This document shows, one piece after another, positions 1 to 64,000 of a stretch of DNA of 64,000 nucleotides (positions are counted from its first letter, which is position 1; every line of letters begins with the position of its first letter). The notes under the pieces were generated by a model. It did not search any database. It saw only the letters and a program-made list of their open reading frames with translations, and was not told the origin of the DNA. Made by a program: the position numbers and the translations under genes. The DNA comes from Oscillospiraceae bacterium (GTDB lineage: Bacteria; Bacillota; Clostridia; Oscillospirales; Acutalibacteraceae), in contig SVPW01000006.1 in NCBI GenBank assembly GCA_015065645.1, positions 1 through 64,000 of the forward strand. Reading direction: 5' to 3'.

Positions 1-7
1 GTCAAAA

Positions 8-95
8 TCAATAATGCCGAATAATATTTTGAATTACGCTTGAAAATATGGTATAATTAAATTATTCGGCATTACTTTACTTTCGGCATTATTGA
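8..95. repeat. 88-bp inverted-repeat element with 13-bp ends
   Basis: The ends are perfect 13-bp inverted repeats (TCAATAATGCCGA at 8-20 and TCGGCATTATTGA at 83-95). A second perfect 13-bp pair, AATGCCGAATAAT at 13-25 and ATTATTCGGCATT at 61-73, is nested inside. The left arm can therefore pair with either of two partners, but not both. The core TTCGGCATT/AATGCCGAA occurs three times. It could be a MITE-like insertion, an attenuator-type structure or a terminator. It lies directly behind the first codons of a probable polymerase gene, whose homology stops at its edge. Confidence 0.6.
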
Positions 96-126
96 GGTCT
101 ATACAAAGATATTGCCTTTCTTTCAA
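34..126 (-). pseudogene. Start of a probable Y-family DNA polymerase (DinB/UmuC-like), truncated
   Basis: This 30-codon reading frame starts with TTG at 126. It is preceded by AAAGGCGGTG at suitable spacing, a promoter and a LexA-type box. Its first residues, KERQYLCIDL, resemble the N-terminus of clostridial UmuC/DinB-like translesion polymerases, which continue with SFYASVEC. Here the similarity stops after IDL, exactly where the inverted-repeat element at 8-95 begins, and the frame stops at 34-36. I infer a polymerase gene interrupted near its 5' end, with any remainder lying left of the window. Recognition rests on about ten residues, so it could instead be a short SOS-regulated peptide. 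Confidence 0.4.
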
Positions 127-143
127 TTTTTACACCGCCTTTA

Positions 144-157
144 CGAACATTTGTTCG
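144..157. promoter_or_regulatory. LexA/DinR (SOS) box
   Basis: CGAACATTTGTTCG is a perfect 14-bp palindrome matching the Gram-positive LexA/DinR operator (CGAAC, four bases, GTTCG). It lies just downstream of the -10 element of the leftward promoter at 163-190, where bound LexA would block transcription. This fits a DNA-damage-inducible gene reading leftward out of the window. Confidence 0.75.
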
Positions 158-162
158 GTTAT

Positions 163-190
163 ATTATATCACCTTTTCAAAAAATATCAA
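163..190 (-). promoter_or_regulatory. Sigma-70-type promoter for the SOS-controlled frame
   Basis: On the minus strand a -35 TTGATA (185-190) is followed after 16 bases by a perfect -10 TATAAT (163-168). The LexA box lies immediately downstream and the TTG-started frame follows at 126. Confidence 0.7.
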
Positions 191-237
191 CTGTTAATTT
201 TTGTATTCAATATAAAATATATCGGTTTAGCTAAAAC

Positions 238-266
238 AAAAAACTCGGTGCAGATAACACCGAGTT
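238..266 (-). terminator. Rho-independent terminator ending block II
   Basis: Arms at 242-250 and 258-266 form a perfect 9-bp stem (AACTCGGTG/CACCGAGTT) with a 7-base loop. On the minus strand it is followed by TTTTTTGTTTT. It lies downstream of the GH2 remnant and separates block II from the SOS promoter. The rest of 1-311 holds only the SOS promoter, the LexA box and the inverted-repeat element. Confidence 0.85.
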
Positions 267-311
267 CAAAAAAATGTTATATTTAATTAATAGTATCAGT
301 CATCTTTTCGT

Positions 312-1031
312 TTACAAATCAATTTTGATAATATCGCCTGCACAATTATCGCTAAACGCTGATAATTTTAAGCACTTTTGATTATTAGCAGGTTTTACGG
401 CAACACGGATTTTGCCCATATACATTTTGCGATCATTGTTTGCAACGTTATTATGATCACAATTATCAGAGCCTGTTCCCACTATAACCGCAGGCGAATT
501 GACCGAAAAGCTTACATATTCCGAAGCATCAGGTACTACGTTGCCATTTGCATCAACACAAACACAGGTAAACAACGCTATATCCCTGCCGTTTACTTCA
601 AAATCATTATCTAAAGTGAGCTTTAAGGCTACGGGTTTACCTGTTGTTATTCTTTTATCCGTAACAACGATTTCTCCGTTTATATAACCTTTAACCTCAA
701 GTGCGCCTGCCGTATAGGGTACATTCCATTCACCGTGACCGTATTTTTCGATTAATTTTTTACCGAGGCTGTTTCCGTTTAAAAACAGCTCCAACTCATC
801 ACAGTTGGTATAAACGGTTACAAGGATATCCTTTCCCTCAAGTCCCTCAAAATTCCAATGAGGAACTATATGCACCATAGGCTCATTACTCCAAAAGGAT
901 TTATTCTGGTAGAAAGCACCTTTTTTCTGCAAAAATAAATCCAATGCGCCTGATTTAGAGCAGATCGCAGGCCACATAGCCTCTCCCCTATGTTCAACGG
1001 CTATCCATTGATAACAACCAATCAGATAATC
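312..1031 (-). pseudogene. C-terminal remnant of a GH2 family glycosidase (beta-galactosidase-like)
   Basis: The frame encodes the end of a GH2 enzyme. Upstream of the first ATG (977) it reads DYLIGCYQWIAVEHRGEA in frame, then MWP and SKSGALDLF. This is the conserved end of the GH2 catalytic barrel, followed by the C-terminal beta-sandwich (VHIVPHWNFEG, NCDELELFLNG) and an Ig-like tail. An in-frame TAA at 1032-1034 stops the frame immediately upstream. A few bases further up another frame begins ATG AGT CAA GAA (MSQE), compatible with the missing upstream part. The N-terminal domains and most of the barrel, including both catalytic glutamates, are absent. It is the last gene of block II. I read it as a decayed gene; stand-alone expression of about 220 residues from 977 cannot be excluded. 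Confidence 0.8.
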
Positions 1032-1092
1032 TTATTTCTTGACTCATAACAACCCCCATTACTATTTACGTTATAAAAAATTATAATATGGT

Positions 1093-2076
1093 TTATTTTA
1101 CTATCTCAAAACCGGCACCGTTTAAATCAATGGTAAACTCATCGCATTCTTTAAGGGTTAATTGACCTTCCTCATTTATTTCAATAAGAGAAAAATAGTA
1201 TGAAGAATTTTTATAAAGAAAATCATCAAGATTATAGCCATCCCACTGATTTCCGCCCCAACGGTCACCTATATAAATATACTGATTTTTGCCATTAACA
1301 TTAAGGGTTAAAACGGCTGTAGGTTGGCTGTGATAGGTTGTATCATCGCCAAAATCACTTATTTTTTCCCACTCATTTAAAACACTTTCAGAAGATGAAT
1401 ACCCTCCCATATTTGGGCGCCATCCGGTACAGGCTGAGGTTAGCATATAAATCGTTTCATTATGAACAAAAAGTGCAGGAGCTTCTCGGCTTTCACCCTT
1501 GAAAAGTAAATTAACCCTTTCTGCGACACCCATATAGTCATCAGTAAGACGATATATATGAAGATCCTCATTTTCATTTGAAGCAGAAATAAAATACATA
1601 TTTCCCTCAAACTCAAAAACATTACAATCCCTTGACATAAAACCAAACGGACGGAAAAAGCCGTGATATACAAAATCGCCATCGGGAGTATCGCAGGAAG
1701 CAATAGCAATAGCCGCCTCAGAATAATCCAAGCCGTTTTCATAATGAGCCCACATAATATATTTATTTGTTTTTTCGTTATAAACTATCTTAGGACGCTC
1801 TATATTTACCTTTACACCATTATTTTTAAGGCTTGTATTTCCCTCCAAGCCTATATCCGATACAGGTGAATCGGTTGTTAAAATATTTGCTCTGAACTCC
1901 CAATTAACCAAATCATCAGAAGCATAACAGCTTACATATATATTATCCTCACGGTTTTCTCCATACCAAAAATATTTGCCGTTAAACTTTAGAATATGAC
2001 CGCCGTGAGCATGAATTATATTTCCATCGGTATCCAGCCAAGGTATACCGTTTTTAAGTACCTTTTTTCCCATCAT
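1093..2076 (-). CDS. GH43 family glycoside hydrolase, beta-1,3-galactanase-like
   Basis: 327 residues with no signal peptide, so probably cytoplasmic. The five-bladed propeller pattern of GH43 is clear: AHGGHILKFNGKYFWYGE near the N-terminus, ERPKIVYN with a MWAHYE strand, SRDCNVFE, EAPALF followed by TSACTGW, and GDRWGGNQWDGY late. These resemble the GH43 group that includes exo-beta-1,3-galactanases (subfamily 24-like), which release galactose from arabinogalactan-type chains. The assignment to GH43 is firm; the substrate is inferred. The ATG overlaps the stop of the upstream esterase gene (ATGA at 2073-2076) and has little ribosome binding site of its own, so translation is probably coupled. 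Confidence 0.85.
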   Translation of the reverse strand: MMGKKVLKNGIPWLDTDGNIIHAHGGHILKFNGKYFWYGENREDNIYVSCYASDDLVNWEFRANILTTDSPVSDIGLEGNTSLKNNGVKVNIERPKIVYNEKTNKYIMWAHYENGLDYSEAAIAIASCDTPDGDFVYHGFFRPFGFMSRDCNVFEFEGNMYFISASNENEDLHIYRLTDDYMGVAERVNLLFKGESREAPALFVHNETIYMLTSACTGWRPNMGGYSSSESVLNEWEKISDFGDDTTYHSQPTAVLTLNVNGKNQYIYIGDRWGGNQWDGYNLDDFLYKNSSYYFSLIEINEEGQLTLKECDEFTIDLNGAGFEIVK

Positions 2077-3041
2077 TCGTTCAATCCTTTAATATTCTCT
2101 TTTATTAATTCGGTAATATGTTCTGCCATTGTTTTATAGCCGTTTTGGCTTGGATGCACACCATCACTCACCAATTCAACATCCCAATTATAGCAATCAA
2201 TCAAATATATATGCTTATACTTACTTTTTATTTTATTATAAGCCATATTGATAGCCTCTGTTCTTATTGTATCCTTACGGTGATTTTGAAGAATAAATAT
2301 TGGTTTTTCTCCGAAACGAGCCTCAATTTTGCCGATGAAATTAAAATATCTTTCGGCAAAAATCTTACTGTTTCCCGCATCTTTATGTTCTTTTTGACTT
2401 ATATAATCATTCGTTCCGAGATAAATAACAAAAGCATCGGGTACACGGCATTTTTTAAAATCATAGCTTAAAGGAGTTACAACCTCTTGCGGATTTTGAA
2501 GGCAGAAATAGTTACTTTCCATTCCTATTCGTTCACTTGCTCCATCAATCAGTTTATACCAGCCCCACTTATCAACAAGTGACATACCGCAAAGGGAAAC
2601 TATAGAATAATCCACCGAGAGATTATTAGCTACAGTTGTAGCATAACCCGGGTATGCATCTGTAATGGAATCACCAATAAACTGAATATACATATTATCT
2701 TTTGTTCTGAAGATTTCACCCGATTCACTTATATATACCCCAAAAAATTTAAGTTTACTATGTCTTGTCATAATGATTTTAAACCTATGAGCAGAATCGG
2801 TTGTTAAAAAGGTTAATAAGCCATCATTATTTTCTTGCGGTAAAACCTCTTTTTCATCAAGCATGAAAATTATATACTCATTTTTCACCGTTTCTGCCTT
2901 AATTTTTAAGGTATTACCTGTAAAACCAAACTCAACCTGAGCAGATGTGTGATAAGATTCAATCATATCAGCTGCATCACTTTGCCAAACGCCTGTATAC
3001 TTAAACTGTTCATAATAAAACGGAATAAATTTTTCTTTCAT
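2073..3041 (-). CDS. SGNH-fold carbohydrate esterase with N-terminal jelly-roll domain (CE2-like)
   Basis: 322 residues, no signal peptide. The first ~110 residues look like a small beta-sandwich. The SGNH hydrolase follows: block I FIGDSITDAY with nucleophile Ser125, GTND (Asn211) as block III, and DGVHP (Asp293, His296) as block V. This jelly-roll plus SGNH arrangement is that of CE2-type deacetylases, which remove acetyl groups from sugars. Between the GH43 and a beta-helix gene, it would deacetylate imported oligosaccharides. A GGAGGT site precedes the start. The SGNH fold is certain; acetyl specificity is inferred. Confidence 0.85.
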   Translation of the reverse strand: MKEKFIPFYYEQFKYTGVWQSDAADMIESYHTSAQVEFGFTGNTLKIKAETVKNEYIIFMLDEKEVLPQENNDGLLTFLTTDSAHRFKIIMTRHSKLKFFGVYISESGEIFRTKDNMYIQFIGDSITDAYPGYATTVANNLSVDYSIVSLCGMSLVDKWGWYKLIDGASERIGMESNYFCLQNPQEVVTPLSYDFKKCRVPDAFVIYLGTNDYISQKEHKDAGNSKIFAERYFNFIGKIEARFGEKPIFILQNHRKDTIRTEAINMAYNKIKSKYKHIYLIDCYNWDVELVSDGVHPSQNGYKTMAEHITELIKENIKGLNE

Positions 3042-3053
3042 TTTTTACCTCCG

Positions 3054-4730
3054 CTAACAATTAATAAAGCTTACTTTTTCATTTGTTAAATCTATATTAT
3101 CATCTGCTTTAACATCATTACAGTTAAATAATACAACCTGTGCTTTATAATCATCAGGTCTGTTTTGAATATCAAAACAGCAATTAATAAGGGTATTATT
3201 TTGAATGTTGATGCCCTTTACCGCATCAGCAAATATAGCAGAATCCTTTATATTTATAAACCTATTATTTTCAATAAGGATGTTTTCGTGTACACCCATT
3301 CTTTCTACCCTTTCGGCACAAGAATTTGCGTGATTAACACCGATTACAATTCCGGAAGCTCTTATAGAATTAACCGAAACACCGCAATTATCAAACACAT
3401 TGTTTTTTATTACAGCATTACGAGTGGGACCCAACTCATTCCAACGGGAAACATCACAACAAAGCATCAAAGCGGCAGATGCGGTTTGAGAAAATCTGCA
3501 ATTTTCAACAGTTACATTCTCTGTTTGTAATAAAAATCCACGGGCTCTGCTTCCGTTTACCGAACAGTTATTAATATAAACCTTCGCATTATAAGCGGAA
3601 TTTGCCAATTTAACACCCTTGGTTATTTCACCGCAAAGTTCAGAAATTTCGGCAAAATTGTATCCATCCCTACTGCCGAACGACTCTATTTTAAAACTAC
3701 CCATTCGCTGCAATGTATTTTCATCATACATATAAACAAGATCGCCCTTTTCTGCCCAATCATCAGGCAAAAGCTCCTTAGGTACTTCCTCAAGCGAATT
3801 TTGGGGACTTTTTATACCTATTTTGAGTATACCGTTTTGCACATCAAACACAGTACCTGCTTTATTATGGATATTAAGAGAATCATCCCCCATATTATAA
3901 AAATGACAATCCTCCATAAAAAGCTTACCTGTTAAGCCTTTAATATGTATACCATCCGAACAAGAGGAATAAGGAGATAAAGAACCAAACCCTTGGCGAA
4001 CATTAAATCTTCTGAATGTAAAATCACTGCTTCGTGGATATACACCGCAACAATGCCCTGCCGTTGATTCTATGGTTATATCCTCAAGCAATACCCTGTT
4101 ACAAGCAGTAAATACAAACGGAGGCTTAAAATAAAGGGCATATCTTAAACAAAGCTTATCGCCAACTGCTATATTTTTTAATGTATAAGCTACGGTATGC
4201 CACAGGCTTATTCTGATACTTTTTTCTGAGAGCAATTCATATTTATAAGAATTACTGTCAGAAAGTCCCATACGAAAATCCGGGGTACCGTTTATTGAAA
4301 GGCTATCAAGCCCTAAAATTCTCTCATTACCACTAAAATCAAAATTATCTTCAACCTTTACATCAAAGGTGTTATTTTCTAAATTAATTGCGGTTACCGT
4401 TCCTGATATATTACCGGGCTTTTTGGTTTTAAAGGTAATACCGCATACTTTTATATCATCACAGTTATCAAATCTGAATCCCCCGCTGCTACTATAATTT
4501 ACAGCAGGGTTAAAATCGGTTATAAATCTAACTCCATAGCCGATTATATCTATGTTTTTTAAATTTTCAATTTCTATCCTTGATTTCAGATAGTAGCTAC
4601 CCGCAGATATTACAAAGGTAGCATTTTCTTTATTTTTGGTTAAAAGCTCAATGAATTTTTGAGAAGAATCCTCTAAAATATTGGGTAATATCCCATTTTC
4701 AAGTGTTGAAATTACTTTTTTCTCTGACAT
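3054..4730 (-). CDS. Right-handed parallel beta-helix protein, GH110/polysaccharide lyase-like
   Basis: 558 residues from ATG at 4730 (MSEKK). An upstream in-frame TTG exists, but AAAGGTG is positioned for the ATG. There is no signal peptide. Short N/V/I-rich turns repeat throughout (VENCRF, IKNNVFDNCG, IENNRFINI, IQNNTLINC), typical of parallel beta-helices. The centre carries SSCSDGIHIKG and NMGDDSLNIHNK, a DDxxN-type site similar to that of GH110 alpha-1,3-galactosidases and related families. An intracellular exo-glycosidase or lyase is plausible; the fold is clear and the reaction is not. It is followed closely by the CE2-like esterase gene. Confidence 0.65.
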   Translation of the reverse strand: MSEKKVISTLENGILPNILEDSSQKFIELLTKNKENATFVISAGSYYLKSRIEIENLKNIDIIGYGVRFITDFNPAVNYSSSGGFRFDNCDDIKVCGITFKTKKPGNISGTVTAINLENNTFDVKVEDNFDFSGNERILGLDSLSINGTPDFRMGLSDSNSYKYELLSEKSIRISLWHTVAYTLKNIAVGDKLCLRYALYFKPPFVFTACNRVLLEDITIESTAGHCCGVYPRSSDFTFRRFNVRQGFGSLSPYSSCSDGIHIKGLTGKLFMEDCHFYNMGDDSLNIHNKAGTVFDVQNGILKIGIKSPQNSLEEVPKELLPDDWAEKGDLVYMYDENTLQRMGSFKIESFGSRDGYNFAEISELCGEITKGVKLANSAYNAKVYINNCSVNGSRARGFLLQTENVTVENCRFSQTASAALMLCCDVSRWNELGPTRNAVIKNNVFDNCGVSVNSIRASGIVIGVNHANSCAERVERMGVHENILIENNRFINIKDSAIFADAVKGINIQNNTLINCCFDIQNRPDDYKAQVVLFNCNDVKADDNIDLTNEKVSFINC

Positions 4731-4774
4731 ATTAGGAATTACACCTTTCAAAACAACTTTTTTATACCATAAAC

Positions 4775-4815
4775 GGAGCTGCTACATTTTTCATTAAGAT
4801 AGGTGCAACAGCTCC
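4775..4815 (-). other. Intercistronic hairpin
   Basis: GGAGCTG and CAGCTCC pair perfectly over 7 bp, with a few further pairs after a mismatch and a long loop. It lies between the cohesin/dockerin gene and the beta-helix gene. No U-run follows on the minus strand, so it does not look like a classical terminator. Confidence 0.4.
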
Positions 4816-4830
4816 ATATTATATCTTGAA

Positions 4831-6669
4831 TTAACTATTTTGAGTTTCTACGCTATCATAAGCAGAAGGCCAATTACTGATAAAATTAGCCGATGAATCC
4901 TTTTGGCCAAGCTTTCCGCTAAACTCACTTTCAGCAGCAGAATCCTCGTAAATTAAAACCGCATTTTCATCATCAAATGCCGAACTGTATCTTGAACAAG
5001 CAAAGATACCCCTATCGCTATATGATGAATCAAAGCTTACATCTGCAGAAGAAGAAAGGAATACGGTAGTATTACCTGTTACATGGTAATCGCTACTCCA
5101 TGAATACGAAAGAACACCTGAGCTTGCAAGCTCGTTATAGCATCCGCCATAAACACGCCTTGTAACAGTTCCGCCCAAAAGATTTATACGGGTATTGCCC
5201 ACCATATCGGTACCAAAGCATCCACCAAACAACTGCTGAATTGTGCCGCCTGTAAGATTAAGCATAGTATCTGTTACAACGCCCTCATAAGAACCTGCAT
5301 AAGCGCTCATGTGTGTACCACCGGAAATTGTAACATTAGTCTTGCCGCCAACAGTGGATTTACTTCCCCTACCGCCGCCGTAAATATTAATAGACTGTGC
5401 ATTATCTTTAATAACAAGATTAACATTTCCGCCAACCGTTCCGTTGATGCTACCGCCTATAATACGGCGCATAAGGCTATGATTGCTTACATCAAATTCA
5501 CCATCGTGGTTTACATTACCGCCTACCGTTACACTAACATCACCCAAAACATTACCATTTGAGCCGTTACCTCCACCTATAATATCGTAATAACTGCCCG
5601 AAAGAACTGTAATATCGGTGCTATCTACCGTGGAGGAAGCACCGCCGTAAAGGTGGGTAAGATTATTAACCGTAACATTACTGTCTATAACAAGCTTATT
5701 TCCGTTTGCATAAACATTAGCGTTATTCTGGAAATTAACGGTACAATCGGTAAATGTTACATCATCGTTGATTTTTAACGGATGAACCGCCGAAGCATCA
5801 AATACTCCACCTGAAATCTTTATTGGCTTTAAGTGATTTATCCAAATGAAATCTTCTGACAAAGTATATGTATCTGCAATATATACAGTTCCTCCCTCAT
5901 AAACCATTTCTACTGCTTTATCAAAGGTTTTTACTGCAGTTTGAGCAGTTTTACCGTCATTGCTGTCATCACCGTTATCGGAAAGATAAACTACGGTATT
6001 TGCAATATATTTTTTGAAAGCAACCAAATCTTTTACATTAAGATTACCATCAAAGTTTATATCGGCAATTTCCTCATTAAAACTTCCGATTATTCCCTTA
6101 CCTAAAAGGAAAGTCCTCAAAGCAACAAGGTCATTAGCATCGGCAGTGTTGTCACCGTTTATATCTGCCTTAACATTGCTTATAAGGTTTATACTGCCTG
6201 CGGTTGAAATATCATCAACATAAATTTTGGTATATTCACCATCAACATCACTTAAAAAGAAGCTTCCCGAAAGCACACTTACAGGATATACACCCGAAGC
6301 CGCTTTTGCGGTGCTGAAATTTACCGTGAATACAACATTTTCGCCAAAGGCATCATCATCGTATCCAAAATCATCTATAAATTTAAGTGTATTACCATTT
6401 ACCTGATAATCAAATTCATTAACAAGTAAATTCCCGTTACACTTAACCGAATTTACTGTTACAAACTCAGGCAATCCTATCTTTAAATCATAAGCACCGG
6501 TAAATCCGCCAAAACCATTAAAGGTTATGGTAAATACAGCTTCAGATTCTGCCGCTACGGTAGCCGAAGAGATAGTGATGCTTTTATCAGAATCCGCAAA
6601 AACGCAAATATTGGTTAAAAGCATAATTACAGAAACCAAAACTGTTAAAAAACGAATAAATCTTTTCAT
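4831..6669 (-). CDS. Secreted cohesin-like/dockerin/beta-helix protein
   Basis: 612 residues with a signal peptide of about 25. Residues ~28-160 form a cohesin-like beta-sandwich. A two-repeat dockerin follows at ~166-225 (ADINGDNTADANDLVALR and ADINFDGNLNVKDLVAFK, both with calcium-loop spacing). The remainder is an Asn/Gly-rich beta-helix starting VYLSDNGDDSNDGK, with repeated IYGGG/IIGGGN turns. A dockerin in mid-protein is unusual and makes this a natural precedent for a dockerin fused to a beta-helix (compare 44320/42806). The protein should be exported and may dock to a cohesin. I recognise no catalytic motif. The start has an AGGGGT site; hairpins lie on both sides of the gene. Confidence 0.8.
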   Translation of the reverse strand: MKRFIRFLTVLVSVIMLLTNICVFADSDKSITISSATVAAESEAVFTITFNGFGGFTGAYDLKIGLPEFVTVNSVKCNGNLLVNEFDYQVNGNTLKFIDDFGYDDDAFGENVVFTVNFSTAKAASGVYPVSVLSGSFFLSDVDGEYTKIYVDDISTAGSINLISNVKADINGDNTADANDLVALRTFLLGKGIIGSFNEEIADINFDGNLNVKDLVAFKKYIANTVVYLSDNGDDSNDGKTAQTAVKTFDKAVEMVYEGGTVYIADTYTLSEDFIWINHLKPIKISGGVFDASAVHPLKINDDVTFTDCTVNFQNNANVYANGNKLVIDSNVTVNNLTHLYGGASSTVDSTDITVLSGSYYDIIGGGNGSNGNVLGDVSVTVGGNVNHDGEFDVSNHSLMRRIIGGSINGTVGGNVNLVIKDNAQSINIYGGGRGSKSTVGGKTNVTISGGTHMSAYAGSYEGVVTDTMLNLTGGTIQQLFGGCFGTDMVGNTRINLLGGTVTRRVYGGCYNELASSGVLSYSWSSDYHVTGNTTVFLSSSADVSFDSSYSDRGIFACSRYSSAFDDENAVLIYEDSAAESEFSGKLGQKDSSANFISNWPSAYDSVETQNS

Positions 6670-6687
6670 TTTTTACCCCTTGCTTGT

Positions 6688-6719
6688 ATATCGGGGCAAG
6701 TATTTCCCTGCCCCGATAT
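6688..6719 (-). other. Intercistronic hairpin, 11-bp perfect stem
   Basis: ATATCGGGGCA (6688-6698) pairs perfectly with TGCCCCGATAT (6709-6719) around a 10-base loop. It lies between the stop of the 992-residue dockerin gene and the start of the next gene. No U-run follows on the coding strand, so an mRNA-stabilising or processing role is more likely than termination. Confidence 0.6.
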
Positions 6720-6727
6720 TACAAATT

Positions 6728-9706
6728 TTAATCTACTATATTCAAAAGAACCTTTCTCATCTTAACGATATCGTCAGCCGAAAAGCTTCCGTCATCATCC
6801 ATATCGAAAATTTCGTCATTGCTTGAAGCAACAGCCGCTTTCTTTTGTGCTACAAGATCAATAACATCAACATCATTATCACGGTTTACATCACCGTATT
6901 TAAGAGTCTTAAAGGTGAATTCCTCGCCATAACCCTCGCTTGCATAGAATCTTCCGTCATCAATCCACTTTGTAACTACAGTATACTCTGTATCAGGAGT
7001 AAGACCTGTGATTGCATCAGCGGTGGAAGAAAGCTCGGTATAAGAGCCATCAGCATTTTTGAGATAGTATCTTGCAAATCTATCTGATTCAACCTTTAAT
7101 TTCTTAGCATAGCTGTTTATAACAACAGTTTCACGCATACCCTCAGGAGCATAGCCCTTAACGGTGGAATAAAGCATAATTTCATCCAAGAAAATCTGAT
7201 TGCTCCAATTTACATTGCCGTCAGCATTTTTCTTGTTTCTGATAACAAAAGCAAGATATTTATACTCGTTATAATCAGTATCGGTACCTGAGGTTGTAAA
7301 TACAGCCTTAATGGTAAATCTTGTGCTTGTATCACCGTTTGTAATATTGTTTATCCAAACAACATTTTGCTGTATAAGCTTTGCATTTTCAAGATTGTTA
7401 TAGTAGGTATCGTATTCATCCTTACCTTCATAATCCACAGGCTTTTCACCAAAGGCATATACATCAAGATATGCACCCTCGTATGTAACAGCTGCACTAA
7501 GCATTGCAGTATACTCCGTATTAGCCTTCAAATACTCATCCTTGAGAACAACTATCATATTCTGACCGGATCTTTTGTATGCACCATCTTCAATCTCTTC
7601 AGCATTTTCCCAAACACGCTCACGGGAGCCTTCATCTGTGAAAATATATTCATCAAGATATTCATTAGCGCTTGCTTTAAGACCAAAACTTGTTACATAT
7701 ACCGTTTTAACGGTATCGGCATCTGTGTTTCTGAAGTTAAGAGCTACTCTGATATAGTTACCTGCGGTAACATCTTCTTCGGGAGTGAATGTGAAATCGT
7801 AAACCTTTTCAGTATCTGTAAGAGAACCGATTTGCTTTACATTAAGCTTTGTTGTATATTCGCCAATACCAAAGTTTGCTTCGGTATCAACGCTGGGACC
7901 CGCTTTATTTGCAACGTAGTTGGCAAAACCTGTATTGTTCAAAGATGCCGCATCGCTATACATAATATAAGTCTTATAAGACCAGATTTCATCTGGACTG
8001 TACATACCAAGCTGGAATGTATATTCAGTACCTGCTTTAAGAGTGTGATCCAATCTTAAAGCAACATTGGTTGTTGAGAAATAACTTGAATTAGATGATG
8101 TTTTAAGTTCAATTTTCATAACGCCGTCTTTTACTGTACGAGCAGTAGGAGCAGCGGTGTCATCGTGCCAGTTTTTATTAGCTATCGCAATTTCATCTTC
8201 ATCCAAAAGTGTTACATTATCTTTTGCAAGATATGATGCTGTATAAGCGGAATCAAACTCCCAATCCTGAACATAAAATTTGCCTGTTTCATCCTTTTGA
8301 GCTAAATTAGGGTTAACTGCCAAAAGATCCAAGCTTGTTACATAAACGGTCTTAACCGCATCTGCAGTATTTTGGAAGTTTAATGCAACTCTTATATAGT
8401 CACCTGCGCTAATATCTGTTTCGGGAACAAAGGTGAACTCATGTACCTTATTTGTATCTGTAAGAGAACCGATTTGTCTTACATTAAGCTTTGTTGTATA
8501 TTCGCCAATACCGAAGTTTGCTTCGTTATCAACGCTGGGACCCGCCTTATTTGCAAGATATGGTGTGAATGTGGTGGTGTTCAAGGTGCTGTTACTTGAC
8601 ATAATATAGGTCTTATAAGACCAAATTTTATCGGGGCTGTACATTCCGATTTGGAACTTATAAGCCTGACCTGCAATAAGGGTTTGATCCAATCTCAAAG
8701 CAATATTGGTTGTTGAGAAATACTTAGTTGCTGAGTTTTTAGCAATCTCCAATTTCAAAACGCCGTTTTCTATTGTACGGGTAGTGGGAGCTGCTGTATT
8801 ATCATGCCAATTCTTATATGCAATGGCAATTTCATTTTCATCAAGGAATGTAACTACATCTGCAGTGCCGGCTTGAAGTTCGGCGTTGCTGTAAGTAGAG
8901 TTAAACTGCCAGGACTGAACCTTTAATCTTCCGTTTTCATCAACCATTTGTTCATTAGCAGGAACTTCAACATCTGCAGAACCTGCTTTAATCATCATTT
9001 CATCAACATAAACGGTCTTAACGGTATCAGCAGCGGTATTTCTGAAGTTTAAAGCAACTCTGATATAATTGCCTGCTGTGATATCGGTTTCGGGAGTAAA
9101 GGCAAAGGTATGTGTTTTGTATGTGTCTGTAAGAGAACCAATTTGTGTAACATTAAGTTTTGTTGTATGAGTACCTATACCAAAGTTTGCCTCGCTATCA
9201 ACACTTGGAGTGCTACTCTTATTTGCAACGTAGTTGGCAAAACCTGTATTGTTCAAAGATGCCGCATCGCTATACATAATATAGGTTTTATAAGACCAGA
9301 TTTTATCAGGACTGTACATACCAAGCTTAAAGGTATATTCCTTACCAGCCTTTAAGGTTGTATCCAATCGTAAAGCAAGATTGGTAGTAGAAAAATTCTT
9401 GGAATTGGATGATGTTTTAAGTTCAATTTTAAGTACACCATTTTTAATTGTACGGGCAGTAGGTGCGGCTGAGCTATCATGCCAGTTTTTATTTGCTATT
9501 GCAATTTCATTATCATCTAAAAATGTCACCTTATCTGCCGCCTCATAGGAAGCTGTATATTCAGAATCAAAGTCCCATTCCTGAACAGTATATTCTCCCT
9601 TTGCAACAGCAGTTTCGGCAGATACTGCTGTTGGAACAGCTACTAATGAAGCAATCATAGTAACTGCAAGAAAAACGCCTAAAATCTTTTTCAATGTTTT
9701 TGTCAT
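6728..9706 (-). CDS. Secreted dockerin protein with three tandem carbohydrate-binding-like repeats
   Basis: 992 residues from ATG at 9706 (MTKTLKK). An in-frame ATG at 9721 lies upstream, but its own bases contain the GGAGG that serves 9706. After a ~30-residue signal peptide come three ~220-residue repeats, each with a WxFxSxY start, NWHD, RLD and IWSYKTYIM motifs. They are followed by another beta-sandwich (~residues 690-865), an FN3-like domain (ITGLTPDTEYTVVTKW) and a C-terminal dockerin (GDVNRDNDVDVIDL, FDMDDDGSFSADDI). No catalytic site is seen. It is probably a surface or cohesin-bound glycan-binding protein. It follows the permeases of cassette A after 119 bases in which I find no convincing promoter or terminator. 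Confidence 0.85.
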   Translation of the reverse strand: MTKTLKKILGVFLAVTMIASLVAVPTAVSAETAVAKGEYTVQEWDFDSEYTASYEAADKVTFLDDNEIAIANKNWHDSSAAPTARTIKNGVLKIELKTSSNSKNFSTTNLALRLDTTLKAGKEYTFKLGMYSPDKIWSYKTYIMYSDAASLNNTGFANYVANKSSTPSVDSEANFGIGTHTTKLNVTQIGSLTDTYKTHTFAFTPETDITAGNYIRVALNFRNTAADTVKTVYVDEMMIKAGSADVEVPANEQMVDENGRLKVQSWQFNSTYSNAELQAGTADVVTFLDENEIAIAYKNWHDNTAAPTTRTIENGVLKLEIAKNSATKYFSTTNIALRLDQTLIAGQAYKFQIGMYSPDKIWSYKTYIMSSNSTLNTTTFTPYLANKAGPSVDNEANFGIGEYTTKLNVRQIGSLTDTNKVHEFTFVPETDISAGDYIRVALNFQNTADAVKTVYVTSLDLLAVNPNLAQKDETGKFYVQDWEFDSAYTASYLAKDNVTLLDEDEIAIANKNWHDDTAAPTARTVKDGVMKIELKTSSNSSYFSTTNVALRLDHTLKAGTEYTFQLGMYSPDEIWSYKTYIMYSDAASLNNTGFANYVANKAGPSVDTEANFGIGEYTTKLNVKQIGSLTDTEKVYDFTFTPEEDVTAGNYIRVALNFRNTDADTVKTVYVTSFGLKASANEYLDEYIFTDEGSRERVWENAEEIEDGAYKRSGQNMIVVLKDEYLKANTEYTAMLSAAVTYEGAYLDVYAFGEKPVDYEGKDEYDTYYNNLENAKLIQQNVVWINNITNGDTSTRFTIKAVFTTSGTDTDYNEYKYLAFVIRNKKNADGNVNWSNQIFLDEIMLYSTVKGYAPEGMRETVVINSYAKKLKVESDRFARYYLKNADGSYTELSSTADAITGLTPDTEYTVVTKWIDDGRFYASEGYGEEFTFKTLKYGDVNRDNDVDVIDLVAQKKAAVASSNDEIFDMDDDGSFSADDIVKMRKVLLNIVD
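7652..9595 (-). repeat. Three tandem ~650-bp coding repeats
   Basis: The three repeats encode residues ~38-260, ~260-475 and ~476-685 of the protein, with a period of 216-222 codons. Repeats 1 and 3 are nearly identical in DNA over long stretches, for example around 7921 and 9235 (1314 bases apart), both encoding SDAASLNNTGFANYVANK. Repeats 2 and 3 instead share KAGPSVD and FGIGEYTTKLNV. This mosaic pattern suggests recent recombination or gene conversion among the copies. Confidence 0.8.
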
Positions 9707-9825
9707 TTTATTTACCTCCATTTTAATATTTGATATTTATGTGACCCTGCCACAGAACATATTAATTAAATCAAGGTTGCCCCCTTTCAAATATTTGTGT
9801 ATGTAAATATTTAAAATTGCAGAAA

Positions 9826-10794
9826 TTATCCTACAATACCTACACGGTCAATACTTGCAATAAACTTTCGTTGCAACAGTAAATACATGACTATAACAGG
9901 TAAAATATAAAGAATACAAGCTGCCATACTGTATGAAATAGAATTACTGCCGTAACCTGACATATTGTAAATACTTGATGCAAGCTTTGAAAGTGATACC
10001 GATAACGGCTGATTATCATTCAGATAAAGAATAGACAAATAATAATCATTCCAATGCCACACAACAGAGAATATTGTAACCGTTAAGAAAGCTACACCTG
10101 ATGACGGTAAAACAACCCTTATAAATGTTGTAAATGCATTTGCGCCATCAATATATGCCGCTTCCTCAAGCTCTTTAGGTAATCCTTTAAAGAATTGGTT
10201 ATAAATAAATATAAACAATCCCGAACGAAGTCCCACACCAAAAAGTGACGGCATCCAGAAAACCATACCGGAATTCAATAAATTGGGTCTGATTTCTTTT
10301 CCTATAAGGTTTCCAATAAATTCAAGTATTCCAAATAAATCGAAATAAGCATAGTTAAGCGACATCGAAACAGCCGTCATTTGAGGCGGAACCAAAATCA
10401 TAAGAATAACTATAGCAAAAAAGAATTTTTTGCCTCTAAAGTTATATCTTGCAAAACCGTATGCCGCTACCGAACAGGTAAACACCTCTATAAGACCGCC
10501 AAGCACCTGAACACCAAGAGTATTTATTAGAACCTTAAAATACTGCAAGGCCTCCAAAGCTACTTTGAAATTTTCAAGCGTATATGTTTTTGGAACCCAT
10601 ACAACGCTTGCATCATTTACCTCATCTGTAATTCTGAACGCATAACTGCACATATAAATAAGCTGTATCAGCACTACATAACCTATGGCTATAAGAAATG
10701 CGTAACGCATAACAGAAACCACTGCGCTTACACCCTTACGCTTTAGCTGATAGGTGGATTTAACCTTTAAATCAGGCAATTTAAGTTTTTTCAT
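9826..10794 (-). CDS. Carbohydrate ABC transporter permease (MalG-like), pair 1 of cassette A
   Basis: 322 residues with several hydrophobic membrane segments. The cytoplasmic EAA loop reads EEAAYIDGANAFTTFIRVVL, the site that contacts the ABC ATPase in MalG-type (CUT1) permeases. It pairs with the MalF-like gene immediately upstream; the stop of that gene (TAG) overlaps this gene's AGGAGG site. Its closest relative here is 49501-50442 in cassette B. The imported substrate is presumably an oligosaccharide. Confidence 0.9.
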   Translation of the reverse strand: MKKLKLPDLKVKSTYQLKRKGVSAVVSVMRYAFLIAIGYVVLIQLIYMCSYAFRITDEVNDASVVWVPKTYTLENFKVALEALQYFKVLINTLGVQVLGGLIEVFTCSVAAYGFARYNFRGKKFFFAIVILMILVPPQMTAVSMSLNYAYFDLFGILEFIGNLIGKEIRPNLLNSGMVFWMPSLFGVGLRSGLFIFIYNQFFKGLPKELEEAAYIDGANAFTTFIRVVLPSSGVAFLTVTIFSVVWHWNDYYLSILYLNDNQPLSVSLSKLASSIYNMSGYGSNSISYSMAACILYILPVIVMYLLLQRKFIASIDRVGIVG

Positions 10795-10806
10795 AAGCAG
10801 TTCCTC

Positions 10807-11709
10807 CTATTGCCATTTTTTAAGGCACAAGCGATAGAAAACAATAAACAGCGTTGCTGTTATGCTTCCGATAATCGCAAAGTACAGCCAAAGCATTGCA
10901 GAGCTTATATCATATATCTGCTGGTCTAAAAGCACCTTATACGCCTGTGTTATTACCTTATTATTCTGACTTACACAAAACTCAACAACGGTATAAATAA
11001 CAACCAAAACTATTGAGTTTCCAAGCATTGGTACGGTAATATACCAAAACTCCTCCCATTTAGAAGCACCCTCAACCTTTGAAACCTCATAAAGCTGTTC
11101 CGGTATAGACTGAAGTCCCGAAATAAACAGAACTATCTGAACACCACATTGCCAAATAAGGTCAAATATCTGATTTACATATCCAAAAATCAGATTTGTG
11201 GTTTCAACAGGTATTCCCATTTGAAGGAAAAGCCCTTCAAAATCAATAAGTCCTCCTAAATATGCACTCTGTGCAGCACCACTTAATTCTTCCACAGAAG
11301 AGCTGTTTCCCAAAAACTGCATTACAACACTGTTTATAATAATTACAGGAATAAAGTAAAGAGAACGGAAAAAACTTCTGCCCTTAAATTTTGAATTAAG
11401 AACAACCGCTATAATAAAGCTCAAAATGAGTATTATTGGGATTTGATAAGCAAAATCGCTTAAACTATCCATAAGATTGTTAAGATACTCAGGGGAGCCG
11501 AAAAGTGCATATTTATAGTTTTCAAAACCTACAAACTTTGTTTCAAAGCCACCCAAATCAACCGATACCTTTGAAAAGGAAAAGTAGACGGTTTGAAATA
11601 AAGGCTTTAGAAAAAACAAGCAAACACCAATAAACCACGGCAATATAAACAAAAAACCGTTTCGTCTATGCCTGCTTTCGATAGAACGATGTTTTTTAGC
11701 AGTTATCAT
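10807..11709 (-). CDS. Sugar ABC transporter permease (MalF/LplB-like), pair 1 of cassette A
   Basis: About 300 residues, starting at ATG 11709; a GTG immediately upstream at 11712 is an alternative. AAGGGG lies at good spacing. Membrane segments typical of CUT1 inner-membrane subunits are present, with the EAA-type loop YEVSKVEGASKWEEFWYITV. It is the partner of 9826-10794 and paralogous to 57237-58148, which also follows a DUF5696 gene. No ATPase gene is nearby, so a shared MsmK-type ATPase encoded elsewhere is expected. Confidence 0.9.
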   Translation of the reverse strand: MITAKKHRSIESRHRRNGFLFILPWFIGVCLFFLKPLFQTVYFSFSKVSVDLGGFETKFVGFENYKYALFGSPEYLNNLMDSLSDFAYQIPIILILSFIIAVVLNSKFKGRSFFRSLYFIPVIIINSVVMQFLGNSSSVEELSGAAQSAYLGGLIDFEGLFLQMGIPVETTNLIFGYVNQIFDLIWQCGVQIVLFISGLQSIPEQLYEVSKVEGASKWEEFWYITVPMLGNSIVLVVIYTVVEFCVSQNNKVITQAYKVLLDQQIYDISSAMLWLYFAIIGSITATLFIVFYRLCLKKWQ

Positions 11710-11723
11710 CACGCCACCCCTTC

Positions 11724-13931
11724 CTATTCAAATATAAATGACTGCGGTTTTACCGCACCTAAATCCGTATTTTTTTCGGTCATTGAATGGTTTACATAAA
11801 GAGTTACGCCATTACTGAAAACCGATTTTGAAAGATTATCTTCCCTTGAATATGAAACCAAAGCAGAATTTCCTATTCTTTCCTGCAAGGGCTTTGCTTC
11901 TTTTATAAAGGCATTTACAGTATCGGCAATATCATCATATACACCAAGTGCTATTGCACTGTGAATACTTTTGAATACCGTATCATTGTAATTATTACAA
12001 AGTGTAAAGCTTAAAGCACTACCGGTAGATACCGTTTCTAAAAATGCCGCTTTAGGCTCAGAGGAGAGATTTATCGGCTCACCCGATAAAACTGTGCTTC
12101 CCCTGAAAACAAGCTGATAAAACGGAATATCTTTATCAATGGCATAAAACTTAGAGGATTTCACAGGTGCATTATAAACATAGTCGAGTCTTGTTGCGGC
12201 ATAGCTGTTTGCACTTTCTCCAAATGTGCTTAATCCAGCCTTTTTAAGTGATTTAAGAATATTCGCAACATCATCCGACATATGCGCCTTACAATAATAG
12301 TTAGGGTCTTTATAATCGGAGTATGCACCGCTTGAAAGGGTTGAAAGACCTACACCTTTAAGCCCTAAATCATTTATTTTTTCGGTAATTATTCCTGTTG
12401 ATTTTGCAAGCAATATTCTACCTGTTAAATATGCGAAAACATCTTCCCTTTGTTCTCTTGTGACTATATCGTACTGACAAAATCTTGCACGCACATCATT
12501 GGCTGAAATTGCTGATTCTCTAACATTAAATTCGCCGTATGATTCGGTTTGGAAAACCATATCAAAATCATAAAACAAATCAATCTTATTATTTATCGAC
12601 CATTTATTTAATGAGCTTAGTCCATCCTTACCGCCAAAATCACCAAGCGGTTCAAAACCGCCTGCGGTTTCACCGTAATCAAGACCGGAAGAACCAAAGC
12701 CTTTAAGATTTACCGCCAATTTTGCATTGGTATTTTTAAGTATATCTGAAAGTATATCCTTTGCCTGATCAAAAGTAGTTACGGTGGAAACGGAATGATA
12801 TGGTATACCAAGCGCAAGCTTTCTTTCCTGCAAACCACCCAATAATGTAATTATTGCATCGGCGGTTTTTGTCTGTGTTTTAAGTCCGCCGTTTTTTGCG
12901 AGATAATCACGATAACACTCAGCCATACCGTTATAATCACTCTTATCGGGAGCAAGTAAAAAATACTTAACGGTACATTTTTGAAGCTTTACTACATCAT
13001 CAGGATATTTGGTAATATTGTTATTGGTATTTGCAGAGCCTTTTACTAACGAAGAAGCACTACCTCTTAAATTGAATATAGGATAAACACCTGAAAACTT
13101 ATACTGATTATCGCCCGATATTGCCGCAATTTCAGCTGTTTCTGCACCTGCGGTTATAACCGCAAAGATTGCCTTTTCCTTTGATTTTGCTCCAAAAATC
13201 GGCATTCTTATGCTTTCGCTTTCGGTATCCTCATAAATAGTTTGTGCTGCTAAATCCTTACCAAAAACCTGCTCTTTATATTTTCGTGCAGAACGCTGTT
13301 CATCATCGGTATACATTAACGCTCCACTGCCTGACGGAACAAACAGATACGAAGCATCATCATTAGGAGCAGAGGCTAAAAACGGTAATAACGCAACGCT
13401 TATTACCTTATTTTCGCCCTCGGTGATAAGTGAGTTTTCTACCGATACACTTAACCCGTCTTCTTCAAGAATAAAGGTTATAGGCACAGATATTTTCACC
13501 TTATCGAAATAGTATGTAATACGAATTCCTATATCAGATTTTTCAACATTAACATACGAAGCATCAAAATTGGTATTAACTTCGTTTTCCGTTTGGGTTT
13601 TGGTATCAAGATAAGTAACACGCAAAGCTGAGCAGATACCATCTGCACGGTAGCTATCAGCGGTTTCGCCTGAAATATAAAAATCATACGGAATGGTAGA
13701 CCATATATATCCGCTGTTTTTATCCTTAATCAAAACACACTGCTTTTCGTAATCCCAGCTAAGCTCCAAATTATCATTTTGAGCAATAACCCCCGATTTT
13801 ACGCTTGATACCTTTTGAGGTAATTTATATGTTCTGAGCATATTAAGCGGAACATCCTGCGATGTGCAACCTGAAATTAAAAGGACGGATAAAAGCACTG
13901 TTGATATTAATTTTAATATTCGTTTTTTCAT
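11724..13931 (-). CDS. DUF5696-family lipoprotein, cassette A
   Basis: 735 residues from ATG at 13931 (MKKRIL). The earlier ATG at 13940 touches the AGGAGG and is unlikely. A type II signal peptide ends LLISGC with Cys22, so this is a membrane-tethered lipoprotein. An N-terminal beta-rich region (residues ~45-300) precedes an alpha/beta, barrel-like part starting near DYNGMAECYRDYL. Late motifs are GESANSYAATRLDYVYN (Glu572) and DIPFYQLVFRGSTVLSG. DUF5696 proteins have no firm function that I know of. The late motifs align with the soluble protein at 39370, which suggests a glycosidase-like fold. The gene sits between the NHL/YIP1 gene and permease pair 1, as in cassette B. Confidence 0.8.
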   Translation of the reverse strand: MKKRILKLISTVLLSVLLISGCTSQDVPLNMLRTYKLPQKVSSVKSGVIAQNDNLELSWDYEKQCVLIKDKNSGYIWSTIPYDFYISGETADSYRADGICSALRVTYLDTKTQTENEVNTNFDASYVNVEKSDIGIRITYYFDKVKISVPITFILEEDGLSVSVENSLITEGENKVISVALLPFLASAPNDDASYLFVPSGSGALMYTDDEQRSARKYKEQVFGKDLAAQTIYEDTESESIRMPIFGAKSKEKAIFAVITAGAETAEIAAISGDNQYKFSGVYPIFNLRGSASSLVKGSANTNNNITKYPDDVVKLQKCTVKYFLLAPDKSDYNGMAECYRDYLAKNGGLKTQTKTADAIITLLGGLQERKLALGIPYHSVSTVTTFDQAKDILSDILKNTNAKLAVNLKGFGSSGLDYGETAGGFEPLGDFGGKDGLSSLNKWSINNKIDLFYDFDMVFQTESYGEFNVRESAISANDVRARFCQYDIVTREQREDVFAYLTGRILLAKSTGIITEKINDLGLKGVGLSTLSSGAYSDYKDPNYYCKAHMSDDVANILKSLKKAGLSTFGESANSYAATRLDYVYNAPVKSSKFYAIDKDIPFYQLVFRGSTVLSGEPINLSSEPKAAFLETVSTGSALSFTLCNNYNDTVFKSIHSAIALGVYDDIADTVNAFIKEAKPLQERIGNSALVSYSREDNLSKSVFSNGVTLYVNHSMTEKNTDLGAVKPQSFIFE

Positions 13932-13944
13932 TATATCCATCCTC

Positions 13945-16080
13945 CTATCTTAATGTAACTTCGTTAAACACGCTAAATATAAATCCAAGTATCTCCTGCC
14001 AAAGTGTAAGCATTGAGAATACTATAAAGGCAACTATCGCCATTACTATAACCGTTGCAATAGCTGTGCCTATTGCTTTAAAGAAACTAAATTCATGTAT
14101 TACGGTAATCATTAAAAGCAATAACACTGCTGTTAACAGATAGCATATAGTGCTAAAAAGTTCAAACGGCGAATTTGCCGAAGGAATCATTACATTAGAG
14201 AGTATTATGTATGCAAAATTGTAAACTATAAGCGGCAAAAGACAATAACAAGAAGCACAATATATATCCTTTATATTACCCTTTCCCTCAAATAAAATAC
14301 AAATCAGCCAGTTTGCAACTGTCCATAAAATTACTATTCCGACTGTGCCTATAAGCGGCAGAATAGCATTGAAATTTGAAAGGTTATTTATCTTAAACAT
14401 AAATCCGCCTTTCAATTCGGCTAATATTGTTGCCACATAAAAAAGCAACATAAATACCGTAGCAATTACAACAGAACCCATTTTTTTGATTTTAATATTT
14501 TCCATACTTTCAAAAGGATGTACTGTAGTTCTTAATGCTACCCTTAACTTTTCATTTTTAATAAGAACTAAATTACGCTTGCGGCTCTGAACCACAAAAA
14601 CAACCAGCAAAGCAACCGCCATAACAGCCACTATTGCAATCCACCAGAAGTTATCGGATATAAAGTTGTTTCTTGCCTGTTCAAAGGCCTGCGCATAGAT
14701 TTCTCTATCAAGACCACTCTTTGCATAAGCCATGGCACTATCATAATTCTTTTCTTTAAGTGCCGCCTTTGCAAGACCCCTGTAAGCTAACTGACAATTC
14801 TTATCCTGAGCATGAATTTCCTGCCAATAAGGCTTTGCATCCTCATATTTACTTTTAACCGTGAGTGTATTGGCTGTTGTCAAAAGCTTGCCGTATTCGG
14901 TCATGGAAAACCTTGTTATCTTGCCCGTAGAAAAATCCGAAACAAGCAAATCATCACCATAAACGCAAACAGAGCTTGGTGAAATAAAGGTACCAAGCTG
15001 GTCACCCTTTTGCTTTCCACCGCCAAAAACAGAAAGTATATTACAAGCTGTATCATACATAAATATTCTTCCGTGAGTACCGTCAACTGCGTAATAATAA
15101 CCGTTATTATCCGCTGTCAACGCACAAAAGCTACTTGTAAGCGAAACACGGTATTTTGAAAGCATATTTACAAAAGATACCGGATAATCGGCAAAGTTGA
15201 AGCTATTGGAAGATGTGCTTGCAAATTCAGAATTTTTTATAAGTATGTTTGTGCCCGAAAAACCAAAACGTTTTAATTGACCAACCGAAGTTCCGGTAAG
15301 TCCCGTTACAAAGCCCTCGCTATCAATACAAATGTCAATAAGTGAAAACGGCAACTGTTTTACCGAAGCATTATGCTTTTCCTCGGTTTCAAAAAGTGAT
15401 GTAACCAAATCCTTTAAGGCATTTGAAAATGATGTGGTAACATTGTTTGCACCAAAAAATCCGAAAAACTCATAGGTTTCGGAAAATACCATCATTCCGT
15501 AATACGAACCCTGACACAAAAGATAAATATAACCGTTATCATCCCTTACAAGCTTTGTGGGAGCAAAGTCAAATGTTTCGGGTATAGTGGGGTCATCGGG
15601 TTTTGTTATTATCTTGAAAATCTCGCCGTTTTTAGTGCAAAGCAGGCGTTTATTAAGGGTATCGGCAATATATAGACCGCTTTCATCGGCAAATATTCCC
15701 ATTGCACCTTTAAATTCCATTCTTTCGCCCTCATAATCAAAGCCTGTTATCTGTTCTTTAACGGCATAATTATTATCAAGCACCACTATTCGGCTGTTTC
15801 CGCTGTCAAGTATGTACAAAAGGCCGTCATGGCTTACCATGTGTTGAAGTTCTGTAAAGGCGCCTATACCCAAAAGATTTCCCTCAACTGTGCCTAAAGC
15901 TTTATGCGTAGCCTTTGTTTTTACGGGTGTTTTATTATCATATCCCTCCCAATAGGTATATGTGGTATAAGGAACATCCTCAATAGACTCTGCAAAGGAA
16001 GTTACAGCACAAGATAAAACTACCATTAAAGCAAGAACTAAGGATAACACACGGAATATAAATTTACTGCTTTTTTTCAT
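13945..16080 (-). CDS. NHL beta-propeller / TPR / YIP1-type membrane protein, cassette A
   Basis: 711 residues with a ~30-residue signal peptide. Propeller blades follow (LYILDSGNSRIVVLD, LYIADTLNKRLLCT, YYYAVDGTHGRIFMYD, LLVSDFSTGKITRF) to about residue 400. A TPR-like pair comes next (EDAKPYWQEI, NYDSAMAYAKSGL), then a membrane segment (~475-495), and finally a polytopic domain with about five membrane helices resembling YIP1 family proteins. The propeller and TPR should face outside. Function is unknown; position inside a permease cassette suggests a surface receptor or assembly factor coupling glycan capture to transport. The paralog at 60385 has the same architecture. Confidence 0.75.
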   Translation of the reverse strand: MKKSSKFIFRVLSLVLALMVVLSCAVTSFAESIEDVPYTTYTYWEGYDNKTPVKTKATHKALGTVEGNLLGIGAFTELQHMVSHDGLLYILDSGNSRIVVLDNNYAVKEQITGFDYEGERMEFKGAMGIFADESGLYIADTLNKRLLCTKNGEIFKIITKPDDPTIPETFDFAPTKLVRDDNGYIYLLCQGSYYGMMVFSETYEFFGFFGANNVTTSFSNALKDLVTSLFETEEKHNASVKQLPFSLIDICIDSEGFVTGLTGTSVGQLKRFGFSGTNILIKNSEFASTSSNSFNFADYPVSFVNMLSKYRVSLTSSFCALTADNNGYYYAVDGTHGRIFMYDTACNILSVFGGGKQKGDQLGTFISPSSVCVYGDDLLVSDFSTGKITRFSMTEYGKLLTTANTLTVKSKYEDAKPYWQEIHAQDKNCQLAYRGLAKAALKEKNYDSAMAYAKSGLDREIYAQAFEQARNNFISDNFWWIAIVAVMAVALLVVFVVQSRKRNLVLIKNEKLRVALRTTVHPFESMENIKIKKMGSVVIATVFMLLFYVATILAELKGGFMFKINNLSNFNAILPLIGTVGIVILWTVANWLICILFEGKGNIKDIYCASCYCLLPLIVYNFAYIILSNVMIPSANSPFELFSTICYLLTAVLLLLMITVIHEFSFFKAIGTAIATVIVMAIVAFIVFSMLTLWQEILGFIFSVFNEVTLR

Positions 16081-16091
16081 ATATATTCCTC

Positions 16092-16958
16092 CTATTCCTT
16101 AATACCTGCACTGCTCATAGTCTCAAGCACATTAGACTGTGTAAACATATAAACCAAGATTGGCGGAATCATCATAAGCACAGTAACCGCCATTGCTGAA
16201 CCCGAACGGGCAAGACCGCTTGATACAACCGAACCCATAACACTCGGCAATGTTTTCATACTTTCGGAGAAAATAAGGTTTCCTCCTGTTGCCGCCCATG
16301 CATTTTGGAAGCTGAAAAGTGTAAGTGTTAGCCACGCCGGCTTTGCAAGTGGCATTACAAGCTGCCAAAATATTCTGCCTGCTCCCGCACCGTCTATACG
16401 GGCAGCTTCTATCAATACATCAGGCACATTCTGATCCATAAACTGCTTTATAAGGAATACTCCCATTGTGCTTGCCATTGCCGGCAGTATATATGCCCAA
16501 TAGGTATCTATAATACCTATTTTAGTAAAAATAAGATACTGCGGTACTGCAAGGGTGGTTCCGTTATAAAGAAGTGCAAATTGAACAAGGGTAAAGAATG
16601 TTTTGGTTAATCTATTCTTTACCTGACAGGTAACAAATGCTGCCATTGAGGAAACTACTACCTGTAAAACAGTAATACTTGTTGTAACAAACAGGGTATT
16701 TACTATATATCGGCTAAGCGGAACCTCCAAATTTGAAAGCAGTTCCGGCAATGCCGCAAAGTTTTTGAATGTGGGACGAACCACGAAAAACTTAGGCGGA
16801 AAAGCAAGTAATTCATCCAAAGGCTTAAATGAAGTTACCACCGAATAAATAAGCGGTATTATTGTAAAAAGTCCGGCAAGGATGAGAATAAGTGAATAAA
16901 CCACATTGCCAAATCTTGAACGGGTAAACCGTTTATAACGAGCTTTTTGTTTTTTCAT
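16092..16958 (-). CDS. Carbohydrate ABC transporter permease (MalG-like), pair 2 of cassette A
   Basis: 288 residues with multiple membrane segments and the EAA loop LIEAARIDGAGAGRIFWQLV. It is the partner of the MalF-like gene 16969-17883 and paralogous to 62530-63396, with the same length and ending (ETMSSAGIKE versus ETMSSSGIKE). Its GAGGGTGA ribosome binding site overlaps the end of the upstream permease gene. It probably imports the ligand of the neighbouring CBM-carrying binding protein. Confidence 0.9.
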   Translation of the reverse strand: MKKQKARYKRFTRSRFGNVVYSLILILAGLFTIIPLIYSVVTSFKPLDELLAFPPKFFVVRPTFKNFAALPELLSNLEVPLSRYIVNTLFVTTSITVLQVVVSSMAAFVTCQVKNRLTKTFFTLVQFALLYNGTTLAVPQYLIFTKIGIIDTYWAYILPAMASTMGVFLIKQFMDQNVPDVLIEAARIDGAGAGRIFWQLVMPLAKPAWLTLTLFSFQNAWAATGGNLIFSESMKTLPSVMGSVVSSGLARSGSAMAVTVLMMIPPILVYMFTQSNVLETMSSAGIKE

Positions 16959-16968
16959 TTACTCACCC

Positions 16969-17883
16969 TCACTTTCCTGTTGAATCAATGAGCTTACCTA
17001 TAACCACACGGGTTATAGCCATAAGTGCAAACAAGAATACAGAGAGTGCCGCCGCATATCCCATTTCAAATCTTGTTCCTGATACATCGCTCAGGTGGGT
17101 AACTATTGTATGGGTTGAATAATTCACGCTTGGGAAGCCTGTAAGCGTGGTTGCAATAGCACTTACAGAAAATGCCGACTGTATTTGCATAACTGCACTG
17201 AAAAGCAAAATATTGCTCATAGAAGGCATTGTTATATACCATAATTCCTGCCAGCGGTTTCTGATTCCGTCAATAGCACCCGCTTCATAAAGTGCGGTAT
17301 CCACATTTTGAAGTCCCGAAATATTAGCGAGGAATGAAACACCCATACTCATCCACAGCTGAACAATTATAACCAAGGTCATAGCATAATTTGCATCATT
17401 AAACCATTGTATAGGCTCACTAATAACATTCATCGAAAGCAAAAGGCTGTTTACATATCCATAGCTATCACCGCTAAACATTACCTGCCATATAAAATAA
17501 ACATTTCCCATAAGAGCGGGAGAATAAAACAAGAATGAAAGAACGGTTCTAACCTTTGGACCTAATTCGTTTATCATCCAAGCCAACATAAACGAAAGCA
17601 TAAAGCCTATAGGACCTGTTACCACCGCAAACATAAGGGTATTTTTCAAAGCAATCATAAAAACCTTATCTTCAATAAACATTCTGAAGTAGTTTTCAAG
17701 CCCGTTAAATTGCGGGGTATTTATCATATCGTATTTTGTAAAGCTAAGAGCCAGAGAGGCAAATACCGGCACTATCATAAACATTACAAAAACAACCAAA
17801 AAGGGCATTATCATAAGTGTGAGGGTGATTTTATCACCCGTACTCCATTTACTTACCCCTTTGCGCTTTTTTAACTTTGTCAT
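16969..17883 (-). CDS. Sugar ABC transporter permease (MalF-like), pair 2 of cassette A
   Basis: 304 residues. The EAA loop reads YEAGAIDGIRNRWQELWYIT, nearly the same as in 63418-64000. Hydrophobic segments begin near residue 20 and the order fits a CUT1 MalF-type subunit without the long periplasmic insert. It lies 12 bases downstream of the large solute-binding gene with a strong AAGGAGG site, so these two genes and 16092 form one importer. Confidence 0.9.
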   Translation of the reverse strand: MTKLKKRKGVSKWSTGDKITLTLMIMPFLVVFVMFMIVPVFASLALSFTKYDMINTPQFNGLENYFRMFIEDKVFMIALKNTLMFAVVTGPIGFMLSFMLAWMINELGPKVRTVLSFLFYSPALMGNVYFIWQVMFSGDSYGYVNSLLLSMNVISEPIQWFNDANYAMTLVIIVQLWMSMGVSFLANISGLQNVDTALYEAGAIDGIRNRWQELWYITMPSMSNILLFSAVMQIQSAFSVSAIATTLTGFPSVNYSTHTIVTHLSDVSGTRFEMGYAAALSVFLFALMAITRVVIGKLIDSTGK

Positions 17884-17895
17884 TATCTCCCCTCC

Positions 17896-20706
17896 TTACT
17901 TCTTTACATATTCTTCGGTTTTACGGCGAATTTCGTCATCAGCCTCAGGAATCCATTTTTCAAGCATATCCTCAACATTTTGCCCATTATTTACAACATT
18001 CCAATAAACCTGTTGTACAGAACGGGAAACATAATAGCTTCCCGGCACTTCAGGGAAATTCTTAACCTTTGAGAACTGATTTTGCAATGCATTGAGTGTT
18101 ACATTATCCCAACCAAGCTTATAAACCGCATTAAGATTTGCCGATTCATATCTGCCCGATGCACCCAAAATAGACTCAATATTGGTTGAAAATCTATACT
18201 GAATGTCATCCGATGTCCACCAATCAAGGAATTTCCAAGCCTTATCCTTTTTCTCTGACCATTCAAGAATTACATTAGCTGTACCTGTGCCGTTAACATA
18301 GTTTGAAACAGTGCCGTCCTCATTTAAAAATCCGGGAAGCTCAACCATACGCCACTTACCGTTAATTTCAGGGGCGGCTGCTCTGAGTGTTGCGTTTTCT
18401 GCATAAGAGGCTATAGCCATAGGCATAAGGCCTGTTCTGAAACGATTGAAGAAACTATATGTTTTTGGGAATTTATACTTTGTATAAAAATCGGTCATAA
18501 AGGTATAAGCCTCTACCGCTTCGGCAGACATCAAATTGGTTGCACTTTTATCCTCTTTATAAGGTGATACACCCATTTGTGCCATAAACATAAATCCATC
18601 GGTAGTCATACCGCAGTTCATATTATTAAGGGTTAATACCTTGGAAACCTTTATAAATTCATCCCATGTTTTAGGTATTTCAAGATTCAATTCCTCAAAA
18701 ATATCGGTACGGATAAACATCATATTAAAGGTTTCGGTGCTGGGCAAACCGTAAACACCGTTTTGATATTCATAAGGAACTGTTGCAGTTTTGCTAAAGC
18801 GTTTTATTATTTCATTATAATTATCAAACTTTTTAAGATCATACAATAAACCACGCATAGCATAGTTAAGAGGATCTGTTCTTGCAACACTTAATTGCAT
18901 ATCAGGTCCGTTTCCTGCAAGACCTGCTTGTACCAAGGTTGTTGCAGTGATTTTTATATCTACATCTATTCCGTACTTTGGAGTGAAATCATTTGAAATC
19001 AAATTTTCAAGAAGTGTAATCTGGTCACGACCCCAATTAAGCCAAAGAACAAGAGATTCCTCATTTCTTTGTGCGGCGGTATAATCATCCTCAAAAGAAC
19101 TAAACAATCTTTTGAAGAAAAACTCTACCTCATCCCAAAAGCCAACATTGCCATGCTTAAATTCACAGCCCGGTTTTGTTAGTAAAACAGTATCTATATC
19201 AAGAGCCATATTCTGCATTTCATAAGCCCATGAGCAAAGGCTTGAATAGTTATCATAAAAGGCAGAAAGCTTTGTATGAGCCTTATATTTAACCTCAAGC
19301 ATCTGATCTATTGTAACGGCGGCTTTTCTTACTATTTGTGCATTGGAGCCACCCTTAGAGCCTGATATTTTTTCACTGTATTTTGCTAAGCTTTCAAGTT
19401 TTTTAGAAAGCTTAGGTAACTCTTCGCCAAGCTCAGGAATAGCTACAAACAAATCATAATCACGATTATTATCGGGTGTTTCACCGGTGATTTTTACTAT
19501 TTTGCGGTAAAGAACACCTAAAGTATCGGTGATTTCTTTAAGCTGGGCAGCATAATCCGCAAGCTCACCCAATGTTACGGTAAGAGTAAGGGTATGATTC
19601 CCCTTTGTTAAATAAACAGGCATTTCTTTACCCTTATTATCTTCAAGGGTGAAATATTGCCAACCACTGCTGTAATTAAACGGTATTGCTTCGGCTTCTT
19701 TAAATGGTGTTTTACCGTCTATTGATAATCTTCTGTAAGAAGTACCCTCTTGAAGATAATTTTGCCTAAAATGGAATCCTAATTTATACCAACCATCTGT
19801 TGGAGCTTCTATCTCCCAAGTAATTGCACCGCCCAAGCTGTTCCAATTAGTACCGCCTATGTAATTCATCCTTTTACTGAATGGGTCAGCAGGAGAAACA
19901 TCGGCATCATTTCTTGCGCTCATGGGAACAAAGCTTTTTTGGCTTTTAGCCTTTGCCTTTTCGCCCTCTATTACAATTTCTTTACCGGAATATGAAGGAG
20001 AATTTTTAAATCCAAAAGCATACTCATTATAAGAAGGTAATTCTTGCGGAATTTCAAAAACTAATTTTTCTATCCTAACAGATTCAGCCTTTAAAGATAG
20101 AGAAACTGTATGCACACCCTTGCTAAGTGCGATTTTAAGTTCATCAGTAACAAAACCCTCACTATCAAAAATTCCGCTTACCTGTTTTTCAAAAACCTCT
20201 ATTTGCTCGGGTGAAAATTCATCATTGCTTTTTTTGCTTTTATCAAAGGTATCTGTTGAATTTTTCCACTGCCTGTAAAGCAAGAAATTTTCGGCTTGTG
20301 TATATGGAATTTCACCATCAATACTTAAAGATAATTCAATATTACTGCCGTTACCGTCAATAGCGGTATAATATATAAAAGGAATATAAAAGGCATTTTC
20401 CGCCACATCTATTGTCCAACTTATGCTATCCCCCACCTGTGTTAAAGCAACACCCTCAGGAAGCACGGCCACACCTGAACCCGAATGTGAAAATCCGGAG
20501 GTTGTGTCCATAATTACAGGCATTGTAGCATTAGCAAAATCCTTATTTGCTTCTAAATAATCTACATAACCGTTTTCGGTTTCGGCCGTTATTACTATGC
20601 CACCTGCTTGAAAATTTTGATTTTCAGGCTCAGCATTTACATTCCACATACCAAGCATGGTAATCATTGCAGTTGCAAGTATTAATGCCATTATCCTTTT
20701 ATACAT
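17896..20706 (-). CDS. Solute-binding protein (family 1) with N-terminal carbohydrate-binding domains
   Basis: 936 residues from ATG at 20706 (MYKRIMAL), directly after AGGAGG; a longer in-frame start lacks a site. A ~25-residue signal peptide without a lipobox cysteine precedes two CBM-like beta-sandwiches (~residues 35-190 and ~245-390) and a helical linker. From ~550 a family 1 solute-binding domain follows (LVLWLNWGRDQITLLENLI, GNGPDMQLSV, VPYEYQNGVYGLPST, PKTWDEFIKV, WKFLDWWTS). It should capture oligosaccharides for permeases 16969 and 16092. Fused binding modules and the absent lipid anchor are unusual for a Gram-positive binding protein. Two hairpins precede the gene. Confidence 0.85.
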   Translation of the reverse strand: MYKRIMALILATAMITMLGMWNVNAEPENQNFQAGGIVITAETENGYVDYLEANKDFANATMPVIMDTTSGFSHSGSGVAVLPEGVALTQVGDSISWTIDVAENAFYIPFIYYTAIDGNGSNIELSLSIDGEIPYTQAENFLLYRQWKNSTDTFDKSKKSNDEFSPEQIEVFEKQVSGIFDSEGFVTDELKIALSKGVHTVSLSLKAESVRIEKLVFEIPQELPSYNEYAFGFKNSPSYSGKEIVIEGEKAKAKSQKSFVPMSARNDADVSPADPFSKRMNYIGGTNWNSLGGAITWEIEAPTDGWYKLGFHFRQNYLQEGTSYRRLSIDGKTPFKEAEAIPFNYSSGWQYFTLEDNKGKEMPVYLTKGNHTLTLTVTLGELADYAAQLKEITDTLGVLYRKIVKITGETPDNNRDYDLFVAIPELGEELPKLSKKLESLAKYSEKISGSKGGSNAQIVRKAAVTIDQMLEVKYKAHTKLSAFYDNYSSLCSWAYEMQNMALDIDTVLLTKPGCEFKHGNVGFWDEVEFFFKRLFSSFEDDYTAAQRNEESLVLWLNWGRDQITLLENLISNDFTPKYGIDVDIKITATTLVQAGLAGNGPDMQLSVARTDPLNYAMRGLLYDLKKFDNYNEIIKRFSKTATVPYEYQNGVYGLPSTETFNMMFIRTDIFEELNLEIPKTWDEFIKVSKVLTLNNMNCGMTTDGFMFMAQMGVSPYKEDKSATNLMSAEAVEAYTFMTDFYTKYKFPKTYSFFNRFRTGLMPMAIASYAENATLRAAAPEINGKWRMVELPGFLNEDGTVSNYVNGTGTANVILEWSEKKDKAWKFLDWWTSDDIQYRFSTNIESILGASGRYESANLNAVYKLGWDNVTLNALQNQFSKVKNFPEVPGSYYVSRSVQQVYWNVVNNGQNVEDMLEKWIPEADDEIRRKTEEYVKK

Positions 20707-20740
20707 ATTTTTTCCTCCTATCGGATTAAACTTCAAAAGC

Positions 20741-20780
20741 TTAGGTAAAGCAACCGAAAAAATCCGATTACTTTACCTAA
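20741..20780 (-). promoter_or_regulatory. Hairpin with possible pseudoknot to the ribosome binding site of 17896-20706
   Basis: TTAGGTAAAG (20741-20750) and CTTTACCTAA (20771-20780) form a perfect 10-bp stem. On the mRNA its loop contains AUCGGAUU, which is fully complementary over 8 bases to AAUCCGAU lying directly before the AGGAGG of the binding-protein gene. Loop pairing could hide the ribosome binding site. The regulatory role is inferred. Confidence 0.45.
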
Positions 20781-20782
20781 AC

Positions 20783-20812
20783 TGCGGAAACTACCAAATA
20801 CAAATTTCCGCA
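20783..20812 (-). other. Intercistronic hairpin, 8-bp perfect stem
   Basis: TGCGGAAA (20783-20790) pairs with TTTCCGCA (20805-20812). It directly follows the stop of 20827-25512 on the mRNA and stacks next to the 20741-20780 hairpin. No U-run follows. Confidence 0.5.
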
Positions 20813-20826
20813 ATTAGGTTTAAATA

Positions 20827-23800
20827 TTATTTATTCTTTTTATTCTTGCGCTTTATAAGAATTACAGTAAGAACTACTCCTCCCGCTACAAGCACAACAC
20901 CTATACCGCATATAAGAAGTATAATCCATAAAGCTATACCATCAGAAGTATCCTGCGGTGCTTCACGGGTAACCGTAATTTTATATGTACGGCGACCGCC
21001 ATTTTCGGTTTCTACAACAACCTTTATAATGTTATTACCAACATATTCAAGGTTTGTATCACCTATCGTAACCTTTGCGCCGTCATATTCTGCAACTGCC
21101 GTTAAGGTAACCTTTGAAATTTCAAAAGGAACTATAGCTGTGTATTCCTTAATATCGGGATCAAATGCAGGTGAAATTTTTGCTTCTTTAAGCTTTAACA
21201 CGGAAAGTCTTGTACTGATTGCAGGTTTAGATTCATCTTCTGTTTGGTTATCACCGTTATTTCCGGATGAATCACCGCCGGAAGATTCATTTGTAGCATT
21301 AGTCCACTTAAAATCACTTGCCTTTAGTAAATCCTTACCTGTTGTAGCAAATACATCCGCAAGCAGTACCTCAGCCTCACTATACTTACTTATATTACCA
21401 ACCTGCAAAGTGAAGGTTGCTACAACCTTACCCTTTGTAAAGCTTCCCAAAGCCGAGAAATAAACATCCTTTTCCTGCTCACTGTAATAAAATTCACCAT
21501 CAGATGAAGCAGAAACAAAAAACAATCCTGCCGGGAGTTGGATTTTACCGTTAAGAGCAGAGGTATTATTTGTGTTACAAATAAGTGCTACATTAATTTC
21601 TTCTCCTGCACCAAAGCTTTTAGGTCCTGAAAGTATGAAGTTTGATTTACCGCTTTTTGGTGCCGCAGAATTAAGCATACTGTCATAAACGGTAATTTCG
21701 CCATCTTTATCAATATCTGCCGCTTTAAAATAATTACCCGAAAGCAATTCAACCTTTGCAAGATGTTTAAGTATAGCAGAAGCATCGCCTTTATCTGCTA
21801 AGCCGTCACCTGTTACATCTCCTATAATCATTACATCGGCTCTATCCTTTACAACAGGTCCGTCCATAAGTCTTAACTGCATTCCCGTTGCAAGAAGCAT
21901 TGATTTATCCGTAATTTCCTTGCCACTGTTATCAAATAAGCGTATATATTCAGAGTTTTCAAGCTTATCCAATACTGATTTTACGGATGTTTTGGTATTA
22001 ACACCAAGTAAATTACCATTTGTAAAGCTATAAGATTTATCAAAAGAGTGTAATTTTGATGGGAAGTTATCCTCTACCTCTTTAAGTACAGCAGCATTCT
22101 TGGTTTCAAAAAGGCGAATATCGTCTATATATGCGGCACCGCCGCCATCATAAACGAATATACCAACACGGTTTCTATCCTTGGTGTTAAAGGTAACACC
22201 GAATGACTGCCAATTACAGTTTTCATCAAAACCGTCTCCTGCAAAATCAAGCTTGCCGATTACGGTAGGCAGTTTCATATTTTCGGTAACCTGAGCATAC
22301 ATTTCACTTCTATAGCCGCTTAAAATACCTACTGCACCGCCACCCTCTTCAGTAACGGAACATTTTGCCGAGAAGGTATATTCTGTATTCGGCTTTACAT
22401 CCACCCAACGGATATAATAAATTCTTCGTGGATGTGTTGCCGTGCTGTTATAATAAAATGCGTTTTTCTGAATACTGTGCTTACTATCAGCCTTATTAAG
22501 GTCGGTTCCCAATAATGTACTATTAGTTAAATTCCAGAAATTTGAATCTGTTTCAAAATCAAAGCCTTCATTTAACAGATTGTCAGAATCGGTCTTTGTT
22601 GCCAATTTATCAGGCGATTCATCTAAAATCTCAACATCCGAAATTTTATTAAAATCCGAAACATAAGTTTTAGCATTAGCTTCCTCAAAGATATATAAGT
22701 TATCTATATCAATAGAGTCATCCGTTCCCCTTATCATAAATTTAAGGGTGGTGGCATCATTGGTTTTTATACTAAAGTTAAGCATATGCCACTTATTATC
22801 CGCCGCAGATGGTGAACACTGCATGGTAGCGGTATATAAACGTCCAAACTCAGAATCCGGACTTGATGTGAGTATAAATGTATCGGTATCGGGGTCTGCA
22901 AAGCCGAAAGAAATATGATTTTTACCAAGCTTACTTCCGTCTATCTTGTCATATCGCACCAAAAGATTTGCGTAATACACCGTATTTGGTTTAACGTCTA
23001 ACATAATATAGGCGATATTTTCCTTATTATCAGCCGTAAACTCAAGGTATTTATTCTCACCCTCTGAAACAACCTGTGTTCCCTTTCCTAAAAATTTATT
23101 AGGAGCATTAAATCCGCAATCCAACCAAAGATTATTTTCCAAATCACATATATATGGAAAATCGTTATACGGATTAGCATTATGCATATCAATGAAATAC
23201 GGTCTTACCAAGCTTTGAGCTGTATCGGCAACCTTATCGGTTTTTACAGCCTTAATATCATCTATATAATATTGTGATTCAAGCATGGTTTGGAAAACCA
23301 CATAAAGGAGATTACTTTTTCCGCTGTTTACAACCACAGAGTGATATTTCCAATCGTTACTTGTTTCAAGCTTGCTTTTTGCAATTATTGATTCAAAATC
23401 AAAAGTACCGTCCTTTGAAATGCAAAATGCAGCTGTTTCATTGCTAAAAGTACCTTTATAGCGGAAGGATATTTCATAATTTGTGTTCTTTTCGGTTTTA
23501 AAGCTTTGACTTATGGTCTTGTGAAAGCCTGCCAAAACATTCATACCGTATCCGTTACCGCCATAGTTTTCATTTGAAAGTTCAAAATAATCCGAATCAA
23601 ATGCCCATGCAATTTCGTTTTTGCTGAAATCGCCGTTCATAATAAGCGAGCCTTCATCATCCATTTTAAAGATGAGTACATCATCAATAAAGCCGTCAAC
23701 CGATTTATGTGATTGGAATTTGATTGAATAAACATCATCCTCTTCGGGGACAAATACATCGCTTATAACCGTTTGCCATGTATCAGCTTTTCCGATAATC

Positions 23801-25512
23801 CCTCCGACAACAAACCCTTCGGTACTTGGTTCAACACCTGTTATCGGTTGATTTTCATTATCGTAAGCCTTGGTAATTGCCCATCTTGAAGATGACATAT
23901 TACCTCTGAAGCTGAATATTGCAACATATTTTTCATTCTTTTGCACGCTAAATTTTTGGCTGATTTTAGGATAATAGTTTGCGTTAGGCATTTTAAGAGA
24001 GCCTGAGCCTGAATTTGTTACATTGCCTACATAAAATTCAGTTGAATCCTTATCCCAGCCTGAAAGACCGGCTTCAAAGCCTGCATTGGTTAATACCGAT
24101 TCTATTTTTTGTGGCAAATTAACCTTTTTAATAACAACATCATCAAAAACAACGGTGTTGGATGTTGCCGTTTGGAAAGCGATTGCCAAACGAGAATAGC
24201 TTCCGCTGTTTACCGTAACTATAACATTAGTCCAATCAGGATTTTCAATTTTATGTGATTTGCCTGTGATAAAGCCTGTTTTACCCTCATTTGTTTCGGG
24301 AGCATATCCTGAAACGGAATCCTCACTTGCATCCGATACAGCCCACTTAACCCAACTGGTCTTAGCGGTTGAGGTAGCAGTATATGCATAAGCAAAAGAA
24401 ATTTGATAGAAGGTATTCTTCTCAACATCTACCGCCTGCCACATTTTATTATTTAAACCGGAAGGCTGTTTCAAAGCCTTTTCACCGCTATTTACAGGAT
24501 CGGTAACAACAGAATATGTACCTGCATTTTTCTTCCAATTATTAAATCCATCTTCAAATCCGCCGTTTTTAAGAAGATTATCAGAGCTATCAATAGTAAC
24601 GCAAACCGCATCAATTAAAATTTCTCCGCTGTTTCCTGCCCATATTACCAAACGGTGTTCTGTGCGGAACATAGAAGAAAATCCAACAGTTACGGATTTC
24701 CATTCATCGGTTGATTCTAAAGCGTATTTTTCGCCTATAAGATTGGTACTGCTTACTTCCTCACGCACTCTTGAAATTCCAAAAGAAGCGGCACCACCCT
24801 TATATTTAAAGGAAACCGTATAGTTTACTTCCTTTTCTGTTGGGAAATCGTAATATATACCGTTTTCTTCACCTGATGGAATACCAAGTGTTACAAAACC
24901 ATCTGTTCCGTTACCTTTGAACGAAGGACTATCTCCAAAAGATTTCCAACCCTCAAAGCAGCTTTCAAAAGAACCGTTTTGTATGATATTATTACTTTTT
25001 TTATAAGAATAAGGAACCGAAACCGCATCTATCTCAACATCCGTACCCTGAACACCAAAATAAAAATCGGTATACTTTGAATGTTTAAATTCAAAAGTAC
25101 AATATTTCCAATCATTTGTCTGCTCAAGTGTAAGGCTCTTAATTGTTACATACTTTCCTGAGGTGTTTTTATAAAAAACTGCTACTTTATCCGTAGTGGC
25201 CGCAGTATCATTACGATACCAAAAAGCAAAGGTATATGTAACATCCTTTTTGAGACTGAGTTTTTCGGAATAAAGATATGTGCTACCTCCATTGACGATA
25301 TATTCACCATCAAAGGCAGTTGAGCTTTTAACTCTTCCATTCTTCCAAAATTCACCCGTTTCAAAGCTGCCGTCAACAATATATCCATAACCAACATCGG
25401 CACCTGAATATTGGGTTTCGGTAAAAATCGGAATAGATATCAACAAAATTACGGAAACCAAAATAACAGCTAAAATACGGCTTAAAATATTATTTTTAAA
25501 TATTTTAGTCAT
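20827..25512 (-). CDS. Giant membrane-anchored multi-CBM protein with dockerin, cohesin-like and cadherin-like domains
   Basis: 1561 residues with a signal peptide. Six or so carbohydrate-binding beta-sandwiches follow, each opening with a motif such as NGSFESCFEGW, NGGFEDGFNNW, NAGFEAGLSGW or NGDFSKNEIAW. A dockerin-like segment lies at ~1228-1284 (GDVTGDGLADKGDA; second loop ADIDKDGEITVYDS, its helix degenerate). Next come a cohesin-like domain (~1288-1407), a cadherin-like beta-sandwich (~1434-1517), one membrane helix (~1525-1552) and a KRKNKKNK tail. No catalytic motif is seen. It could be a surface glycan-binding anchor that also receives dockerin proteins. The N-terminal half is paralogous to 29157-32123. 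Confidence 0.8.
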   Translation of the reverse strand: MTKIFKNNILSRILAVILVSVILLISIPIFTETQYSGADVGYGYIVDGSFETGEFWKNGRVKSSTAFDGEYIVNGGSTYLYSEKLSLKKDVTYTFAFWYRNDTAATTDKVAVFYKNTSGKYVTIKSLTLEQTNDWKYCTFEFKHSKYTDFYFGVQGTDVEIDAVSVPYSYKKSNNIIQNGSFESCFEGWKSFGDSPSFKGNGTDGFVTLGIPSGEENGIYYDFPTEKEVNYTVSFKYKGGAASFGISRVREEVSSTNLIGEKYALESTDEWKSVTVGFSSMFRTEHRLVIWAGNSGEILIDAVCVTIDSSDNLLKNGGFEDGFNNWKKNAGTYSVVTDPVNSGEKALKQPSGLNNKMWQAVDVEKNTFYQISFAYAYTATSTAKTSWVKWAVSDASEDSVSGYAPETNEGKTGFITGKSHKIENPDWTNVIVTVNSGSYSRLAIAFQTATSNTVVFDDVVIKKVNLPQKIESVLTNAGFEAGLSGWDKDSTEFYVGNVTNSGSGSLKMPNANYYPKISQKFSVQKNEKYVAIFSFRGNMSSSRWAITKAYDNENQPITGVEPSTEGFVVGGIIGKADTWQTVISDVFVPEEDDVYSIKFQSHKSVDGFIDDVLIFKMDDEGSLIMNGDFSKNEIAWAFDSDYFELSNENYGGNGYGMNVLAGFHKTISQSFKTEKNTNYEISFRYKGTFSNETAAFCISKDGTFDFESIIAKSKLETSNDWKYHSVVVNSGKSNLLYVVFQTMLESQYYIDDIKAVKTDKVADTAQSLVRPYFIDMHNANPYNDFPYICDLENNLWLDCGFNAPNKFLGKGTQVVSEGENKYLEFTADNKENIAYIMLDVKPNTVYYANLLVRYDKIDGSKLGKNHISFGFADPDTDTFILTSSPDSEFGRLYTATMQCSPSAADNKWHMLNFSIKTNDATTLKFMIRGTDDSIDIDNLYIFEEANAKTYVSDFNKISDVEILDESPDKLATKTDSDNLLNEGFDFETDSNFWNLTNSTLLGTDLNKADSKHSIQKNAFYYNSTATHPRRIYYIRWVDVKPNTEYTFSAKCSVTEEGGGAVGILSGYRSEMYAQVTENMKLPTVIGKLDFAGDGFDENCNWQSFGVTFNTKDRNRVGIFVYDGGGAAYIDDIRLFETKNAAVLKEVEDNFPSKLHSFDKSYSFTNGNLLGVNTKTSVKSVLDKLENSEYIRLFDNSGKEITDKSMLLATGMQLRLMDGPVVKDRADVMIIGDVTGDGLADKGDASAILKHLAKVELLSGNYFKAADIDKDGEITVYDSMLNSAAPKSGKSNFILSGPKSFGAGEEINVALICNTNNTSALNGKIQLPAGLFFVSASSDGEFYYSEQEKDVYFSALGSFTKGKVVATFTLQVGNISKYSEAEVLLADVFATTGKDLLKASDFKWTNATNESSGGDSSGNNGDNQTEDESKPAISTRLSVLKLKEAKISPAFDPDIKEYTAIVPFEISKVTLTAVAEYDGAKVTIGDTNLEYVGNNIIKVVVETENGGRRTYKITVTREAPQDTSDGIALWIILLICGIGVVLVAGGVVLTVILIKRKNKKNK

Positions 25513-25530
25513 TTATTTACTTCCTTTCTG

Positions 25531-27648
25531 TTATCTGAATTCTGTAATTGTCATATCGTCAATATAAAACTTAGTATCTGTTACAGTCTTGGATGAGTTC
25601 ATCAAAACTATCCTTACAAGACCGTCATCAGGTGCGGTAAAATCAACCTCTGTATAACGCCATTCAAGGTCTTCCTCTGCTGAATTTGGAATACCTGTAT
25701 AAACCAAGTTTTCATTGCTATCCATAGGACGAACAGTAATAGAGGTTGAACCACGCTTGCACTTATACCAGAAACCAAAATGATATGTTCTTGATGGCTC
25801 TAACTTCAAGCGATATGTCATAAAGGTTGTATACTGACCGGCAGCACCTATACCGTTTTCATAATCAACCTTATAGGAATACCTGCCTGAATGTGCCTCT
25901 TCGGTAGTAAACTCACCTGTATTTCCTACAACATACCAACCGTTACTGTTTTCAAGGTTTTCATCACCCTTATATTCGCCATCCTCAAAGCCTCCGGAAT
26001 AATTACCGCTTGCATCCACAAACATTTCAACAGGTACATAAACCTCATTTTCATTTGTAGGATCAGATGTGCATTTTTCACCGCTATAACCTACTGCCGT
26101 TACACGATAACGGTATTTAACCCCTGCAACACGGTTATTATCAACCCATTTTATAAGACCATTAGTCATAGAATTATCCATGGAGTCAATATCGTTTGCT
26201 ATTACTTTCCACGCTCCGCCATTATCGCTACGCTCTAATATGAAGTAGTCAACACCTCTTCCGCCTACCCAATAATTAGTATCGGAATCAAAATTATAAA
26301 GCATAACAGGCTTATCCATTGTTGTGGTAACGCCTCTATATTCATTCTTTAAATCGCTTATTGTATAAGAAATATCCAATGCATAATTCTGCAAAAGTGA
26401 ATAATCATCCAAACGGTGTTCGGCAAAAAGGTTGCTGTTTCTACCAGGTGCCATACTGTGAACACAGAAGAAGAATCCGCCTAAATAACCTGCCTCTACC
26501 GCATTACGGTAATGACCAACACGGGCTTTATTAAGCACTTCATCACTGTATTGATTAACATTTGTGGACTCACCGACATTCATTTCTCCAAGATATGCAG
26601 GTCTTTGCTGATAACGATTGGAAATATCAGGTGTACCCTTTACGCTATAGTAGTTGTGACCTATAATATCAACCTTTAAATCGTTATATTTAAAACCGTT
26701 AATATCCCAGCCCACATCTTCAACACTTGTAGGTATATCAGGCATATATGCTTTGGAAACATCATGCAAATCGTTTACAAGAGATGCAAAATCCTCCCAA
26801 GCAACACCATCCTCGGCATAAATCATACCATTGTTAATATCATTGGTAAGTGTTCCGTTCTCAACCGTGAGGTTAACAATCGGAATAACATCCTGATACC
26901 GGCTTAAAATCTCACAAACCTTTTTAACACCGTTATTAAGGTAAGCATCTCTTGCGATATCGTCATAATAATAACGGCTGTATTTGAGTCGTATCTCACT
27001 TGGTGTAAGACCGTTATACTCATAATTAAAGAGAGCTCCCCAACCATGTACAAGAATTGTAGGAACTATATCCATACCTGTTTTACGGCAGGATTCAAGC
27101 AAACAAGTAAGCTCTTCTACAAACTTATCACCAAGACCTGTAACAAGTCCGTTTTCATCATAGGTATAACCGGAACCACCGCCTAAAACCCAAGAGTTTA
27201 CAGCAGTAAAGCCAAGAGCTTTAAGATTATAAAGCGAACGCTCAACATATTCGGGCTTATACACCGACTTTTTGCCTGTAATCTCATTATATCCCAAGCC
27301 CTGAGCATACTGAGCATAGGTTCCGAAACGGTTATAGTCTATACCATAGATAAAACCATCCTCCGCTAAAATACGCTCATATTCATTTTTATAGGTAACA
27401 CCATTCACGGTAAAATCAAATGTACCGTCAGAATTCATTGTAATACCGTGGGCAACAGTCTTATTTCCGGATTCTGAATTAAGAGGTTTAAATGAGCCGT
27501 TGATTATGCCCTGAACCCCTGAAGTGTTATCCTTAGAAGATGATAAAATTCGATTAAATATATCTGAAGAAAATACCGAGTTTGCCGTAACAGTGGCTAC
27601 CATAAAGACAGCCGCCGCTATTACAAACATTTTTCTTGATAATTTCAT
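25531..27648 (-). CDS. Secreted clan GH-A-like glycoside hydrolase with FN3 and CBM
   Basis: 705 residues with a ~27-residue signal peptide. Residues ~75-425 form a (beta/alpha)8-type domain: IYGIDYNRFGTYAQ, LKALGFTAVNSWVLGG, VPTILVHGW, VNLTVENGTL with candidate acid/base Glu263, HNYYS, and AYLGEMNVGES with candidate nucleophile Glu355. The glutamates at the ends of strands 4 and 7 are the clan GH-A pattern, though the usual NEP is TVEN here. An FN3-like domain (~430-525) and a C-terminal CBM (~540-705) follow. It is probably an endo-acting enzyme of the GH5/GH39/GH2-barrel type; I cannot name the family. It is the only secreted clan GH-A-like hydrolase in block II. Confidence 0.7.
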   Translation of the reverse strand: MKLSRKMFVIAAAVFMVATVTANSVFSSDIFNRILSSSKDNTSGVQGIINGSFKPLNSESGNKTVAHGITMNSDGTFDFTVNGVTYKNEYERILAEDGFIYGIDYNRFGTYAQYAQGLGYNEITGKKSVYKPEYVERSLYNLKALGFTAVNSWVLGGGSGYTYDENGLVTGLGDKFVEELTCLLESCRKTGMDIVPTILVHGWGALFNYEYNGLTPSEIRLKYSRYYYDDIARDAYLNNGVKKVCEILSRYQDVIPIVNLTVENGTLTNDINNGMIYAEDGVAWEDFASLVNDLHDVSKAYMPDIPTSVEDVGWDINGFKYNDLKVDIIGHNYYSVKGTPDISNRYQQRPAYLGEMNVGESTNVNQYSDEVLNKARVGHYRNAVEAGYLGGFFFCVHSMAPGRNSNLFAEHRLDDYSLLQNYALDISYTISDLKNEYRGVTTTMDKPVMLYNFDSDTNYWVGGRGVDYFILERSDNGGAWKVIANDIDSMDNSMTNGLIKWVDNNRVAGVKYRYRVTAVGYSGEKCTSDPTNENEVYVPVEMFVDASGNYSGGFEDGEYKGDENLENSNGWYVVGNTGEFTTEEAHSGRYSYKVDYENGIGAAGQYTTFMTYRLKLEPSRTYHFGFWYKCKRGSTSITVRPMDSNENLVYTGIPNSAEEDLEWRYTEVDFTAPDDGLVRIVLMNSSKTVTDTKFYIDDMTITEFR

Positions 27649-27679
27649 AAATTACCCCCGTCAAAGAGATGAAATTTAA

Positions 27680-29128
27680 TTAGTCTAAATAAATCTTTCT
27701 TAAATTTTCTGTTATAACATTAGACCATCTATCCATGGTAGCATTTATATCGTTACCCTTTTCTGCACACTGCTGGTTATAATCCCACCAATCATAGTCG
27801 CCACCGTACTCAATGGCACCTGTGCTGAGCTTAAATACCTTAGGCTGTTCCCAAAGATAATCAAGCATTGCTGCTGCAGATTCATTAACCCAAGTGGTAT
27901 GACCCTTTTCATCAAACTGAGGAGAAAGCCAGTATTCAAGTACATAAGCCGCAGCTTCGGTATTCTTAGCTCCTACAGGGAAGCCCCAAAGCTGGAAGTC
28001 AGAAGGAACGGCGTTTATGCCCTTTTTGCAAGGAATTGGCGCAAAGCCTAATGTGAATGAAAGCTTTTCATATCTTTCTCCACTCTGTAATGCCCAAGAA
28101 TCATCAAGGAACATAGCACACTGACCACTCATAAATCCATCACGGTTAAGACCTGCATCCATAACCTTATACTGACCTTTTGTTCCTAAATTATAAATAA
28201 ACTTATAAGCACTGCGATAATTTTCACTTGCGGTATTGTTTACAAGCTTTCCATCCTTAAATATAACAGCATCTTCACCTGAGCTTTGTGATAAACGATA
28301 ACCGTGATATTCGGTAGAAAGAGCTGTAATACCTGATTTTTTCTGAATATCCTGAGCAGTGGAAACCAATGTATCCCAATTCCAATTTCCCTGTTGCCAG
28401 AGTGTATGAGGATCGGTAACACCATGCTTTCTGAACATATCCGCATTGTAAAGCATAATACCAAAGTTGATATGTGAATTACCCTTAATAATTGCGCCGT
28501 AACGCTTTCCGTTCCACTTTAATTTATTCATAGAATCCAAATCAAAGGTTTCCTTATTAAAGCTGAGCTTAGAATTATCAATAGGTTGGAAATAATCCTG
28601 TATAATAGCACTTGGATACTGACCTGCGGTAATGCAAGCTATATCGGGAGAGTTTTTCTGAAGCTTGAGAGAAGAAAGCTTTTGCATATAAGAAGCACTA
28701 TCAGCATAAACAAATTTAACCTTTATTCCGGTAGCTTCTGTAAAACGCTGCATCTTTTCAATTTCATAATCAAAAGGATCCCACCATACAAGAATAGTAA
28801 CCTCCTGACCTGAATATTTTTTAGGAACGCTTAAAAGGAAGTCTTTTTTCTTGTTATCATCAATCTGATTTTTGTTAACAAGTCCATCATCATAGTTCTG
28901 TGCGTTATTACCGCCGGAAGAGCCGGACTCTGTAGTATTGGTGATAACATCACCGTCTTGGCTATCACCTTCGGTATCACCGTTTCCAAAATCGTCATCG
29001 GTTTCATCACCGTAAACTATGCCGTCATCCTTTGATTTGTCATCGCCACAAGCCGAAAAACAAAAAAGCATTGTCAAGCATAACATAATTGCAAGTATTG
29101 CCCTGAGAGTTTTAACATTTGTTTTCAT
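27680..29128 (-). CDS. ABC transporter solute-binding lipoprotein (family 1)
   Basis: 482 residues. The type II signal peptide ends CFSACG (Cys27). A low-complexity Asp/Gly/Ser linker (~30-80) leads to a family 1 binding domain: VTILVWWDPFDYEIEKMQRF, PDIACITAGQYPS, AIIKGNSHINFGIMLYNADM, and WGFPVGAKNTEAAAYVLEYW. It binds a sugar for one of the cassette A importers, most plausibly pair 1 (9826/10807), since pair 2 already has the CBM-type binding protein. The start has a GGAGG site. Similar domain architecture occurs at 48129-49472. Confidence 0.9.
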   Translation of the reverse strand: MKTNVKTLRAILAIMLCLTMLFCFSACGDDKSKDDGIVYGDETDDDFGNGDTEGDSQDGDVITNTTESGSSGGNNAQNYDDGLVNKNQIDDNKKKDFLLSVPKKYSGQEVTILVWWDPFDYEIEKMQRFTEATGIKVKFVYADSASYMQKLSSLKLQKNSPDIACITAGQYPSAIIQDYFQPIDNSKLSFNKETFDLDSMNKLKWNGKRYGAIIKGNSHINFGIMLYNADMFRKHGVTDPHTLWQQGNWNWDTLVSTAQDIQKKSGITALSTEYHGYRLSQSSGEDAVIFKDGKLVNNTASENYRSAYKFIYNLGTKGQYKVMDAGLNRDGFMSGQCAMFLDDSWALQSGERYEKLSFTLGFAPIPCKKGINAVPSDFQLWGFPVGAKNTEAAAYVLEYWLSPQFDEKGHTTWVNESAAAMLDYLWEQPKVFKLSTGAIEYGGDYDWWDYNQQCAEKGNDINATMDRWSNVITENLRKIYLD

Positions 29129-29156
29129 AATTTTTCCTCCATTTTATTTTTTAATG

Positions 29157-32123
29157 TTAAATTAAATTCAACAAAATTTTTCTTAAAATAATAAGGTCAC
29201 CTGCACCAATTTCCCCATCGGCATTTAAATCCGAAACATAATCACCCAAAAGGGCAGCTATATTCTTCTTTAGCCCTACAAGGTCCTTTACATTAACCTT
29301 AGAATCCCTGTTTATATCGCCTTTTTTATATGTTTTAATCCCCAATGAATCGGATTGTAAGCTTTCAAGCTTATCTTCTGTTTCAGGATATTTAACCGCA
29401 AAATAATACTGAGTATCAGCTTTAAGCCCCGTAAACAGATTATCTGTTTGCCAGCTGAAATTAACATTATCGGTGCTTATACCATAAATTGCGTCCCTAA
29501 CGATAACAATAGAAGACTTATCAAACGAAATAAATTCCGCTTTTGGACATTCAGGTTTATCCGAAGGTACTTTAGAGGTTGCATACACAGTTTCAAAAAG
29601 ACGAATATCATCAATAAATGCTTCACCGCCACCATCATAAACCATAAAGCCTATTCGGTTTTTATCGTTAGTATTAAAGGATACCGCAACATCTTTCCAA
29701 TCCGAATTATTATAATTTTGAGAACTGAATTTATACTCAAGAATTGGTGTTGGTAAAAGCTGATTTTGGGTTATATCACTTTCAAATCCGTATCCGCCGA
29801 GTATTCCAAAGCTACCGCTTTTAAAGGTGTGTGCATTACTATACTCTGTTGAGGGAATGTATTTATCGTTCTTCCACTCCAAGATACGGCATTTAGCCGC
29901 AAATGTATACTCGGTATCAGGCTTTACATCAACCCATTTAATATAGTAATTTCTGTTTGGATATTTAGCTTTATTAGAATAATTAAGTGATATACCGTAT
30001 TTTTCGGTTCCGCTATCTGTTAACGAAAGCTTTGTACCAAAAAATACATTCCCATCATCCTTCGTATTCCAATAATCTTCTCCGTTAGAAAAATCTCCAT
30101 TTTCAAAAAGATTTTCACCCTGCGAATTATAATACAAAAGAGATGGTGAAGAATTAGTAACCTTAATATCAGTAAGCTTTTCTGTTTCTGATATATAGCG
30201 TTTTCGGTCACTATCCTTAAACAGATAAACATCATCAAAGAATGCTACTGTTTTAGTCCCCTTTACAATAAATGTAAGCTTTGTTTCATCATTTGTATGG
30301 TATTTTGCAGATATTAAATGCCATTTGTCATCGGCAGCAACCATTGAAAGCTGTGATAAAGGGGTAAATACTCTGTATTGTTCAGAATCTATTTCTTTAC
30401 CTAAAAGAAAGTCCATTGTATCTGTATTAGCGAGCCCGAATGTAAATTTATAGGTATTATCCGCTGTTATTGGTGGATTTTTCACCTTTAGAGTTAGCCA
30501 ATAATCGGTATTGGGCAAAACATCAAAGGTTATGCTGTTAACCGTTTCACTATCACCCGCTATAAATTTATAAACCTTACCGTTTTCGCCATCATCGGTA
30601 ATTAAACCCGATTGGTTTAGAAATGTATTGGTGTTCCACGCACTGTTTTTTGCATCTTCGAAGCTTGAATCACCAAATAGATTTGAAGTGTTATCGGTTA
30701 TATAAAGAGAATTATTATACGGTGTTCTTTTTCCGAACGAATCAAAATATCCTTCAGCTTGCTCTGTAATATTAATTTTAGTTATTGAAATATCATCAAA
30801 CAGCAAATCACAGCTATTACTTGCCGATTGTATTGCAAATGCAATACGCTCAAGGCTGCCACTATTAAATGTAACAGTAATGTTATCCCAATTAACCGAA
30901 TCATATACAGCGGATGAGTTTCCAATAATATAATCCTTATCAGTATTAGGTGCATAACCCGCTTGTGAATCTAAAGAGGCATCACATACCACCCATTTTA
31001 ACCAACTGCTTCCTTTATAACAGAAAGAAAGCAGATACTGTGTGTTTGGTTCAACATCAACCGCCTGCCAAACTTTACGGTAAATAAACGAAGGCTGAAT
31101 TAATGATTTTTCTCCGCTGTTAGAATTATTAGAAACAGTGAGCGAACCATCGGTTACATTCCATCCGCTTGTTCCTGATTCAAAACTGCCGTTTTGCAGA
31201 ATATTCTTAGATTCATTAACCGTTACCGAAACAGAATCTATATAAATTTCATCATTATTTGAAGCCCACAAAATAAATCTATGATTTTTCCGGTTGCCTG
31301 AATTAAAATCAAATGTAACGGTTTTCCATTCGTTTACAGAAGAAAGAGGCTTTTTATCGGTTATTAAATCAGCTTCACATAAACCGTTTCTCACCCGTGA
31401 TAGTGCCCAACATGCATCTGTTACGCTTCCCTTATATTTAAAGCTTAATCTATATTCAGCAAATGGCACTGTATCAAAATCACAATATAATCCGCCTTGT
31501 GTGTTCAATACAGCACATGCAACACCTTCTGCCGCATTTCCGCTGAATTTAACAGAGTTTTCGCAAATCTCATATATAGCTTGCGTTCCCTTTTCAAATG
31601 AACCGTTCTTTATTAAATTGCCGGTTGTGCTGTATGTATACGGTACAGTAACCGAATCTATCTCCACATCCGTTCCCTGAAGTGCAAAATAAAAATCAGA
31701 ATATTTTGAATGTTTAAACTCAAAGGAACAGTATTTCCAATCTGCCGATTGCTCAAGCTTAACGCTTTTAATAACGGTATAACGGCCTGAATTTTTGTAA
31801 CAAACAGCCACCTTATCATTTGCAGATAAATCAGGATTGCGATACCAAAAGCCGAAAGTATATGTAACATTAAGTTCAAGCGGAAGCTTATTAGAATAAA
31901 CATAAGATGAATTGCTGTTTCCTTTTATCACATAATTTCCGCTAAAAGCCGTGTTGCTCACAGTTCTTCCGCTTGACCAAAAGGTATTTGTTTCAAAATC
32001 ATCAGAAAACAAATAATTGGTTTTTACATTATAGGTTTCGGAAGCATTAGAAAAAACGGATAATAAGCTTGCCAGCAAAATAAATATTGAAAGACCACAT
32101 GCAAAGGCTCTTTTTTTGCTCAT
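29157..32123 (-). CDS. Secreted multi-CBM dockerin protein, first gene of block II
   Basis: 988 residues from ATG at 32123 (MSKKRAF), 9 bases after GGGAAAGG; three other in-frame starts lie upstream, but MSKKR gives a normal signal peptide and spacing. After the signal peptide come about five carbohydrate-binding beta-sandwiches (openings FSDDFETNTFW, KNGSFEKGT, QNGSFESGTSGW, GDSSFEDAKNSAW, ENGDFSNGEDYW), an FN3-like domain and a C-terminal dockerin (GDINRDSKVNVKDLVGLKK, SDLNADGEIGAGDLIILRK). It is paralogous to the N-terminal half of 20827-25512, but here the dockerin ends the protein and there is no membrane anchor. A glycan-binding, cohesin-docked role is inferred. Confidence 0.85.
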   Translation of the reverse strand: MSKKRAFACGLSIFILLASLLSVFSNASETYNVKTNYLFSDDFETNTFWSSGRTVSNTAFSGNYVIKGNSNSSYVYSNKLPLELNVTYTFGFWYRNPDLSANDKVAVCYKNSGRYTVIKSVKLEQSADWKYCSFEFKHSKYSDFYFALQGTDVEIDSVTVPYTYSTTGNLIKNGSFEKGTQAIYEICENSVKFSGNAAEGVACAVLNTQGGLYCDFDTVPFAEYRLSFKYKGSVTDACWALSRVRNGLCEADLITDKKPLSSVNEWKTVTFDFNSGNRKNHRFILWASNNDEIYIDSVSVTVNESKNILQNGSFESGTSGWNVTDGSLTVSNNSNSGEKSLIQPSFIYRKVWQAVDVEPNTQYLLSFCYKGSSWLKWVVCDASLDSQAGYAPNTDKDYIIGNSSAVYDSVNWDNITVTFNSGSLERIAFAIQSASNSCDLLFDDISITKINITEQAEGYFDSFGKRTPYNNSLYITDNTSNLFGDSSFEDAKNSAWNTNTFLNQSGLITDDGENGKVYKFIAGDSETVNSITFDVLPNTDYWLTLKVKNPPITADNTYKFTFGLANTDTMDFLLGKEIDSEQYRVFTPLSQLSMVAADDKWHLISAKYHTNDETKLTFIVKGTKTVAFFDDVYLFKDSDRKRYISETEKLTDIKVTNSSPSLLYYNSQGENLFENGDFSNGEDYWNTKDDGNVFFGTKLSLTDSGTEKYGISLNYSNKAKYPNRNYYIKWVDVKPDTEYTFAAKCRILEWKNDKYIPSTEYSNAHTFKSGSFGILGGYGFESDITQNQLLPTPILEYKFSSQNYNNSDWKDVAVSFNTNDKNRIGFMVYDGGGEAFIDDIRLFETVYATSKVPSDKPECPKAEFISFDKSSIVIVRDAIYGISTDNVNFSWQTDNLFTGLKADTQYYFAVKYPETEDKLESLQSDSLGIKTYKKGDINRDSKVNVKDLVGLKKNIAALLGDYVSDLNADGEIGAGDLIILRKILLNLI

Positions 32124-32173
32124 TGGCATCATCCTTTCCCTATTTTTTTGGATACAATACTCCTTATAATTTG

Positions 32174-32202
32174 ATTTTATTATGTAATGCTTAAAATGTA
32201 AA
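32174..32202 (-). promoter_or_regulatory. Promoter of block II
   Basis: On the minus strand TTTACA (32197-32202), a 17-base spacer and TAAAAT (32174-32179) give two 5-of-6 matches to a sigma-70-type promoter. Transcription would start near 32167, about 45 bases before the ATG at 32123. Confidence 0.6.
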
Positions 32203-32283
32203 TGCAGAAAAGAAACTATATATATGAACAAAATTATCATTTTGCGCTTTTGAAGAAAAAAATGCAAATTTTAGTAATTTTCA

Positions 32284-32315
32284 AATTATATATGTAAATT
32301 TTGACATATATAATT
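32284..32315. promoter_or_regulatory. 12-bp inverted repeat, candidate operator
   Basis: AATTATATATGT (32284-32295) and ACATATATAATT (32304-32315) are perfect inverted repeats around an 8-base spacer. They lie between the two divergent promoters, a usual place for an operator. Which regulator binds is unknown; high A+T makes chance possible. Confidence 0.4.
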
Positions 32316-32424
32316 AACCCTTTATTTGTGTGTATTGCCAATAAGCACAATAAAATTATGGATTCAGAATACTATTTAACATTCAAAAAAAACTAAAACA
32401 ATAGAAAAAACTATCTTTTTCCGC

Positions 32425-32453
32425 TTGACAAATTGCAATCTGTGGTATATCCT
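32425..32453 (+). promoter_or_regulatory. Promoter of the AraC-type regulator
   Basis: A perfect -35 TTGACA (32425-32430), a 17-base spacer and TATCCT (32448-32453; 4 of 6) lie 35 bases before the ATG. The ribosome binding site AGGAGA is at 32477-32482. Confidence 0.65.
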
Positions 32454-32488
32454 TTAATCACATTATCTATGGTTATAGGAGACTTTCT

Positions 32489-33337
32489 ATGTTTTGTGCT
32501 GCATATAATAAGAAAAGAGATTTATTCACACCGGTTTTGGATTCACCGCTAACCGTAATCGGTGCAGGATATATGTCGGTTGAAACTAAAGCGCCAACTT
32601 ATCGTGCAGAAGGAACGCCAAGTTATCAGCTTATATATATTAAGGATACAAAAAATACCATTGCCTTTACTATTGGCAATCAGGTTTTTACGGCGGATAA
32701 GGATGATATTATACTGTATCGACCGGGAGAAACCCAAAAATACAGCTACACAATGAATGATGAAACATTATCATTTTGGATTCACTTTGACGGTACCGAA
32801 GCAACCGAAATTATGAAAAAGCTTGATTTGTATGATATAAAAGTTTTAAAGCTTACCGATTCTTCTATACCGATACCAAAAACCATAAAAAGAATAATAA
32901 ACGAAATAAATACTTCCCGTCCTTATTCAGATGAAATTATTTGCGGAGAGCTTTATGCCATGCTTTCACAAATTGCTCAGTTTAAATATTTGGCAAAGCA
33001 TAATTTTTCAAAAATTGATGAAATCATTAATGAAATCAGGCTAAACTATGCCGATAATCTATCCAACGAAATATATGCAAATAAATGCGGTATGAGTGTT
33101 CCTCATTTTTTAAGAAAATTCAAACAGGCAACAGGAACCTCCCCACTTGACTATAAATTAAGAATACGAATGGACTACGCCAAAAGAATGATCTCCTCAA
33201 CAGAACTCAGCATTAATGAAATTGCGCAGGTGGTTGGCTATACAGACCCATTCCATTTCAGCCGTTATTTCAAAAAGCATACAGGCTATTCACCTAAAGA
33301 ATACCGAGAAAAAATATCAAAAAATATTGATAAATAG
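32489..33337 (+). CDS. AraC family transcriptional regulator
   Basis: 282 residues and the only convincing plus-strand gene in the window. Residues ~20-130 form a cupin-like sugar-sensing domain (DDIILYRPGETQKYSY, FWIHFDGTE). The C-terminal ~100 residues hold two helix-turn-helix units: EIYANKCGMSVPHFLRKFKQ with GTSPLDY, then INEIAQVVGYTDPFHFSRYF with HTGYSPKEYR, the AraC signature. The strong -35 and AGGAGA support the start at 32489. Its divergent position suggests that it senses a sugar and controls block II, and perhaps block I. It ends at the shared terminator 33363-33403. Confidence 0.93.
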   Translation: MFCAAYNKKRDLFTPVLDSPLTVIGAGYMSVETKAPTYRAEGTPSYQLIYIKDTKNTIAFTIGNQVFTADKDDIILYRPGETQKYSYTMNDETLSFWIHFDGTEATEIMKKLDLYDIKVLKLTDSSIPIPKTIKRIINEINTSRPYSDEIICGELYAMLSQIAQFKYLAKHNFSKIDEIINEIRLNYADNLSNEIYANKCGMSVPHFLRKFKQATGTSPLDYKLRIRMDYAKRMISSTELSINEIAQVVGYTDPFHFSRYFKKHTGYSPKEYREKISKNIDK

Positions 33338-33362
33338 ATTGATTATGCTTATTAAAAATTCA

Positions 33363-33403
33363 AAACCCGCCATACACAATCATCTATTGTGTATGGCGGG
33401 TTT
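33363..33403. terminator. Bidirectional terminator, 18-bp perfect stem
   Basis: AAACCCGCCATACACAAT (33363-33380) pairs perfectly with ATTGTGTATGGCGGGTTT (33386-33403) around a 5-base loop. T-rich sequence flanks both sides. It lies between convergent genes, the AraC regulator and the esterase at 33406, and ends block I. Confidence 0.9.
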
Positions 33404-33405
33404 AT

Positions 33406-34392
33406 CTATTTTATTGCTTCATATATTCTTTTGCTTAAATTAATTTTAGTTGGCGGATGAATATCAAATGTTTCACAAACATCAGCTGATTTTATAACCT
33501 TTACATTGTGAGTGCGTTCTACAATTTTTTCCTGAGATTTTTGAATACCATGCCAGGCATCATCATTTCTTTCGTCCCAATCGGCTATCTGAACAACGGC
33601 AAACGGCAAATTTTCATCCATAAAATCCTCTCTCCAGCGCTTTATTAAAGCTTCAAGAAGATCCGTATATATTTTCCATTCGCCTTTGCCTGTATTTGAT
33701 TCACCCTGATACCAAACAACATTTCCTATGGAATACGGCACTATAGACTGTTGCCTTACGCCATAAAGTGTTCCGCTGATATTATGCGGACCGTGAACAT
33801 ACGGAGAATCGTATTTTTCTTCCTTTGGGAGATAAAAGCGCTCATCATCGGCAATTTCTGCAGGCAACCAGCTTTCAATAACCGAAGAACCCATATAACA
33901 GGCGATAATTCCAACCGTTATTCCCTTTTCCTTACTCATCTGAGTGGCTAAGTGATAACCTATTGCAGAAAAATGCTGTGCATTATCTATAGTACATTTT
34001 ACCCAGCCATCCTCAGGATGAAAATGACCCTGACCCTCATAATGCTTAGCATTAAAGCAACGCACAAGCGGGTTTTCCTCATAATCAGACTTTGGATATG
34101 AAGAACCGCCCAAAGACATTGCAATATTAGACTGCCCTGCAAGAAGTATTACTTCACCCACATAAACATCAGAAAATGTGAGTTTTTCGCCGTTTAAATC
34201 AATATATAAATCATAAGGACCGCCATAGGTAAGCTCAGGCAATGTTAAAAGCCATTTATCCCCTGTAAACTTACCCTTAACAATATTATCTGCAATTTGT
34301 GCAGTAACGGTACCGCTACCCGTTCCGTAAAGCTTTATCGGCTTATTTGCCTGCAAAACCATACCGTTTGTAAAAATTTGATTTATCTTCAT
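33406..34392 (-). CDS. Sialate O-acetylesterase-like carbohydrate esterase (SASA domain)
   Basis: 328 residues, no signal peptide, so probably cytoplasmic. It opens with the family's typical IFTNGMVLQANKPIKLYG strand, then VGEVILLAGQSNIAMSL with the GQSN block (Ser88). WYQGESN follows in the middle, and DIHPPTKINLSKRI carries the C-terminal Asp/His pair. These are the landmarks of SASA-type acetylesterases, which in plant-glycan loci remove O-acetyl groups from sugars. It is shorter than the ~600-residue sialate esterases and lacks their extra domain. Last gene of block I, three bases after the GH36 gene. Confidence 0.88.
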   Translation of the reverse strand: MKINQIFTNGMVLQANKPIKLYGTGSGTVTAQIADNIVKGKFTGDKWLLTLPELTYGGPYDLYIDLNGEKLTFSDVYVGEVILLAGQSNIAMSLGGSSYPKSDYEENPLVRCFNAKHYEGQGHFHPEDGWVKCTIDNAQHFSAIGYHLATQMSKEKGITVGIIACYMGSSVIESWLPAEIADDERFYLPKEEKYDSPYVHGPHNISGTLYGVRQQSIVPYSIGNVVWYQGESNTGKGEWKIYTDLLEALIKRWREDFMDENLPFAVVQIADWDERNDDAWHGIQKSQEKIVERTHNVKVIKSADVCETFDIHPPTKINLSKRIYEAIK

Positions 34393-34394
34393 TT

Positions 34395-36476
34395 TTATAC
34401 CCTTTCGAAAAGATAAACATTACCGCAAAAATCATTTTGAGGATTTAAAACAAGATGATTACCGGCTAAAGTGAAATCCTCTCCATAAAGCGATTTAGTT
34501 AATTTATAATTTCCTTTAAGCTCTATTTCAAGAGCCTTAGCATTCTCAAAAGAATGAACTACAACCATAGCTTTACCTTCATCCTCACTGTAACGCACCA
34601 CAGCCTGTGTTCCCGTGGGAGTATAGAAGCTGCAAATATCGGTACGGTAAATATAACTGTTTCCCCTTTTGATTATTGGAGAAAGCTGTTCATAAAATTC
34701 TTCTGCAGCAAACATTTCATCAAGCTGTGAATGAGAAAGGTCCGCAATAAGGCCCGACCAGCAAAGGCGACCCAAAAAGCCCTGAGAAATTATATGTGAA
34801 AATCTTTCTTTGGAATACTGAGGCTTTAATGTACACCAAACCTGATTTTGGCGTGGCGGAGTTAAATAATGAAGATTTGCCGCAACAACAGCACACTCAT
34901 AACCCTCGTGGGTATCGCTTGCAGAGGTCATAGCGGTTATATCCATCATACTAGGCTCTAATCGGCAACCGCCCGAAGCACAGTTTTCAATTATAAGCTC
35001 AGGAATTTCTTTCTTCATCTTTATAAAGAAATTTCTAACCTTTAGCATATGCTGACGCAGGTTTTCACCATAGCTTTCTTCCCCATCAACACCTGCACCA
35101 GGGCTTGTGTTATAATCAACCTTGATATAACCAAATCCGCTTTCTTTAAGGAATTTTATAACCTTTTCATCAAGGTATTCTATAGCTTTTGGATTTCTGA
35201 AATCAAAGAAGTTTTCACGCCTGCCGTTAATAACCTCACCTATAATTACCCTGCCGTTTAATTTAAGTTTTAGTTCATCAAATTCTTTGCCGAAAGCTTT
35301 TGAGGGAGCTTCGGCACATTCAAACTCCATCCAGATACCGGGTATCATACCCTTTTCTCTCACCTTTTGGCAATATGCTTTCATACCATTAGGAAATGCT
35401 GTGGGGCTTACAATCCAATCTCCTACAGAGCTACTCGGTTTATACCAACCTGCATCCATAACAAGATATTTTGTTTTACCTTTACTTAAAATATCCGCCA
35501 TATCAAGTAAGGCTTTTTCGGTAGGATTACCCCATGTGGTTACAAATTCATTATAAACAATGGGAAGTTCCTCTTCACCGTAAGCATCTATCGCCCTGTG
35601 TCTCATTGAAAGCAAGCGATTTGAAAGTTCAGCTATAGAGCCGTTTGCAACAGAAATATAGGCAGACGGTGTTACAAAGCACTCACCTGCACAAACCTTT
35701 TTGCTCCATAGCCCTGTAACGCTATCTGCAAGACCGATAGAAAGAGAAACACCATCTAAAAGGCGGGTAAGCTCCATCTGCCAAGATGCATTATGGGCGA
35801 GATACACACCCCAAATAACATTATTTTCGGCATCCTCTAAAGCACCGTATGGATGATATTCTCTTACACTTCTTGTTCCCACAGCACCAAATTTAAGGCT
35901 TTCGGCAGAGGTTGTCCATGCCCTTTCAAGACCCAATTCACAAAGGTTATTTACCTGATGCAAGCCCTCCATAGACCAGCCTGCTTTAAAGCGGTGGAAA
36001 TTAAGTTTTTTACTGCCCTCGTTATTAAGTAATGGACTTAAAGCATCCAAAGAAACGCTTGTTATATACTGAAGCTCCAAGCAATCGGCAGAATTATTAT
36101 AAAACTCTGTAAATACCTCAAAGCCGTTTTCGTTTTTATACCAACGAAGATTATGGCGAATACCATAGCCTGCATCGGCTTCTTCAATAGTAATAACGGT
36201 GATATATTCTGCATTTTCTTCTGTATACTGTTCTTTAAACTTTAATGTTTTAAGTGTTTCACTAAACTTAAAGCTATTTGAAAGCATACCGCTGTTATGG
36301 CACGAAAGAAGCAGATGCACAAGGGAAGAATTATTATAAACTGCGGTATTTTTATCGCTTAAAATATCACAGTTTTTTTCCTTCGGCAACAATAGCATTA
36401 CTGCCCTTTGGCTATCGTTCAAAACATAGCTTACGGTCATACCGTTAAAATTATATTGATTAATTATCTTACTCAT
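34395..36476 (-). CDS. Alpha-galactosidase, GH36
   Basis: 693 residues from ATG at 36476 (MSKIINQ), with AGGAAG at good spacing; the longer frame would overlap the upstream gene. No signal peptide. An N-terminal beta-supersandwich is followed by a barrel: YLVMDAGWYK, GLWSK, IPGIWMEFE, FGYIKVDYNTSPG with nucleophile Asp454, IENCASGGCR, and SASDTHEG with acid/base Asp521. These match GH36 alpha-galactosidases and length is close to the usual ~720. It would remove terminal alpha-galactose from imported oligosaccharides in the cytoplasm. It lies between two esterase genes. Confidence 0.92.
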   Translation of the reverse strand: MSKIINQYNFNGMTVSYVLNDSQRAVMLLLPKEKNCDILSDKNTAVYNNSSLVHLLLSCHNSGMLSNSFKFSETLKTLKFKEQYTEENAEYITVITIEEADAGYGIRHNLRWYKNENGFEVFTEFYNNSADCLELQYITSVSLDALSPLLNNEGSKKLNFHRFKAGWSMEGLHQVNNLCELGLERAWTTSAESLKFGAVGTRSVREYHPYGALEDAENNVIWGVYLAHNASWQMELTRLLDGVSLSIGLADSVTGLWSKKVCAGECFVTPSAYISVANGSIAELSNRLLSMRHRAIDAYGEEELPIVYNEFVTTWGNPTEKALLDMADILSKGKTKYLVMDAGWYKPSSSVGDWIVSPTAFPNGMKAYCQKVREKGMIPGIWMEFECAEAPSKAFGKEFDELKLKLNGRVIIGEVINGRRENFFDFRNPKAIEYLDEKVIKFLKESGFGYIKVDYNTSPGAGVDGEESYGENLRQHMLKVRNFFIKMKKEIPELIIENCASGGCRLEPSMMDITAMTSASDTHEGYECAVVAANLHYLTPPRQNQVWCTLKPQYSKERFSHIISQGFLGRLCWSGLIADLSHSQLDEMFAAEEFYEQLSPIIKRGNSYIYRTDICSFYTPTGTQAVVRYSEDEGKAMVVVHSFENAKALEIELKGNYKLTKSLYGEDFTLAGNHLVLNPQNDFCGNVYLFERV

Positions 36477-36487
36477 ATTATCACTTC

Positions 36488-37252
36488 CTATAAAGTAAAC
36501 CACTTTAAAGCACGGGCATTATATTCTCCTATTTTTCTTGCACCGTTTTCATTCGGGTGTAATCCATCTATTAAATCCCTGCCGTTTTTACCTCTTTGTT
36601 CATAAATGCCGCATATACCGCAATTAAAGGTATCAACAAAGCAAACATCTGAAATGCGGTCACAAACAGCTTTTATAACCTCACCCTTTGCCTTTATAGA
36701 AGCATAGGCACGCTCTGGCGAATCTGCCGCCTGAACAGGAGAACAAAAGAATATTTTAGCACACGGATACATTCTTCTTAAATTCTCATAAATATAACGC
36801 ATTGCCCCCGACCAGGTTTTACGGTCTGCTTTATCAAGCGGTAAAGCATTACCTTGATTATCGATAAACTGACGGTCTACCATTTCTGCCGTTTCGGTAA
36901 GGCCTTTTCTATGCCCACGGTTAGTACCTGCGGCAATGAAGATATAATCAAAGCCTTGGTAATCCTCAACCTTACGATAATTCGGATGAGAACTATCCTT
37001 TCCCCTTAATATTTTTTCAAGCTGATTGCCCAACACATTGTTAAGCTGTTCTCTGTCAGACTGAATAAATACAGGCTCACCGTCATAAACAGTACCCTCT
37101 TTATCCTCAATAGTTGCTCCCGGTACTGCAACATTTACGAAATGTGCCGGTTTTATTATTTCATTAAAATACCTTATCCAACCACGCTTATCCGTTCCGA
37201 GAGCCGTTATGCTATCCCCCATAAAAAGGATACTTTTATTATCGTAATTCAT
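36488..37252 (-). CDS. SGNH/GDSL hydrolase, probable intracellular acetylesterase
   Basis: 254 residues, no signal peptide. Block I is ILFMGDSITALG with Ser14, a GTN turn (Asn111) stands for block III, and block V is DGLHPNENG (Asp229, His232). A single-domain SGNH enzyme of this size in a glycan locus is usually a sugar acetylesterase; that role is inferred. Its ribosome binding site is weak (GGATG), and the gene starts just after the GH78-like gene ends, so translation may be coupled. Confidence 0.87.
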   Translation of the reverse strand: MNYDNKSILFMGDSITALGTDKRGWIRYFNEIIKPAHFVNVAVPGATIEDKEGTVYDGEPVFIQSDREQLNNVLGNQLEKILRGKDSSHPNYRKVEDYQGFDYIFIAAGTNRGHRKGLTETAEMVDRQFIDNQGNALPLDKADRKTWSGAMRYIYENLRRMYPCAKIFFCSPVQAADSPERAYASIKAKGEVIKAVCDRISDVCFVDTFNCGICGIYEQRGKNGRDLIDGLHPNENGARKIGEYNARALKWFTL

Positions 37253-37257
37253 ACAAG

Positions 37258-39351
37258 TTACACATCCATTTTTTTAAGCCAATATAACACACAGCTTGCA
37301 AAACCGTGGTTACAGCTATTTGTGCTTTCTGCCTTTTCCCACAATGTTCCTGTGCGTTTTGCCATATAGAGGAAATAACCCTTGATATTATCAAGAATTT
37401 CAGAATAAAGGCCGTAGTTCATAAGTATTTCCAAGCGCAGATAATTACCTATAAACGGTGCCGCAGGAGAAATTTCAGGATAGCAATACTGAATATCCCT
37501 TTTAGGACCAAACTCATTTACAAGCTTTTTGAATAATTCGGGATGAGAATCCCTTGTGGCAATTCCTGCAAAAAAGGCATAATATTGGCAAACTTCTGTA
37601 GATTCGGGGACAGGAAATACACCGTCATTAGTTCTTACAGCTCTATCCACAAAGAAATTGCCGTCAAACGATTGTTCCAAAATTTTCGCCTTTATATTTT
37701 CTGCTTTTTTGAGTAAATCATCATCGCCGTAAAGCTCACCCGTACATTTAACGGTGAGATAATACATCATATTACTCGGATAATTTATACCCTGCACCAT
37801 ATCGGTATCATTTGCTCTTGACCACTCAACAAATACCCAGCTTTGAAGATCCTCCAAAAGACCATCTGAATTTTCAAAACCTTTAAAGAAATCCAAAAGG
37901 CCGTAAACCTTACTTTTAAAGCGGTCAATAAGCTCTCTTTTACCGGTGCGGTCAAGATAATCACGCAGTTCCACAACCAGCCACATTGCCCAATTTGGAA
38001 TATGCCTGCCGAAGCGGTGATCGGCAGGATAGCACATCGGGAACATACCCTTTGGCACCTTACCGTAAATATCCTCATGAAGGAAGTTTTCCAAAAAGCT
38101 TTCTTCAACAATGTTTTTATTTGTGAGCGCAAACTCTGCACGGGCAAGGAAATAGCTGTCACAAAGCCAGCCTGCACGCTCACGGGATGGGCAATCGGTG
38201 AAAATATCAACAGCATTTTGGCGGTAGCTTTCAACAGCCGCATTTACAACGGTTTGAATATCGTTATCGCTATACTGCGGAACAGGAATTGCAGGATGCT
38301 TATATTCAATGATATTAACAGCATTAATATCACATTCACCGCCCAAAGCGATAATCTGCAGATACTTCATAGTATAAACTTCAAAGGTATGAATTTTATG
38401 TATACCCGAAGAAAGCTGATACCTTATGATATTGCATCCCCTGCAGCGGGTTGGATTAAGCTTATTACCCTCAATTATTTCATCAAAAGCCAAATAAAGT
38501 GTAATATTTTCTTTAACATTTACTTCAAGGGTAATCATACCTGTGGCATTATGGGGAAATTCATAAATATTATAAGAATTATTAAGTGTTGAGCTGTTTG
38601 AAACGGTATTTGAATGGATAAACTTCATTTCCTGATAATCCCTTTCGGGAGCTGCTTCAACCTCATTTAATTTCCAACCGGTAGACTCACCTTCACGCAT
38701 ACCGACAGCATAGCAATAACGGTCAAAAACATACGTTTCGGGTATTATTTTTTCTACCAAGCCCGAAAAAACAGCTTTTGCACCTATAATCTCAAATTCC
38801 GGGTATGGTACATAACGCTCTATAATGGTTTTATCATCACATACGGCAATTTTATCCGTGCCTGATAAATCATTGGTGAAAAATTCATCAACTGTTGAAT
38901 TGGTATATGCCTCAGCAAAGGTGCGCTGATAGCTATAGCGCTGTATTTTTTGAATATAATAAGGGCTTTTGCGTGCAGAAAAATCATATCCTGTTGATGC
39001 AAGTACAACTTCTTTATCAACAATTTCAGCCTGTAAAAAAGAAGGCTGCTGCATAATATAGAAATTAGAGCAGTAATAACCTGCAACCTCAATAACAACG
39101 GTGTTATTATCTAAAGTAAGATACTTTGAAATATCGAAATTTTCCATACGGAAATGGTTTTTACCTGCCCTTGCAGGTCCGTATGAAACAAACTTTCCGT
39201 TTATCCAAAGCTGATATACTCCGCTTGTAGCAATATGTATTTTTGCACAATCGGATTTTGCACAAAAAGCCTTAAACTGAACACGGCAGTTTACCTCTTT
39301 TTGCGCATCATTTATCCATACGGGCATAGCCTTTAAAAAAAGTTCTCCCAT
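37258..39351 (-). CDS. GH78-like alpha-L-rhamnosidase (six-hairpin glycosidase)
   Basis: 697 residues, no signal peptide. Beta-rich domains (~1-350) include YQLWINGKFVSYGPARAG, the conserved strand of GH78 N-terminal domains. The (alpha/alpha)6 part starts near 360 with VDIFTDCPSRERAGWLCDSY (Asp386, Glu391), corresponding to the GH78 DCPxRxxxxGW catalytic motif. A helical region and DRTGKRELI follow. GH78 enzymes remove alpha-L-rhamnose, for example from rhamnogalacturonan or arabinogalactan. This belongs to the shorter variants lacking some accessory domains, so another terminal sugar is possible. Confidence 0.82.
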   Translation of the reverse strand: MGELFLKAMPVWINDAQKEVNCRVQFKAFCAKSDCAKIHIATSGVYQLWINGKFVSYGPARAGKNHFRMENFDISKYLTLDNNTVVIEVAGYYCSNFYIMQQPSFLQAEIVDKEVVLASTGYDFSARKSPYYIQKIQRYSYQRTFAEAYTNSTVDEFFTNDLSGTDKIAVCDDKTIIERYVPYPEFEIIGAKAVFSGLVEKIIPETYVFDRYCYAVGMREGESTGWKLNEVEAAPERDYQEMKFIHSNTVSNSSTLNNSYNIYEFPHNATGMITLEVNVKENITLYLAFDEIIEGNKLNPTRCRGCNIIRYQLSSGIHKIHTFEVYTMKYLQIIALGGECDINAVNIIEYKHPAIPVPQYSDNDIQTVVNAAVESYRQNAVDIFTDCPSRERAGWLCDSYFLARAEFALTNKNIVEESFLENFLHEDIYGKVPKGMFPMCYPADHRFGRHIPNWAMWLVVELRDYLDRTGKRELIDRFKSKVYGLLDFFKGFENSDGLLEDLQSWVFVEWSRANDTDMVQGINYPSNMMYYLTVKCTGELYGDDDLLKKAENIKAKILEQSFDGNFFVDRAVRTNDGVFPVPESTEVCQYYAFFAGIATRDSHPELFKKLVNEFGPKRDIQYCYPEISPAAPFIGNYLRLEILMNYGLYSEILDNIKGYFLYMAKRTGTLWEKAESTNSCNHGFASCVLYWLKKMDV

Positions 39352-39369
39352 TATTAAGCTCCTTTTCCC

Positions 39370-41079
39370 TTAAATTACTAACTGCTTTTCTATACCGTTA
39401 CCACTCATTGTAACGGTTGAAGCGTTATAATCTACAGTAACAATATAACCATTTGAATATTCAATTTCAAATACACCATCAGCAATGCGGTTATGACTTT
39501 CCATAAAGGCAAAACGCACCTCTTTAAGCCAATCATAATCATCTGCCATTTGCTTAATTTTTGAAACCGAAGCCTTCATCTCATCCTCTGTATCACAGCG
39601 CAGATCTTCATTACCCATCCAATTTTTACCCTCGGCAAAATTGGCATACATACAGGCAAGCGGTCTGCCGCCAAATTCAAAGTATTTAAGGCGGTTTGCT
39701 TTACCCTTTGCGGGATAATTAAGGGTGTATGTACCGGGATTATAAAGGATTATACCGTGATAAACTATCTGCCAGAAAGGTATTGGTTCATCACATATTT
39801 CAGGCAAACCCTCACCTGAAAGCAAAAAACTGGTATAAAGGGCATAATCAAGGGAGGATGCCGCAAAATCATAACCCGATTCGGAAGAAAATCCACCAAA
39901 CACCTCTCTTCCCCGTTCCATAAGCTTTCTGTACCATTCGGCACTTTCACGGCGGGTAAGAGGATGATTTTTATCGTGGCATTTAAGCAAGGTTAAAATG
40001 GTTATAACATCGCTGTAATGAATACCCTCAAAACCGAGTTCTTTAAGCTTTTCGTTATGCTCATAACCAAACCGTTCATACATACGCTGAGGGCATATTT
40101 TATGTGCCCTGCCGCTTGACCAGATGTCCATTGTATGTAAGCCGCCGTCTTTAGTTTTTAAAAGGTATTCTTCATCCCAAAGTTCGGAAACGGTATATGC
40201 ATCAGAACCGTTTGTATGACCGACTATATTATAGCCGTTATTCTTGGCTTTTTTAATAAGCTTTCTGAGCTTCTCTTCACCGCCAAGCTTAGGCTCTGCA
40301 GGAAAAATTTGCGGGTATCTGCCGTCATGCCCCATACGGTTCCAGCCAACAAGGCAAAATTCAGCATTATTTATGCCCTGTGCTTTAAATTCATCAACTA
40401 TTTCACCCACATCATCAAAACTTAAAGCAACATGCATATCAGGTTCTGTTTCAAGGGTTTGATTTTCCTGCTTACTGGGAGCAGGCTTCCAGCCCTGACG
40501 AACACGTATTGCCATAGATGCGGCAGCTCTTTCAAGGCGGTTATCTCTTTTTATTCTTTCGGAAAGAGCCTCACATCCCTCAATTTCAATTTGATGCTTA
40601 CGGTAAAGGCGAGCCATTTCAGAGTAATCACCGTTTTCAAGCTCATAATATTCAACGGCTATATCTTCATCCGCAATATCGCCCTCAAGCAAAAAACGGG
40701 GATATGTATAATAATTACCGTCTTTTACACCTGCAACAAGGGCGTAATCATATTTACATCCTGTAATTATACCGAAAATGCCGCCCTGTTCTTTTTTATA
40801 ACCATAGCAGTATATATGGGAAAATTCCGATGCATATTCGGTATCGGGACGCTCGGTAAAATATGTGGCAGATACACCTTTTAGGCACTCAAAAGGAAGT
40901 ACAAAATAACCTTTATCGCCCGTTTTTGCGGTAAAATAATCATACAAAAAATCTACATATTCCACATTTTCTCCAACAGCTTCTTTTGAAACAGAAACTA
41001 TTGTTTTATTATCTTTTACAATTATTTGCGGCTTTATATCAGTAATACTGCCATCTGTTTTTACAAGTCTTATTTTCAT
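39370..41079 (-). CDS. Soluble DUF5696-related protein, probable glycoside hydrolase
   Basis: 569 residues without a signal peptide, unlike the two DUF5696 lipoproteins here. Order and motifs match them: GDYSEMARLYRKHQIE (compare DYNGMAECYRDYL), then FSSESGYDFAASSLDYAL (compare FGESANSYAATRLDYVYN), then EPIPFWQIVYHGIILYN (compare DIPFYQLVFRGSTVLSG). Barrel-type strands NIVGHTNGSDAYT and EGIHYSDVIT are also seen. Asp357 (HYSD) and Glu400 (SSESG) are good candidates for a catalytic pair. I infer a cytoplasmic glycosidase of an uncharacterised family distantly like GH101. AGAGGT precedes the start; it lies among GH78, GH36 and esterase genes. Confidence 0.65.
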   Translation of the reverse strand: MKIRLVKTDGSITDIKPQIIVKDNKTIVSVSKEAVGENVEYVDFLYDYFTAKTGDKGYFVLPFECLKGVSATYFTERPDTEYASEFSHIYCYGYKKEQGGIFGIITGCKYDYALVAGVKDGNYYTYPRFLLEGDIADEDIAVEYYELENGDYSEMARLYRKHQIEIEGCEALSERIKRDNRLERAAASMAIRVRQGWKPAPSKQENQTLETEPDMHVALSFDDVGEIVDEFKAQGINNAEFCLVGWNRMGHDGRYPQIFPAEPKLGGEEKLRKLIKKAKNNGYNIVGHTNGSDAYTVSELWDEEYLLKTKDGGLHTMDIWSSGRAHKICPQRMYERFGYEHNEKLKELGFEGIHYSDVITILTLLKCHDKNHPLTRRESAEWYRKLMERGREVFGGFSSESGYDFAASSLDYALYTSFLLSGEGLPEICDEPIPFWQIVYHGIILYNPGTYTLNYPAKGKANRLKYFEFGGRPLACMYANFAEGKNWMGNEDLRCDTEDEMKASVSKIKQMADDYDWLKEVRFAFMESHNRIADGVFEIEYSNGYIVTVDYNASTVTMSGNGIEKQLVI

Positions 41080-41150
41080 AATATTTTTACCTCTAAGTAA
41101 TCTTTGATTTGGTTATATATGCCTTCCATACCGTTTATAATACACATCAT
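41076..41150 (-). CDS. Possible 24-codon upstream peptide
   Basis: A 24-codon frame starts with ATGATG at 41150 and its TGA overlaps the ATG of 39370-41079 as ATGA. Its last codons contain the AGAGGT used by that gene. There is no good ribosome binding site before it. It could be a coupling leader or chance. I see no other feature in the 111-base gap 41080-41190. Confidence 0.2.
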   Translation of the reverse strand: MMCIINGMEGIYNQIKDYLEVKIL

Positions 41151-41190
41151 CTTTATTTGCCGTAATGTTTTGAATTACTCATAATGCACC

Positions 41191-42684
41191 TTATATTATA
41201 ATAATCTTTCCTGTTTCATCCTCAAAAACATCTTTTGCAGTAAGGGATTCATCAGCCTTTACAAACGGAATTACATTTTGTTCGGGCGCAAGCGTTAACC
41301 CACGATATGCAAACTGATTTCCCTTTTCGCAAATATATGTATTGCCGCTAAATGTCGGCAGCCATCTTTCATTACCTGCCGCTAAAACAATTATAGAGGT
41401 ATTATGCTTTATGGGGCGATCGGGTGAAGAAGGAAGCGCACGGTCAAAAATATTATTTTCAACCGTAAAATTACCACGGGTTAAATTATAGCTCTTATGC
41501 CAACCGTTTATATGTGTTCCCATATTCCAATCCTTATGAAGAAGGGTGCGCTGTTGACCGAAGCCGTAGCCCGCCATACGCATAATATTATCCTTTATCA
41601 CAACGCTATCCATTAAAACCGGAGCTTCTGTTGTGGCCGATCTTTTTGCAAAATACTCAACCGAATATATACATCTTTCAATAAGGTTTGACTGATAACA
41701 AACATCCTTAAAGAGAAGACCTACAGAATGATTTGTACCCTGCTGATGGGTTACTCCTGCATCATAAACATCGTGAATCCAGCAATTTTCAACGGCATAG
41801 CCATCACAATAAGAATGAATTTCAACGCCGTTACCGTAACGGCAAGGAATATATTGGTTTTCCTGTGCGCCTTTACCATAATATGCCAATCCGCCGCCGA
41901 TAAAGCCTATTTCACAGTTTTGTACGGTTATATTTTTCATAAATCCGCCGCCTATACCGTGGGCACCGCCAAATTTTACGGCAATATTATCTATTACAAC
42001 ATTTTCGCTGTTATAGGTAAGAAATACGGTGTAAATACGGTCATTAAATTCTATTGAATTAAAGATTTCACCGGGATTTCCTTTATCACAACGGAGAAGC
42101 AATTTACCCTTTTTAGAGGTTGCGTTACTGTTATTAAGACTTACAGCAATATCTTCAGGGATTAAAGATAAAAACTGCATATCAGAAAGCTCTTCTATGC
42201 CAAATTCATATTTACCGTTAATAATTTCAGGGCAACGCTTTACGGCATATATTTCACCATCATCAAAAAAGATAGAGCCTATATCTATCATATCACGGTA
42301 ATAGCACCATACATTTGAAGTTCCTTCTAAAAGACTCCATTTTTCTGCTCCTTTACCGTTTTCAGATGAGCTTGTTAAAACAGGCTTTTCGCCCTCACCG
42401 TAAGAAGAATATGTAACATTACTGCCAACTGTAAGCTGACCACGGAAAACATCCCCACGTTTAAACAAAACAAATGAGGGAATTTTATTTTCCTTAGTAA
42501 ACTCATAGTTCACCTTAGAAAGTGTTTTCCATGGCTTTTCGGGAGTTTTGCCGTCATTATTATCGTTTCCGCTGTTTGAGACATAAAAAACTGCCGCATC
42601 AGCCGGTGGCACAATACTTTTACTGTTAAGTATTTTAGCCTTCATTTCATCAGCTTTAATATCTACGCTTTTAATAATGTCCAT
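41191..42684 (-). CDS. Parallel beta-helix protein, signal-less paralog
   Basis: 497 residues from ATG at 42684 (MDIIKSV), 6 bases after GGAGGAG; the in-frame TTG upstream lies on that site. No signal peptide. After an N-terminal ~30 residues (EMKAKILNSKSIVPPADAA) the beta-helix starts FYVSNSGNDNNDGKTPEKPW. The centre has HGIGGGF, YGNGVEIHSYCDGYAVENCW, IHDVYDAGVTHQQGTNHS and WNMGTHINGWH. The same motifs recur in 42806-44275 and partly in 46580-48112. A polysaccharide lyase or glycosidase is likely from the fold, but I cannot name the family. Confidence 0.7.
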   Translation of the reverse strand: MDIIKSVDIKADEMKAKILNSKSIVPPADAAVFYVSNSGNDNNDGKTPEKPWKTLSKVNYEFTKENKIPSFVLFKRGDVFRGQLTVGSNVTYSSYGEGEKPVLTSSSENGKGAEKWSLLEGTSNVWCYYRDMIDIGSIFFDDGEIYAVKRCPEIINGKYEFGIEELSDMQFLSLIPEDIAVSLNNSNATSKKGKLLLRCDKGNPGEIFNSIEFNDRIYTVFLTYNSENVVIDNIAVKFGGAHGIGGGFMKNITVQNCEIGFIGGGLAYYGKGAQENQYIPCRYGNGVEIHSYCDGYAVENCWIHDVYDAGVTHQQGTNHSVGLLFKDVCYQSNLIERCIYSVEYFAKRSATTEAPVLMDSVVIKDNIMRMAGYGFGQQRTLLHKDWNMGTHINGWHKSYNLTRGNFTVENNIFDRALPSSPDRPIKHNTSIIVLAAGNERWLPTFSGNTYICEKGNQFAYRGLTLAPEQNVIPFVKADESLTAKDVFEDETGKIIII

Positions 42685-42762
42685 AATTTTCTCCTCCAAT
42701 TAAAGCATAAAAATAAAATCATTTTACTAAATAACCTTATTTTTATGTTTTATATGGTATCC

Positions 42763-42792
42763 GACCTCTCAGTGATTCATTACCGAGAGGTC
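42763..42792 (-). other. Intercistronic hairpin
   Basis: GACCTCTC (42763-42770) pairs with GAGAGGTC (42785-42792), with two further inner pairs after a mismatch. It lies between the two beta-helix genes. No U-run follows on the coding strand. Confidence 0.5.
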
Positions 42793-42805
42793 AGATAAAT
42801 AAATA

Positions 42806-44275
42806 TTATTTGGAATATTCTATAAAGAACATTTCACCTGTTGTATCACCCAAGAAATCAGATACGCTGAAATCTTCTGTATAGGTTGTAAAATAACTTG
42901 AATTAAAGTTTTCACTGATGTTTAAACCGATATAGCCGAATTTACTTCCCAGGTAATGAATATAGGTGTTGCCCTCAAATCGGGGCAAATATTCTTCACT
43001 TGCCGCAGCTACAACAATAAATGAGCTGTTTACACGGCTACCGTTAGAAAGATCCCAATAAATGCAACGGTCGAAAATATTATCCTTAATAACAAAGTTT
43101 TCAGCATAATTATAAGCATTATGCCAGCCCATAATATGAGTACCCATATTCCAGCCATTTTCAAGCAAATAACGCTGTTCGCAGAAGCCTTCTCCTGCAT
43201 TTCTCATAATATTATCGCTGATTGTTACATTTATCATCTTAACAATATCGCCTGTTGTAGCCGATTCTTTAGCAAAATACTCTACGGAATAAACGCAGTT
43301 TTCAATAAGGTTATTTGTATATAAAATATCCTTAAACTCCAATTCCTTTGAATGGTTAGTGCCCTGCTGATGGGTAATTCCCGTATCATAAATATCGTGT
43401 ATCCAGCAGTTTTGTACGGTATAACCGTCACATCCGGCATTTACCTCTACACCATTACCGTAACGACCGGGTAAATAGGTATTTTCTGCACTTTCCTTTA
43501 AAATATACTGTTGAATTCCGCCGCCGATATATGCTACTTCACAATTTTGCACCAAAAGATTTGTTTGGGCGCTACCGCCTACACCGTGAGCACCGCCGAA
43601 TTTTATATTGAGGTTATCAACGGTTACATTTTCAGTATAGTTTGGCAAGAAAACAACATATAATCTTTGAGAAAACTCTATAGAATCATAAACCTCACCG
43701 GGATTACCTGCTTCACAGCAAAGATAAAGCTTACCGAGAGTTGAAGCCGCATTGGAATTATTAAGTGCCAAAGCTTCTTCTACAGTGAGTTCCGTCATAA
43801 ACTGATTATCTGACAAAATTTCATAACCAAATTCAAATTCACCGTTTATGATTCTGGGACATTGTTTTATAGCATAGCTTTCTGCATTATTAAAGAATAT
43901 TGCACCAACATCAGGCATTTCATCTTCGTATACCCAAATATTGTCGGTACCCGAAACACGAGTCCATTTAGAAGCTACTGCTCCGTTTTCCGGAGAAACG
44001 GTAATTATCGGCTTAGCACCGTTACCGTATGCAGTATAAGTAACATTACTTTTTGCCAGAAGCTGTCCACGGAAGGTATCTCCCCTGTTAAAGCAAATAA
44101 CCGTTTTAGCACCATTTGCGGCGGCTACAACTTCATTTACCTTAGAAACAGTTTTAAAAGGAGTACTTTCCGTGCCGTTATTATTGTCATTTCCGTCCTC
44201 GGAAACATAATAAACGGTAGCATCTTGTGGAATTTCCATTGACTGGGTTGCCAAAATTGAGTTTTTCTTATACAT
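42806..44275 (-). CDS. Parallel beta-helix domain, possibly expressed as a frameshift extension of 44320-46524
   Basis: 489 residues if started at ATG 44275, but that ATG has no ribosome binding site. Coding-like sequence continues upstream in frame (LIKPEADKVAEIDVLS) with no ATG, GTG or TTG until it runs into the last codons of the dockerin gene. That entry point is exactly the -1 frame after the heptamer at 44323-44329. The body is a beta-helix starting VYYVSEDGNDNNNGTESTPF, with YGNGVEVNAGCDGYTVQNCW, IHDIYDTGITHQQGTNHS and WNMGTHIMGWH. It is closely paralogous to 41191-42684. As a fusion it would be exported; as a separate product it would stay inside. An assembly indel in the A run is the main alternative. 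Confidence 0.7.
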   Translation of the reverse strand: MYKKNSILATQSMEIPQDATVYYVSEDGNDNNNGTESTPFKTVSKVNEVVAAANGAKTVICFNRGDTFRGQLLAKSNVTYTAYGNGAKPIITVSPENGAVASKWTRVSGTDNIWVYEDEMPDVGAIFFNNAESYAIKQCPRIINGEFEFGYEILSDNQFMTELTVEEALALNNSNAASTLGKLYLCCEAGNPGEVYDSIEFSQRLYVVFLPNYTENVTVDNLNIKFGGAHGVGGSAQTNLLVQNCEVAYIGGGIQQYILKESAENTYLPGRYGNGVEVNAGCDGYTVQNCWIHDIYDTGITHQQGTNHSKELEFKDILYTNNLIENCVYSVEYFAKESATTGDIVKMINVTISDNIMRNAGEGFCEQRYLLENGWNMGTHIMGWHNAYNYAENFVIKDNIFDRCIYWDLSNGSRVNSSFIVVAAASEEYLPRFEGNTYIHYLGSKFGYIGLNISENFNSSYFTTYTEDFSVSDFLGDTTGEMFFIEYSK

Positions 44276-44319
44276 AGAGAGTACATCAATTTCGGCAACC
44301 TTGTCAGCTTCCGGCTTTA

Positions 44320-46524
44320 TTAGTTTTTTGAGTTAAGTATATCAGATCTTATCTGAAGAACATCGGCTGCAGCAAGTGTGCCGTCCTGATCCATGTCTGC
44401 ATAGATATTATAAACTTCATTTGCAGTATTCTTCTTTACACGAACGAGGTCCTTAACGTTGATGGTATCATCGCCGTTAGCATCGCCTAAATAATCAGCA
44501 TAATTATCAACTGCAAAGCTCTTTGCAAAATTGAAGTCATTAGTATCTGTATAAACGAGCATACGCTTATTGGATGAGAATTCCTTATAGCTTCCAACTG
44601 CTGCGTTAGAAGGATTCCAGATGCCTGTTGTAGCATCTTCGGACCAACCGTAGCCGCCCATCTTAAAGTCGCCGTTTATGATAAGGTTTGCACCAACCTT
44701 ACCGTCAGTAACCTTTCTAAGTTCAAAGTTGGTATACTTAACAAGGTTTACGGCACCATCCTTCATGGCAAAACCAACCTTTACAGGAACCATACCTGTG
44801 GTGTCATAATTGCCCGTTGCAAGGGTGCTCATATCAACGGTATAGGTATATTTCTTATAACGGGTATCAACAGTAACACCCTCGGTAGCGGGGGTAAGGT
44901 CTATTCTTGTACCGCCGCTTGCTGTACGGTACATAAATGCAAGAGGCTCAGCGGTAATATTGCCGTCATACATAGCAGAGAACTGATATGTAGCTGTGGG
45001 ATCAACCCAAAGGATCTGACCAAACATTGTGCCGTCTTGCTTAGCGGTATTTTCTACTGCATAAGCATTAGCAACAGTATCGGTTGTGGTAACTGCAAAC
45101 TGGGTAAAGGTTGCACCGCCTGTACCGCCAACGAGAGCTGCGTTACCTGCGCCGTCAAGAATATAATCGGTTACGGTTACATCCTTAGCAGACCAGTGAT
45201 ATGTACCCTTGAAGTGCTGTAATGTAACGGTGTTTGCACCTGTTGCTTCGTCATAGCTGATAGAAGCCTTAATAGCAATATCTACAAATTCGTTCTTACC
45301 GGAACTCTTTGTCTCAAAAGAGAAGCTATTGAGAAGTACCTGGCTTACAATATCGGTCTTGGCATCATTAAGACCCTGCTTATAAAGATTTACTTGTACA
45401 TTTTGGTTGTTTGCATTAAATGCAACAGAAACATAATATCCGTATGCGGCAACTTCATTATTAGGACGATTAACCGTATTGGAGCTTATCCATACATAAG
45501 CGGTAGAAGCAACATAGGTTGCAACATCATCGGTATAGCTGTGCGGATTTTTAATAGTAGCCATTACAGACTGATTAACAGCTGCGCTCTTAACAAACTG
45601 AGCTGTGTTACGCTGGTTAGGGTTAGTACCTGCTGCTATAACAAGCTGACCGTTTGATACGGAAGCAGCAGTATTGCCATTAACGGTCATAAAATCATTT
45701 GCAAAATCAGTTGCGCTGAAATAAGATGTAGAAACAAGTGTTTTTGCAACATCGTTATCGGTGGTATAGTAGCCAAATGCCTTATAATCAGCGGTAGCCT
45801 CTCCTACAGCGCCTGCTGCATTTGCAGCAAGACCTACATGACCCTTTACCTGAAGCTCGGACTCATTATCTTCAAAGGTTTGAGTGAACATAAGGTTTGT
45901 ACCCTTATAAATTGCTACATTTACAGCAGTAGCTTTAGCAATTTCATCATAAAGAGCGCTTACACGAACGGTTACATCAAGATATAATCCGCTACCGGTA
46001 CTATATGGGTCAACGGTATTTAATTCGCCGATTTCTGTTAAGGTATAGGTATCAGTTTCATTATAATGAGCCTTATAAAGTTTTGCGGTGCAGGTACGGT
46101 TCTTATTTAAAAGCTTTACATAGTAACCTGTTGCACGGTCAGCCTGACCCTCAACCGCATTCATTCTTACCCAAATAACTGCGTTGGTGTTTGTGTCAGC
46201 ACCTGTTGCAACTGTAGCAGTTACGGTTTGATTAAGAGAAGGAACATTGTGATACCACATTGAAGCTCTAACATTATTAGCTTCTCCAATGCTCAAAACG
46301 CCATCAGCAATGGTAGCCTTTTTGTTATTGCCCCATGCAGTAAAGTTTGCCTTGAAATCTGCTTCGTTAAAGTATGAAGAAGCAAAAACCTTTGTATTTG
46401 GAGCTGCGTTTACAGCTGTTGAAGCAGTTTCCTCTGCTGATGCGAACATTGCGGGAATAGCAGAGCAAATCATAGCAAGTGCTAAAAGTAGCGACAATGC
46501 GCTTTTAATTAAGTTCTTTTTCAT
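44320..46524 (-). CDS. Secreted lectin-like/dockerin protein
   Basis: 734 residues from ATG at 46524 (MKKNLIK), after GGAGG at normal spacing. A signal peptide (~28) is followed by two ~200-residue lectin-like beta-sandwiches (SSYFNEADFKANFTAWG and TSYFSATDFANDFMTVNG openings). Next comes a module GQILWVDPTATYQFSAMYDG ending in NLIINGDFKMGGYGW, the same module that recurs in 50504-57211. A terminal dockerin (GDANGDDTINVKDLVRVKK, ADMDQDGTLAAADVLQIR) follows. It ends in LNSKN at a slippery heptamer that can lead into the beta-helix frame. It probably binds glycan outside the cell and docks to a cohesin. Confidence 0.85.
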   Translation of the reverse strand: MKKNLIKSALSLLLALAMICSAIPAMFASAEETASTAVNAAPNTKVFASSYFNEADFKANFTAWGNNKKATIADGVLSIGEANNVRASMWYHNVPSLNQTVTATVATGADTNTNAVIWVRMNAVEGQADRATGYYVKLLNKNRTCTAKLYKAHYNETDTYTLTEIGELNTVDPYSTGSGLYLDVTVRVSALYDEIAKATAVNVAIYKGTNLMFTQTFEDNESELQVKGHVGLAANAAGAVGEATADYKAFGYYTTDNDVAKTLVSTSYFSATDFANDFMTVNGNTAASVSNGQLVIAAGTNPNQRNTAQFVKSAAVNQSVMATIKNPHSYTDDVATYVASTAYVWISSNTVNRPNNEVAAYGYYVSVAFNANNQNVQVNLYKQGLNDAKTDIVSQVLLNSFSFETKSSGKNEFVDIAIKASISYDEATGANTVTLQHFKGTYHWSAKDVTVTDYILDGAGNAALVGGTGGATFTQFAVTTTDTVANAYAVENTAKQDGTMFGQILWVDPTATYQFSAMYDGNITAEPLAFMYRTASGGTRIDLTPATEGVTVDTRYKKYTYTVDMSTLATGNYDTTGMVPVKVGFAMKDGAVNLVKYTNFELRKVTDGKVGANLIINGDFKMGGYGWSEDATTGIWNPSNAAVGSYKEFSSNKRMLVYTDTNDFNFAKSFAVDNYADYLGDANGDDTINVKDLVRVKKNTANEVYNIYADMDQDGTLAAADVLQIRSDILNSKN
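44323..44329 (-). promoter_or_regulatory. Slippery heptamer A AAA AAC before a stop codon (candidate -1 frameshift site)
   Basis: In the frame of 44320-46524 the end reads TCA AAA AAC TAA, so the heptamer is in the correct X XXY YYZ phase. Slipping back one base gives CTA ATA AAG CCG, which is the frame of the beta-helix gene. The stop is immediately 3' of the site. A short hairpin (TCAGAT/ATCTGA) lies a few bases 5'. Downstream only a weak stem is visible. Confidence 0.5.
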
Positions 46525-46529
46525 TTTTA

Positions 46530-46592
46530 TTACCTCCAATAATATTTTTTGCCATTGGATGTTTGCGTATGGAATTGGGTTAACTGATCCAT
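46530..46592 (-). CDS. Possible 20-codon leader peptide
   Basis: AAGGAGGTGAA lies directly before ATG at 46592, inside the last codons of the upstream beta-helix gene in another frame. The frame runs 20 codons and its stop (TAA) lies on the GGAGG site of 44320-46524. Ribosomes on it would reach that site, so coupling is possible. Spacing from GGAGG to ATG is only 4 bases, and chance is a real alternative. Confidence 0.25.
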   Translation of the reverse strand: MDQLTQFHTQTSNGKKYYWR

Positions 46593-48112
46593 TTCACCTC
46601 CTTAGGTGAAGAATCAATTTGAGATACAATGGAACTAAATTCCGATTGGTTGGTGGCACTTAACCAGCCATACCCCGGCATAGACAAAATATCCTTTGTT
46701 TTGCCGGCTCCCTGATAATAAGTGTTTCCACTTAAATTGATATCAGGCTCTTTTGGAGAATCGCCATGATAGCCCCATATAATTAAAGCGTGTGTTGAAA
46801 GATCAAAAATATTATTACAAACATTCATACTTGAAATGAAATATTGATACTGTGCTCCTCCCGCTATGTGGCAGGTAACAGAGGGATTATAACGCTGGTC
46901 TCCCCAACCGTAGCCTGCAAAACGGCAGATATTTCCCGAAATTTCTATATTTCTCATATCACCGTCAGGTTTGGTATGATAGCTTTCACGCTTTTGGTTC
47001 CACAGCTCTATTGACATACTGTGATATTCAAGCAGATTGTTTATAAACTTAACATTATCGTAAACGGCATAGTAGCTTCCCTGGAATGTTATACCTGTAT
47101 CATAGCACTGATATACCCAACAGTTTTCAACCGTTGTATTTGAAGCATTATCCCAGAACTGTATTCCGTTTCCGTAGCGGCCTGTAAGACCTGCTGTCAT
47201 ATATGAACCGCCTATCCAACCGATTTCGCAGTTAGTAACGGTTATATTATCATGGAATCCTATTGCCTGAACGCCGAAGTTTCCGGCATATTTCATACAG
47301 ATGTTATCAATAGTAACATCCGAAATTTCGCTGTTAATGGTAAAAATAGCACATTTTGTACCGATTTCAATATCCTTATAAACCTGATTAGGTCTACCCT
47401 TATCAAGATATAAATAAAGAATATTATCAGTAGAATTATGATAGAAATCGCCGTTTTTGGTAAGAGTAAGAAGTCCCGGTTGCTTATAACCTACTGCTTC
47501 ACCGTGGTTAAATACTACTATACCCGCATCAAGAAGCGGAAGGCTTAATTTCCATACATTTTTCTTTTTAGACGGTTGCCAATAACCTGCTTTTGAATAG
47601 TTTTGCGGCGAGCCGTAAAGCGCAGGCTTATCACCCTTACCGTAAGCACCATAGCTCACGCCCTCTTTACAGAAAATCTGTGAAGAAAGGCGGAATACGC
47701 AACCGCGCTCAAAAAGTACCGCATCTCCCTTTTTCATATTCCATGCGTTAAGAGATATAGCATCTGTTGTTGCCCAAGCGGTTTCAGGAGTAAGACCGTC
47801 ATTTTCATCATTGCCGTTTTTAGAGGAAACATAATACTTTGTACCGGTTATATTAAGATTATCCTCGGAATTAAGTATTTTGCTTCTCATTGCCTCTGCC
47901 TGCTCGTCAGATTGACCCGACATCGGACGCATAATATTTGCAGTATTACCTTCAGGCACTATTTCATTTGCCATAAGGTTAACCGATTGGATTTTATCTG
48001 CGGAATCCCCCGATACATCAACTTCCTTTACCGTATCGGGTTCATACACGCACGAACAAAGCATAAGCATACATATAATCAGCGAAATAAGCGATAATAA
48101 TAACTTACGCAT
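46580..48112 (-). CDS. Parallel beta-helix lipoprotein
   Basis: 510 residues. The lipobox MLCSC (Cys21) marks it as a membrane-tethered lipoprotein. A linker (~22-85) ends AEAMRSKILNSEDN, resembling the N-terminus of 41191-42684. The beta-helix then starts KYYVSSKNGNDENDGLTPE, with YGNGIQFWDNASNTTVENCW and VYQCYDTGITFQGS in the centre. The three beta-helix paralogs here thus differ in location: lipid-anchored, signal-less, and possibly fused to a dockerin protein. A surface lyase or glycosidase is inferred. A GAGGAG site precedes the start. Confidence 0.75.
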   Translation of the reverse strand: MRKLLLSLISLIICMLMLCSCVYEPDTVKEVDVSGDSADKIQSVNLMANEIVPEGNTANIMRPMSGQSDEQAEAMRSKILNSEDNLNITGTKYYVSSKNGNDENDGLTPETAWATTDAISLNAWNMKKGDAVLFERGCVFRLSSQIFCKEGVSYGAYGKGDKPALYGSPQNYSKAGYWQPSKKKNVWKLSLPLLDAGIVVFNHGEAVGYKQPGLLTLTKNGDFYHNSTDNILYLYLDKGRPNQVYKDIEIGTKCAIFTINSEISDVTIDNICMKYAGNFGVQAIGFHDNITVTNCEIGWIGGSYMTAGLTGRYGNGIQFWDNASNTTVENCWVYQCYDTGITFQGSYYAVYDNVKFINNLLEYHSMSIELWNQKRESYHTKPDGDMRNIEISGNICRFAGYGWGDQRYNPSVTCHIAGGAQYQYFISSMNVCNNIFDLSTHALIIWGYHGDSPKEPDINLSGNTYYQGAGKTKDILSMPGYGWLSATNQSEFSSIVSQIDSSPKEVKWIS

Positions 48113-48128
48113 TTATAACTCCTCTGAT

Positions 48129-49472
48129 TTAATCTAATTTTGTGATCATTCCGTTGGCATTATCAACTGCTGCCTTTACAATGTTTGCATTCTCATCAAT
48201 TCTTGTCCTAATCTGAACCGACTTTGCATTAACAAGTCTTGCATTAAGATGTATACCGCCAATACCTACATCCTCGGTAATAAGCTCGGTATCATAGTTT
48301 ACAAATATCTTGTCTGCCTTCATAAGACTCTCATAAACATCAAGGATTGTGGGATCTGCAAAGAAGGTCTTTTTATCATAGTTATCACCGTCAAGATAAT
48401 AACGCAAGAAATACGGTGAAAGATTTCCGTTGGGTGCACCCTCGGGAATACCGTAAGCCTCAACCTCAGACCAGATAACTGCGTCTGTACCGCCCTCAAC
48501 TGTCGGAAGCGGAACAATTGCTACAGAGCCTGTGGATTTGAGTGACTGGAAGTAGTAATGTGTACGGCGAACACCTATGGGAGACTCTGTAAAGAAGAGT
48601 ACCTTGCCGTTTTCAAAGTTATTACGGTCAAAACGGATATTGTTTGTAATTCCCTTTTCAACCAATGTTGTCATAGTCTGCCAGCCCTTAAGCAGATTAC
48701 CGTCATCGGTATTGGCAACAAACTTGTCGCCTTCACGCTTGATAAGAGCAGAACCGTAAACGTCAGCCGCATCTGCCCAACGGTAGGAAGTCCAAGCGGT
48801 AGCATTATCGCCTGCTTCATCAGCATAGATTTCGCAAATTTCCTCAAACTTTGCCCATGTCCACTGACCGTTCTTCCAAAGGGTATACGGATCTTCAAGG
48901 TCATACTTGCTTATAAGTTTTTTATTGTAGATAAGGCAACGGGGCTGCTGGAGAAGAGTGTTTCTCATATTGGTTGCGTAGGTTTTACCGCCAAAGGTGT
49001 AAATATCCATTATACGGCTGTCCCAATCAGCACTCTTGAAATCAAAATCAAAGCTGTCAAGCGGCTGAAGAACCTGCAAAACGCCCAAATTAGTACCGGC
49101 TAATCTTACAATATCGGGAGCATCATTAGATGCAACGCGGGCAACTACTTTGGTGAAATAGTCCGCCATTGTACCGCCGGACTTATTCCATTCAACCTTA
49201 ATTCCTGTTTCTTTTGTGAAGTTTTCAACTACTGCGGGAGCTCCTGTTACATCGGAAAGGTCATTCCATGTAAATACCTCAATGCTCTTGCCGGAAGCAT
49301 CAGCGGGAAGCTTTGCTTTAATTTCATTCCAGCCCTGGCTGTTTGAATTTACGGCACCGCCTTTGTCGGCAGTATCTGTTTTGTCATCACCCGAGCCGCC
49401 ACATGCTGCAAGGGACAATGTCATTGCCAAAGCCAACAAAATACTGATTATTTTAATTGCTTTAGATTTCAT
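48129..49472 (-). CDS. ABC transporter solute-binding lipoprotein, cassette B
   Basis: 447 residues with lipobox SLAACG (Cys24) and AAGGAGG before the start. Family 1 features are SIEVFTWNDLSDVTG, VVENFTKETGIKVEW, APDIVRLAGTNLGVLQ, TYATNMRNTLLQQPRCLIYN, PYTLWKNGQWTWAKFEEIC and EAYGIPEGAPNG. It lies directly after the pair 1 MalG-like permease of cassette B and so is probably the binding protein for permeases 57237 and 49501. Ligand unknown, presumably an oligosaccharide. Confidence 0.92.
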   Translation of the reverse strand: MKSKAIKIISILLALAMTLSLAACGGSGDDKTDTADKGGAVNSNSQGWNEIKAKLPADASGKSIEVFTWNDLSDVTGAPAVVENFTKETGIKVEWNKSGGTMADYFTKVVARVASNDAPDIVRLAGTNLGVLQVLQPLDSFDFDFKSADWDSRIMDIYTFGGKTYATNMRNTLLQQPRCLIYNKKLISKYDLEDPYTLWKNGQWTWAKFEEICEIYADEAGDNATAWTSYRWADAADVYGSALIKREGDKFVANTDDGNLLKGWQTMTTLVEKGITNNIRFDRNNFENGKVLFFTESPIGVRRTHYYFQSLKSTGSVAIVPLPTVEGGTDAVIWSEVEAYGIPEGAPNGNLSPYFLRYYLDGDNYDKKTFFADPTILDVYESLMKADKIFVNYDTELITEDVGIGGIHLNARLVNAKSVQIRTRIDENANIVKAAVDNANGMITKLD

Positions 49473-49500
49473 AATAAAATCCTCCTTAGATTTTAATGTT

Positions 49501-50442
49501 TTATCCTACAATACCGCTGTTTGCAATACTTGCAATAAAGCGACGTTGTAAAACCAAATAGAAAATTATCAGCGGTAAAACCATCATAAGGCATGCCGCC
49601 ATTATTGCGGGACCTAAAACGATTTTTGCCGATTCTGCACCCTGAAGTGCATTTGTTAAAAGTGAATCAACACTTGCAAGCTGTACACTTAAAGGATATT
49701 CCTTTGTAAGGTACATCTGTGCCAAATAATAATCATTCCAATGCCATACAACCGAGAACATCGTAACGGTAACTATCGGCACGGTTGACGACGGAATTAT
49801 TACCTTTATAAAGGTCTTTATAGGACCTGCACCATCTATCCAGGCGGCTTCCTCAAATTCCTTGGGAAGACCTTGGAAGAACTGCTTATAAATATAGATA
49901 AACAATCCGCCTTTAAGACCTACCGCAAATATTGACGGCAACCACATAACCCACGGAGAGTCAAGCACGTTAAGACGAAGCTCTGCACCGAAAATACCGC
50001 CTATAAGCTTTAATATTCCCAATATATCAAGACGAGTAAAGTTGATATAGCTTGGAATTATTATCATCGTGGTAGGAACTAAAATGGTAAGCAGCATCAT
50101 ACCGTTTAACAGTCTTTTCCCCTTAAAATTGAAACGGGCAAGACCGTAAGCCGCTACCGCACAGGAAATAATTTCAAACACCGCAGATAACATTTCGTAA
50201 ATCAAAGTGCTTATAAACGAATTTCCAAAATCCATTGCCTCAAATGCTAAACTGAAATTTGAAAAAATAGGAGTTTTAGGTATCCATTCAACCGTTGGGT
50301 CAAAAAAATCACGTGCTCCCTGCAATGAGCTTGAAATCATAAATATAAGCGGATACAGCAATATATAACTGAACGCCAAAAGGAATGTATAACGTGCAAG
50401 ATTGGCAACGATTTTCCCTGCACGTACTTTTGCTTTTTTCAA
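49501..50442 (-). CDS. Carbohydrate ABC transporter permease (MalG-like), pair 1 of cassette B
   Basis: 313 residues, starting at TTG (50442) six bases after GGAGG. Membrane segments and the EAA loop EEAAWIDGAGPIKTFIKVII identify a MalG-type subunit. It is closely paralogous to 9826-10794; both end in a similar RRFIAS/RKFIAS...GIVG tail. Its MalF partner is 57237-58148, separated from it by the 6.7-kb surface protein gene, an unusual split of a permease pair. Confidence 0.9.
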   Translation of the reverse strand: MKKAKVRAGKIVANLARYTFLLAFSYILLYPLIFMISSSLQGARDFFDPTVEWIPKTPIFSNFSLAFEAMDFGNSFISTLIYEMLSAVFEIISCAVAAYGLARFNFKGKRLLNGMMLLTILVPTTMIIIPSYINFTRLDILGILKLIGGIFGAELRLNVLDSPWVMWLPSIFAVGLKGGLFIYIYKQFFQGLPKEFEEAAWIDGAGPIKTFIKVIIPSSTVPIVTVTMFSVVWHWNDYYLAQMYLTKEYPLSVQLASVDSLLTNALQGAESAKIVLGPAIMAACLMMVLPLIIFYLVLQRRFIASIANSGIVG

Positions 50443-50462
50443 ATATATCCTCCTTTCAGATA

Positions 50463-50492
50463 AAGCGGTAAATTTTTTGTGATTTACCGCTT
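50463..50492 (-). other. Intercistronic hairpin, 11-bp perfect stem
   Basis: AAGCGGTAAAT (50463-50473) pairs perfectly with ATTTACCGCTT (50482-50492) around an 8-base loop. It lies between the giant surface protein gene and the permease gene. No real U-run follows. Confidence 0.6.
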
Positions 50493-50503
50493 ATTCAATT
50501 CAA

Positions 50504-53500
50504 TCAGTTAGTCTGTTTACGCTTTTTTCTAACCAAAATAACAATCACGAATACAATACCTGCTGCAACAACTACTATACCGCCGTAAAGTGCTAATGTT
50601 AACGGAACATTAACTTTACCTTTAACAACAACCTTTTTAACGGTATCGGTAACGGTGTTATTGTCATTTTTATCAGCCATTACCTCATCGTCCTCACCGA
50701 AACTCAAGAACCAATCTCCGTCATCCCACAAAGCATCGTTTGTATCATTAACGAAAATTGTTTCGTCAAGCGGTAATAGTTGTGCAATGGTATAGCCACT
50801 TGTCCAGAAAATACCTTTTTCGTTTACAGGGGTGATACCGAAGCCGAAGGTTACAATCCATTTATAGAAGCCATCCTTAAAGTCAGCATTTTCAAACAGG
50901 TTTGTTTCCGTACCCACTTTTCTGAAGCAAAGATCGGTAAAGTAGCATATAGGCTCAAACTCACCTGTTGATATACCTATAAATACCGGAGATTTTCCTG
51001 TAGAATCCAACCATGCTTCACTTGGTACTTTAAAGGTAAGGGTTGTTCTGCAGTTAGGATCATCCATAGTTTCTTCAAAAGATGCAACCTTGCGTATTGC
51101 GATGAAATATGCCTGTCTGTCCTTATAACCCTTTGCTGTAATCTCTTCGTCCGTAATAAACGGATTATCGGTATAGTAAAGTATAGTAGGTTTAACCGAG
51201 TTCTGACGGATGTATTTAAAGCGCATTGTAAATTCATATTCCGTTTTTGTTTCAAGCGATATTATCTGACCGATTTTACCGTAGGTAGAGGTTACGGTTT
51301 CGGGAATATGAAGCATATACTTGCCTTTATATGTGGAATAATCCACATCAGACGGAATATCAGGTACAATGAGCGTATTATCGTCAAGCTTAAGCTTTTT
51401 AGCATCATAAGGTAAAAGCTCAACATCGTTACCCGGACGAACAAACTCGTCAACAGCAACAACTATGCTTGATTTAATACTGTTATAGAAGTAGTTGCTG
51501 TTTATCATCCATCCGTAGAAGCCCTGTTTGAAATCAGCATTTACGAAAAGATTATTCTTATTAGCGTCATTCTTCTCGTATAAATCGAAATCATAGAAAT
51601 AGCAGTTATTACCCGGCTCACCCGTTGAGAAGCCTACAAATACTGTTGCCATTCCTGTTTGAGGATTTACATAAGCCTCCTCGGGAACGGTAAATGTATA
51701 TGTGCAACGGCTGCCATCCCTTATCATAAGCCAGCTAAACTCTTTACGCTTATCGGTGCTCGGAGAAATCTGCTCATCGGGAACTGTATGATAGAATGCT
51801 ATAGGTTCCGCCTTATTTCTCGGGTCATAACCGAAATCTACCGAGTAAACATAGGTCTTACCAACCTCAAGCTCTATCATCTGACCTACTTTTCCGTATT
51901 CATAACCTGCTTTACCTGTAAGGTGAAGCATAAATTTATCTATCTTTGAGTAATCAATATCAGTACCGTCAGATGAAGAAGCCTTGAAAATCTTATCATA
52001 CTGTGATTTAGAAAGATTACTCTTTAAATTAAGCTTATTTTGAGCGCCTACGCTTGAGCCGTAAAGTCCGGCATAATAAGCCCATTTATTAGAGGTTATA
52101 GCTTCAGACCAACCATACATACCCATTTTAAGCTCGGCGTTTGTAAGGAGGTTAAGACTGCTTCCCTCTTCTGTTAATTTTAAGTTGCTGTAACAGTAAA
52201 CATCTGCACCTTCGGTTGTAAAGCCTACGAATACCTGCGCCAATTCACCGTATCCGTCACCTTTTTTAGCAAGGGGCTGATTATTCTTTTTAGCCCAATC
52301 GTTAATACAGAATGTATAGCTTACGGTACGATAACCGTCCACATCCGAAACAGTACCTGTTGAAGATGAAATGGTTATCATTGAACCCGAAGCCGACCAA
52401 TACTTAACCGAAAGTCTTGCGTTAGCCTGACTTACACGAGCAGAGAGCGTATATGTTTTATTGGGGTCAACTGTAACCTGTTGACCTGCCATTGCAGCAA
52501 TATTTGTACTTACAGGCTTTTCAATATAGGAGTAATTATCTCTTACACCATCCGAAGAAGCGTACTCAAAACGAGTAACTTTTACAGGTGTTGTATTTCT
52601 TGCAGAGAAGCCTGCATAACCCGGAGTTTGCAATTCCTCGGTATAATCAAAGAAGGTATTTTTAAGCATTAAAGCGTATGTACCGTCTTTTTTACCTGCA
52701 GGATATTTATAGGTGGTTACGGTAATTTTTGTAGGTGCTGTACCCTCAACTGCAATTTCCATACGGAATGTACGGTTATCGGTATGAGTGCCGCAGGTAC
52801 CTATCAAGGTATCGGTTCCGTCAGAAGTGCGTTTGTAAAGTGTGGGTGTGGCACCGTTCGCAAATACATAGTAACCAGAAACGGTTGACAAATCGTTCTT
52901 ATCCGCAAGAACAGCTCTTGCCCAAACAACCGGTGAAACACCGCTTGTAGCAGAGTAATCAAGCGCTACAACCTGATTTGTATGTGCTTCGCCGTAAAGC
53001 GAGAGGCTTTCATAATGCTTTGATGTTCCGTTTACGGTAATATTATCAGCATTAGGTGTAGCCGCACCGTTAGTTTGCCATTTGCCGTTATAACCGTTTA
53101 CAAAATCGGAAGAAAGTGAATAATCAAGGTTTGCATTGGTGTTTTCAAGTACAGGACGGTCGCTTACTACATCATCTCCGCCTTCACCTTCGCCGCCGTC
53201 ACCGGAACCGCCTTCGCCGCCGCCTTGGTTACCGTTATCGGGATCTTCTTCCTCGCCAAAATCAACATCGCCAACGGCGAATAATGATTTGTATGTATCA
53301 ACACTTGGATTTACAAGGCTTACCCTTGAACTTGGGCTATTGGTATCACCCTCAAAGGAAGAACGGATTGCAAGGAAGGTTTCGTTTGCTTCATCACTCC
53401 AGCCATAAAGACCTAATTTAAGATCTCCGTTTATAAGAAGATTTTTCTTATCTGCGTCATTCTTTTCATACAGAGTCATTTCAGCATAGCCCATCTGGGT

Positions 53501-56500
53501 AATCTGAGCCATACGGAAGCCTACCACAGCTAAAACCTGCGAAGTTGAACCATTTGTGAAATTGGAATCAACAAAGGCGGCTTTACCTGAATTTGCAGCA
53601 GCCCATTCATTAATATTAAACTCACATGAAACTCTGCGCCAATTATCAGCCGTACTTAAAGTTCCGCCGTTTGCAAATATACGCTGAACACCGTTTGAAT
53701 TACTGTTGGTGTTATACTGAACCCAAAGACCAAGATTTGTTTCGGTGGTTTTTCCCTCGAAAACATAAGTCTTATTAGGATCAAGAGCTACTACCTGACC
53801 ATAGGTGATATATGAATTTACACCTGCGTTTTTCTGCAAATATGAGGTTTTCGCCTTTACACCGTCAGTAGAAGTATATTCAAATAATGTGATATTTGAA
53901 ACGGTATCATCACTTGAGCCTACTATCACATTTGCAACACCCGCCATACCTGCATCCTGCAGATCGGCTGTGTTATCATAGAATGTATTTTTATAAAGGA
54001 AGTAACATTTCTTCTTATCGGTTGAATACTTATATGTTACAACGCTGATTTTAGTTTGTTCTGTTCCTTCAACTAAAATCTCAAAACGATAAAGGCGGTT
54101 ATCGGCATGAACGAAGCCGCAGTTACCGATAAGCTGTTCTTTATAATTATCACCATCCTTATAACGCTTATAAAGCTGTACTGTACCTGAATTTTTATAT
54201 ACAGCATAATAGCCTGTAATTGTATTGGGGTCATTCTTATCATCCCAATCGGCACGAGCCCATACTATCGGCTTTTTATGCTTATTGGAAGCGGTTACCT
54301 CAAACTCAACCGTTACACGCTGTTCTGTTTTATTTACAGCATAGAAAGCGGTATTTTTAAGGTGACTGTCAGTGCTTGAAGAGCCTGTTATATTAAGGCT
54401 ACCAGTTGTAATATCAGCCGAGGATGAAAGTATCCAGCCGCTATCATTACCTGAAGCAAAATCGGTTTTATAATCAAGCGGTGTTTTAAGGTTTGCGGTA
54501 TCATTTACATAATAACCGCCTATTACAGTTTTACCATCCACAGACTTAATAGTTATTGTGTGCTGTGTATCTGCGGCATTTGACATAATTACCTGTGTGC
54601 GGTGGTCATTTCCTGTGCGGTAAAGATCTATAATACCATCACCAAAATCACCGTTTGCGCCCTTTTTATAAGGAACACCATCAATTTCAACATACACCTT
54701 ACCGCAACTGCTGCCTGTCATAAAGATCACACCAAAATCAGTTCCGGTAAATGTATATGTAAGGGTTGAGCCCGGAGTGGTTGATTCTACCCTGCCGGAG
54801 GTATATGTGCTGCCAAACTTACTGCTTATAGTGGAGAATGAACCTGAAGCCAAAGACCAGCCGTTTGAAAGCGGTATTTTATCAGCAGTTATAATTGTCG
54901 GATTGCTTATAACAGTTGATGAAAGAGTAGTTGCGGGGTTTTGTTTCTTAACTAATCCCGTGGGAGGAACCTTTTTAGCTTCTTTAATAATATCGTCAAG
55001 CTGTTCTGCTATATAATCCGCAAAAATCTTATAACCTGCATCTAAGGGATGAACACCATCACCCGTTTTATAAAGCTGTTCATAAGCATCGGAAGAATTA
55101 TCTGTGCGGTAAGGTTTAAGTCCTTCCGAGTTCCATGCAAGTCCATCTGCAGCAGCCCTTGCCTTAAGCGGTTCACGCAGGTCAACCAAAGGAAGTTGAT
55201 ATTTTTTAGCAAGTTCAAGTACCGCCTTTGAGCCAGGAAGCGTGGTTTCGGACAATGACCAATGGTCAAAGGTTAAAACCAAAACTATATCTATATTTGG
55301 GTTAGATTTTCTTGCAGTTAAAATCAAGGATTCCAACTGTCTTAATGTATTATTATAGGAATCAACTTTCTCTGGATTTGCTTTTCCCGAAATTGCATTA
55401 TCATAGAGGTAATGATCGTTTATGGGGGCATCTATAAACAACAAATCTGTTTTATAATTCTCAATTCTGCCGTAGTTATACAAGGCAAAATGTGTGCCGG
55501 TTGAACCTACTGCAGCATTTTTTGAATTAACGGTTGCCTGAGGATAATTTTCGGCAAACCACTTTGTTGTAAGGGCACGCCAAGAGGTGGTTTCGGTATT
55601 GGATGCACCGTGACCGCTTGTAACCGAACCGCCCATATAGGTAATATTTAGCTTTTTATCAACAGTGAGTTTATAATAGGTATTGTTCAAATCCACCGCT
55701 ACCTTTCCAAACATACTGTTAAATTCATCCTTATCTGAACAGGTATAGCAGGTGACAAGATTTTTGCCTGTAACGCTATCCCCTACTTCATTTGCCTGAT
55801 AATTGATATATACTCTTTCCTGATTATCATTCCAAGCATATAATCCCAACTTGAAATCACCGTTTACAATAAGGTTGCCACCCTTGCGAGCGCCTGTTTC
55901 GGGGTCAACCTCATAAAGCGCAAAATCAGTAAGAGTTGCAAGCTTATTTTTGCTGGTATCAATACGGAAACCAACTATTGCACGGGTTCTGTTACCGCCA
56001 TTAGCCCACTGAACGGAGTCAATTTGTTCAGCAGGGCTTGCACCGCTTTTACTTACATATTCATTTATGCAGAATGTTGCTGATGAAGCAGTAAAATATC
56101 CCGACTCCACCGAAACGGTAGGATAATCAATGAAAACTCTGTGCTTATTGCCACTTTGATTATTACCTGCTTTACTGTAATACTCTACCCAAAAGCGTTC
56201 AAGAATACTTACATCGGTATTAGCGGTAAGGGCTGTTAGTTTATATGTCTTTGATGGATCAAGGGTTACAACCTGTGCAAAAAGACGACCTGTGGTATCA
56301 ACATCTGTTCTTTGCACATAATTATAAGTTTCTTCTTCACCCTCAGCCACATCGGTGGTTATATAACGGAAGTTCTTTACATATGTGTTGGCGTTACCGT
56401 TAGGATCCATTGCAACACCGGCTGTACCTGATGTATTTTGTAATCCGCTTTCATCAACATAGGTATTTGATGCTACAACACTCCAAGTATAACCCTCATT

Positions 56501-57211
56501 CTGAGTTCCCATTCTTTTATGCACACGCACATTAATAACAGTGGGGCTACTACCTGTAATGGTCATATCAATACGGAAAACACCCGGAAGTGACGGTGTT
56601 ATGGGGTTTGTATATCCCGAGATGCGCATAAGCGTGGTTGCATTTTCGGTAGCGCTCTTGCGTATAAGCACAATAGGATCATTGCTTACAGAAGAAAACC
56701 TTACAAAATATCCTGTTATGGAGGAATTGTGCAGTCCACGGTCGTTACCGTTATACTTATCTCCCAAGCTTACTCTTCCCCATAAATAATTGTATCTGTT
56801 ATTATTCCATGAAGAAGGATTTGCAGAAACATTATATTCAACACTTATGTGCTGATCTATAGAAGCTTTATCATTGCTTACAGCCATAAAATTAGATAAA
56901 TAACTTGACGAACCTGTGTATGTAAGGGTTGGATTATCAAGCTTTAATCCCGAACCGTTTGTGAGGTGTGCGCTTTTATAAGCAACTTTCCAAGCGGTTT
57001 CATTAAAAGAACCATCGGTAAAATCCTCATTTATAAGTTCTTTATATGAAGTGGGATTTTGGGAATCAAAAATTGTTGCTGCCTGCGTTTGTATGGAGTT
57101 ATTAAAAACAAGAACTCCCGAAAAGGCAGAAATGAGAATAAGCAATGCTACTAACAAAGCTATACCCTTTCTTGCAGACAAGCGTAATTGCGAAAATTCA
57201 AATTTCAGCAT
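50504..57211 (-). CDS. Giant membrane-anchored surface protein with internal SGNH esterase domain
   Basis: 2235 residues. The N-terminal hydrophobic segment (~16-37) acts as signal or anchor. A lectin-like domain (~55-290) and a GQxxxLDPxKTY module (~300-500) precede an SGNH hydrolase: ITYMGGSVTSGHG (Ser529), PINDHYLYD (Asn598), DGVHPLDAGY (Asp718, His721). Further binding domains and module copies follow, opening LINGDLKLGLYGW, LTNAELKMGMYGW, FVNADFKQGFYGW and FENADFKDGFYKW. An acidic Gly/Asp/Glu linker lies in the second half. A final membrane helix and RKKRKQTN tail anchor it. Probable cell-surface deacetylase and glycan binder. It interrupts the permease pair 57237/49501. Confidence 0.85.
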   Translation of the reverse strand: MLKFEFSQLRLSARKGIALLVALLILISAFSGVLVFNNSIQTQAATIFDSQNPTSYKELINEDFTDGSFNETAWKVAYKSAHLTNGSGLKLDNPTLTYTGSSSYLSNFMAVSNDKASIDQHISVEYNVSANPSSWNNNRYNYLWGRVSLGDKYNGNDRGLHNSSITGYFVRFSSVSNDPIVLIRKSATENATTLMRISGYTNPITPSLPGVFRIDMTITGSSPTVINVRVHKRMGTQNEGYTWSVVASNTYVDESGLQNTSGTAGVAMDPNGNANTYVKNFRYITTDVAEGEEETYNYVQRTDVDTTGRLFAQVVTLDPSKTYKLTALTANTDVSILERFWVEYYSKAGNNQSGNKHRVFIDYPTVSVESGYFTASSATFCINEYVSKSGASPAEQIDSVQWANGGNRTRAIVGFRIDTSKNKLATLTDFALYEVDPETGARKGGNLIVNGDFKLGLYAWNDNQERVYINYQANEVGDSVTGKNLVTCYTCSDKDEFNSMFGKVAVDLNNTYYKLTVDKKLNITYMGGSVTSGHGASNTETTSWRALTTKWFAENYPQATVNSKNAAVGSTGTHFALYNYGRIENYKTDLLFIDAPINDHYLYDNAISGKANPEKVDSYNNTLRQLESLILTARKSNPNIDIVLVLTFDHWSLSETTLPGSKAVLELAKKYQLPLVDLREPLKARAAADGLAWNSEGLKPYRTDNSSDAYEQLYKTGDGVHPLDAGYKIFADYIAEQLDDIIKEAKKVPPTGLVKKQNPATTLSSTVISNPTIITADKIPLSNGWSLASGSFSTISSKFGSTYTSGRVESTTPGSTLTYTFTGTDFGVIFMTGSSCGKVYVEIDGVPYKKGANGDFGDGIIDLYRTGNDHRTQVIMSNAADTQHTITIKSVDGKTVIGGYYVNDTANLKTPLDYKTDFASGNDSGWILSSSADITTGSLNITGSSSTDSHLKNTAFYAVNKTEQRVTVEFEVTASNKHKKPIVWARADWDDKNDPNTITGYYAVYKNSGTVQLYKRYKDGDNYKEQLIGNCGFVHADNRLYRFEILVEGTEQTKISVVTYKYSTDKKKCYFLYKNTFYDNTADLQDAGMAGVANVIVGSSDDTVSNITLFEYTSTDGVKAKTSYLQKNAGVNSYITYGQVVALDPNKTYVFEGKTTETNLGLWVQYNTNSNSNGVQRIFANGGTLSTADNWRRVSCEFNINEWAAANSGKAAFVDSNFTNGSTSQVLAVVGFRMAQITQMGYAEMTLYEKNDADKKNLLINGDLKLGLYGWSDEANETFLAIRSSFEGDTNSPSSRVSLVNPSVDTYKSLFAVGDVDFGEEEDPDNGNQGGGEGGSGDGGEGEGGDDVVSDRPVLENTNANLDYSLSSDFVNGYNGKWQTNGAATPNADNITVNGTSKHYESLSLYGEAHTNQVVALDYSATSGVSPVVWARAVLADKNDLSTVSGYYVFANGATPTLYKRTSDGTDTLIGTCGTHTDNRTFRMEIAVEGTAPTKITVTTYKYPAGKKDGTYALMLKNTFFDYTEELQTPGYAGFSARNTTPVKVTRFEYASSDGVRDNYSYIEKPVSTNIAAMAGQQVTVDPNKTYTLSARVSQANARLSVKYWSASGSMITISSSTGTVSDVDGYRTVSYTFCINDWAKKNNQPLAKKGDGYGELAQVFVGFTTEGADVYCYSNLKLTEEGSSLNLLTNAELKMGMYGWSEAITSNKWAYYAGLYGSSVGAQNKLNLKSNLSKSQYDKIFKASSSDGTDIDYSKIDKFMLHLTGKAGYEYGKVGQMIELEVGKTYVYSVDFGYDPRNKAEPIAFYHTVPDEQISPSTDKRKEFSWLMIRDGSRCTYTFTVPEEAYVNPQTGMATVFVGFSTGEPGNNCYFYDFDLYEKNDANKNNLFVNADFKQGFYGWMINSNYFYNSIKSSIVVAVDEFVRPGNDVELLPYDAKKLKLDDNTLIVPDIPSDVDYSTYKGKYMLHIPETVTSTYGKIGQIISLETKTEYEFTMRFKYIRQNSVKPTILYYTDNPFITDEEITAKGYKDRQAYFIAIRKVASFEETMDDPNCRTTLTFKVPSEAWLDSTGKSPVFIGISTGEFEPICYFTDLCFRKVGTETNLFENADFKDGFYKWIVTFGFGITPVNEKGIFWTSGYTIAQLLPLDETIFVNDTNDALWDDGDWFLSFGEDDEVMADKNDNNTVTDTVKKVVVKGKVNVPLTLALYGGIVVVAAGIVFVIVILVRKKRKQTN

Positions 57212-57236
57212 CTTACCGTTCCTTTCTGTAATTTAT

Positions 57237-58148
57237 TTAATCCCATTTTTTTAAGCAATAGCGGTTGTATATCCAAAGCACCAAACACATAACCGCACAA
57301 ACTATAAGGAAGTAGAGCCACAGCATTGCTGATGATTTATCGTAAATCTGTTTTTCCTGCATAAGCGTGTATGCCTGACTCATAACCGGACTATCCACCG
57401 CAGTAAATAGTTCAATCATTGTATAAATAATAACCAATGTCATTACATGACGAAGCATAGGCACTGTAATAAACCAAAATTCTTCCCATTTATTGGCGCC
57501 CTCAATTTTTGAAACCTCATAAAATGAAGCCTGTATACTTTGAAGACCTGCAAGGAACAAAATAGTTTGTACTCCGCAGCTCCAAATAAGACCGAATATA
57601 TTACCCAAAAGACTTGCAAGCATATCATTTATCTGTGTGGGTAAATTAAGTCCCGAAAGAATTGAGGTAAAGTCAATCAGTCCGCCATAAGTACCTTCTT
57701 CACCGCTTGAAACGGTAAATAGAGGAGCATTTACATAAGGCCCTGACATATGGATCATTATCACGCTTGAGGCTATTATTACCGGAAGGAAGAAAATAGC
57801 TCTTGCGGCAGTTCTTCCAACAAATTTTTGATTAAGAACAACCGCCAAAATAAGACTTAATGAAACAATTATGGGGAGCGAATAGAAAATTGAACCCAAA
57901 GCATCACGCAGGTTATTTAGATAATTGGGGTCTTTTGATAAAATTTGATTAAAATTATCTATACCCACAAAATCACTGTTTACAACGCCTCCGCCAAACT
58001 GTATATCGCTGAAGGAGTACCACACAGAGCTTATAAGGGGAACTAAGAAAAACACAATCAAACCAAAAACCCAATGCCCCACAAAAATGTAACCATAACG
58101 CTGTTGCATTGCTTCAATACCACGTTTTTTGCGTTTTTTAATCTTCAT
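57237..58148 (-). CDS. Sugar ABC transporter permease (MalF/LplB-like), pair 1 of cassette B
   Basis: 303 residues with membrane segments and the EAA-type loop YEVSKIEGANKWEEFWFITV, almost the same as in 10807-11709. It directly follows the DUF5696 gene, as its paralog does. A GGGGAGGAG site precedes the ATG. The MalG partner (49501) comes only after the giant surface protein gene. Confidence 0.9.
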   Translation of the reverse strand: MKIKKRKKRGIEAMQQRYGYIFVGHWVFGLIVFFLVPLISSVWYSFSDIQFGGGVVNSDFVGIDNFNQILSKDPNYLNNLRDALGSIFYSLPIIVSLSLILAVVLNQKFVGRTAARAIFFLPVIIASSVIMIHMSGPYVNAPLFTVSSGEEGTYGGLIDFTSILSGLNLPTQINDMLASLLGNIFGLIWSCGVQTILFLAGLQSIQASFYEVSKIEGANKWEEFWFITVPMLRHVMTLVIIYTMIELFTAVDSPVMSQAYTLMQEKQIYDKSSAMLWLYFLIVCAVMCLVLWIYNRYCLKKWD

Positions 58149-58168
58149 AAAGCCAATCTCCTCCCCTC

Positions 58169-60367
58169 TTAATTTTTATACCAAGCAGCAGAATTAGCCG
58201 CAAGCTCACCTAACTCCGATAAAAAGCTTTGTTCTGTACGATTTACCAAAATTGATACACCGTTATCAAAAACTGTACGGCTTACACCCGAAGATAAAAT
58301 TTCAAAGCGGTCAATCTTAGCGTTTTTAACAGCTTCATAATAATCTGCATAATTTTCTAAAGATTCAACAATAAACTGTTTATTATCCGTATAAACAGTA
58401 CCATAAAGCGGAAATGTTTTGCTTACAGAAAGATCAATATCATAGCTATCACAAATAGCAAAGCCCAAACCGTTACCGCCTGCCAATGCTGATAAAAGAG
58501 CCATTTTACGATCGGGTTGAAGATTTATATACGAGGAATAAATGGGTTTACTGCCTTTAAATACCATTTGATAAAAAGGTATCCATTCATCAAATACATC
58601 ATAATCCCCATTAGTTAAAGGTGAATTATAAACGGTATCGGCAACACAAGCAGCATACTGATTTGCGGCACTTACCGCAACCGAATGTTTTGATTTCTTT
58701 AAGCTGTTTATACTGTTTTTGGCGATTGATTCACTTTCGCCCTTAACACCGTATTTGATACTTGTAAAATCGGAATATGAAACATTTGAAAGCGAAGAAA
58801 TGCTTACACCGGAAACATCCTCATCATCAATAAATTCAATAAGCTTTTTTGTTGCATTTTTTATTTCTGATTTCTTAATAAAGCGGTAAACGGTTGATTT
58901 ATCATAATCCCTTAACGGCGTATTTATAAGATACGATTCCGCAATATGAAGCGTTGCACTTTTAGCGGCATCACTTAGGTATGAAAAACCTCCGCCGGAT
59001 TCTGTATATCTGATCAAATCAAAATCGGTATACAAATCAATACCGTTATTTTTGCAATACTTTTCAAGTGATTCACGTGAATCCTTTGAACCAAAATCAC
59101 CTATAAAATCATAACCGCCGGCAATTTTTCCAACATCTATTCCGTTATTTCCGTAACCGATAAGCTGAACAGATGGTTTTACACCGCTTCTATTTGTTAT
59201 ATCATCAATTATTTTTTGCGCCGAAGAAAAGCTTGTTAAAACCGATGTTACATTATGCGGTATTCCGCCTGTTGCAACTGTTTTTAAAGCGCCACCCACA
59301 AAGGTGAGTGAATATGGGGTTTGACTTACATCAGATTTACTTAAACCGCCGTTTTTCAACAAATAATCACGATAGCATTTTGCCATACCGTTATAATCTG
59401 CCATATCATCATAAAGAGGATAATATCCAACCGTTATTACATTATCCGCACGGTCATCCGATACATAATTTAAGTCCTGATAACTCCAAATCCACTGAGT
59501 GGTTGCAAATGAATCATATCCTCTTAAATAAAATGTTGAAGAAACGCAAGAATAATCTGTACGGGAGTTTCCTGCCTCAGCCTCAATCACTGCAGTTTCT
59601 GCCGCATTTTCAATAATTGCAAAAAGTGCATTACCGTTTGAAGTGGCAACACCGTAACACGGCATATATATCTGTTCGGGATCAATGGTGATTTCAGGTT
59701 GTATTCTTGAAGCATCTTCACCGTAAACAGCACCCGAATACTTACGGGTGGAATCGGCATTTTCAGCAACATTCATAAGAGCACCTGAGCCTGTTGGAAC
59801 AAACAGATAAGCTGAGGTATCTACATTTTCACAAGAACACATATAAGGAGCTAAATTAACAGAAAGTACAACATACTCCCCGCCCTCAACCACTTCTTTG
59901 GTTCTTATGGAAACTGCAATCGAATCCTCTCTCAAGACATACTCAACAGGAACAGATATTAAGTAATTATCAAAATAATACGTTACCTTAACACCATTCT
60001 TTATTTGCTCACATGAAACCCTGCCCTTTGCGGCTGTTTCACTGTAACCACGAACCATATCCTGCTTCATACTGTTGGTATTCATAATATTAATATTTAT
60101 GGTAGACTGTACAGCAGAGCTTGTGCCTGTATAGCCATCAGGAATATTAGACCAAATTTTTCCGTTTACAAGGCTTTTAAGCTTTACGCTGTAATTGGAA
60201 GAATCCCAAATGAGCTCAAATTTTTCATTTGAAGCCACAACGCCTGTGGGGTGTGTTTTTACAGGAGAGTTGATGTCATAGCTTGAAGTGCTTTTTTCGG
60301 AAGAACAACCATACAGCATAAAAAGCATACAGAACGAAAGCACCAAAGCAACTGTTTTTTTTAACAC
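58169..60367 (-). CDS. DUF5696-family lipoprotein, cassette B
   Basis: 732 residues, GTG start at 60367, 8 bases after AGGAGAG. Lipobox MLYGC (Cys21). Architecture matches 11724-13931: beta-rich part, DYNGMAKCYRDYLLKNGGL, QYAACVADTVYN and EWIPFYQMVFKGSKPIYS. At the position of Glu572 in the cassette A protein it has Ser566 (VSAANQYAA). At the position of Asp357 in the soluble relative it has Ser (VSISS). If those residues are catalytic, this protein is a non-catalytic, perhaps glycan-binding, version. Function otherwise unknown. Confidence 0.8.
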   Translation of the reverse strand: MLKKTVALVLSFCMLFMLYGCSSEKSTSSYDINSPVKTHPTGVVASNEKFELIWDSSNYSVKLKSLVNGKIWSNIPDGYTGTSSAVQSTININIMNTNSMKQDMVRGYSETAAKGRVSCEQIKNGVKVTYYFDNYLISVPVEYVLREDSIAVSIRTKEVVEGGEYVVLSVNLAPYMCSCENVDTSAYLFVPTGSGALMNVAENADSTRKYSGAVYGEDASRIQPEITIDPEQIYMPCYGVATSNGNALFAIIENAAETAVIEAEAGNSRTDYSCVSSTFYLRGYDSFATTQWIWSYQDLNYVSDDRADNVITVGYYPLYDDMADYNGMAKCYRDYLLKNGGLSKSDVSQTPYSLTFVGGALKTVATGGIPHNVTSVLTSFSSAQKIIDDITNRSGVKPSVQLIGYGNNGIDVGKIAGGYDFIGDFGSKDSRESLEKYCKNNGIDLYTDFDLIRYTESGGGFSYLSDAAKSATLHIAESYLINTPLRDYDKSTVYRFIKKSEIKNATKKLIEFIDDEDVSGVSISSLSNVSYSDFTSIKYGVKGESESIAKNSINSLKKSKHSVAVSAANQYAACVADTVYNSPLTNGDYDVFDEWIPFYQMVFKGSKPIYSSYINLQPDRKMALLSALAGGNGLGFAICDSYDIDLSVSKTFPLYGTVYTDNKQFIVESLENYADYYEAVKNAKIDRFEILSSGVSRTVFDNGVSILVNRTEQSFLSELGELAANSAAWYKN

Positions 60368-60384
60368 TTAACATACTCTCCTTT

Positions 60385-62496
60385 CTATCTGAATGTTAAT
60401 TCCATATAAATTGCGTATATGAAATTCCAGAACTGCTGAAGCAATATTATTATCATAAAGCCTATAAATACCACTAACAGCATACCGAAAACCGTAACTA
60501 AAGAAGTCAACAAAAATTTTGTAAAGGTAAATTCGTGCACAGACATCATTGCAACGCACAATAAATAGAATGTATATATTAACACAAGCACATACAATGC
60601 ATCCATAAATGCCAAACCGTCAAGCGGCAGGAAGTGTGATGTAATTACACGAATAAATGTATAAATCACCAAAGGAATAATTGAATATGCCGATGCAACA
60701 AACACTTCATTAAAACGACCTTTACCCTCAAAAAGAGTGCAAACAAGCCAATTTACAACTGCCCACAAAACTACTAAACCGATAGTTTGCGCCAAAGTGA
60801 ACAAGGTATTATATTCACGTGAGGTAACAGTGGTAAACAAAAAGCCCGAAGCGGTGGTTTCCAAAACCTTAGCCACATAAAACAGTGCAATAACAACGCA
60901 AGCAATAACCAATGAGCCGTATTTTTTTACCTTTATTTCTTCAAAAGCCTTAAAGGGATGTACAGCCGAAGCTAATGCGGTGCGAAGTTTTACATTCTTT
61001 ATGATGGGTGTTTTGCGTTTGCTTCCTTTAATAATTAAAAGAATTATTCCCACAATTAAAGCGATTGCACCAATAAAGAACCATATAAAATTATCTGCTA
61101 TAAAGCTTTTAAACAACTGCTGAAAAGCCAAATCGTAAACATTGTAATCCATTCCTGATTCGGCATATTCTAAAGCCTGCTCGTAATTCCCCTCTTTATA
61201 GCTTGCCATTGCAAGTCCTTTATAAGCAAGTTGATTTCCCCTATCCAAGGATAAAACCTGCTCCCAAAGAGGCTTTGCCTCTTCATAATCGCCTGCAAGA
61301 TAAAGTGTTTGAGCCTGCTTTAAAAGTGTACCGAAATCGGTCGGCTTAAACACGGTGATTGAAGCACTTTCGGAGTCTGCAACCAAAAGCTCATCACCGT
61401 TTACGCAAAGGGCTGTTGCATTTTTAAACAATCCCTTTTGAGCGCCGTTTCCTATACCGCCTCCAAAAGCGGTTATGAGGTTACACTCTTCATCGTAAAC
61501 ATATATAAGACCGTATGAATTTTCAAGTGCATACAAATATCCGTTTTCATCAACATCAACTGCGGTTATATTCTGAACCCTTTGCTTGTTATAGCGAATT
61601 ATAATGCTATTCTCAAGGAAATTAACCGACTCAGAAGTAATAAATTTTCCATCACGGGTTCTTTGGAATAATATAACCGAACCTGATGGACTGATTTTAG
61701 AAAGCTGACCTGTTCCGGTGCCTGAGGTGGCACCTGTGCAGGTAACCATATAGCCATCCTTATCAAAACAAAAATCGACAAATGAATAAGGCAGTGTTTT
61801 TACCGATTGAGATTTCTTCTCATCATTACTTGTCATTAAATCCCATATATACGACAAAGTATCAAGTGCGGTTGCCTTTACCCTGTTTGAACCGTAAAAG
61901 CCTATAAATTCACCCTCAGGCGAATAGGTTAAAGCACCGTAATAACAGCCGAATGACAAAACATAGTAAAAGCCATCCGCATCCTTTTCAATTTTTGTAG
62001 GTTGAAAAAGGAAGCCTTTTGGAATAAGTGATGATTGCGGTGTGGTCCAAATATCCTGTATTTTACCCTCCATATCAAGAATGAGTATTCTTGAATTTGC
62101 GGTATCACAAAGATAAATTTGCTCATCGCTCATATAAATGCCCTTGGCATCACTGAACTCAACAGCCTCACCCTGTTCATCAGTGACCGTAATCACACGC
62201 TTTAGGGTATAATCATTATTTAAAACAACAATCTTTGAACCCTCACCGCCAACAAGGTAAATATCACCATTATCCGCACGGTATATATCATTTATCCCCT
62301 CAAAGCTATCTTCCAAACCATAATCTGATGCCTGTATTTTTTCAGCAACAATATACGCATCACGGGAAACGGCAATTGAGGTGGTTGAATCCGCTTCATT
62401 AATATGGGTAAAGCTTTCTGCACCAACCGTAATTGTGGTTGAAAAAACCATTATTAACGCAAGCAGAATTAAAGCTATTCTTTTAAATGTTTTCAC
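60385..62496 (-). CDS. NHL beta-propeller / TPR / YIP1-type membrane protein, cassette B
   Basis: 703 residues, GTG start six bases after GGAGG. A ~26-residue signal peptide leads to propeller blades (DIYLVGGEGSKIVVLN, QIYLCDTANSRILILD, YLYALENSYGLIYVYD, ELLVADSESASITVF). A TPR-like pair follows (GDYEEAKPLWEQVL, GNYEQALEYAESGMD), then a membrane segment and a C-terminal polytopic YIP1-like domain ending in ELTFR, close to EVTLR in its paralog 13945. Conservation of this fusion in both cassettes argues for a working partnership with the permeases and DUF5696 lipoprotein; the mechanism is unknown. Confidence 0.75.
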   Translation of the reverse strand: MKTFKRIALILLALIMVFSTTITVGAESFTHINEADSTTSIAVSRDAYIVAEKIQASDYGLEDSFEGINDIYRADNGDIYLVGGEGSKIVVLNNDYTLKRVITVTDEQGEAVEFSDAKGIYMSDEQIYLCDTANSRILILDMEGKIQDIWTTPQSSLIPKGFLFQPTKIEKDADGFYYVLSFGCYYGALTYSPEGEFIGFYGSNRVKATALDTLSYIWDLMTSNDEKKSQSVKTLPYSFVDFCFDKDGYMVTCTGATSGTGTGQLSKISPSGSVILFQRTRDGKFITSESVNFLENSIIIRYNKQRVQNITAVDVDENGYLYALENSYGLIYVYDEECNLITAFGGGIGNGAQKGLFKNATALCVNGDELLVADSESASITVFKPTDFGTLLKQAQTLYLAGDYEEAKPLWEQVLSLDRGNQLAYKGLAMASYKEGNYEQALEYAESGMDYNVYDLAFQQLFKSFIADNFIWFFIGAIALIVGIILLIIKGSKRKTPIIKNVKLRTALASAVHPFKAFEEIKVKKYGSLVIACVVIALFYVAKVLETTASGFLFTTVTSREYNTLFTLAQTIGLVVLWAVVNWLVCTLFEGKGRFNEVFVASAYSIIPLVIYTFIRVITSHFLPLDGLAFMDALYVLVLIYTFYLLCVAMMSVHEFTFTKFLLTSLVTVFGMLLVVFIGFMIIILLQQFWNFIYAIYMELTFR

Positions 62497-62529
62497 AGTT
62501 ATCCTCCGAATAGTAAATATCCCGAATAA

Positions 62530-63396
62530 TTATTCCTTAATACCAGAACTGCTCATAGTTTCAATAACATGACTCTGCGAAATCATAAACACAATAATAG
62601 GAGGTATCATTAAAAGTACCGTAAGTGCCATTGAACTACCCGTTCTTGCAATACCGCCTGCCGTAACGGTTGACATTACCTGAGGAAGAGTTTTAAGCTC
62701 CTCACTGAAAACCGTTCCTGCAGGAACTATGGACCACATATCCCTGAAAGAGAATAAAAGCAATGTCATCCATGCAGGCTTTACCATTGGCATAATTATC
62801 TGCCAATATACCCTGAAAACATTAGCACCATCCATTCTTGCAGCTTCAAGCAAGGCATCCGGCACACCCACATCTATAAACTGCTTCATCAAAAAACATC
62901 CCATAGCTGAAGGTATTGCAGGAAGTATGTAAACCAAATAGGTATCAATTATATTAAGCTTACTGAAAATTAAATACTGCGGAACAGCAAGGGTATAGGC
63001 ATTATAGAGAAGCATTACCTGAACCAATAAAAACAGTATTTTACGGTATTTAAGCTTTGATTTTGAAAATGCAAATGCCGCCAAAGAAGCCGCAATTATA
63101 TGGAAGAAGGTTGAAGCCAATGCCACAAAAAGGCTATTAAAAATATAACGGGACATTGGCACCAGCAATTTGTTAAGCAAAGATGGTAATGCCACATAGT
63201 TGCTCCATGTGGGACGGCGGACAAAAAACTGCGGTGGGAATATTAAAAGCTCGTCAAGAGGCTTAAAAGAAGTAATAACGCAGTATATAAGCGGTAAAAC
63301 CGAAAACAAACCCGCCAAGGTAAGAATTGTAAAATATAATACATTTCCTGCTTTTGAGCGTGTGTATCTGCGATACTGCGAACGCATTTTAGACAT
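62530..63396 (-). CDS. Carbohydrate ABC transporter permease (MalG-like), pair 2 of cassette B
   Basis: 288 residues with the EAA loop LLEAARMDGANVFRVYWQII, the same length as 16092-16958 and aligned end to end with it. A GAGGTG site precedes the start. It is the partner of the MalF-like gene cut by the window edge. Confidence 0.9.
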   Translation of the reverse strand: MSKMRSQYRRYTRSKAGNVLYFTILTLAGLFSVLPLIYCVITSFKPLDELLIFPPQFFVRRPTWSNYVALPSLLNKLLVPMSRYIFNSLFVALASTFFHIIAASLAAFAFSKSKLKYRKILFLLVQVMLLYNAYTLAVPQYLIFSKLNIIDTYLVYILPAIPSAMGCFLMKQFIDVGVPDALLEAARMDGANVFRVYWQIIMPMVKPAWMTLLLFSFRDMWSIVPAGTVFSEELKTLPQVMSTVTAGGIARTGSSMALTVLLMIPPIIVFMISQSHVIETMSSSGIKE

Positions 63397-63417
63397 TTAT
63401 TTCACCTCAACAAACCT

Positions 63418-64000
63418 TTATTTAGAATCAGATTTTCCAACAAGTTTAAGCAAAGCAATTACTACATATCTGAAGAACAGAATAACCGTAAATAAAATTA
63501 CCGAAATAGTTGAAGCATATCCCATTTCGTATCTTGTTGTACCAACATCGGCAATATAAGAAACAATAGTATCTACCGAATTATTAACGCTTGGATAACC
63601 GGCAAGGGTTGTAACGATTGTTCCGATTGAAAATACTGCCTGTATTTGCATAATTGCACTAAAGAAAAGTATTTCTTTCATAGATGGCAGTGTTATATAC
63701 CACAGCTCATGCCAACGGCTTCTTATACCGTCAATAGCACCTGCTTCATAAAGTTCGGTATTAACATTTTGCAAACCTGCGATATTTGAAAGGAAGGATA
63801 CACCCATACCCATCCAAAGTTGGATTATCATAATTATTATCATATTGTATTCGGGATTTTTAAACCACTGTATCGGCTCAGTAATAAGCCCCAAGCTTAT
63901 AAGGAAATTATTTGCATAGCCGAAGCTATCACCTGAAAACAATATCTGCCAAATGAAATATGCATTTCCAACAAGTGCCGGAGCATAGAACAAGAAGGTT
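63418..64000 (-). CDS. Sugar ABC transporter permease (MalF-like), pair 2 of cassette B, 5' end off the window
   Basis: Only the last ~194 codons are inside; the frame is open to the right edge. The EAA loop YEAGAIDGIRSRWHELWYIT and the segment FYAPALVGNAYFIWQILFSG match 16969-17883 closely, where ~110 residues precede this point. By synteny the next gene outside should be a large CBM-carrying solute-binding protein like 17896-20706. Confidence 0.9.
   Translation of the reverse strand, partial: TFLFYAPALVGNAYFIWQILFSGDSFGYANNFLISLGLITEPIQWFKNPEYNMIIIMIIQLWMGMGVSFLSNIAGLQNVNTELYEAGAIDGIRSRWHELWYITLPSMKEILFFSAIMQIQAVFSIGTIVTTLAGYPSVNNSVDTIVSYIADVGTTRYEMGYASTISVILFTVILFFRYVVIALLKLVGKSDSK

Follow-up and report, generated by a model that had tools for sequence, protein, structure and literature searches.

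A dockerin gene and the beta-helix reading frame that follows it in the window, i.e. the whole 64,000-nucleotide stretch that was analysed, are probably expressed as two ORFs from one start through programmed -1 ribosomal frameshifting, as is suggested by the sequence of their junction and by the occurrence of the same layout at three other loci. According to the mechanism that we propose, most ribosomes would stop at the UAA at 44322-44320 and release a 734-aa dockerin-ended protein, while a minority would slip back by one base on A AAA AAC (44329-44323) and then read 505 more codons; the adjacent stop codon and a downstream RNA structure may aid the slippage. The long form would be a secreted protein of about 1,239 aa, with an internal dockerin and a C-terminal beta-helix that is perhaps active on polysaccharides. 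We infer the slippage, its rate, the role of the stop codon and of the RNA structure, and the function of both forms. The features of the locus are the following:

46580..48112, minus strand: upstream lipoprotein-like beta-helix gene
44320..46524, minus strand: upstream ORF, encoding the 734-aa protein with a C-terminal dockerin; Shine-Dalgarno (SD) sequence GGAGGT 5' of ATG 46524
44338..44490, minus strand: dockerin type I domain PF00404 (25.7 bits, cut-off 22.9)
44323..44329, minus strand: slippery heptamer A AAA AAC, with the 0-frame codons AAA AAC directly 5' of the stop codon
44320..44322, minus strand: 0-frame stop codon TAA that ends the dockerin gene; another TAA follows in frame
44241..44305, minus strand: predicted RNA hairpin 3' of the heptamer; its lower stem is common to the ortholog L125
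42806..44323, minus strand: -1 frame extension, the 505-aa beta-helix protein P0001; no standard start at the family N-terminus
41191..42684, minus strand: beta-helix paralog P0003 (52% identity with P0001), which has a ribosome binding site and an ATG of its own

The dockerin gene ends with CTT AAC TCA AAA AAC TAA TAA, where the heptamer at 44329-44323 is in the X XXY YYZ phase, exactly as the initial annotation had stated. Because of a TAA at 44335-44333, the -1 frame is open only from 44332, and its overlap with the dockerin gene is limited to the 13 nt of 44332-44320; therefore, a -1 shift is possible solely across the heptamer. Past the heptamer, the -1 frame reads LIKPEADKVAEIDVLSMYKKNSILATQSMEIPQDATVYYVS... 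and is open to 42806, which bears out the claim that slippage would lead into coding-like beta-helix sequence, with 505 codons and with family-like residues before ATG 44275. The initial annotation had also described the beta-helix gene as devoid of a ribosome binding site and of an upstream start, and this description holds: ATG 44275 is the first ATG, GTG or TTG of the P0001 frame, and the SD scan of the window gave nothing better 5' of it than a 4-mer match, i.e. not a good SD. The 16 residues that precede ATG 44275 belong to the beta-helix family: the N-terminus scores 107.3 bits against a profile of eight relatives, and when these 16 residues are shuffled the mean falls to 102.4 bits (sd 0.9), with 107.3 bits being matched in one of 1000 shuffles.

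The N-terminus of the 734-aa protein resembles a signal peptide, as judged by eye. Its dockerin domain exceeds the PF00404 cut-off in one search, and the whole protein scores 21.3 bits in another. In the genome of the window, 16 of the 26 dockerins are C-terminal; 15 of these end 2-10 aa past the domain match (5 aa for the 734-aa protein), and one ends 25 aa past it. The dockerin stop at 44320-44322 is thus in the normal position for the dockerins of this genome. At E 1e-20, none of the other 69 genomes of the genus (70 in all) has a relative of P0002.

The comparison with other loci has revealed a syntenic ortholog, L125, in the Clostridia MAG RGIG8656 from water deer cecum, an independent assembly of another species; it turned up in an alignment scan, an earlier single-protein contig scan having given no confirmed relative. 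L125 keeps the gene order of the window and the startless -1 beta-helix frame, and its junction reads CAG GGA AAC TGA, with G GGA AAC in the X XXY YYZ phase, directly 5' of the stop codon. Its beta-helix (P0004) is 57% identical to P0001, and its upstream dockerin-type protein (P0005), with no Pfam match at E 0.05, is 37% identical to the 734-aa protein; counterparts of the lipoprotein-like beta-helix (64% identical) and of P0003 (54% identical) are located at the same places. A second pair of orthologs, L185 and L194, has the same layout as the window, i.e. A AAA AAC followed by TGA, with a -1 beta-helix downstream that lacks a credible start; their beta-helices are 64% identical to each other, and their upstream proteins differ from those of the window pair. 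Mismatches by codon position in the beta-helix frame are 0.33/0.27/0.58 between the window and L125, and 0.25/0.23/0.56 between L185 and L194, a pattern indicating that the -1 frames are constrained at the protein level in both pairs. The proposal of -1 frameshifting at A AAA AAC, joining dockerin and beta-helix, is thus supported by the heptamer of L125 and by the layout of L185 and L194.

In a tree of 162 rows (quick LG+G4, with SH-aLRT support only), L185 and L194 are separate from the window pair, and the trait requires two changes. The orthologous pairs with this layout are two only, with one ortholog per pair. We consider the chances about evenly balanced that a non-mobile gene family of gut Clostridia has acquired an X XXA AAC-before-stop switch at least twice independently, by which a secreted carbohydrate-binding or dockerin protein would gain a beta-helix in some of its copies, so that the ribosome would set the ratio of docking-only to enzyme-bearing product from one mRNA.

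The rarity of such junctions has been assessed with several counts; in the counts of overlaps, startless frames and ORF ends, duplicates were recognised by their sequence key alone, and a few of them are still included. In-frame X XXY YYZ heptamers occur in 1628 of 351131 codon pairs, and in 151 of the 10603 pairs with AAC as the second codon. A terminal heptamer is found at 9 of 919 ends of ORFs of at least 150 codons, taken from both strands of the DNA examined and including some spurious ones. Four of these nine ORFs, namely those of the window, L125, L185 and L194, are followed by long -1 frames, which in rising order of length have 500 (ending at the locus edge), 510, 511 and 536 codons, as against 11-22 codons for the remaining five. 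Among 220 beta-helix starts, a heptamer lies directly 5' of the stop codon in 4 of 34 -1 overlaps (a set that counts at least two genes twice, L126/L235 and L147/L240), as opposed to none of 43 +1 overlaps; any heptamer within the last 20 overlap codons is found in 6 and 2 of them, respectively. A strict filter for startless frames, which drops L185 for its TTG, leaves 12 candidates in the -1 frame, three of them with a heptamer, and 20 in the +1 frame, none with a heptamer; in both sets, several candidates resemble frames that are antisense or open by chance.

Downstream of the heptamer, the window and L125 have 14 predicted base pairs in common, two of them compensatory; none of the 303 windows of the ORF has more (mean 2.3), and all five windows that reach 14 overlap this place. 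This conserved stem begins 17 nt past the heptamer, while stimulatory structures start 5-8 or 5-9 nt past it in the cited frameshifting papers, including PMC4066793; an outer helix at 5-9 nt is predicted in the window, L194 and L185, but not in L125. The structure 3' of all four sites is predicted to be stable (z of -2.5 to -6.0 over 83 nt), and 25 of 6392 windows on this strand, several of them within genes, are as stable as the hairpin of the window or more so. The structure shared by L185 and L194 is unremarkable, with eight common pairs, equalled by 27 of 158 windows.

The main rival of frameshifting is termination-reinitiation, where a separate beta-helix protein would be started on a non-standard AUA (UAAUA/UGAUA) or CUG (CUGA) that overlaps the stop codon. 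L125, L185 and L194 tip the balance against reinitiation, and also against a start codon lost through a change of ATG to ATA where a TAATG overlap would once have been. The N-terminus of P0001 can be aligned gap-free, as far as a CTA codon, with standalone relatives whose sequences begin with MIKA at that point; the stop codons of the window and L125 overlap an ATA by one base, CTGA occurs at three of the four junctions, and gene pairs are most commonly arranged with an overlap of four bases or of one base (PMC10666635; also PMC6728339). However, no single non-standard start fits all four loci: the CTG found in L125, L185 and L194 corresponds to CTA in the window, and in place of the ATA of the window and L125, L194 has ACA and L185 has ATT. 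As for standard starts, the first ATG, GTG or TTG past the stop codon occurs only at codon 16 in the window, which is also without a good SD, at codon 29 in L125 and at codon 72 in L194; only in L185 is there a TTG as early as codon 5 of the -1 frame, 11 nt beyond the stop codon, which suits reinitiation but has no SD by eye. ATG 44275 is 44 nt past the stop codon; at a distance of 38 nt, reinitiation fell by 80-90% in two E. coli gene pairs and was lost altogether in another (PMC10666635). Coupling needs no slippery heptamer, yet all four junctions carry one; we therefore regard reinitiation as unlikely.

A one-base assembly or consensus error in the A-run, masking a plain in-frame fusion, was the alternative raised in the initial annotation; the window does come from a MAG of 51 contigs that is 85.7% complete, and in-frame dockerin-to-beta-helix proteins exist in the genus (L052, L053). 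The comparison with L125 speaks strongly against this alternative, since its independent assembly is split at GGGAAAC with no long homopolymer, so that an A-run error cannot account for the split; L185 and L194 are split in the same way, and the stop codon sits where dockerins normally end, which makes such an error extremely improbable. We judge it a little less improbable, but still very much so, that an intact dockerin gene is followed here by a young pseudogene, namely a beta-helix gene deprived of its start: P0001 has neither the standard start nor the ribosome binding site that its paralog P0003 has, but L125 is startless too, at a protein identity of 57%, codon-position differences still follow protein constraint, and P0001 and P0003 have end branches of nearly the same length (0.41 and 0.40, in a tree of 65 of 66 domains). 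Transcriptional slippage is the least probable of all: three of the four junctions have six A before C, but six residues make a short run for slippage of the polymerase, and the longest run in the GGGAAAC of L125 is three. Taken together, the recurrence in L125 and in L185/L194, the heptamer counts and the absence of terminal heptamers from the 43 +1 overlaps argue against an assembly error, a broken fusion and chance, and for programmed frameshifting.

According to the initial annotation, frameshifting would be refuted by homologs that lack the heptamer and have start signals of their own. Such homologs exist among the paralogs (P0003, L036, L039 and L040), and the nearest beta-helix clade otherwise consists of standalone proteins with their own starts (tree of 65 of 66 domains), but the sole syntenic ortholog found has a heptamer. 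P0001 itself has no match to PF13229 (right-handed beta-helix) at E 0.001, whereas its ortholog P0004 scores 30.4 bits over a cut-off of 25.9; a PDB sequence search gave matches at E 0.62 and 0.72 only, and the AlphaFold model of P0001 is poor (pLDDT 45). In protein searches for closer orthologs, 33 of 70 genomes of the genus match at E 0.001, the best match from any other genome having 42% identity, as do 8 of 398 genomes of the family at 1e-45 (best outside the own genome, at most 41%). At 1e-85, a search of relatives gave 2 of 396, i.e. the own genome and one match of 41%, and a search in the genus and the family of G462 gave G462 alone (1 of 10 and 1 of 398); scans of viral contigs gave no match.

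Among the known systems, AAAAAAC and GGGAAAC, which are of low efficiency in E. coli, rank next in elements of the IS1 and IS3 families after A_AA.A_AA.G and A_AA.A_AA.A (PMC4066793), so that both heptamers found here, A_AA.A_AA.C and G_GG.A_AA.C, are represented there. A close likeness is that to IS1, which makes InsAB' through AAAAAAC near the end of its upstream ORF, with insB encoding no separate protein and being made only as a fusion (PMC12428005); in contrast, IS1 is a mobile element with a repressor and a transposase, while the window encodes a predicted secreted dockerin/beta-helix protein, with a heptamer that abuts the stop codon. The IS3 family (e.g. IS911) likewise fuses two overlapping ORFs by a -1 shift, with a heptamer and a downstream structure, but its gene content is unrelated to dockerin or beta-helix genes, 72% of its heptamers are A_AA.A_AA.G or A_AA.A_AA.A, and its structures are generally 5-8 nt away (PMC4066793).

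Candidate frameshift extensions outside mobile elements are already known from surveys. Tail-assembly genes, i.e. the g-t genes, offer a further likeness. In HCTV-1 and HCTV-2, which differ from the present case in being archaeal viruses, g-t expression involves G_GGA_AAC and A_AAA_AAC, respectively (PMC5009743). The GeneTack survey lists 146 candidate prokaryotic frameshift families, which PMC4066793 describes as mostly non-mobile, with several of them tested; 55 non-mobile candidates in the E. coli group are also on record. The main text of the GeneTack paper makes no mention of dockerin, glycosid- or lyase, and in the open-access literature, partly judged by title, we have found no case of programmed frameshifting in a dockerin or glycoside hydrolase gene.

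If the proposed frameshifting is true, the addition of the beta-helix would let a single gene yield two extracellular proteins in a fixed ratio, a translational way to build extracellular enzyme complexes (the enzymatic role being putative); gene callers would split such proteins, assign a false start to the second half and overlook its secretion. The same genus also has the two domains in a likeness of the long form, in L052 and L053, where a dockerin (over the Pfam cut-off) precedes a beta-helix domain, with the difference that each is a single continuous ORF. The match of L052 is too short for the tree of 65 of 66 domains; the beta-helix of L053 lies outside the nearest relatives of P0001 in it.

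At the dockerin/beta-helix junction, the elements described in the initial annotation, i.e. the slippery heptamer, its phase and the -1 frame, are all present in the window sequence:

46524-44320, minus strand: dockerin gene (protein P0002), 734 aa, SD GGAGGT, 3' end TCA AAA AAC TAA TAA
44329-44323, minus strand: slippery heptamer A AAA AAC, the sole complete one in the frame overlap

The -1 frame is closed upstream by a TAA at 44335-44333 and open from 44332 to 42806, so that, given the dockerin stop, the frames overlap by 13 nt; it codes for a 505-aa beta-helix protein, P0001, whose nearest paralog, P0003 (52% identical), follows directly downstream with its own SD and ATG. The standalone relatives start with MIKATKEF.., aligned at the CTA codon of P0001, and the 16 residues before the first ATG of P0001 outscore 999 of 1000 shuffled versions against the family profile; the family N-terminus thus coincides with the dockerin stop and, as had been noted from the sequence, the beta-helix lacks a standard start codon. 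An SD match of at least 5 bases precedes some start within the first 80 codons in 29 of the 33 other scanned window genes.

The stop at 44320 occupies the normal place for dockerin genes of this genome, since the C-terminal dockerins (16 of 26) are likewise followed by a protein end 2-10 aa past the domain (25 aa in one). The 26 PF00404 matches (L099-L124) also include the first of a tandem pair and nine internal dockerins, with over 60 aa between them and the C-terminus; in classical cellulosome enzymes the dockerin is usually C-terminal, a position from which these nine differ. In the domain tree, which took in 65 of the 66 beta-helix domains, P0001 and P0003 belong to an eight-member clade of standalone proteins (support 96/91), while the one Pfam-confirmed dockerin fusion (L053) and three fusions that are dockerin-like by eye (L013, L022 and L047) are placed outside it, which argues against a recently broken fusion. 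On the window, tree and dockerin-end data, before the ortholog was known, a lost start codon, or reinitiation, had looked the best explanation.

The profile scan covered one genome per species across 84,980 bacterial and archaeal species and gave 427 confirmed stretches; among the best 80 of these, the syntenic ortholog L125 (JAGAPN010000033.1, Clostridia MAG RGIG8656, water deer cecum) stands clearly above the other loci, with a best-segment identity of 56% versus at most 42% in the other 77 loci kept. Four genes share their order with the window:

first: lipoprotein-like beta-helix, 64% identical to its window counterpart
second: 786-residue ORF, 37% identical to P0002
third: beta-helix, 57% identical to P0001
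fourth: counterpart of P0003, 54% identical

The L125 junction reads CAG GGA AAC TGA TAA, with the beta-helix in the -1 frame, as in the window, and the first ATG/GTG/TTG of that frame 29 codons on. Its last two codons make G GGA AAC, so that the split and an in-phase X XXY YYZ heptamer are kept at the homologous locus, while the heptamer sequence itself differs; among 10603 codons that precede AAC, only 151 form a heptamer by chance. The one-base A-run assembly error that had been offered as an alternative is very unlikely, because the same split at G GGA AAC could not arise from it.

We surveyed 220 distinct beta-helix starts for upstream ORFs of at least 60 codons ending inside the N-terminal extension, and found 34 overlaps in the -1 relation (at least two genes being counted twice) and 43 in the +1 relation; a smaller version (170 starts, 100 codons) gave 19 and 18, respectively. 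A heptamer directly precedes the stop in 4 of the 34 -1 overlaps versus none of the 43 +1 overlaps, and any heptamer occurs in the last 20 overlap codons in 6 versus 2. The four sites are the window, L125, L194 (JAGANE010000129.1) and L185 (JAFTXE010000105.1), and fall in two separate places of a 162-row quick tree. Both L194 and L185 read AAAAAAC TGA, their beta-helices beginning KKLTEPVS.. and KKLIDLGL.., respectively; in L185 a TTG lies five codons on, with no SD by eye. The proteins encoded upstream of the two beta-helices share 37% identity; that of L185 has a signal-peptide-like N-terminus by eye, and no clear similarity was found between it and P0002. Among ORFs of at least 150 codons in 295 partly overlapping sequences (1.43 Mb), 9 of 919 ends carry a terminal heptamer, past which the -1 frame runs for 500-536 codons in the four sites versus 11-22 in the other five.

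In both the window/L125 pair and the L185/L194 pair, the -1 frame is under protein-level constraint, because third-position mismatches (0.58 and 0.56, respectively) exceed second-position ones (0.27 and 0.23).

The 83 nt past the window heptamer fold at -28.9 kcal/mol (z -6.3; none of 200 shuffles as good), a stability reached by 25 of 6392 minus-strand windows. In eight relatives, the initial 83 nt give z -2.5 to +1.4. The window and L125 share a lower stem of 14 pairs, 2 of them compensatory, which is the highest count among 303 windows of the ORF; L125 lacks 8 of the 26 pairs of the window hairpin, most of them apical. In L194 and L185 a stable structure also follows the heptamer (z -4.2 and -3.3), with few pairs shared. 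The shared stem begins 17 nt past the heptamer, while the known sites treated in part of PMC5009743 have their structure nearer, at 5-9 nt; outer helices at 5-9 nt are predicted in three of the four sites. These structures are therefore candidate stimulators. Elsewhere in the window, the strongest coding-strand hairpins (to -39.5 kcal/mol; 20708-20820, 33338-33430 and 42758-42840) all lie at gene ends and are probably terminators.

The -1 frameshift put forward in the initial annotation is supported, as putative ribosomal slippage, by comparative evidence that is independent of the window. Its serious rival is termination-reinitiation, in which a CUG or AUA codon would start a separate beta-helix: CUG fits three of the four junctions but not that of the window, where CTA is found, and the four slippery heptamers are left unexplained. 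For slippage there is a precedent in IS1, where, according to passages of PMC12428005, the same AAAAAAC as in the window joins insA to insB', the latter without a product of its own. According to passages of PMC4066793, A_AA.A_AA.C and G_GG.A_AA.C have a low efficiency in E. coli, and rank next in frequency after the two commonest heptamers of the IS1/IS3 families. A low frameshift rate would be expected at the window junction, with the dockerin-ended protein as the main product and, as the minor one, a secreted protein of roughly 1,239 aa in which the dockerin would be internal and followed by the beta-helix. Dockerins in such an internal position are frequent in this genome (9/26), and dockerin-to-beta-helix proteins exist as single ORFs in the genus.

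The beta-helix function can be suggested from weak similarities only: a weak PF13229 match in the L125 ortholog of P0001, and a resemblance to the pectate lyase PelN far below the cut-off. A natural in-frame counterpart lies at 4831-6669 of the window, where a dockerin (residues 168-222) is followed, after YLSDNGDDSNDG, by a repeat-rich domain in the same ORF; at 50504-57211, a 2235-aa ORF has one stretch like P0002 and, by eye, a membrane anchor at its end. The MAGs of loci L126 and L128 (roughly 3.1 Mb each) hold at least 63 beta-helix family matches apiece, all of the 63 candidates scored out of 90 and 95, respectively, a very large paralog expansion.
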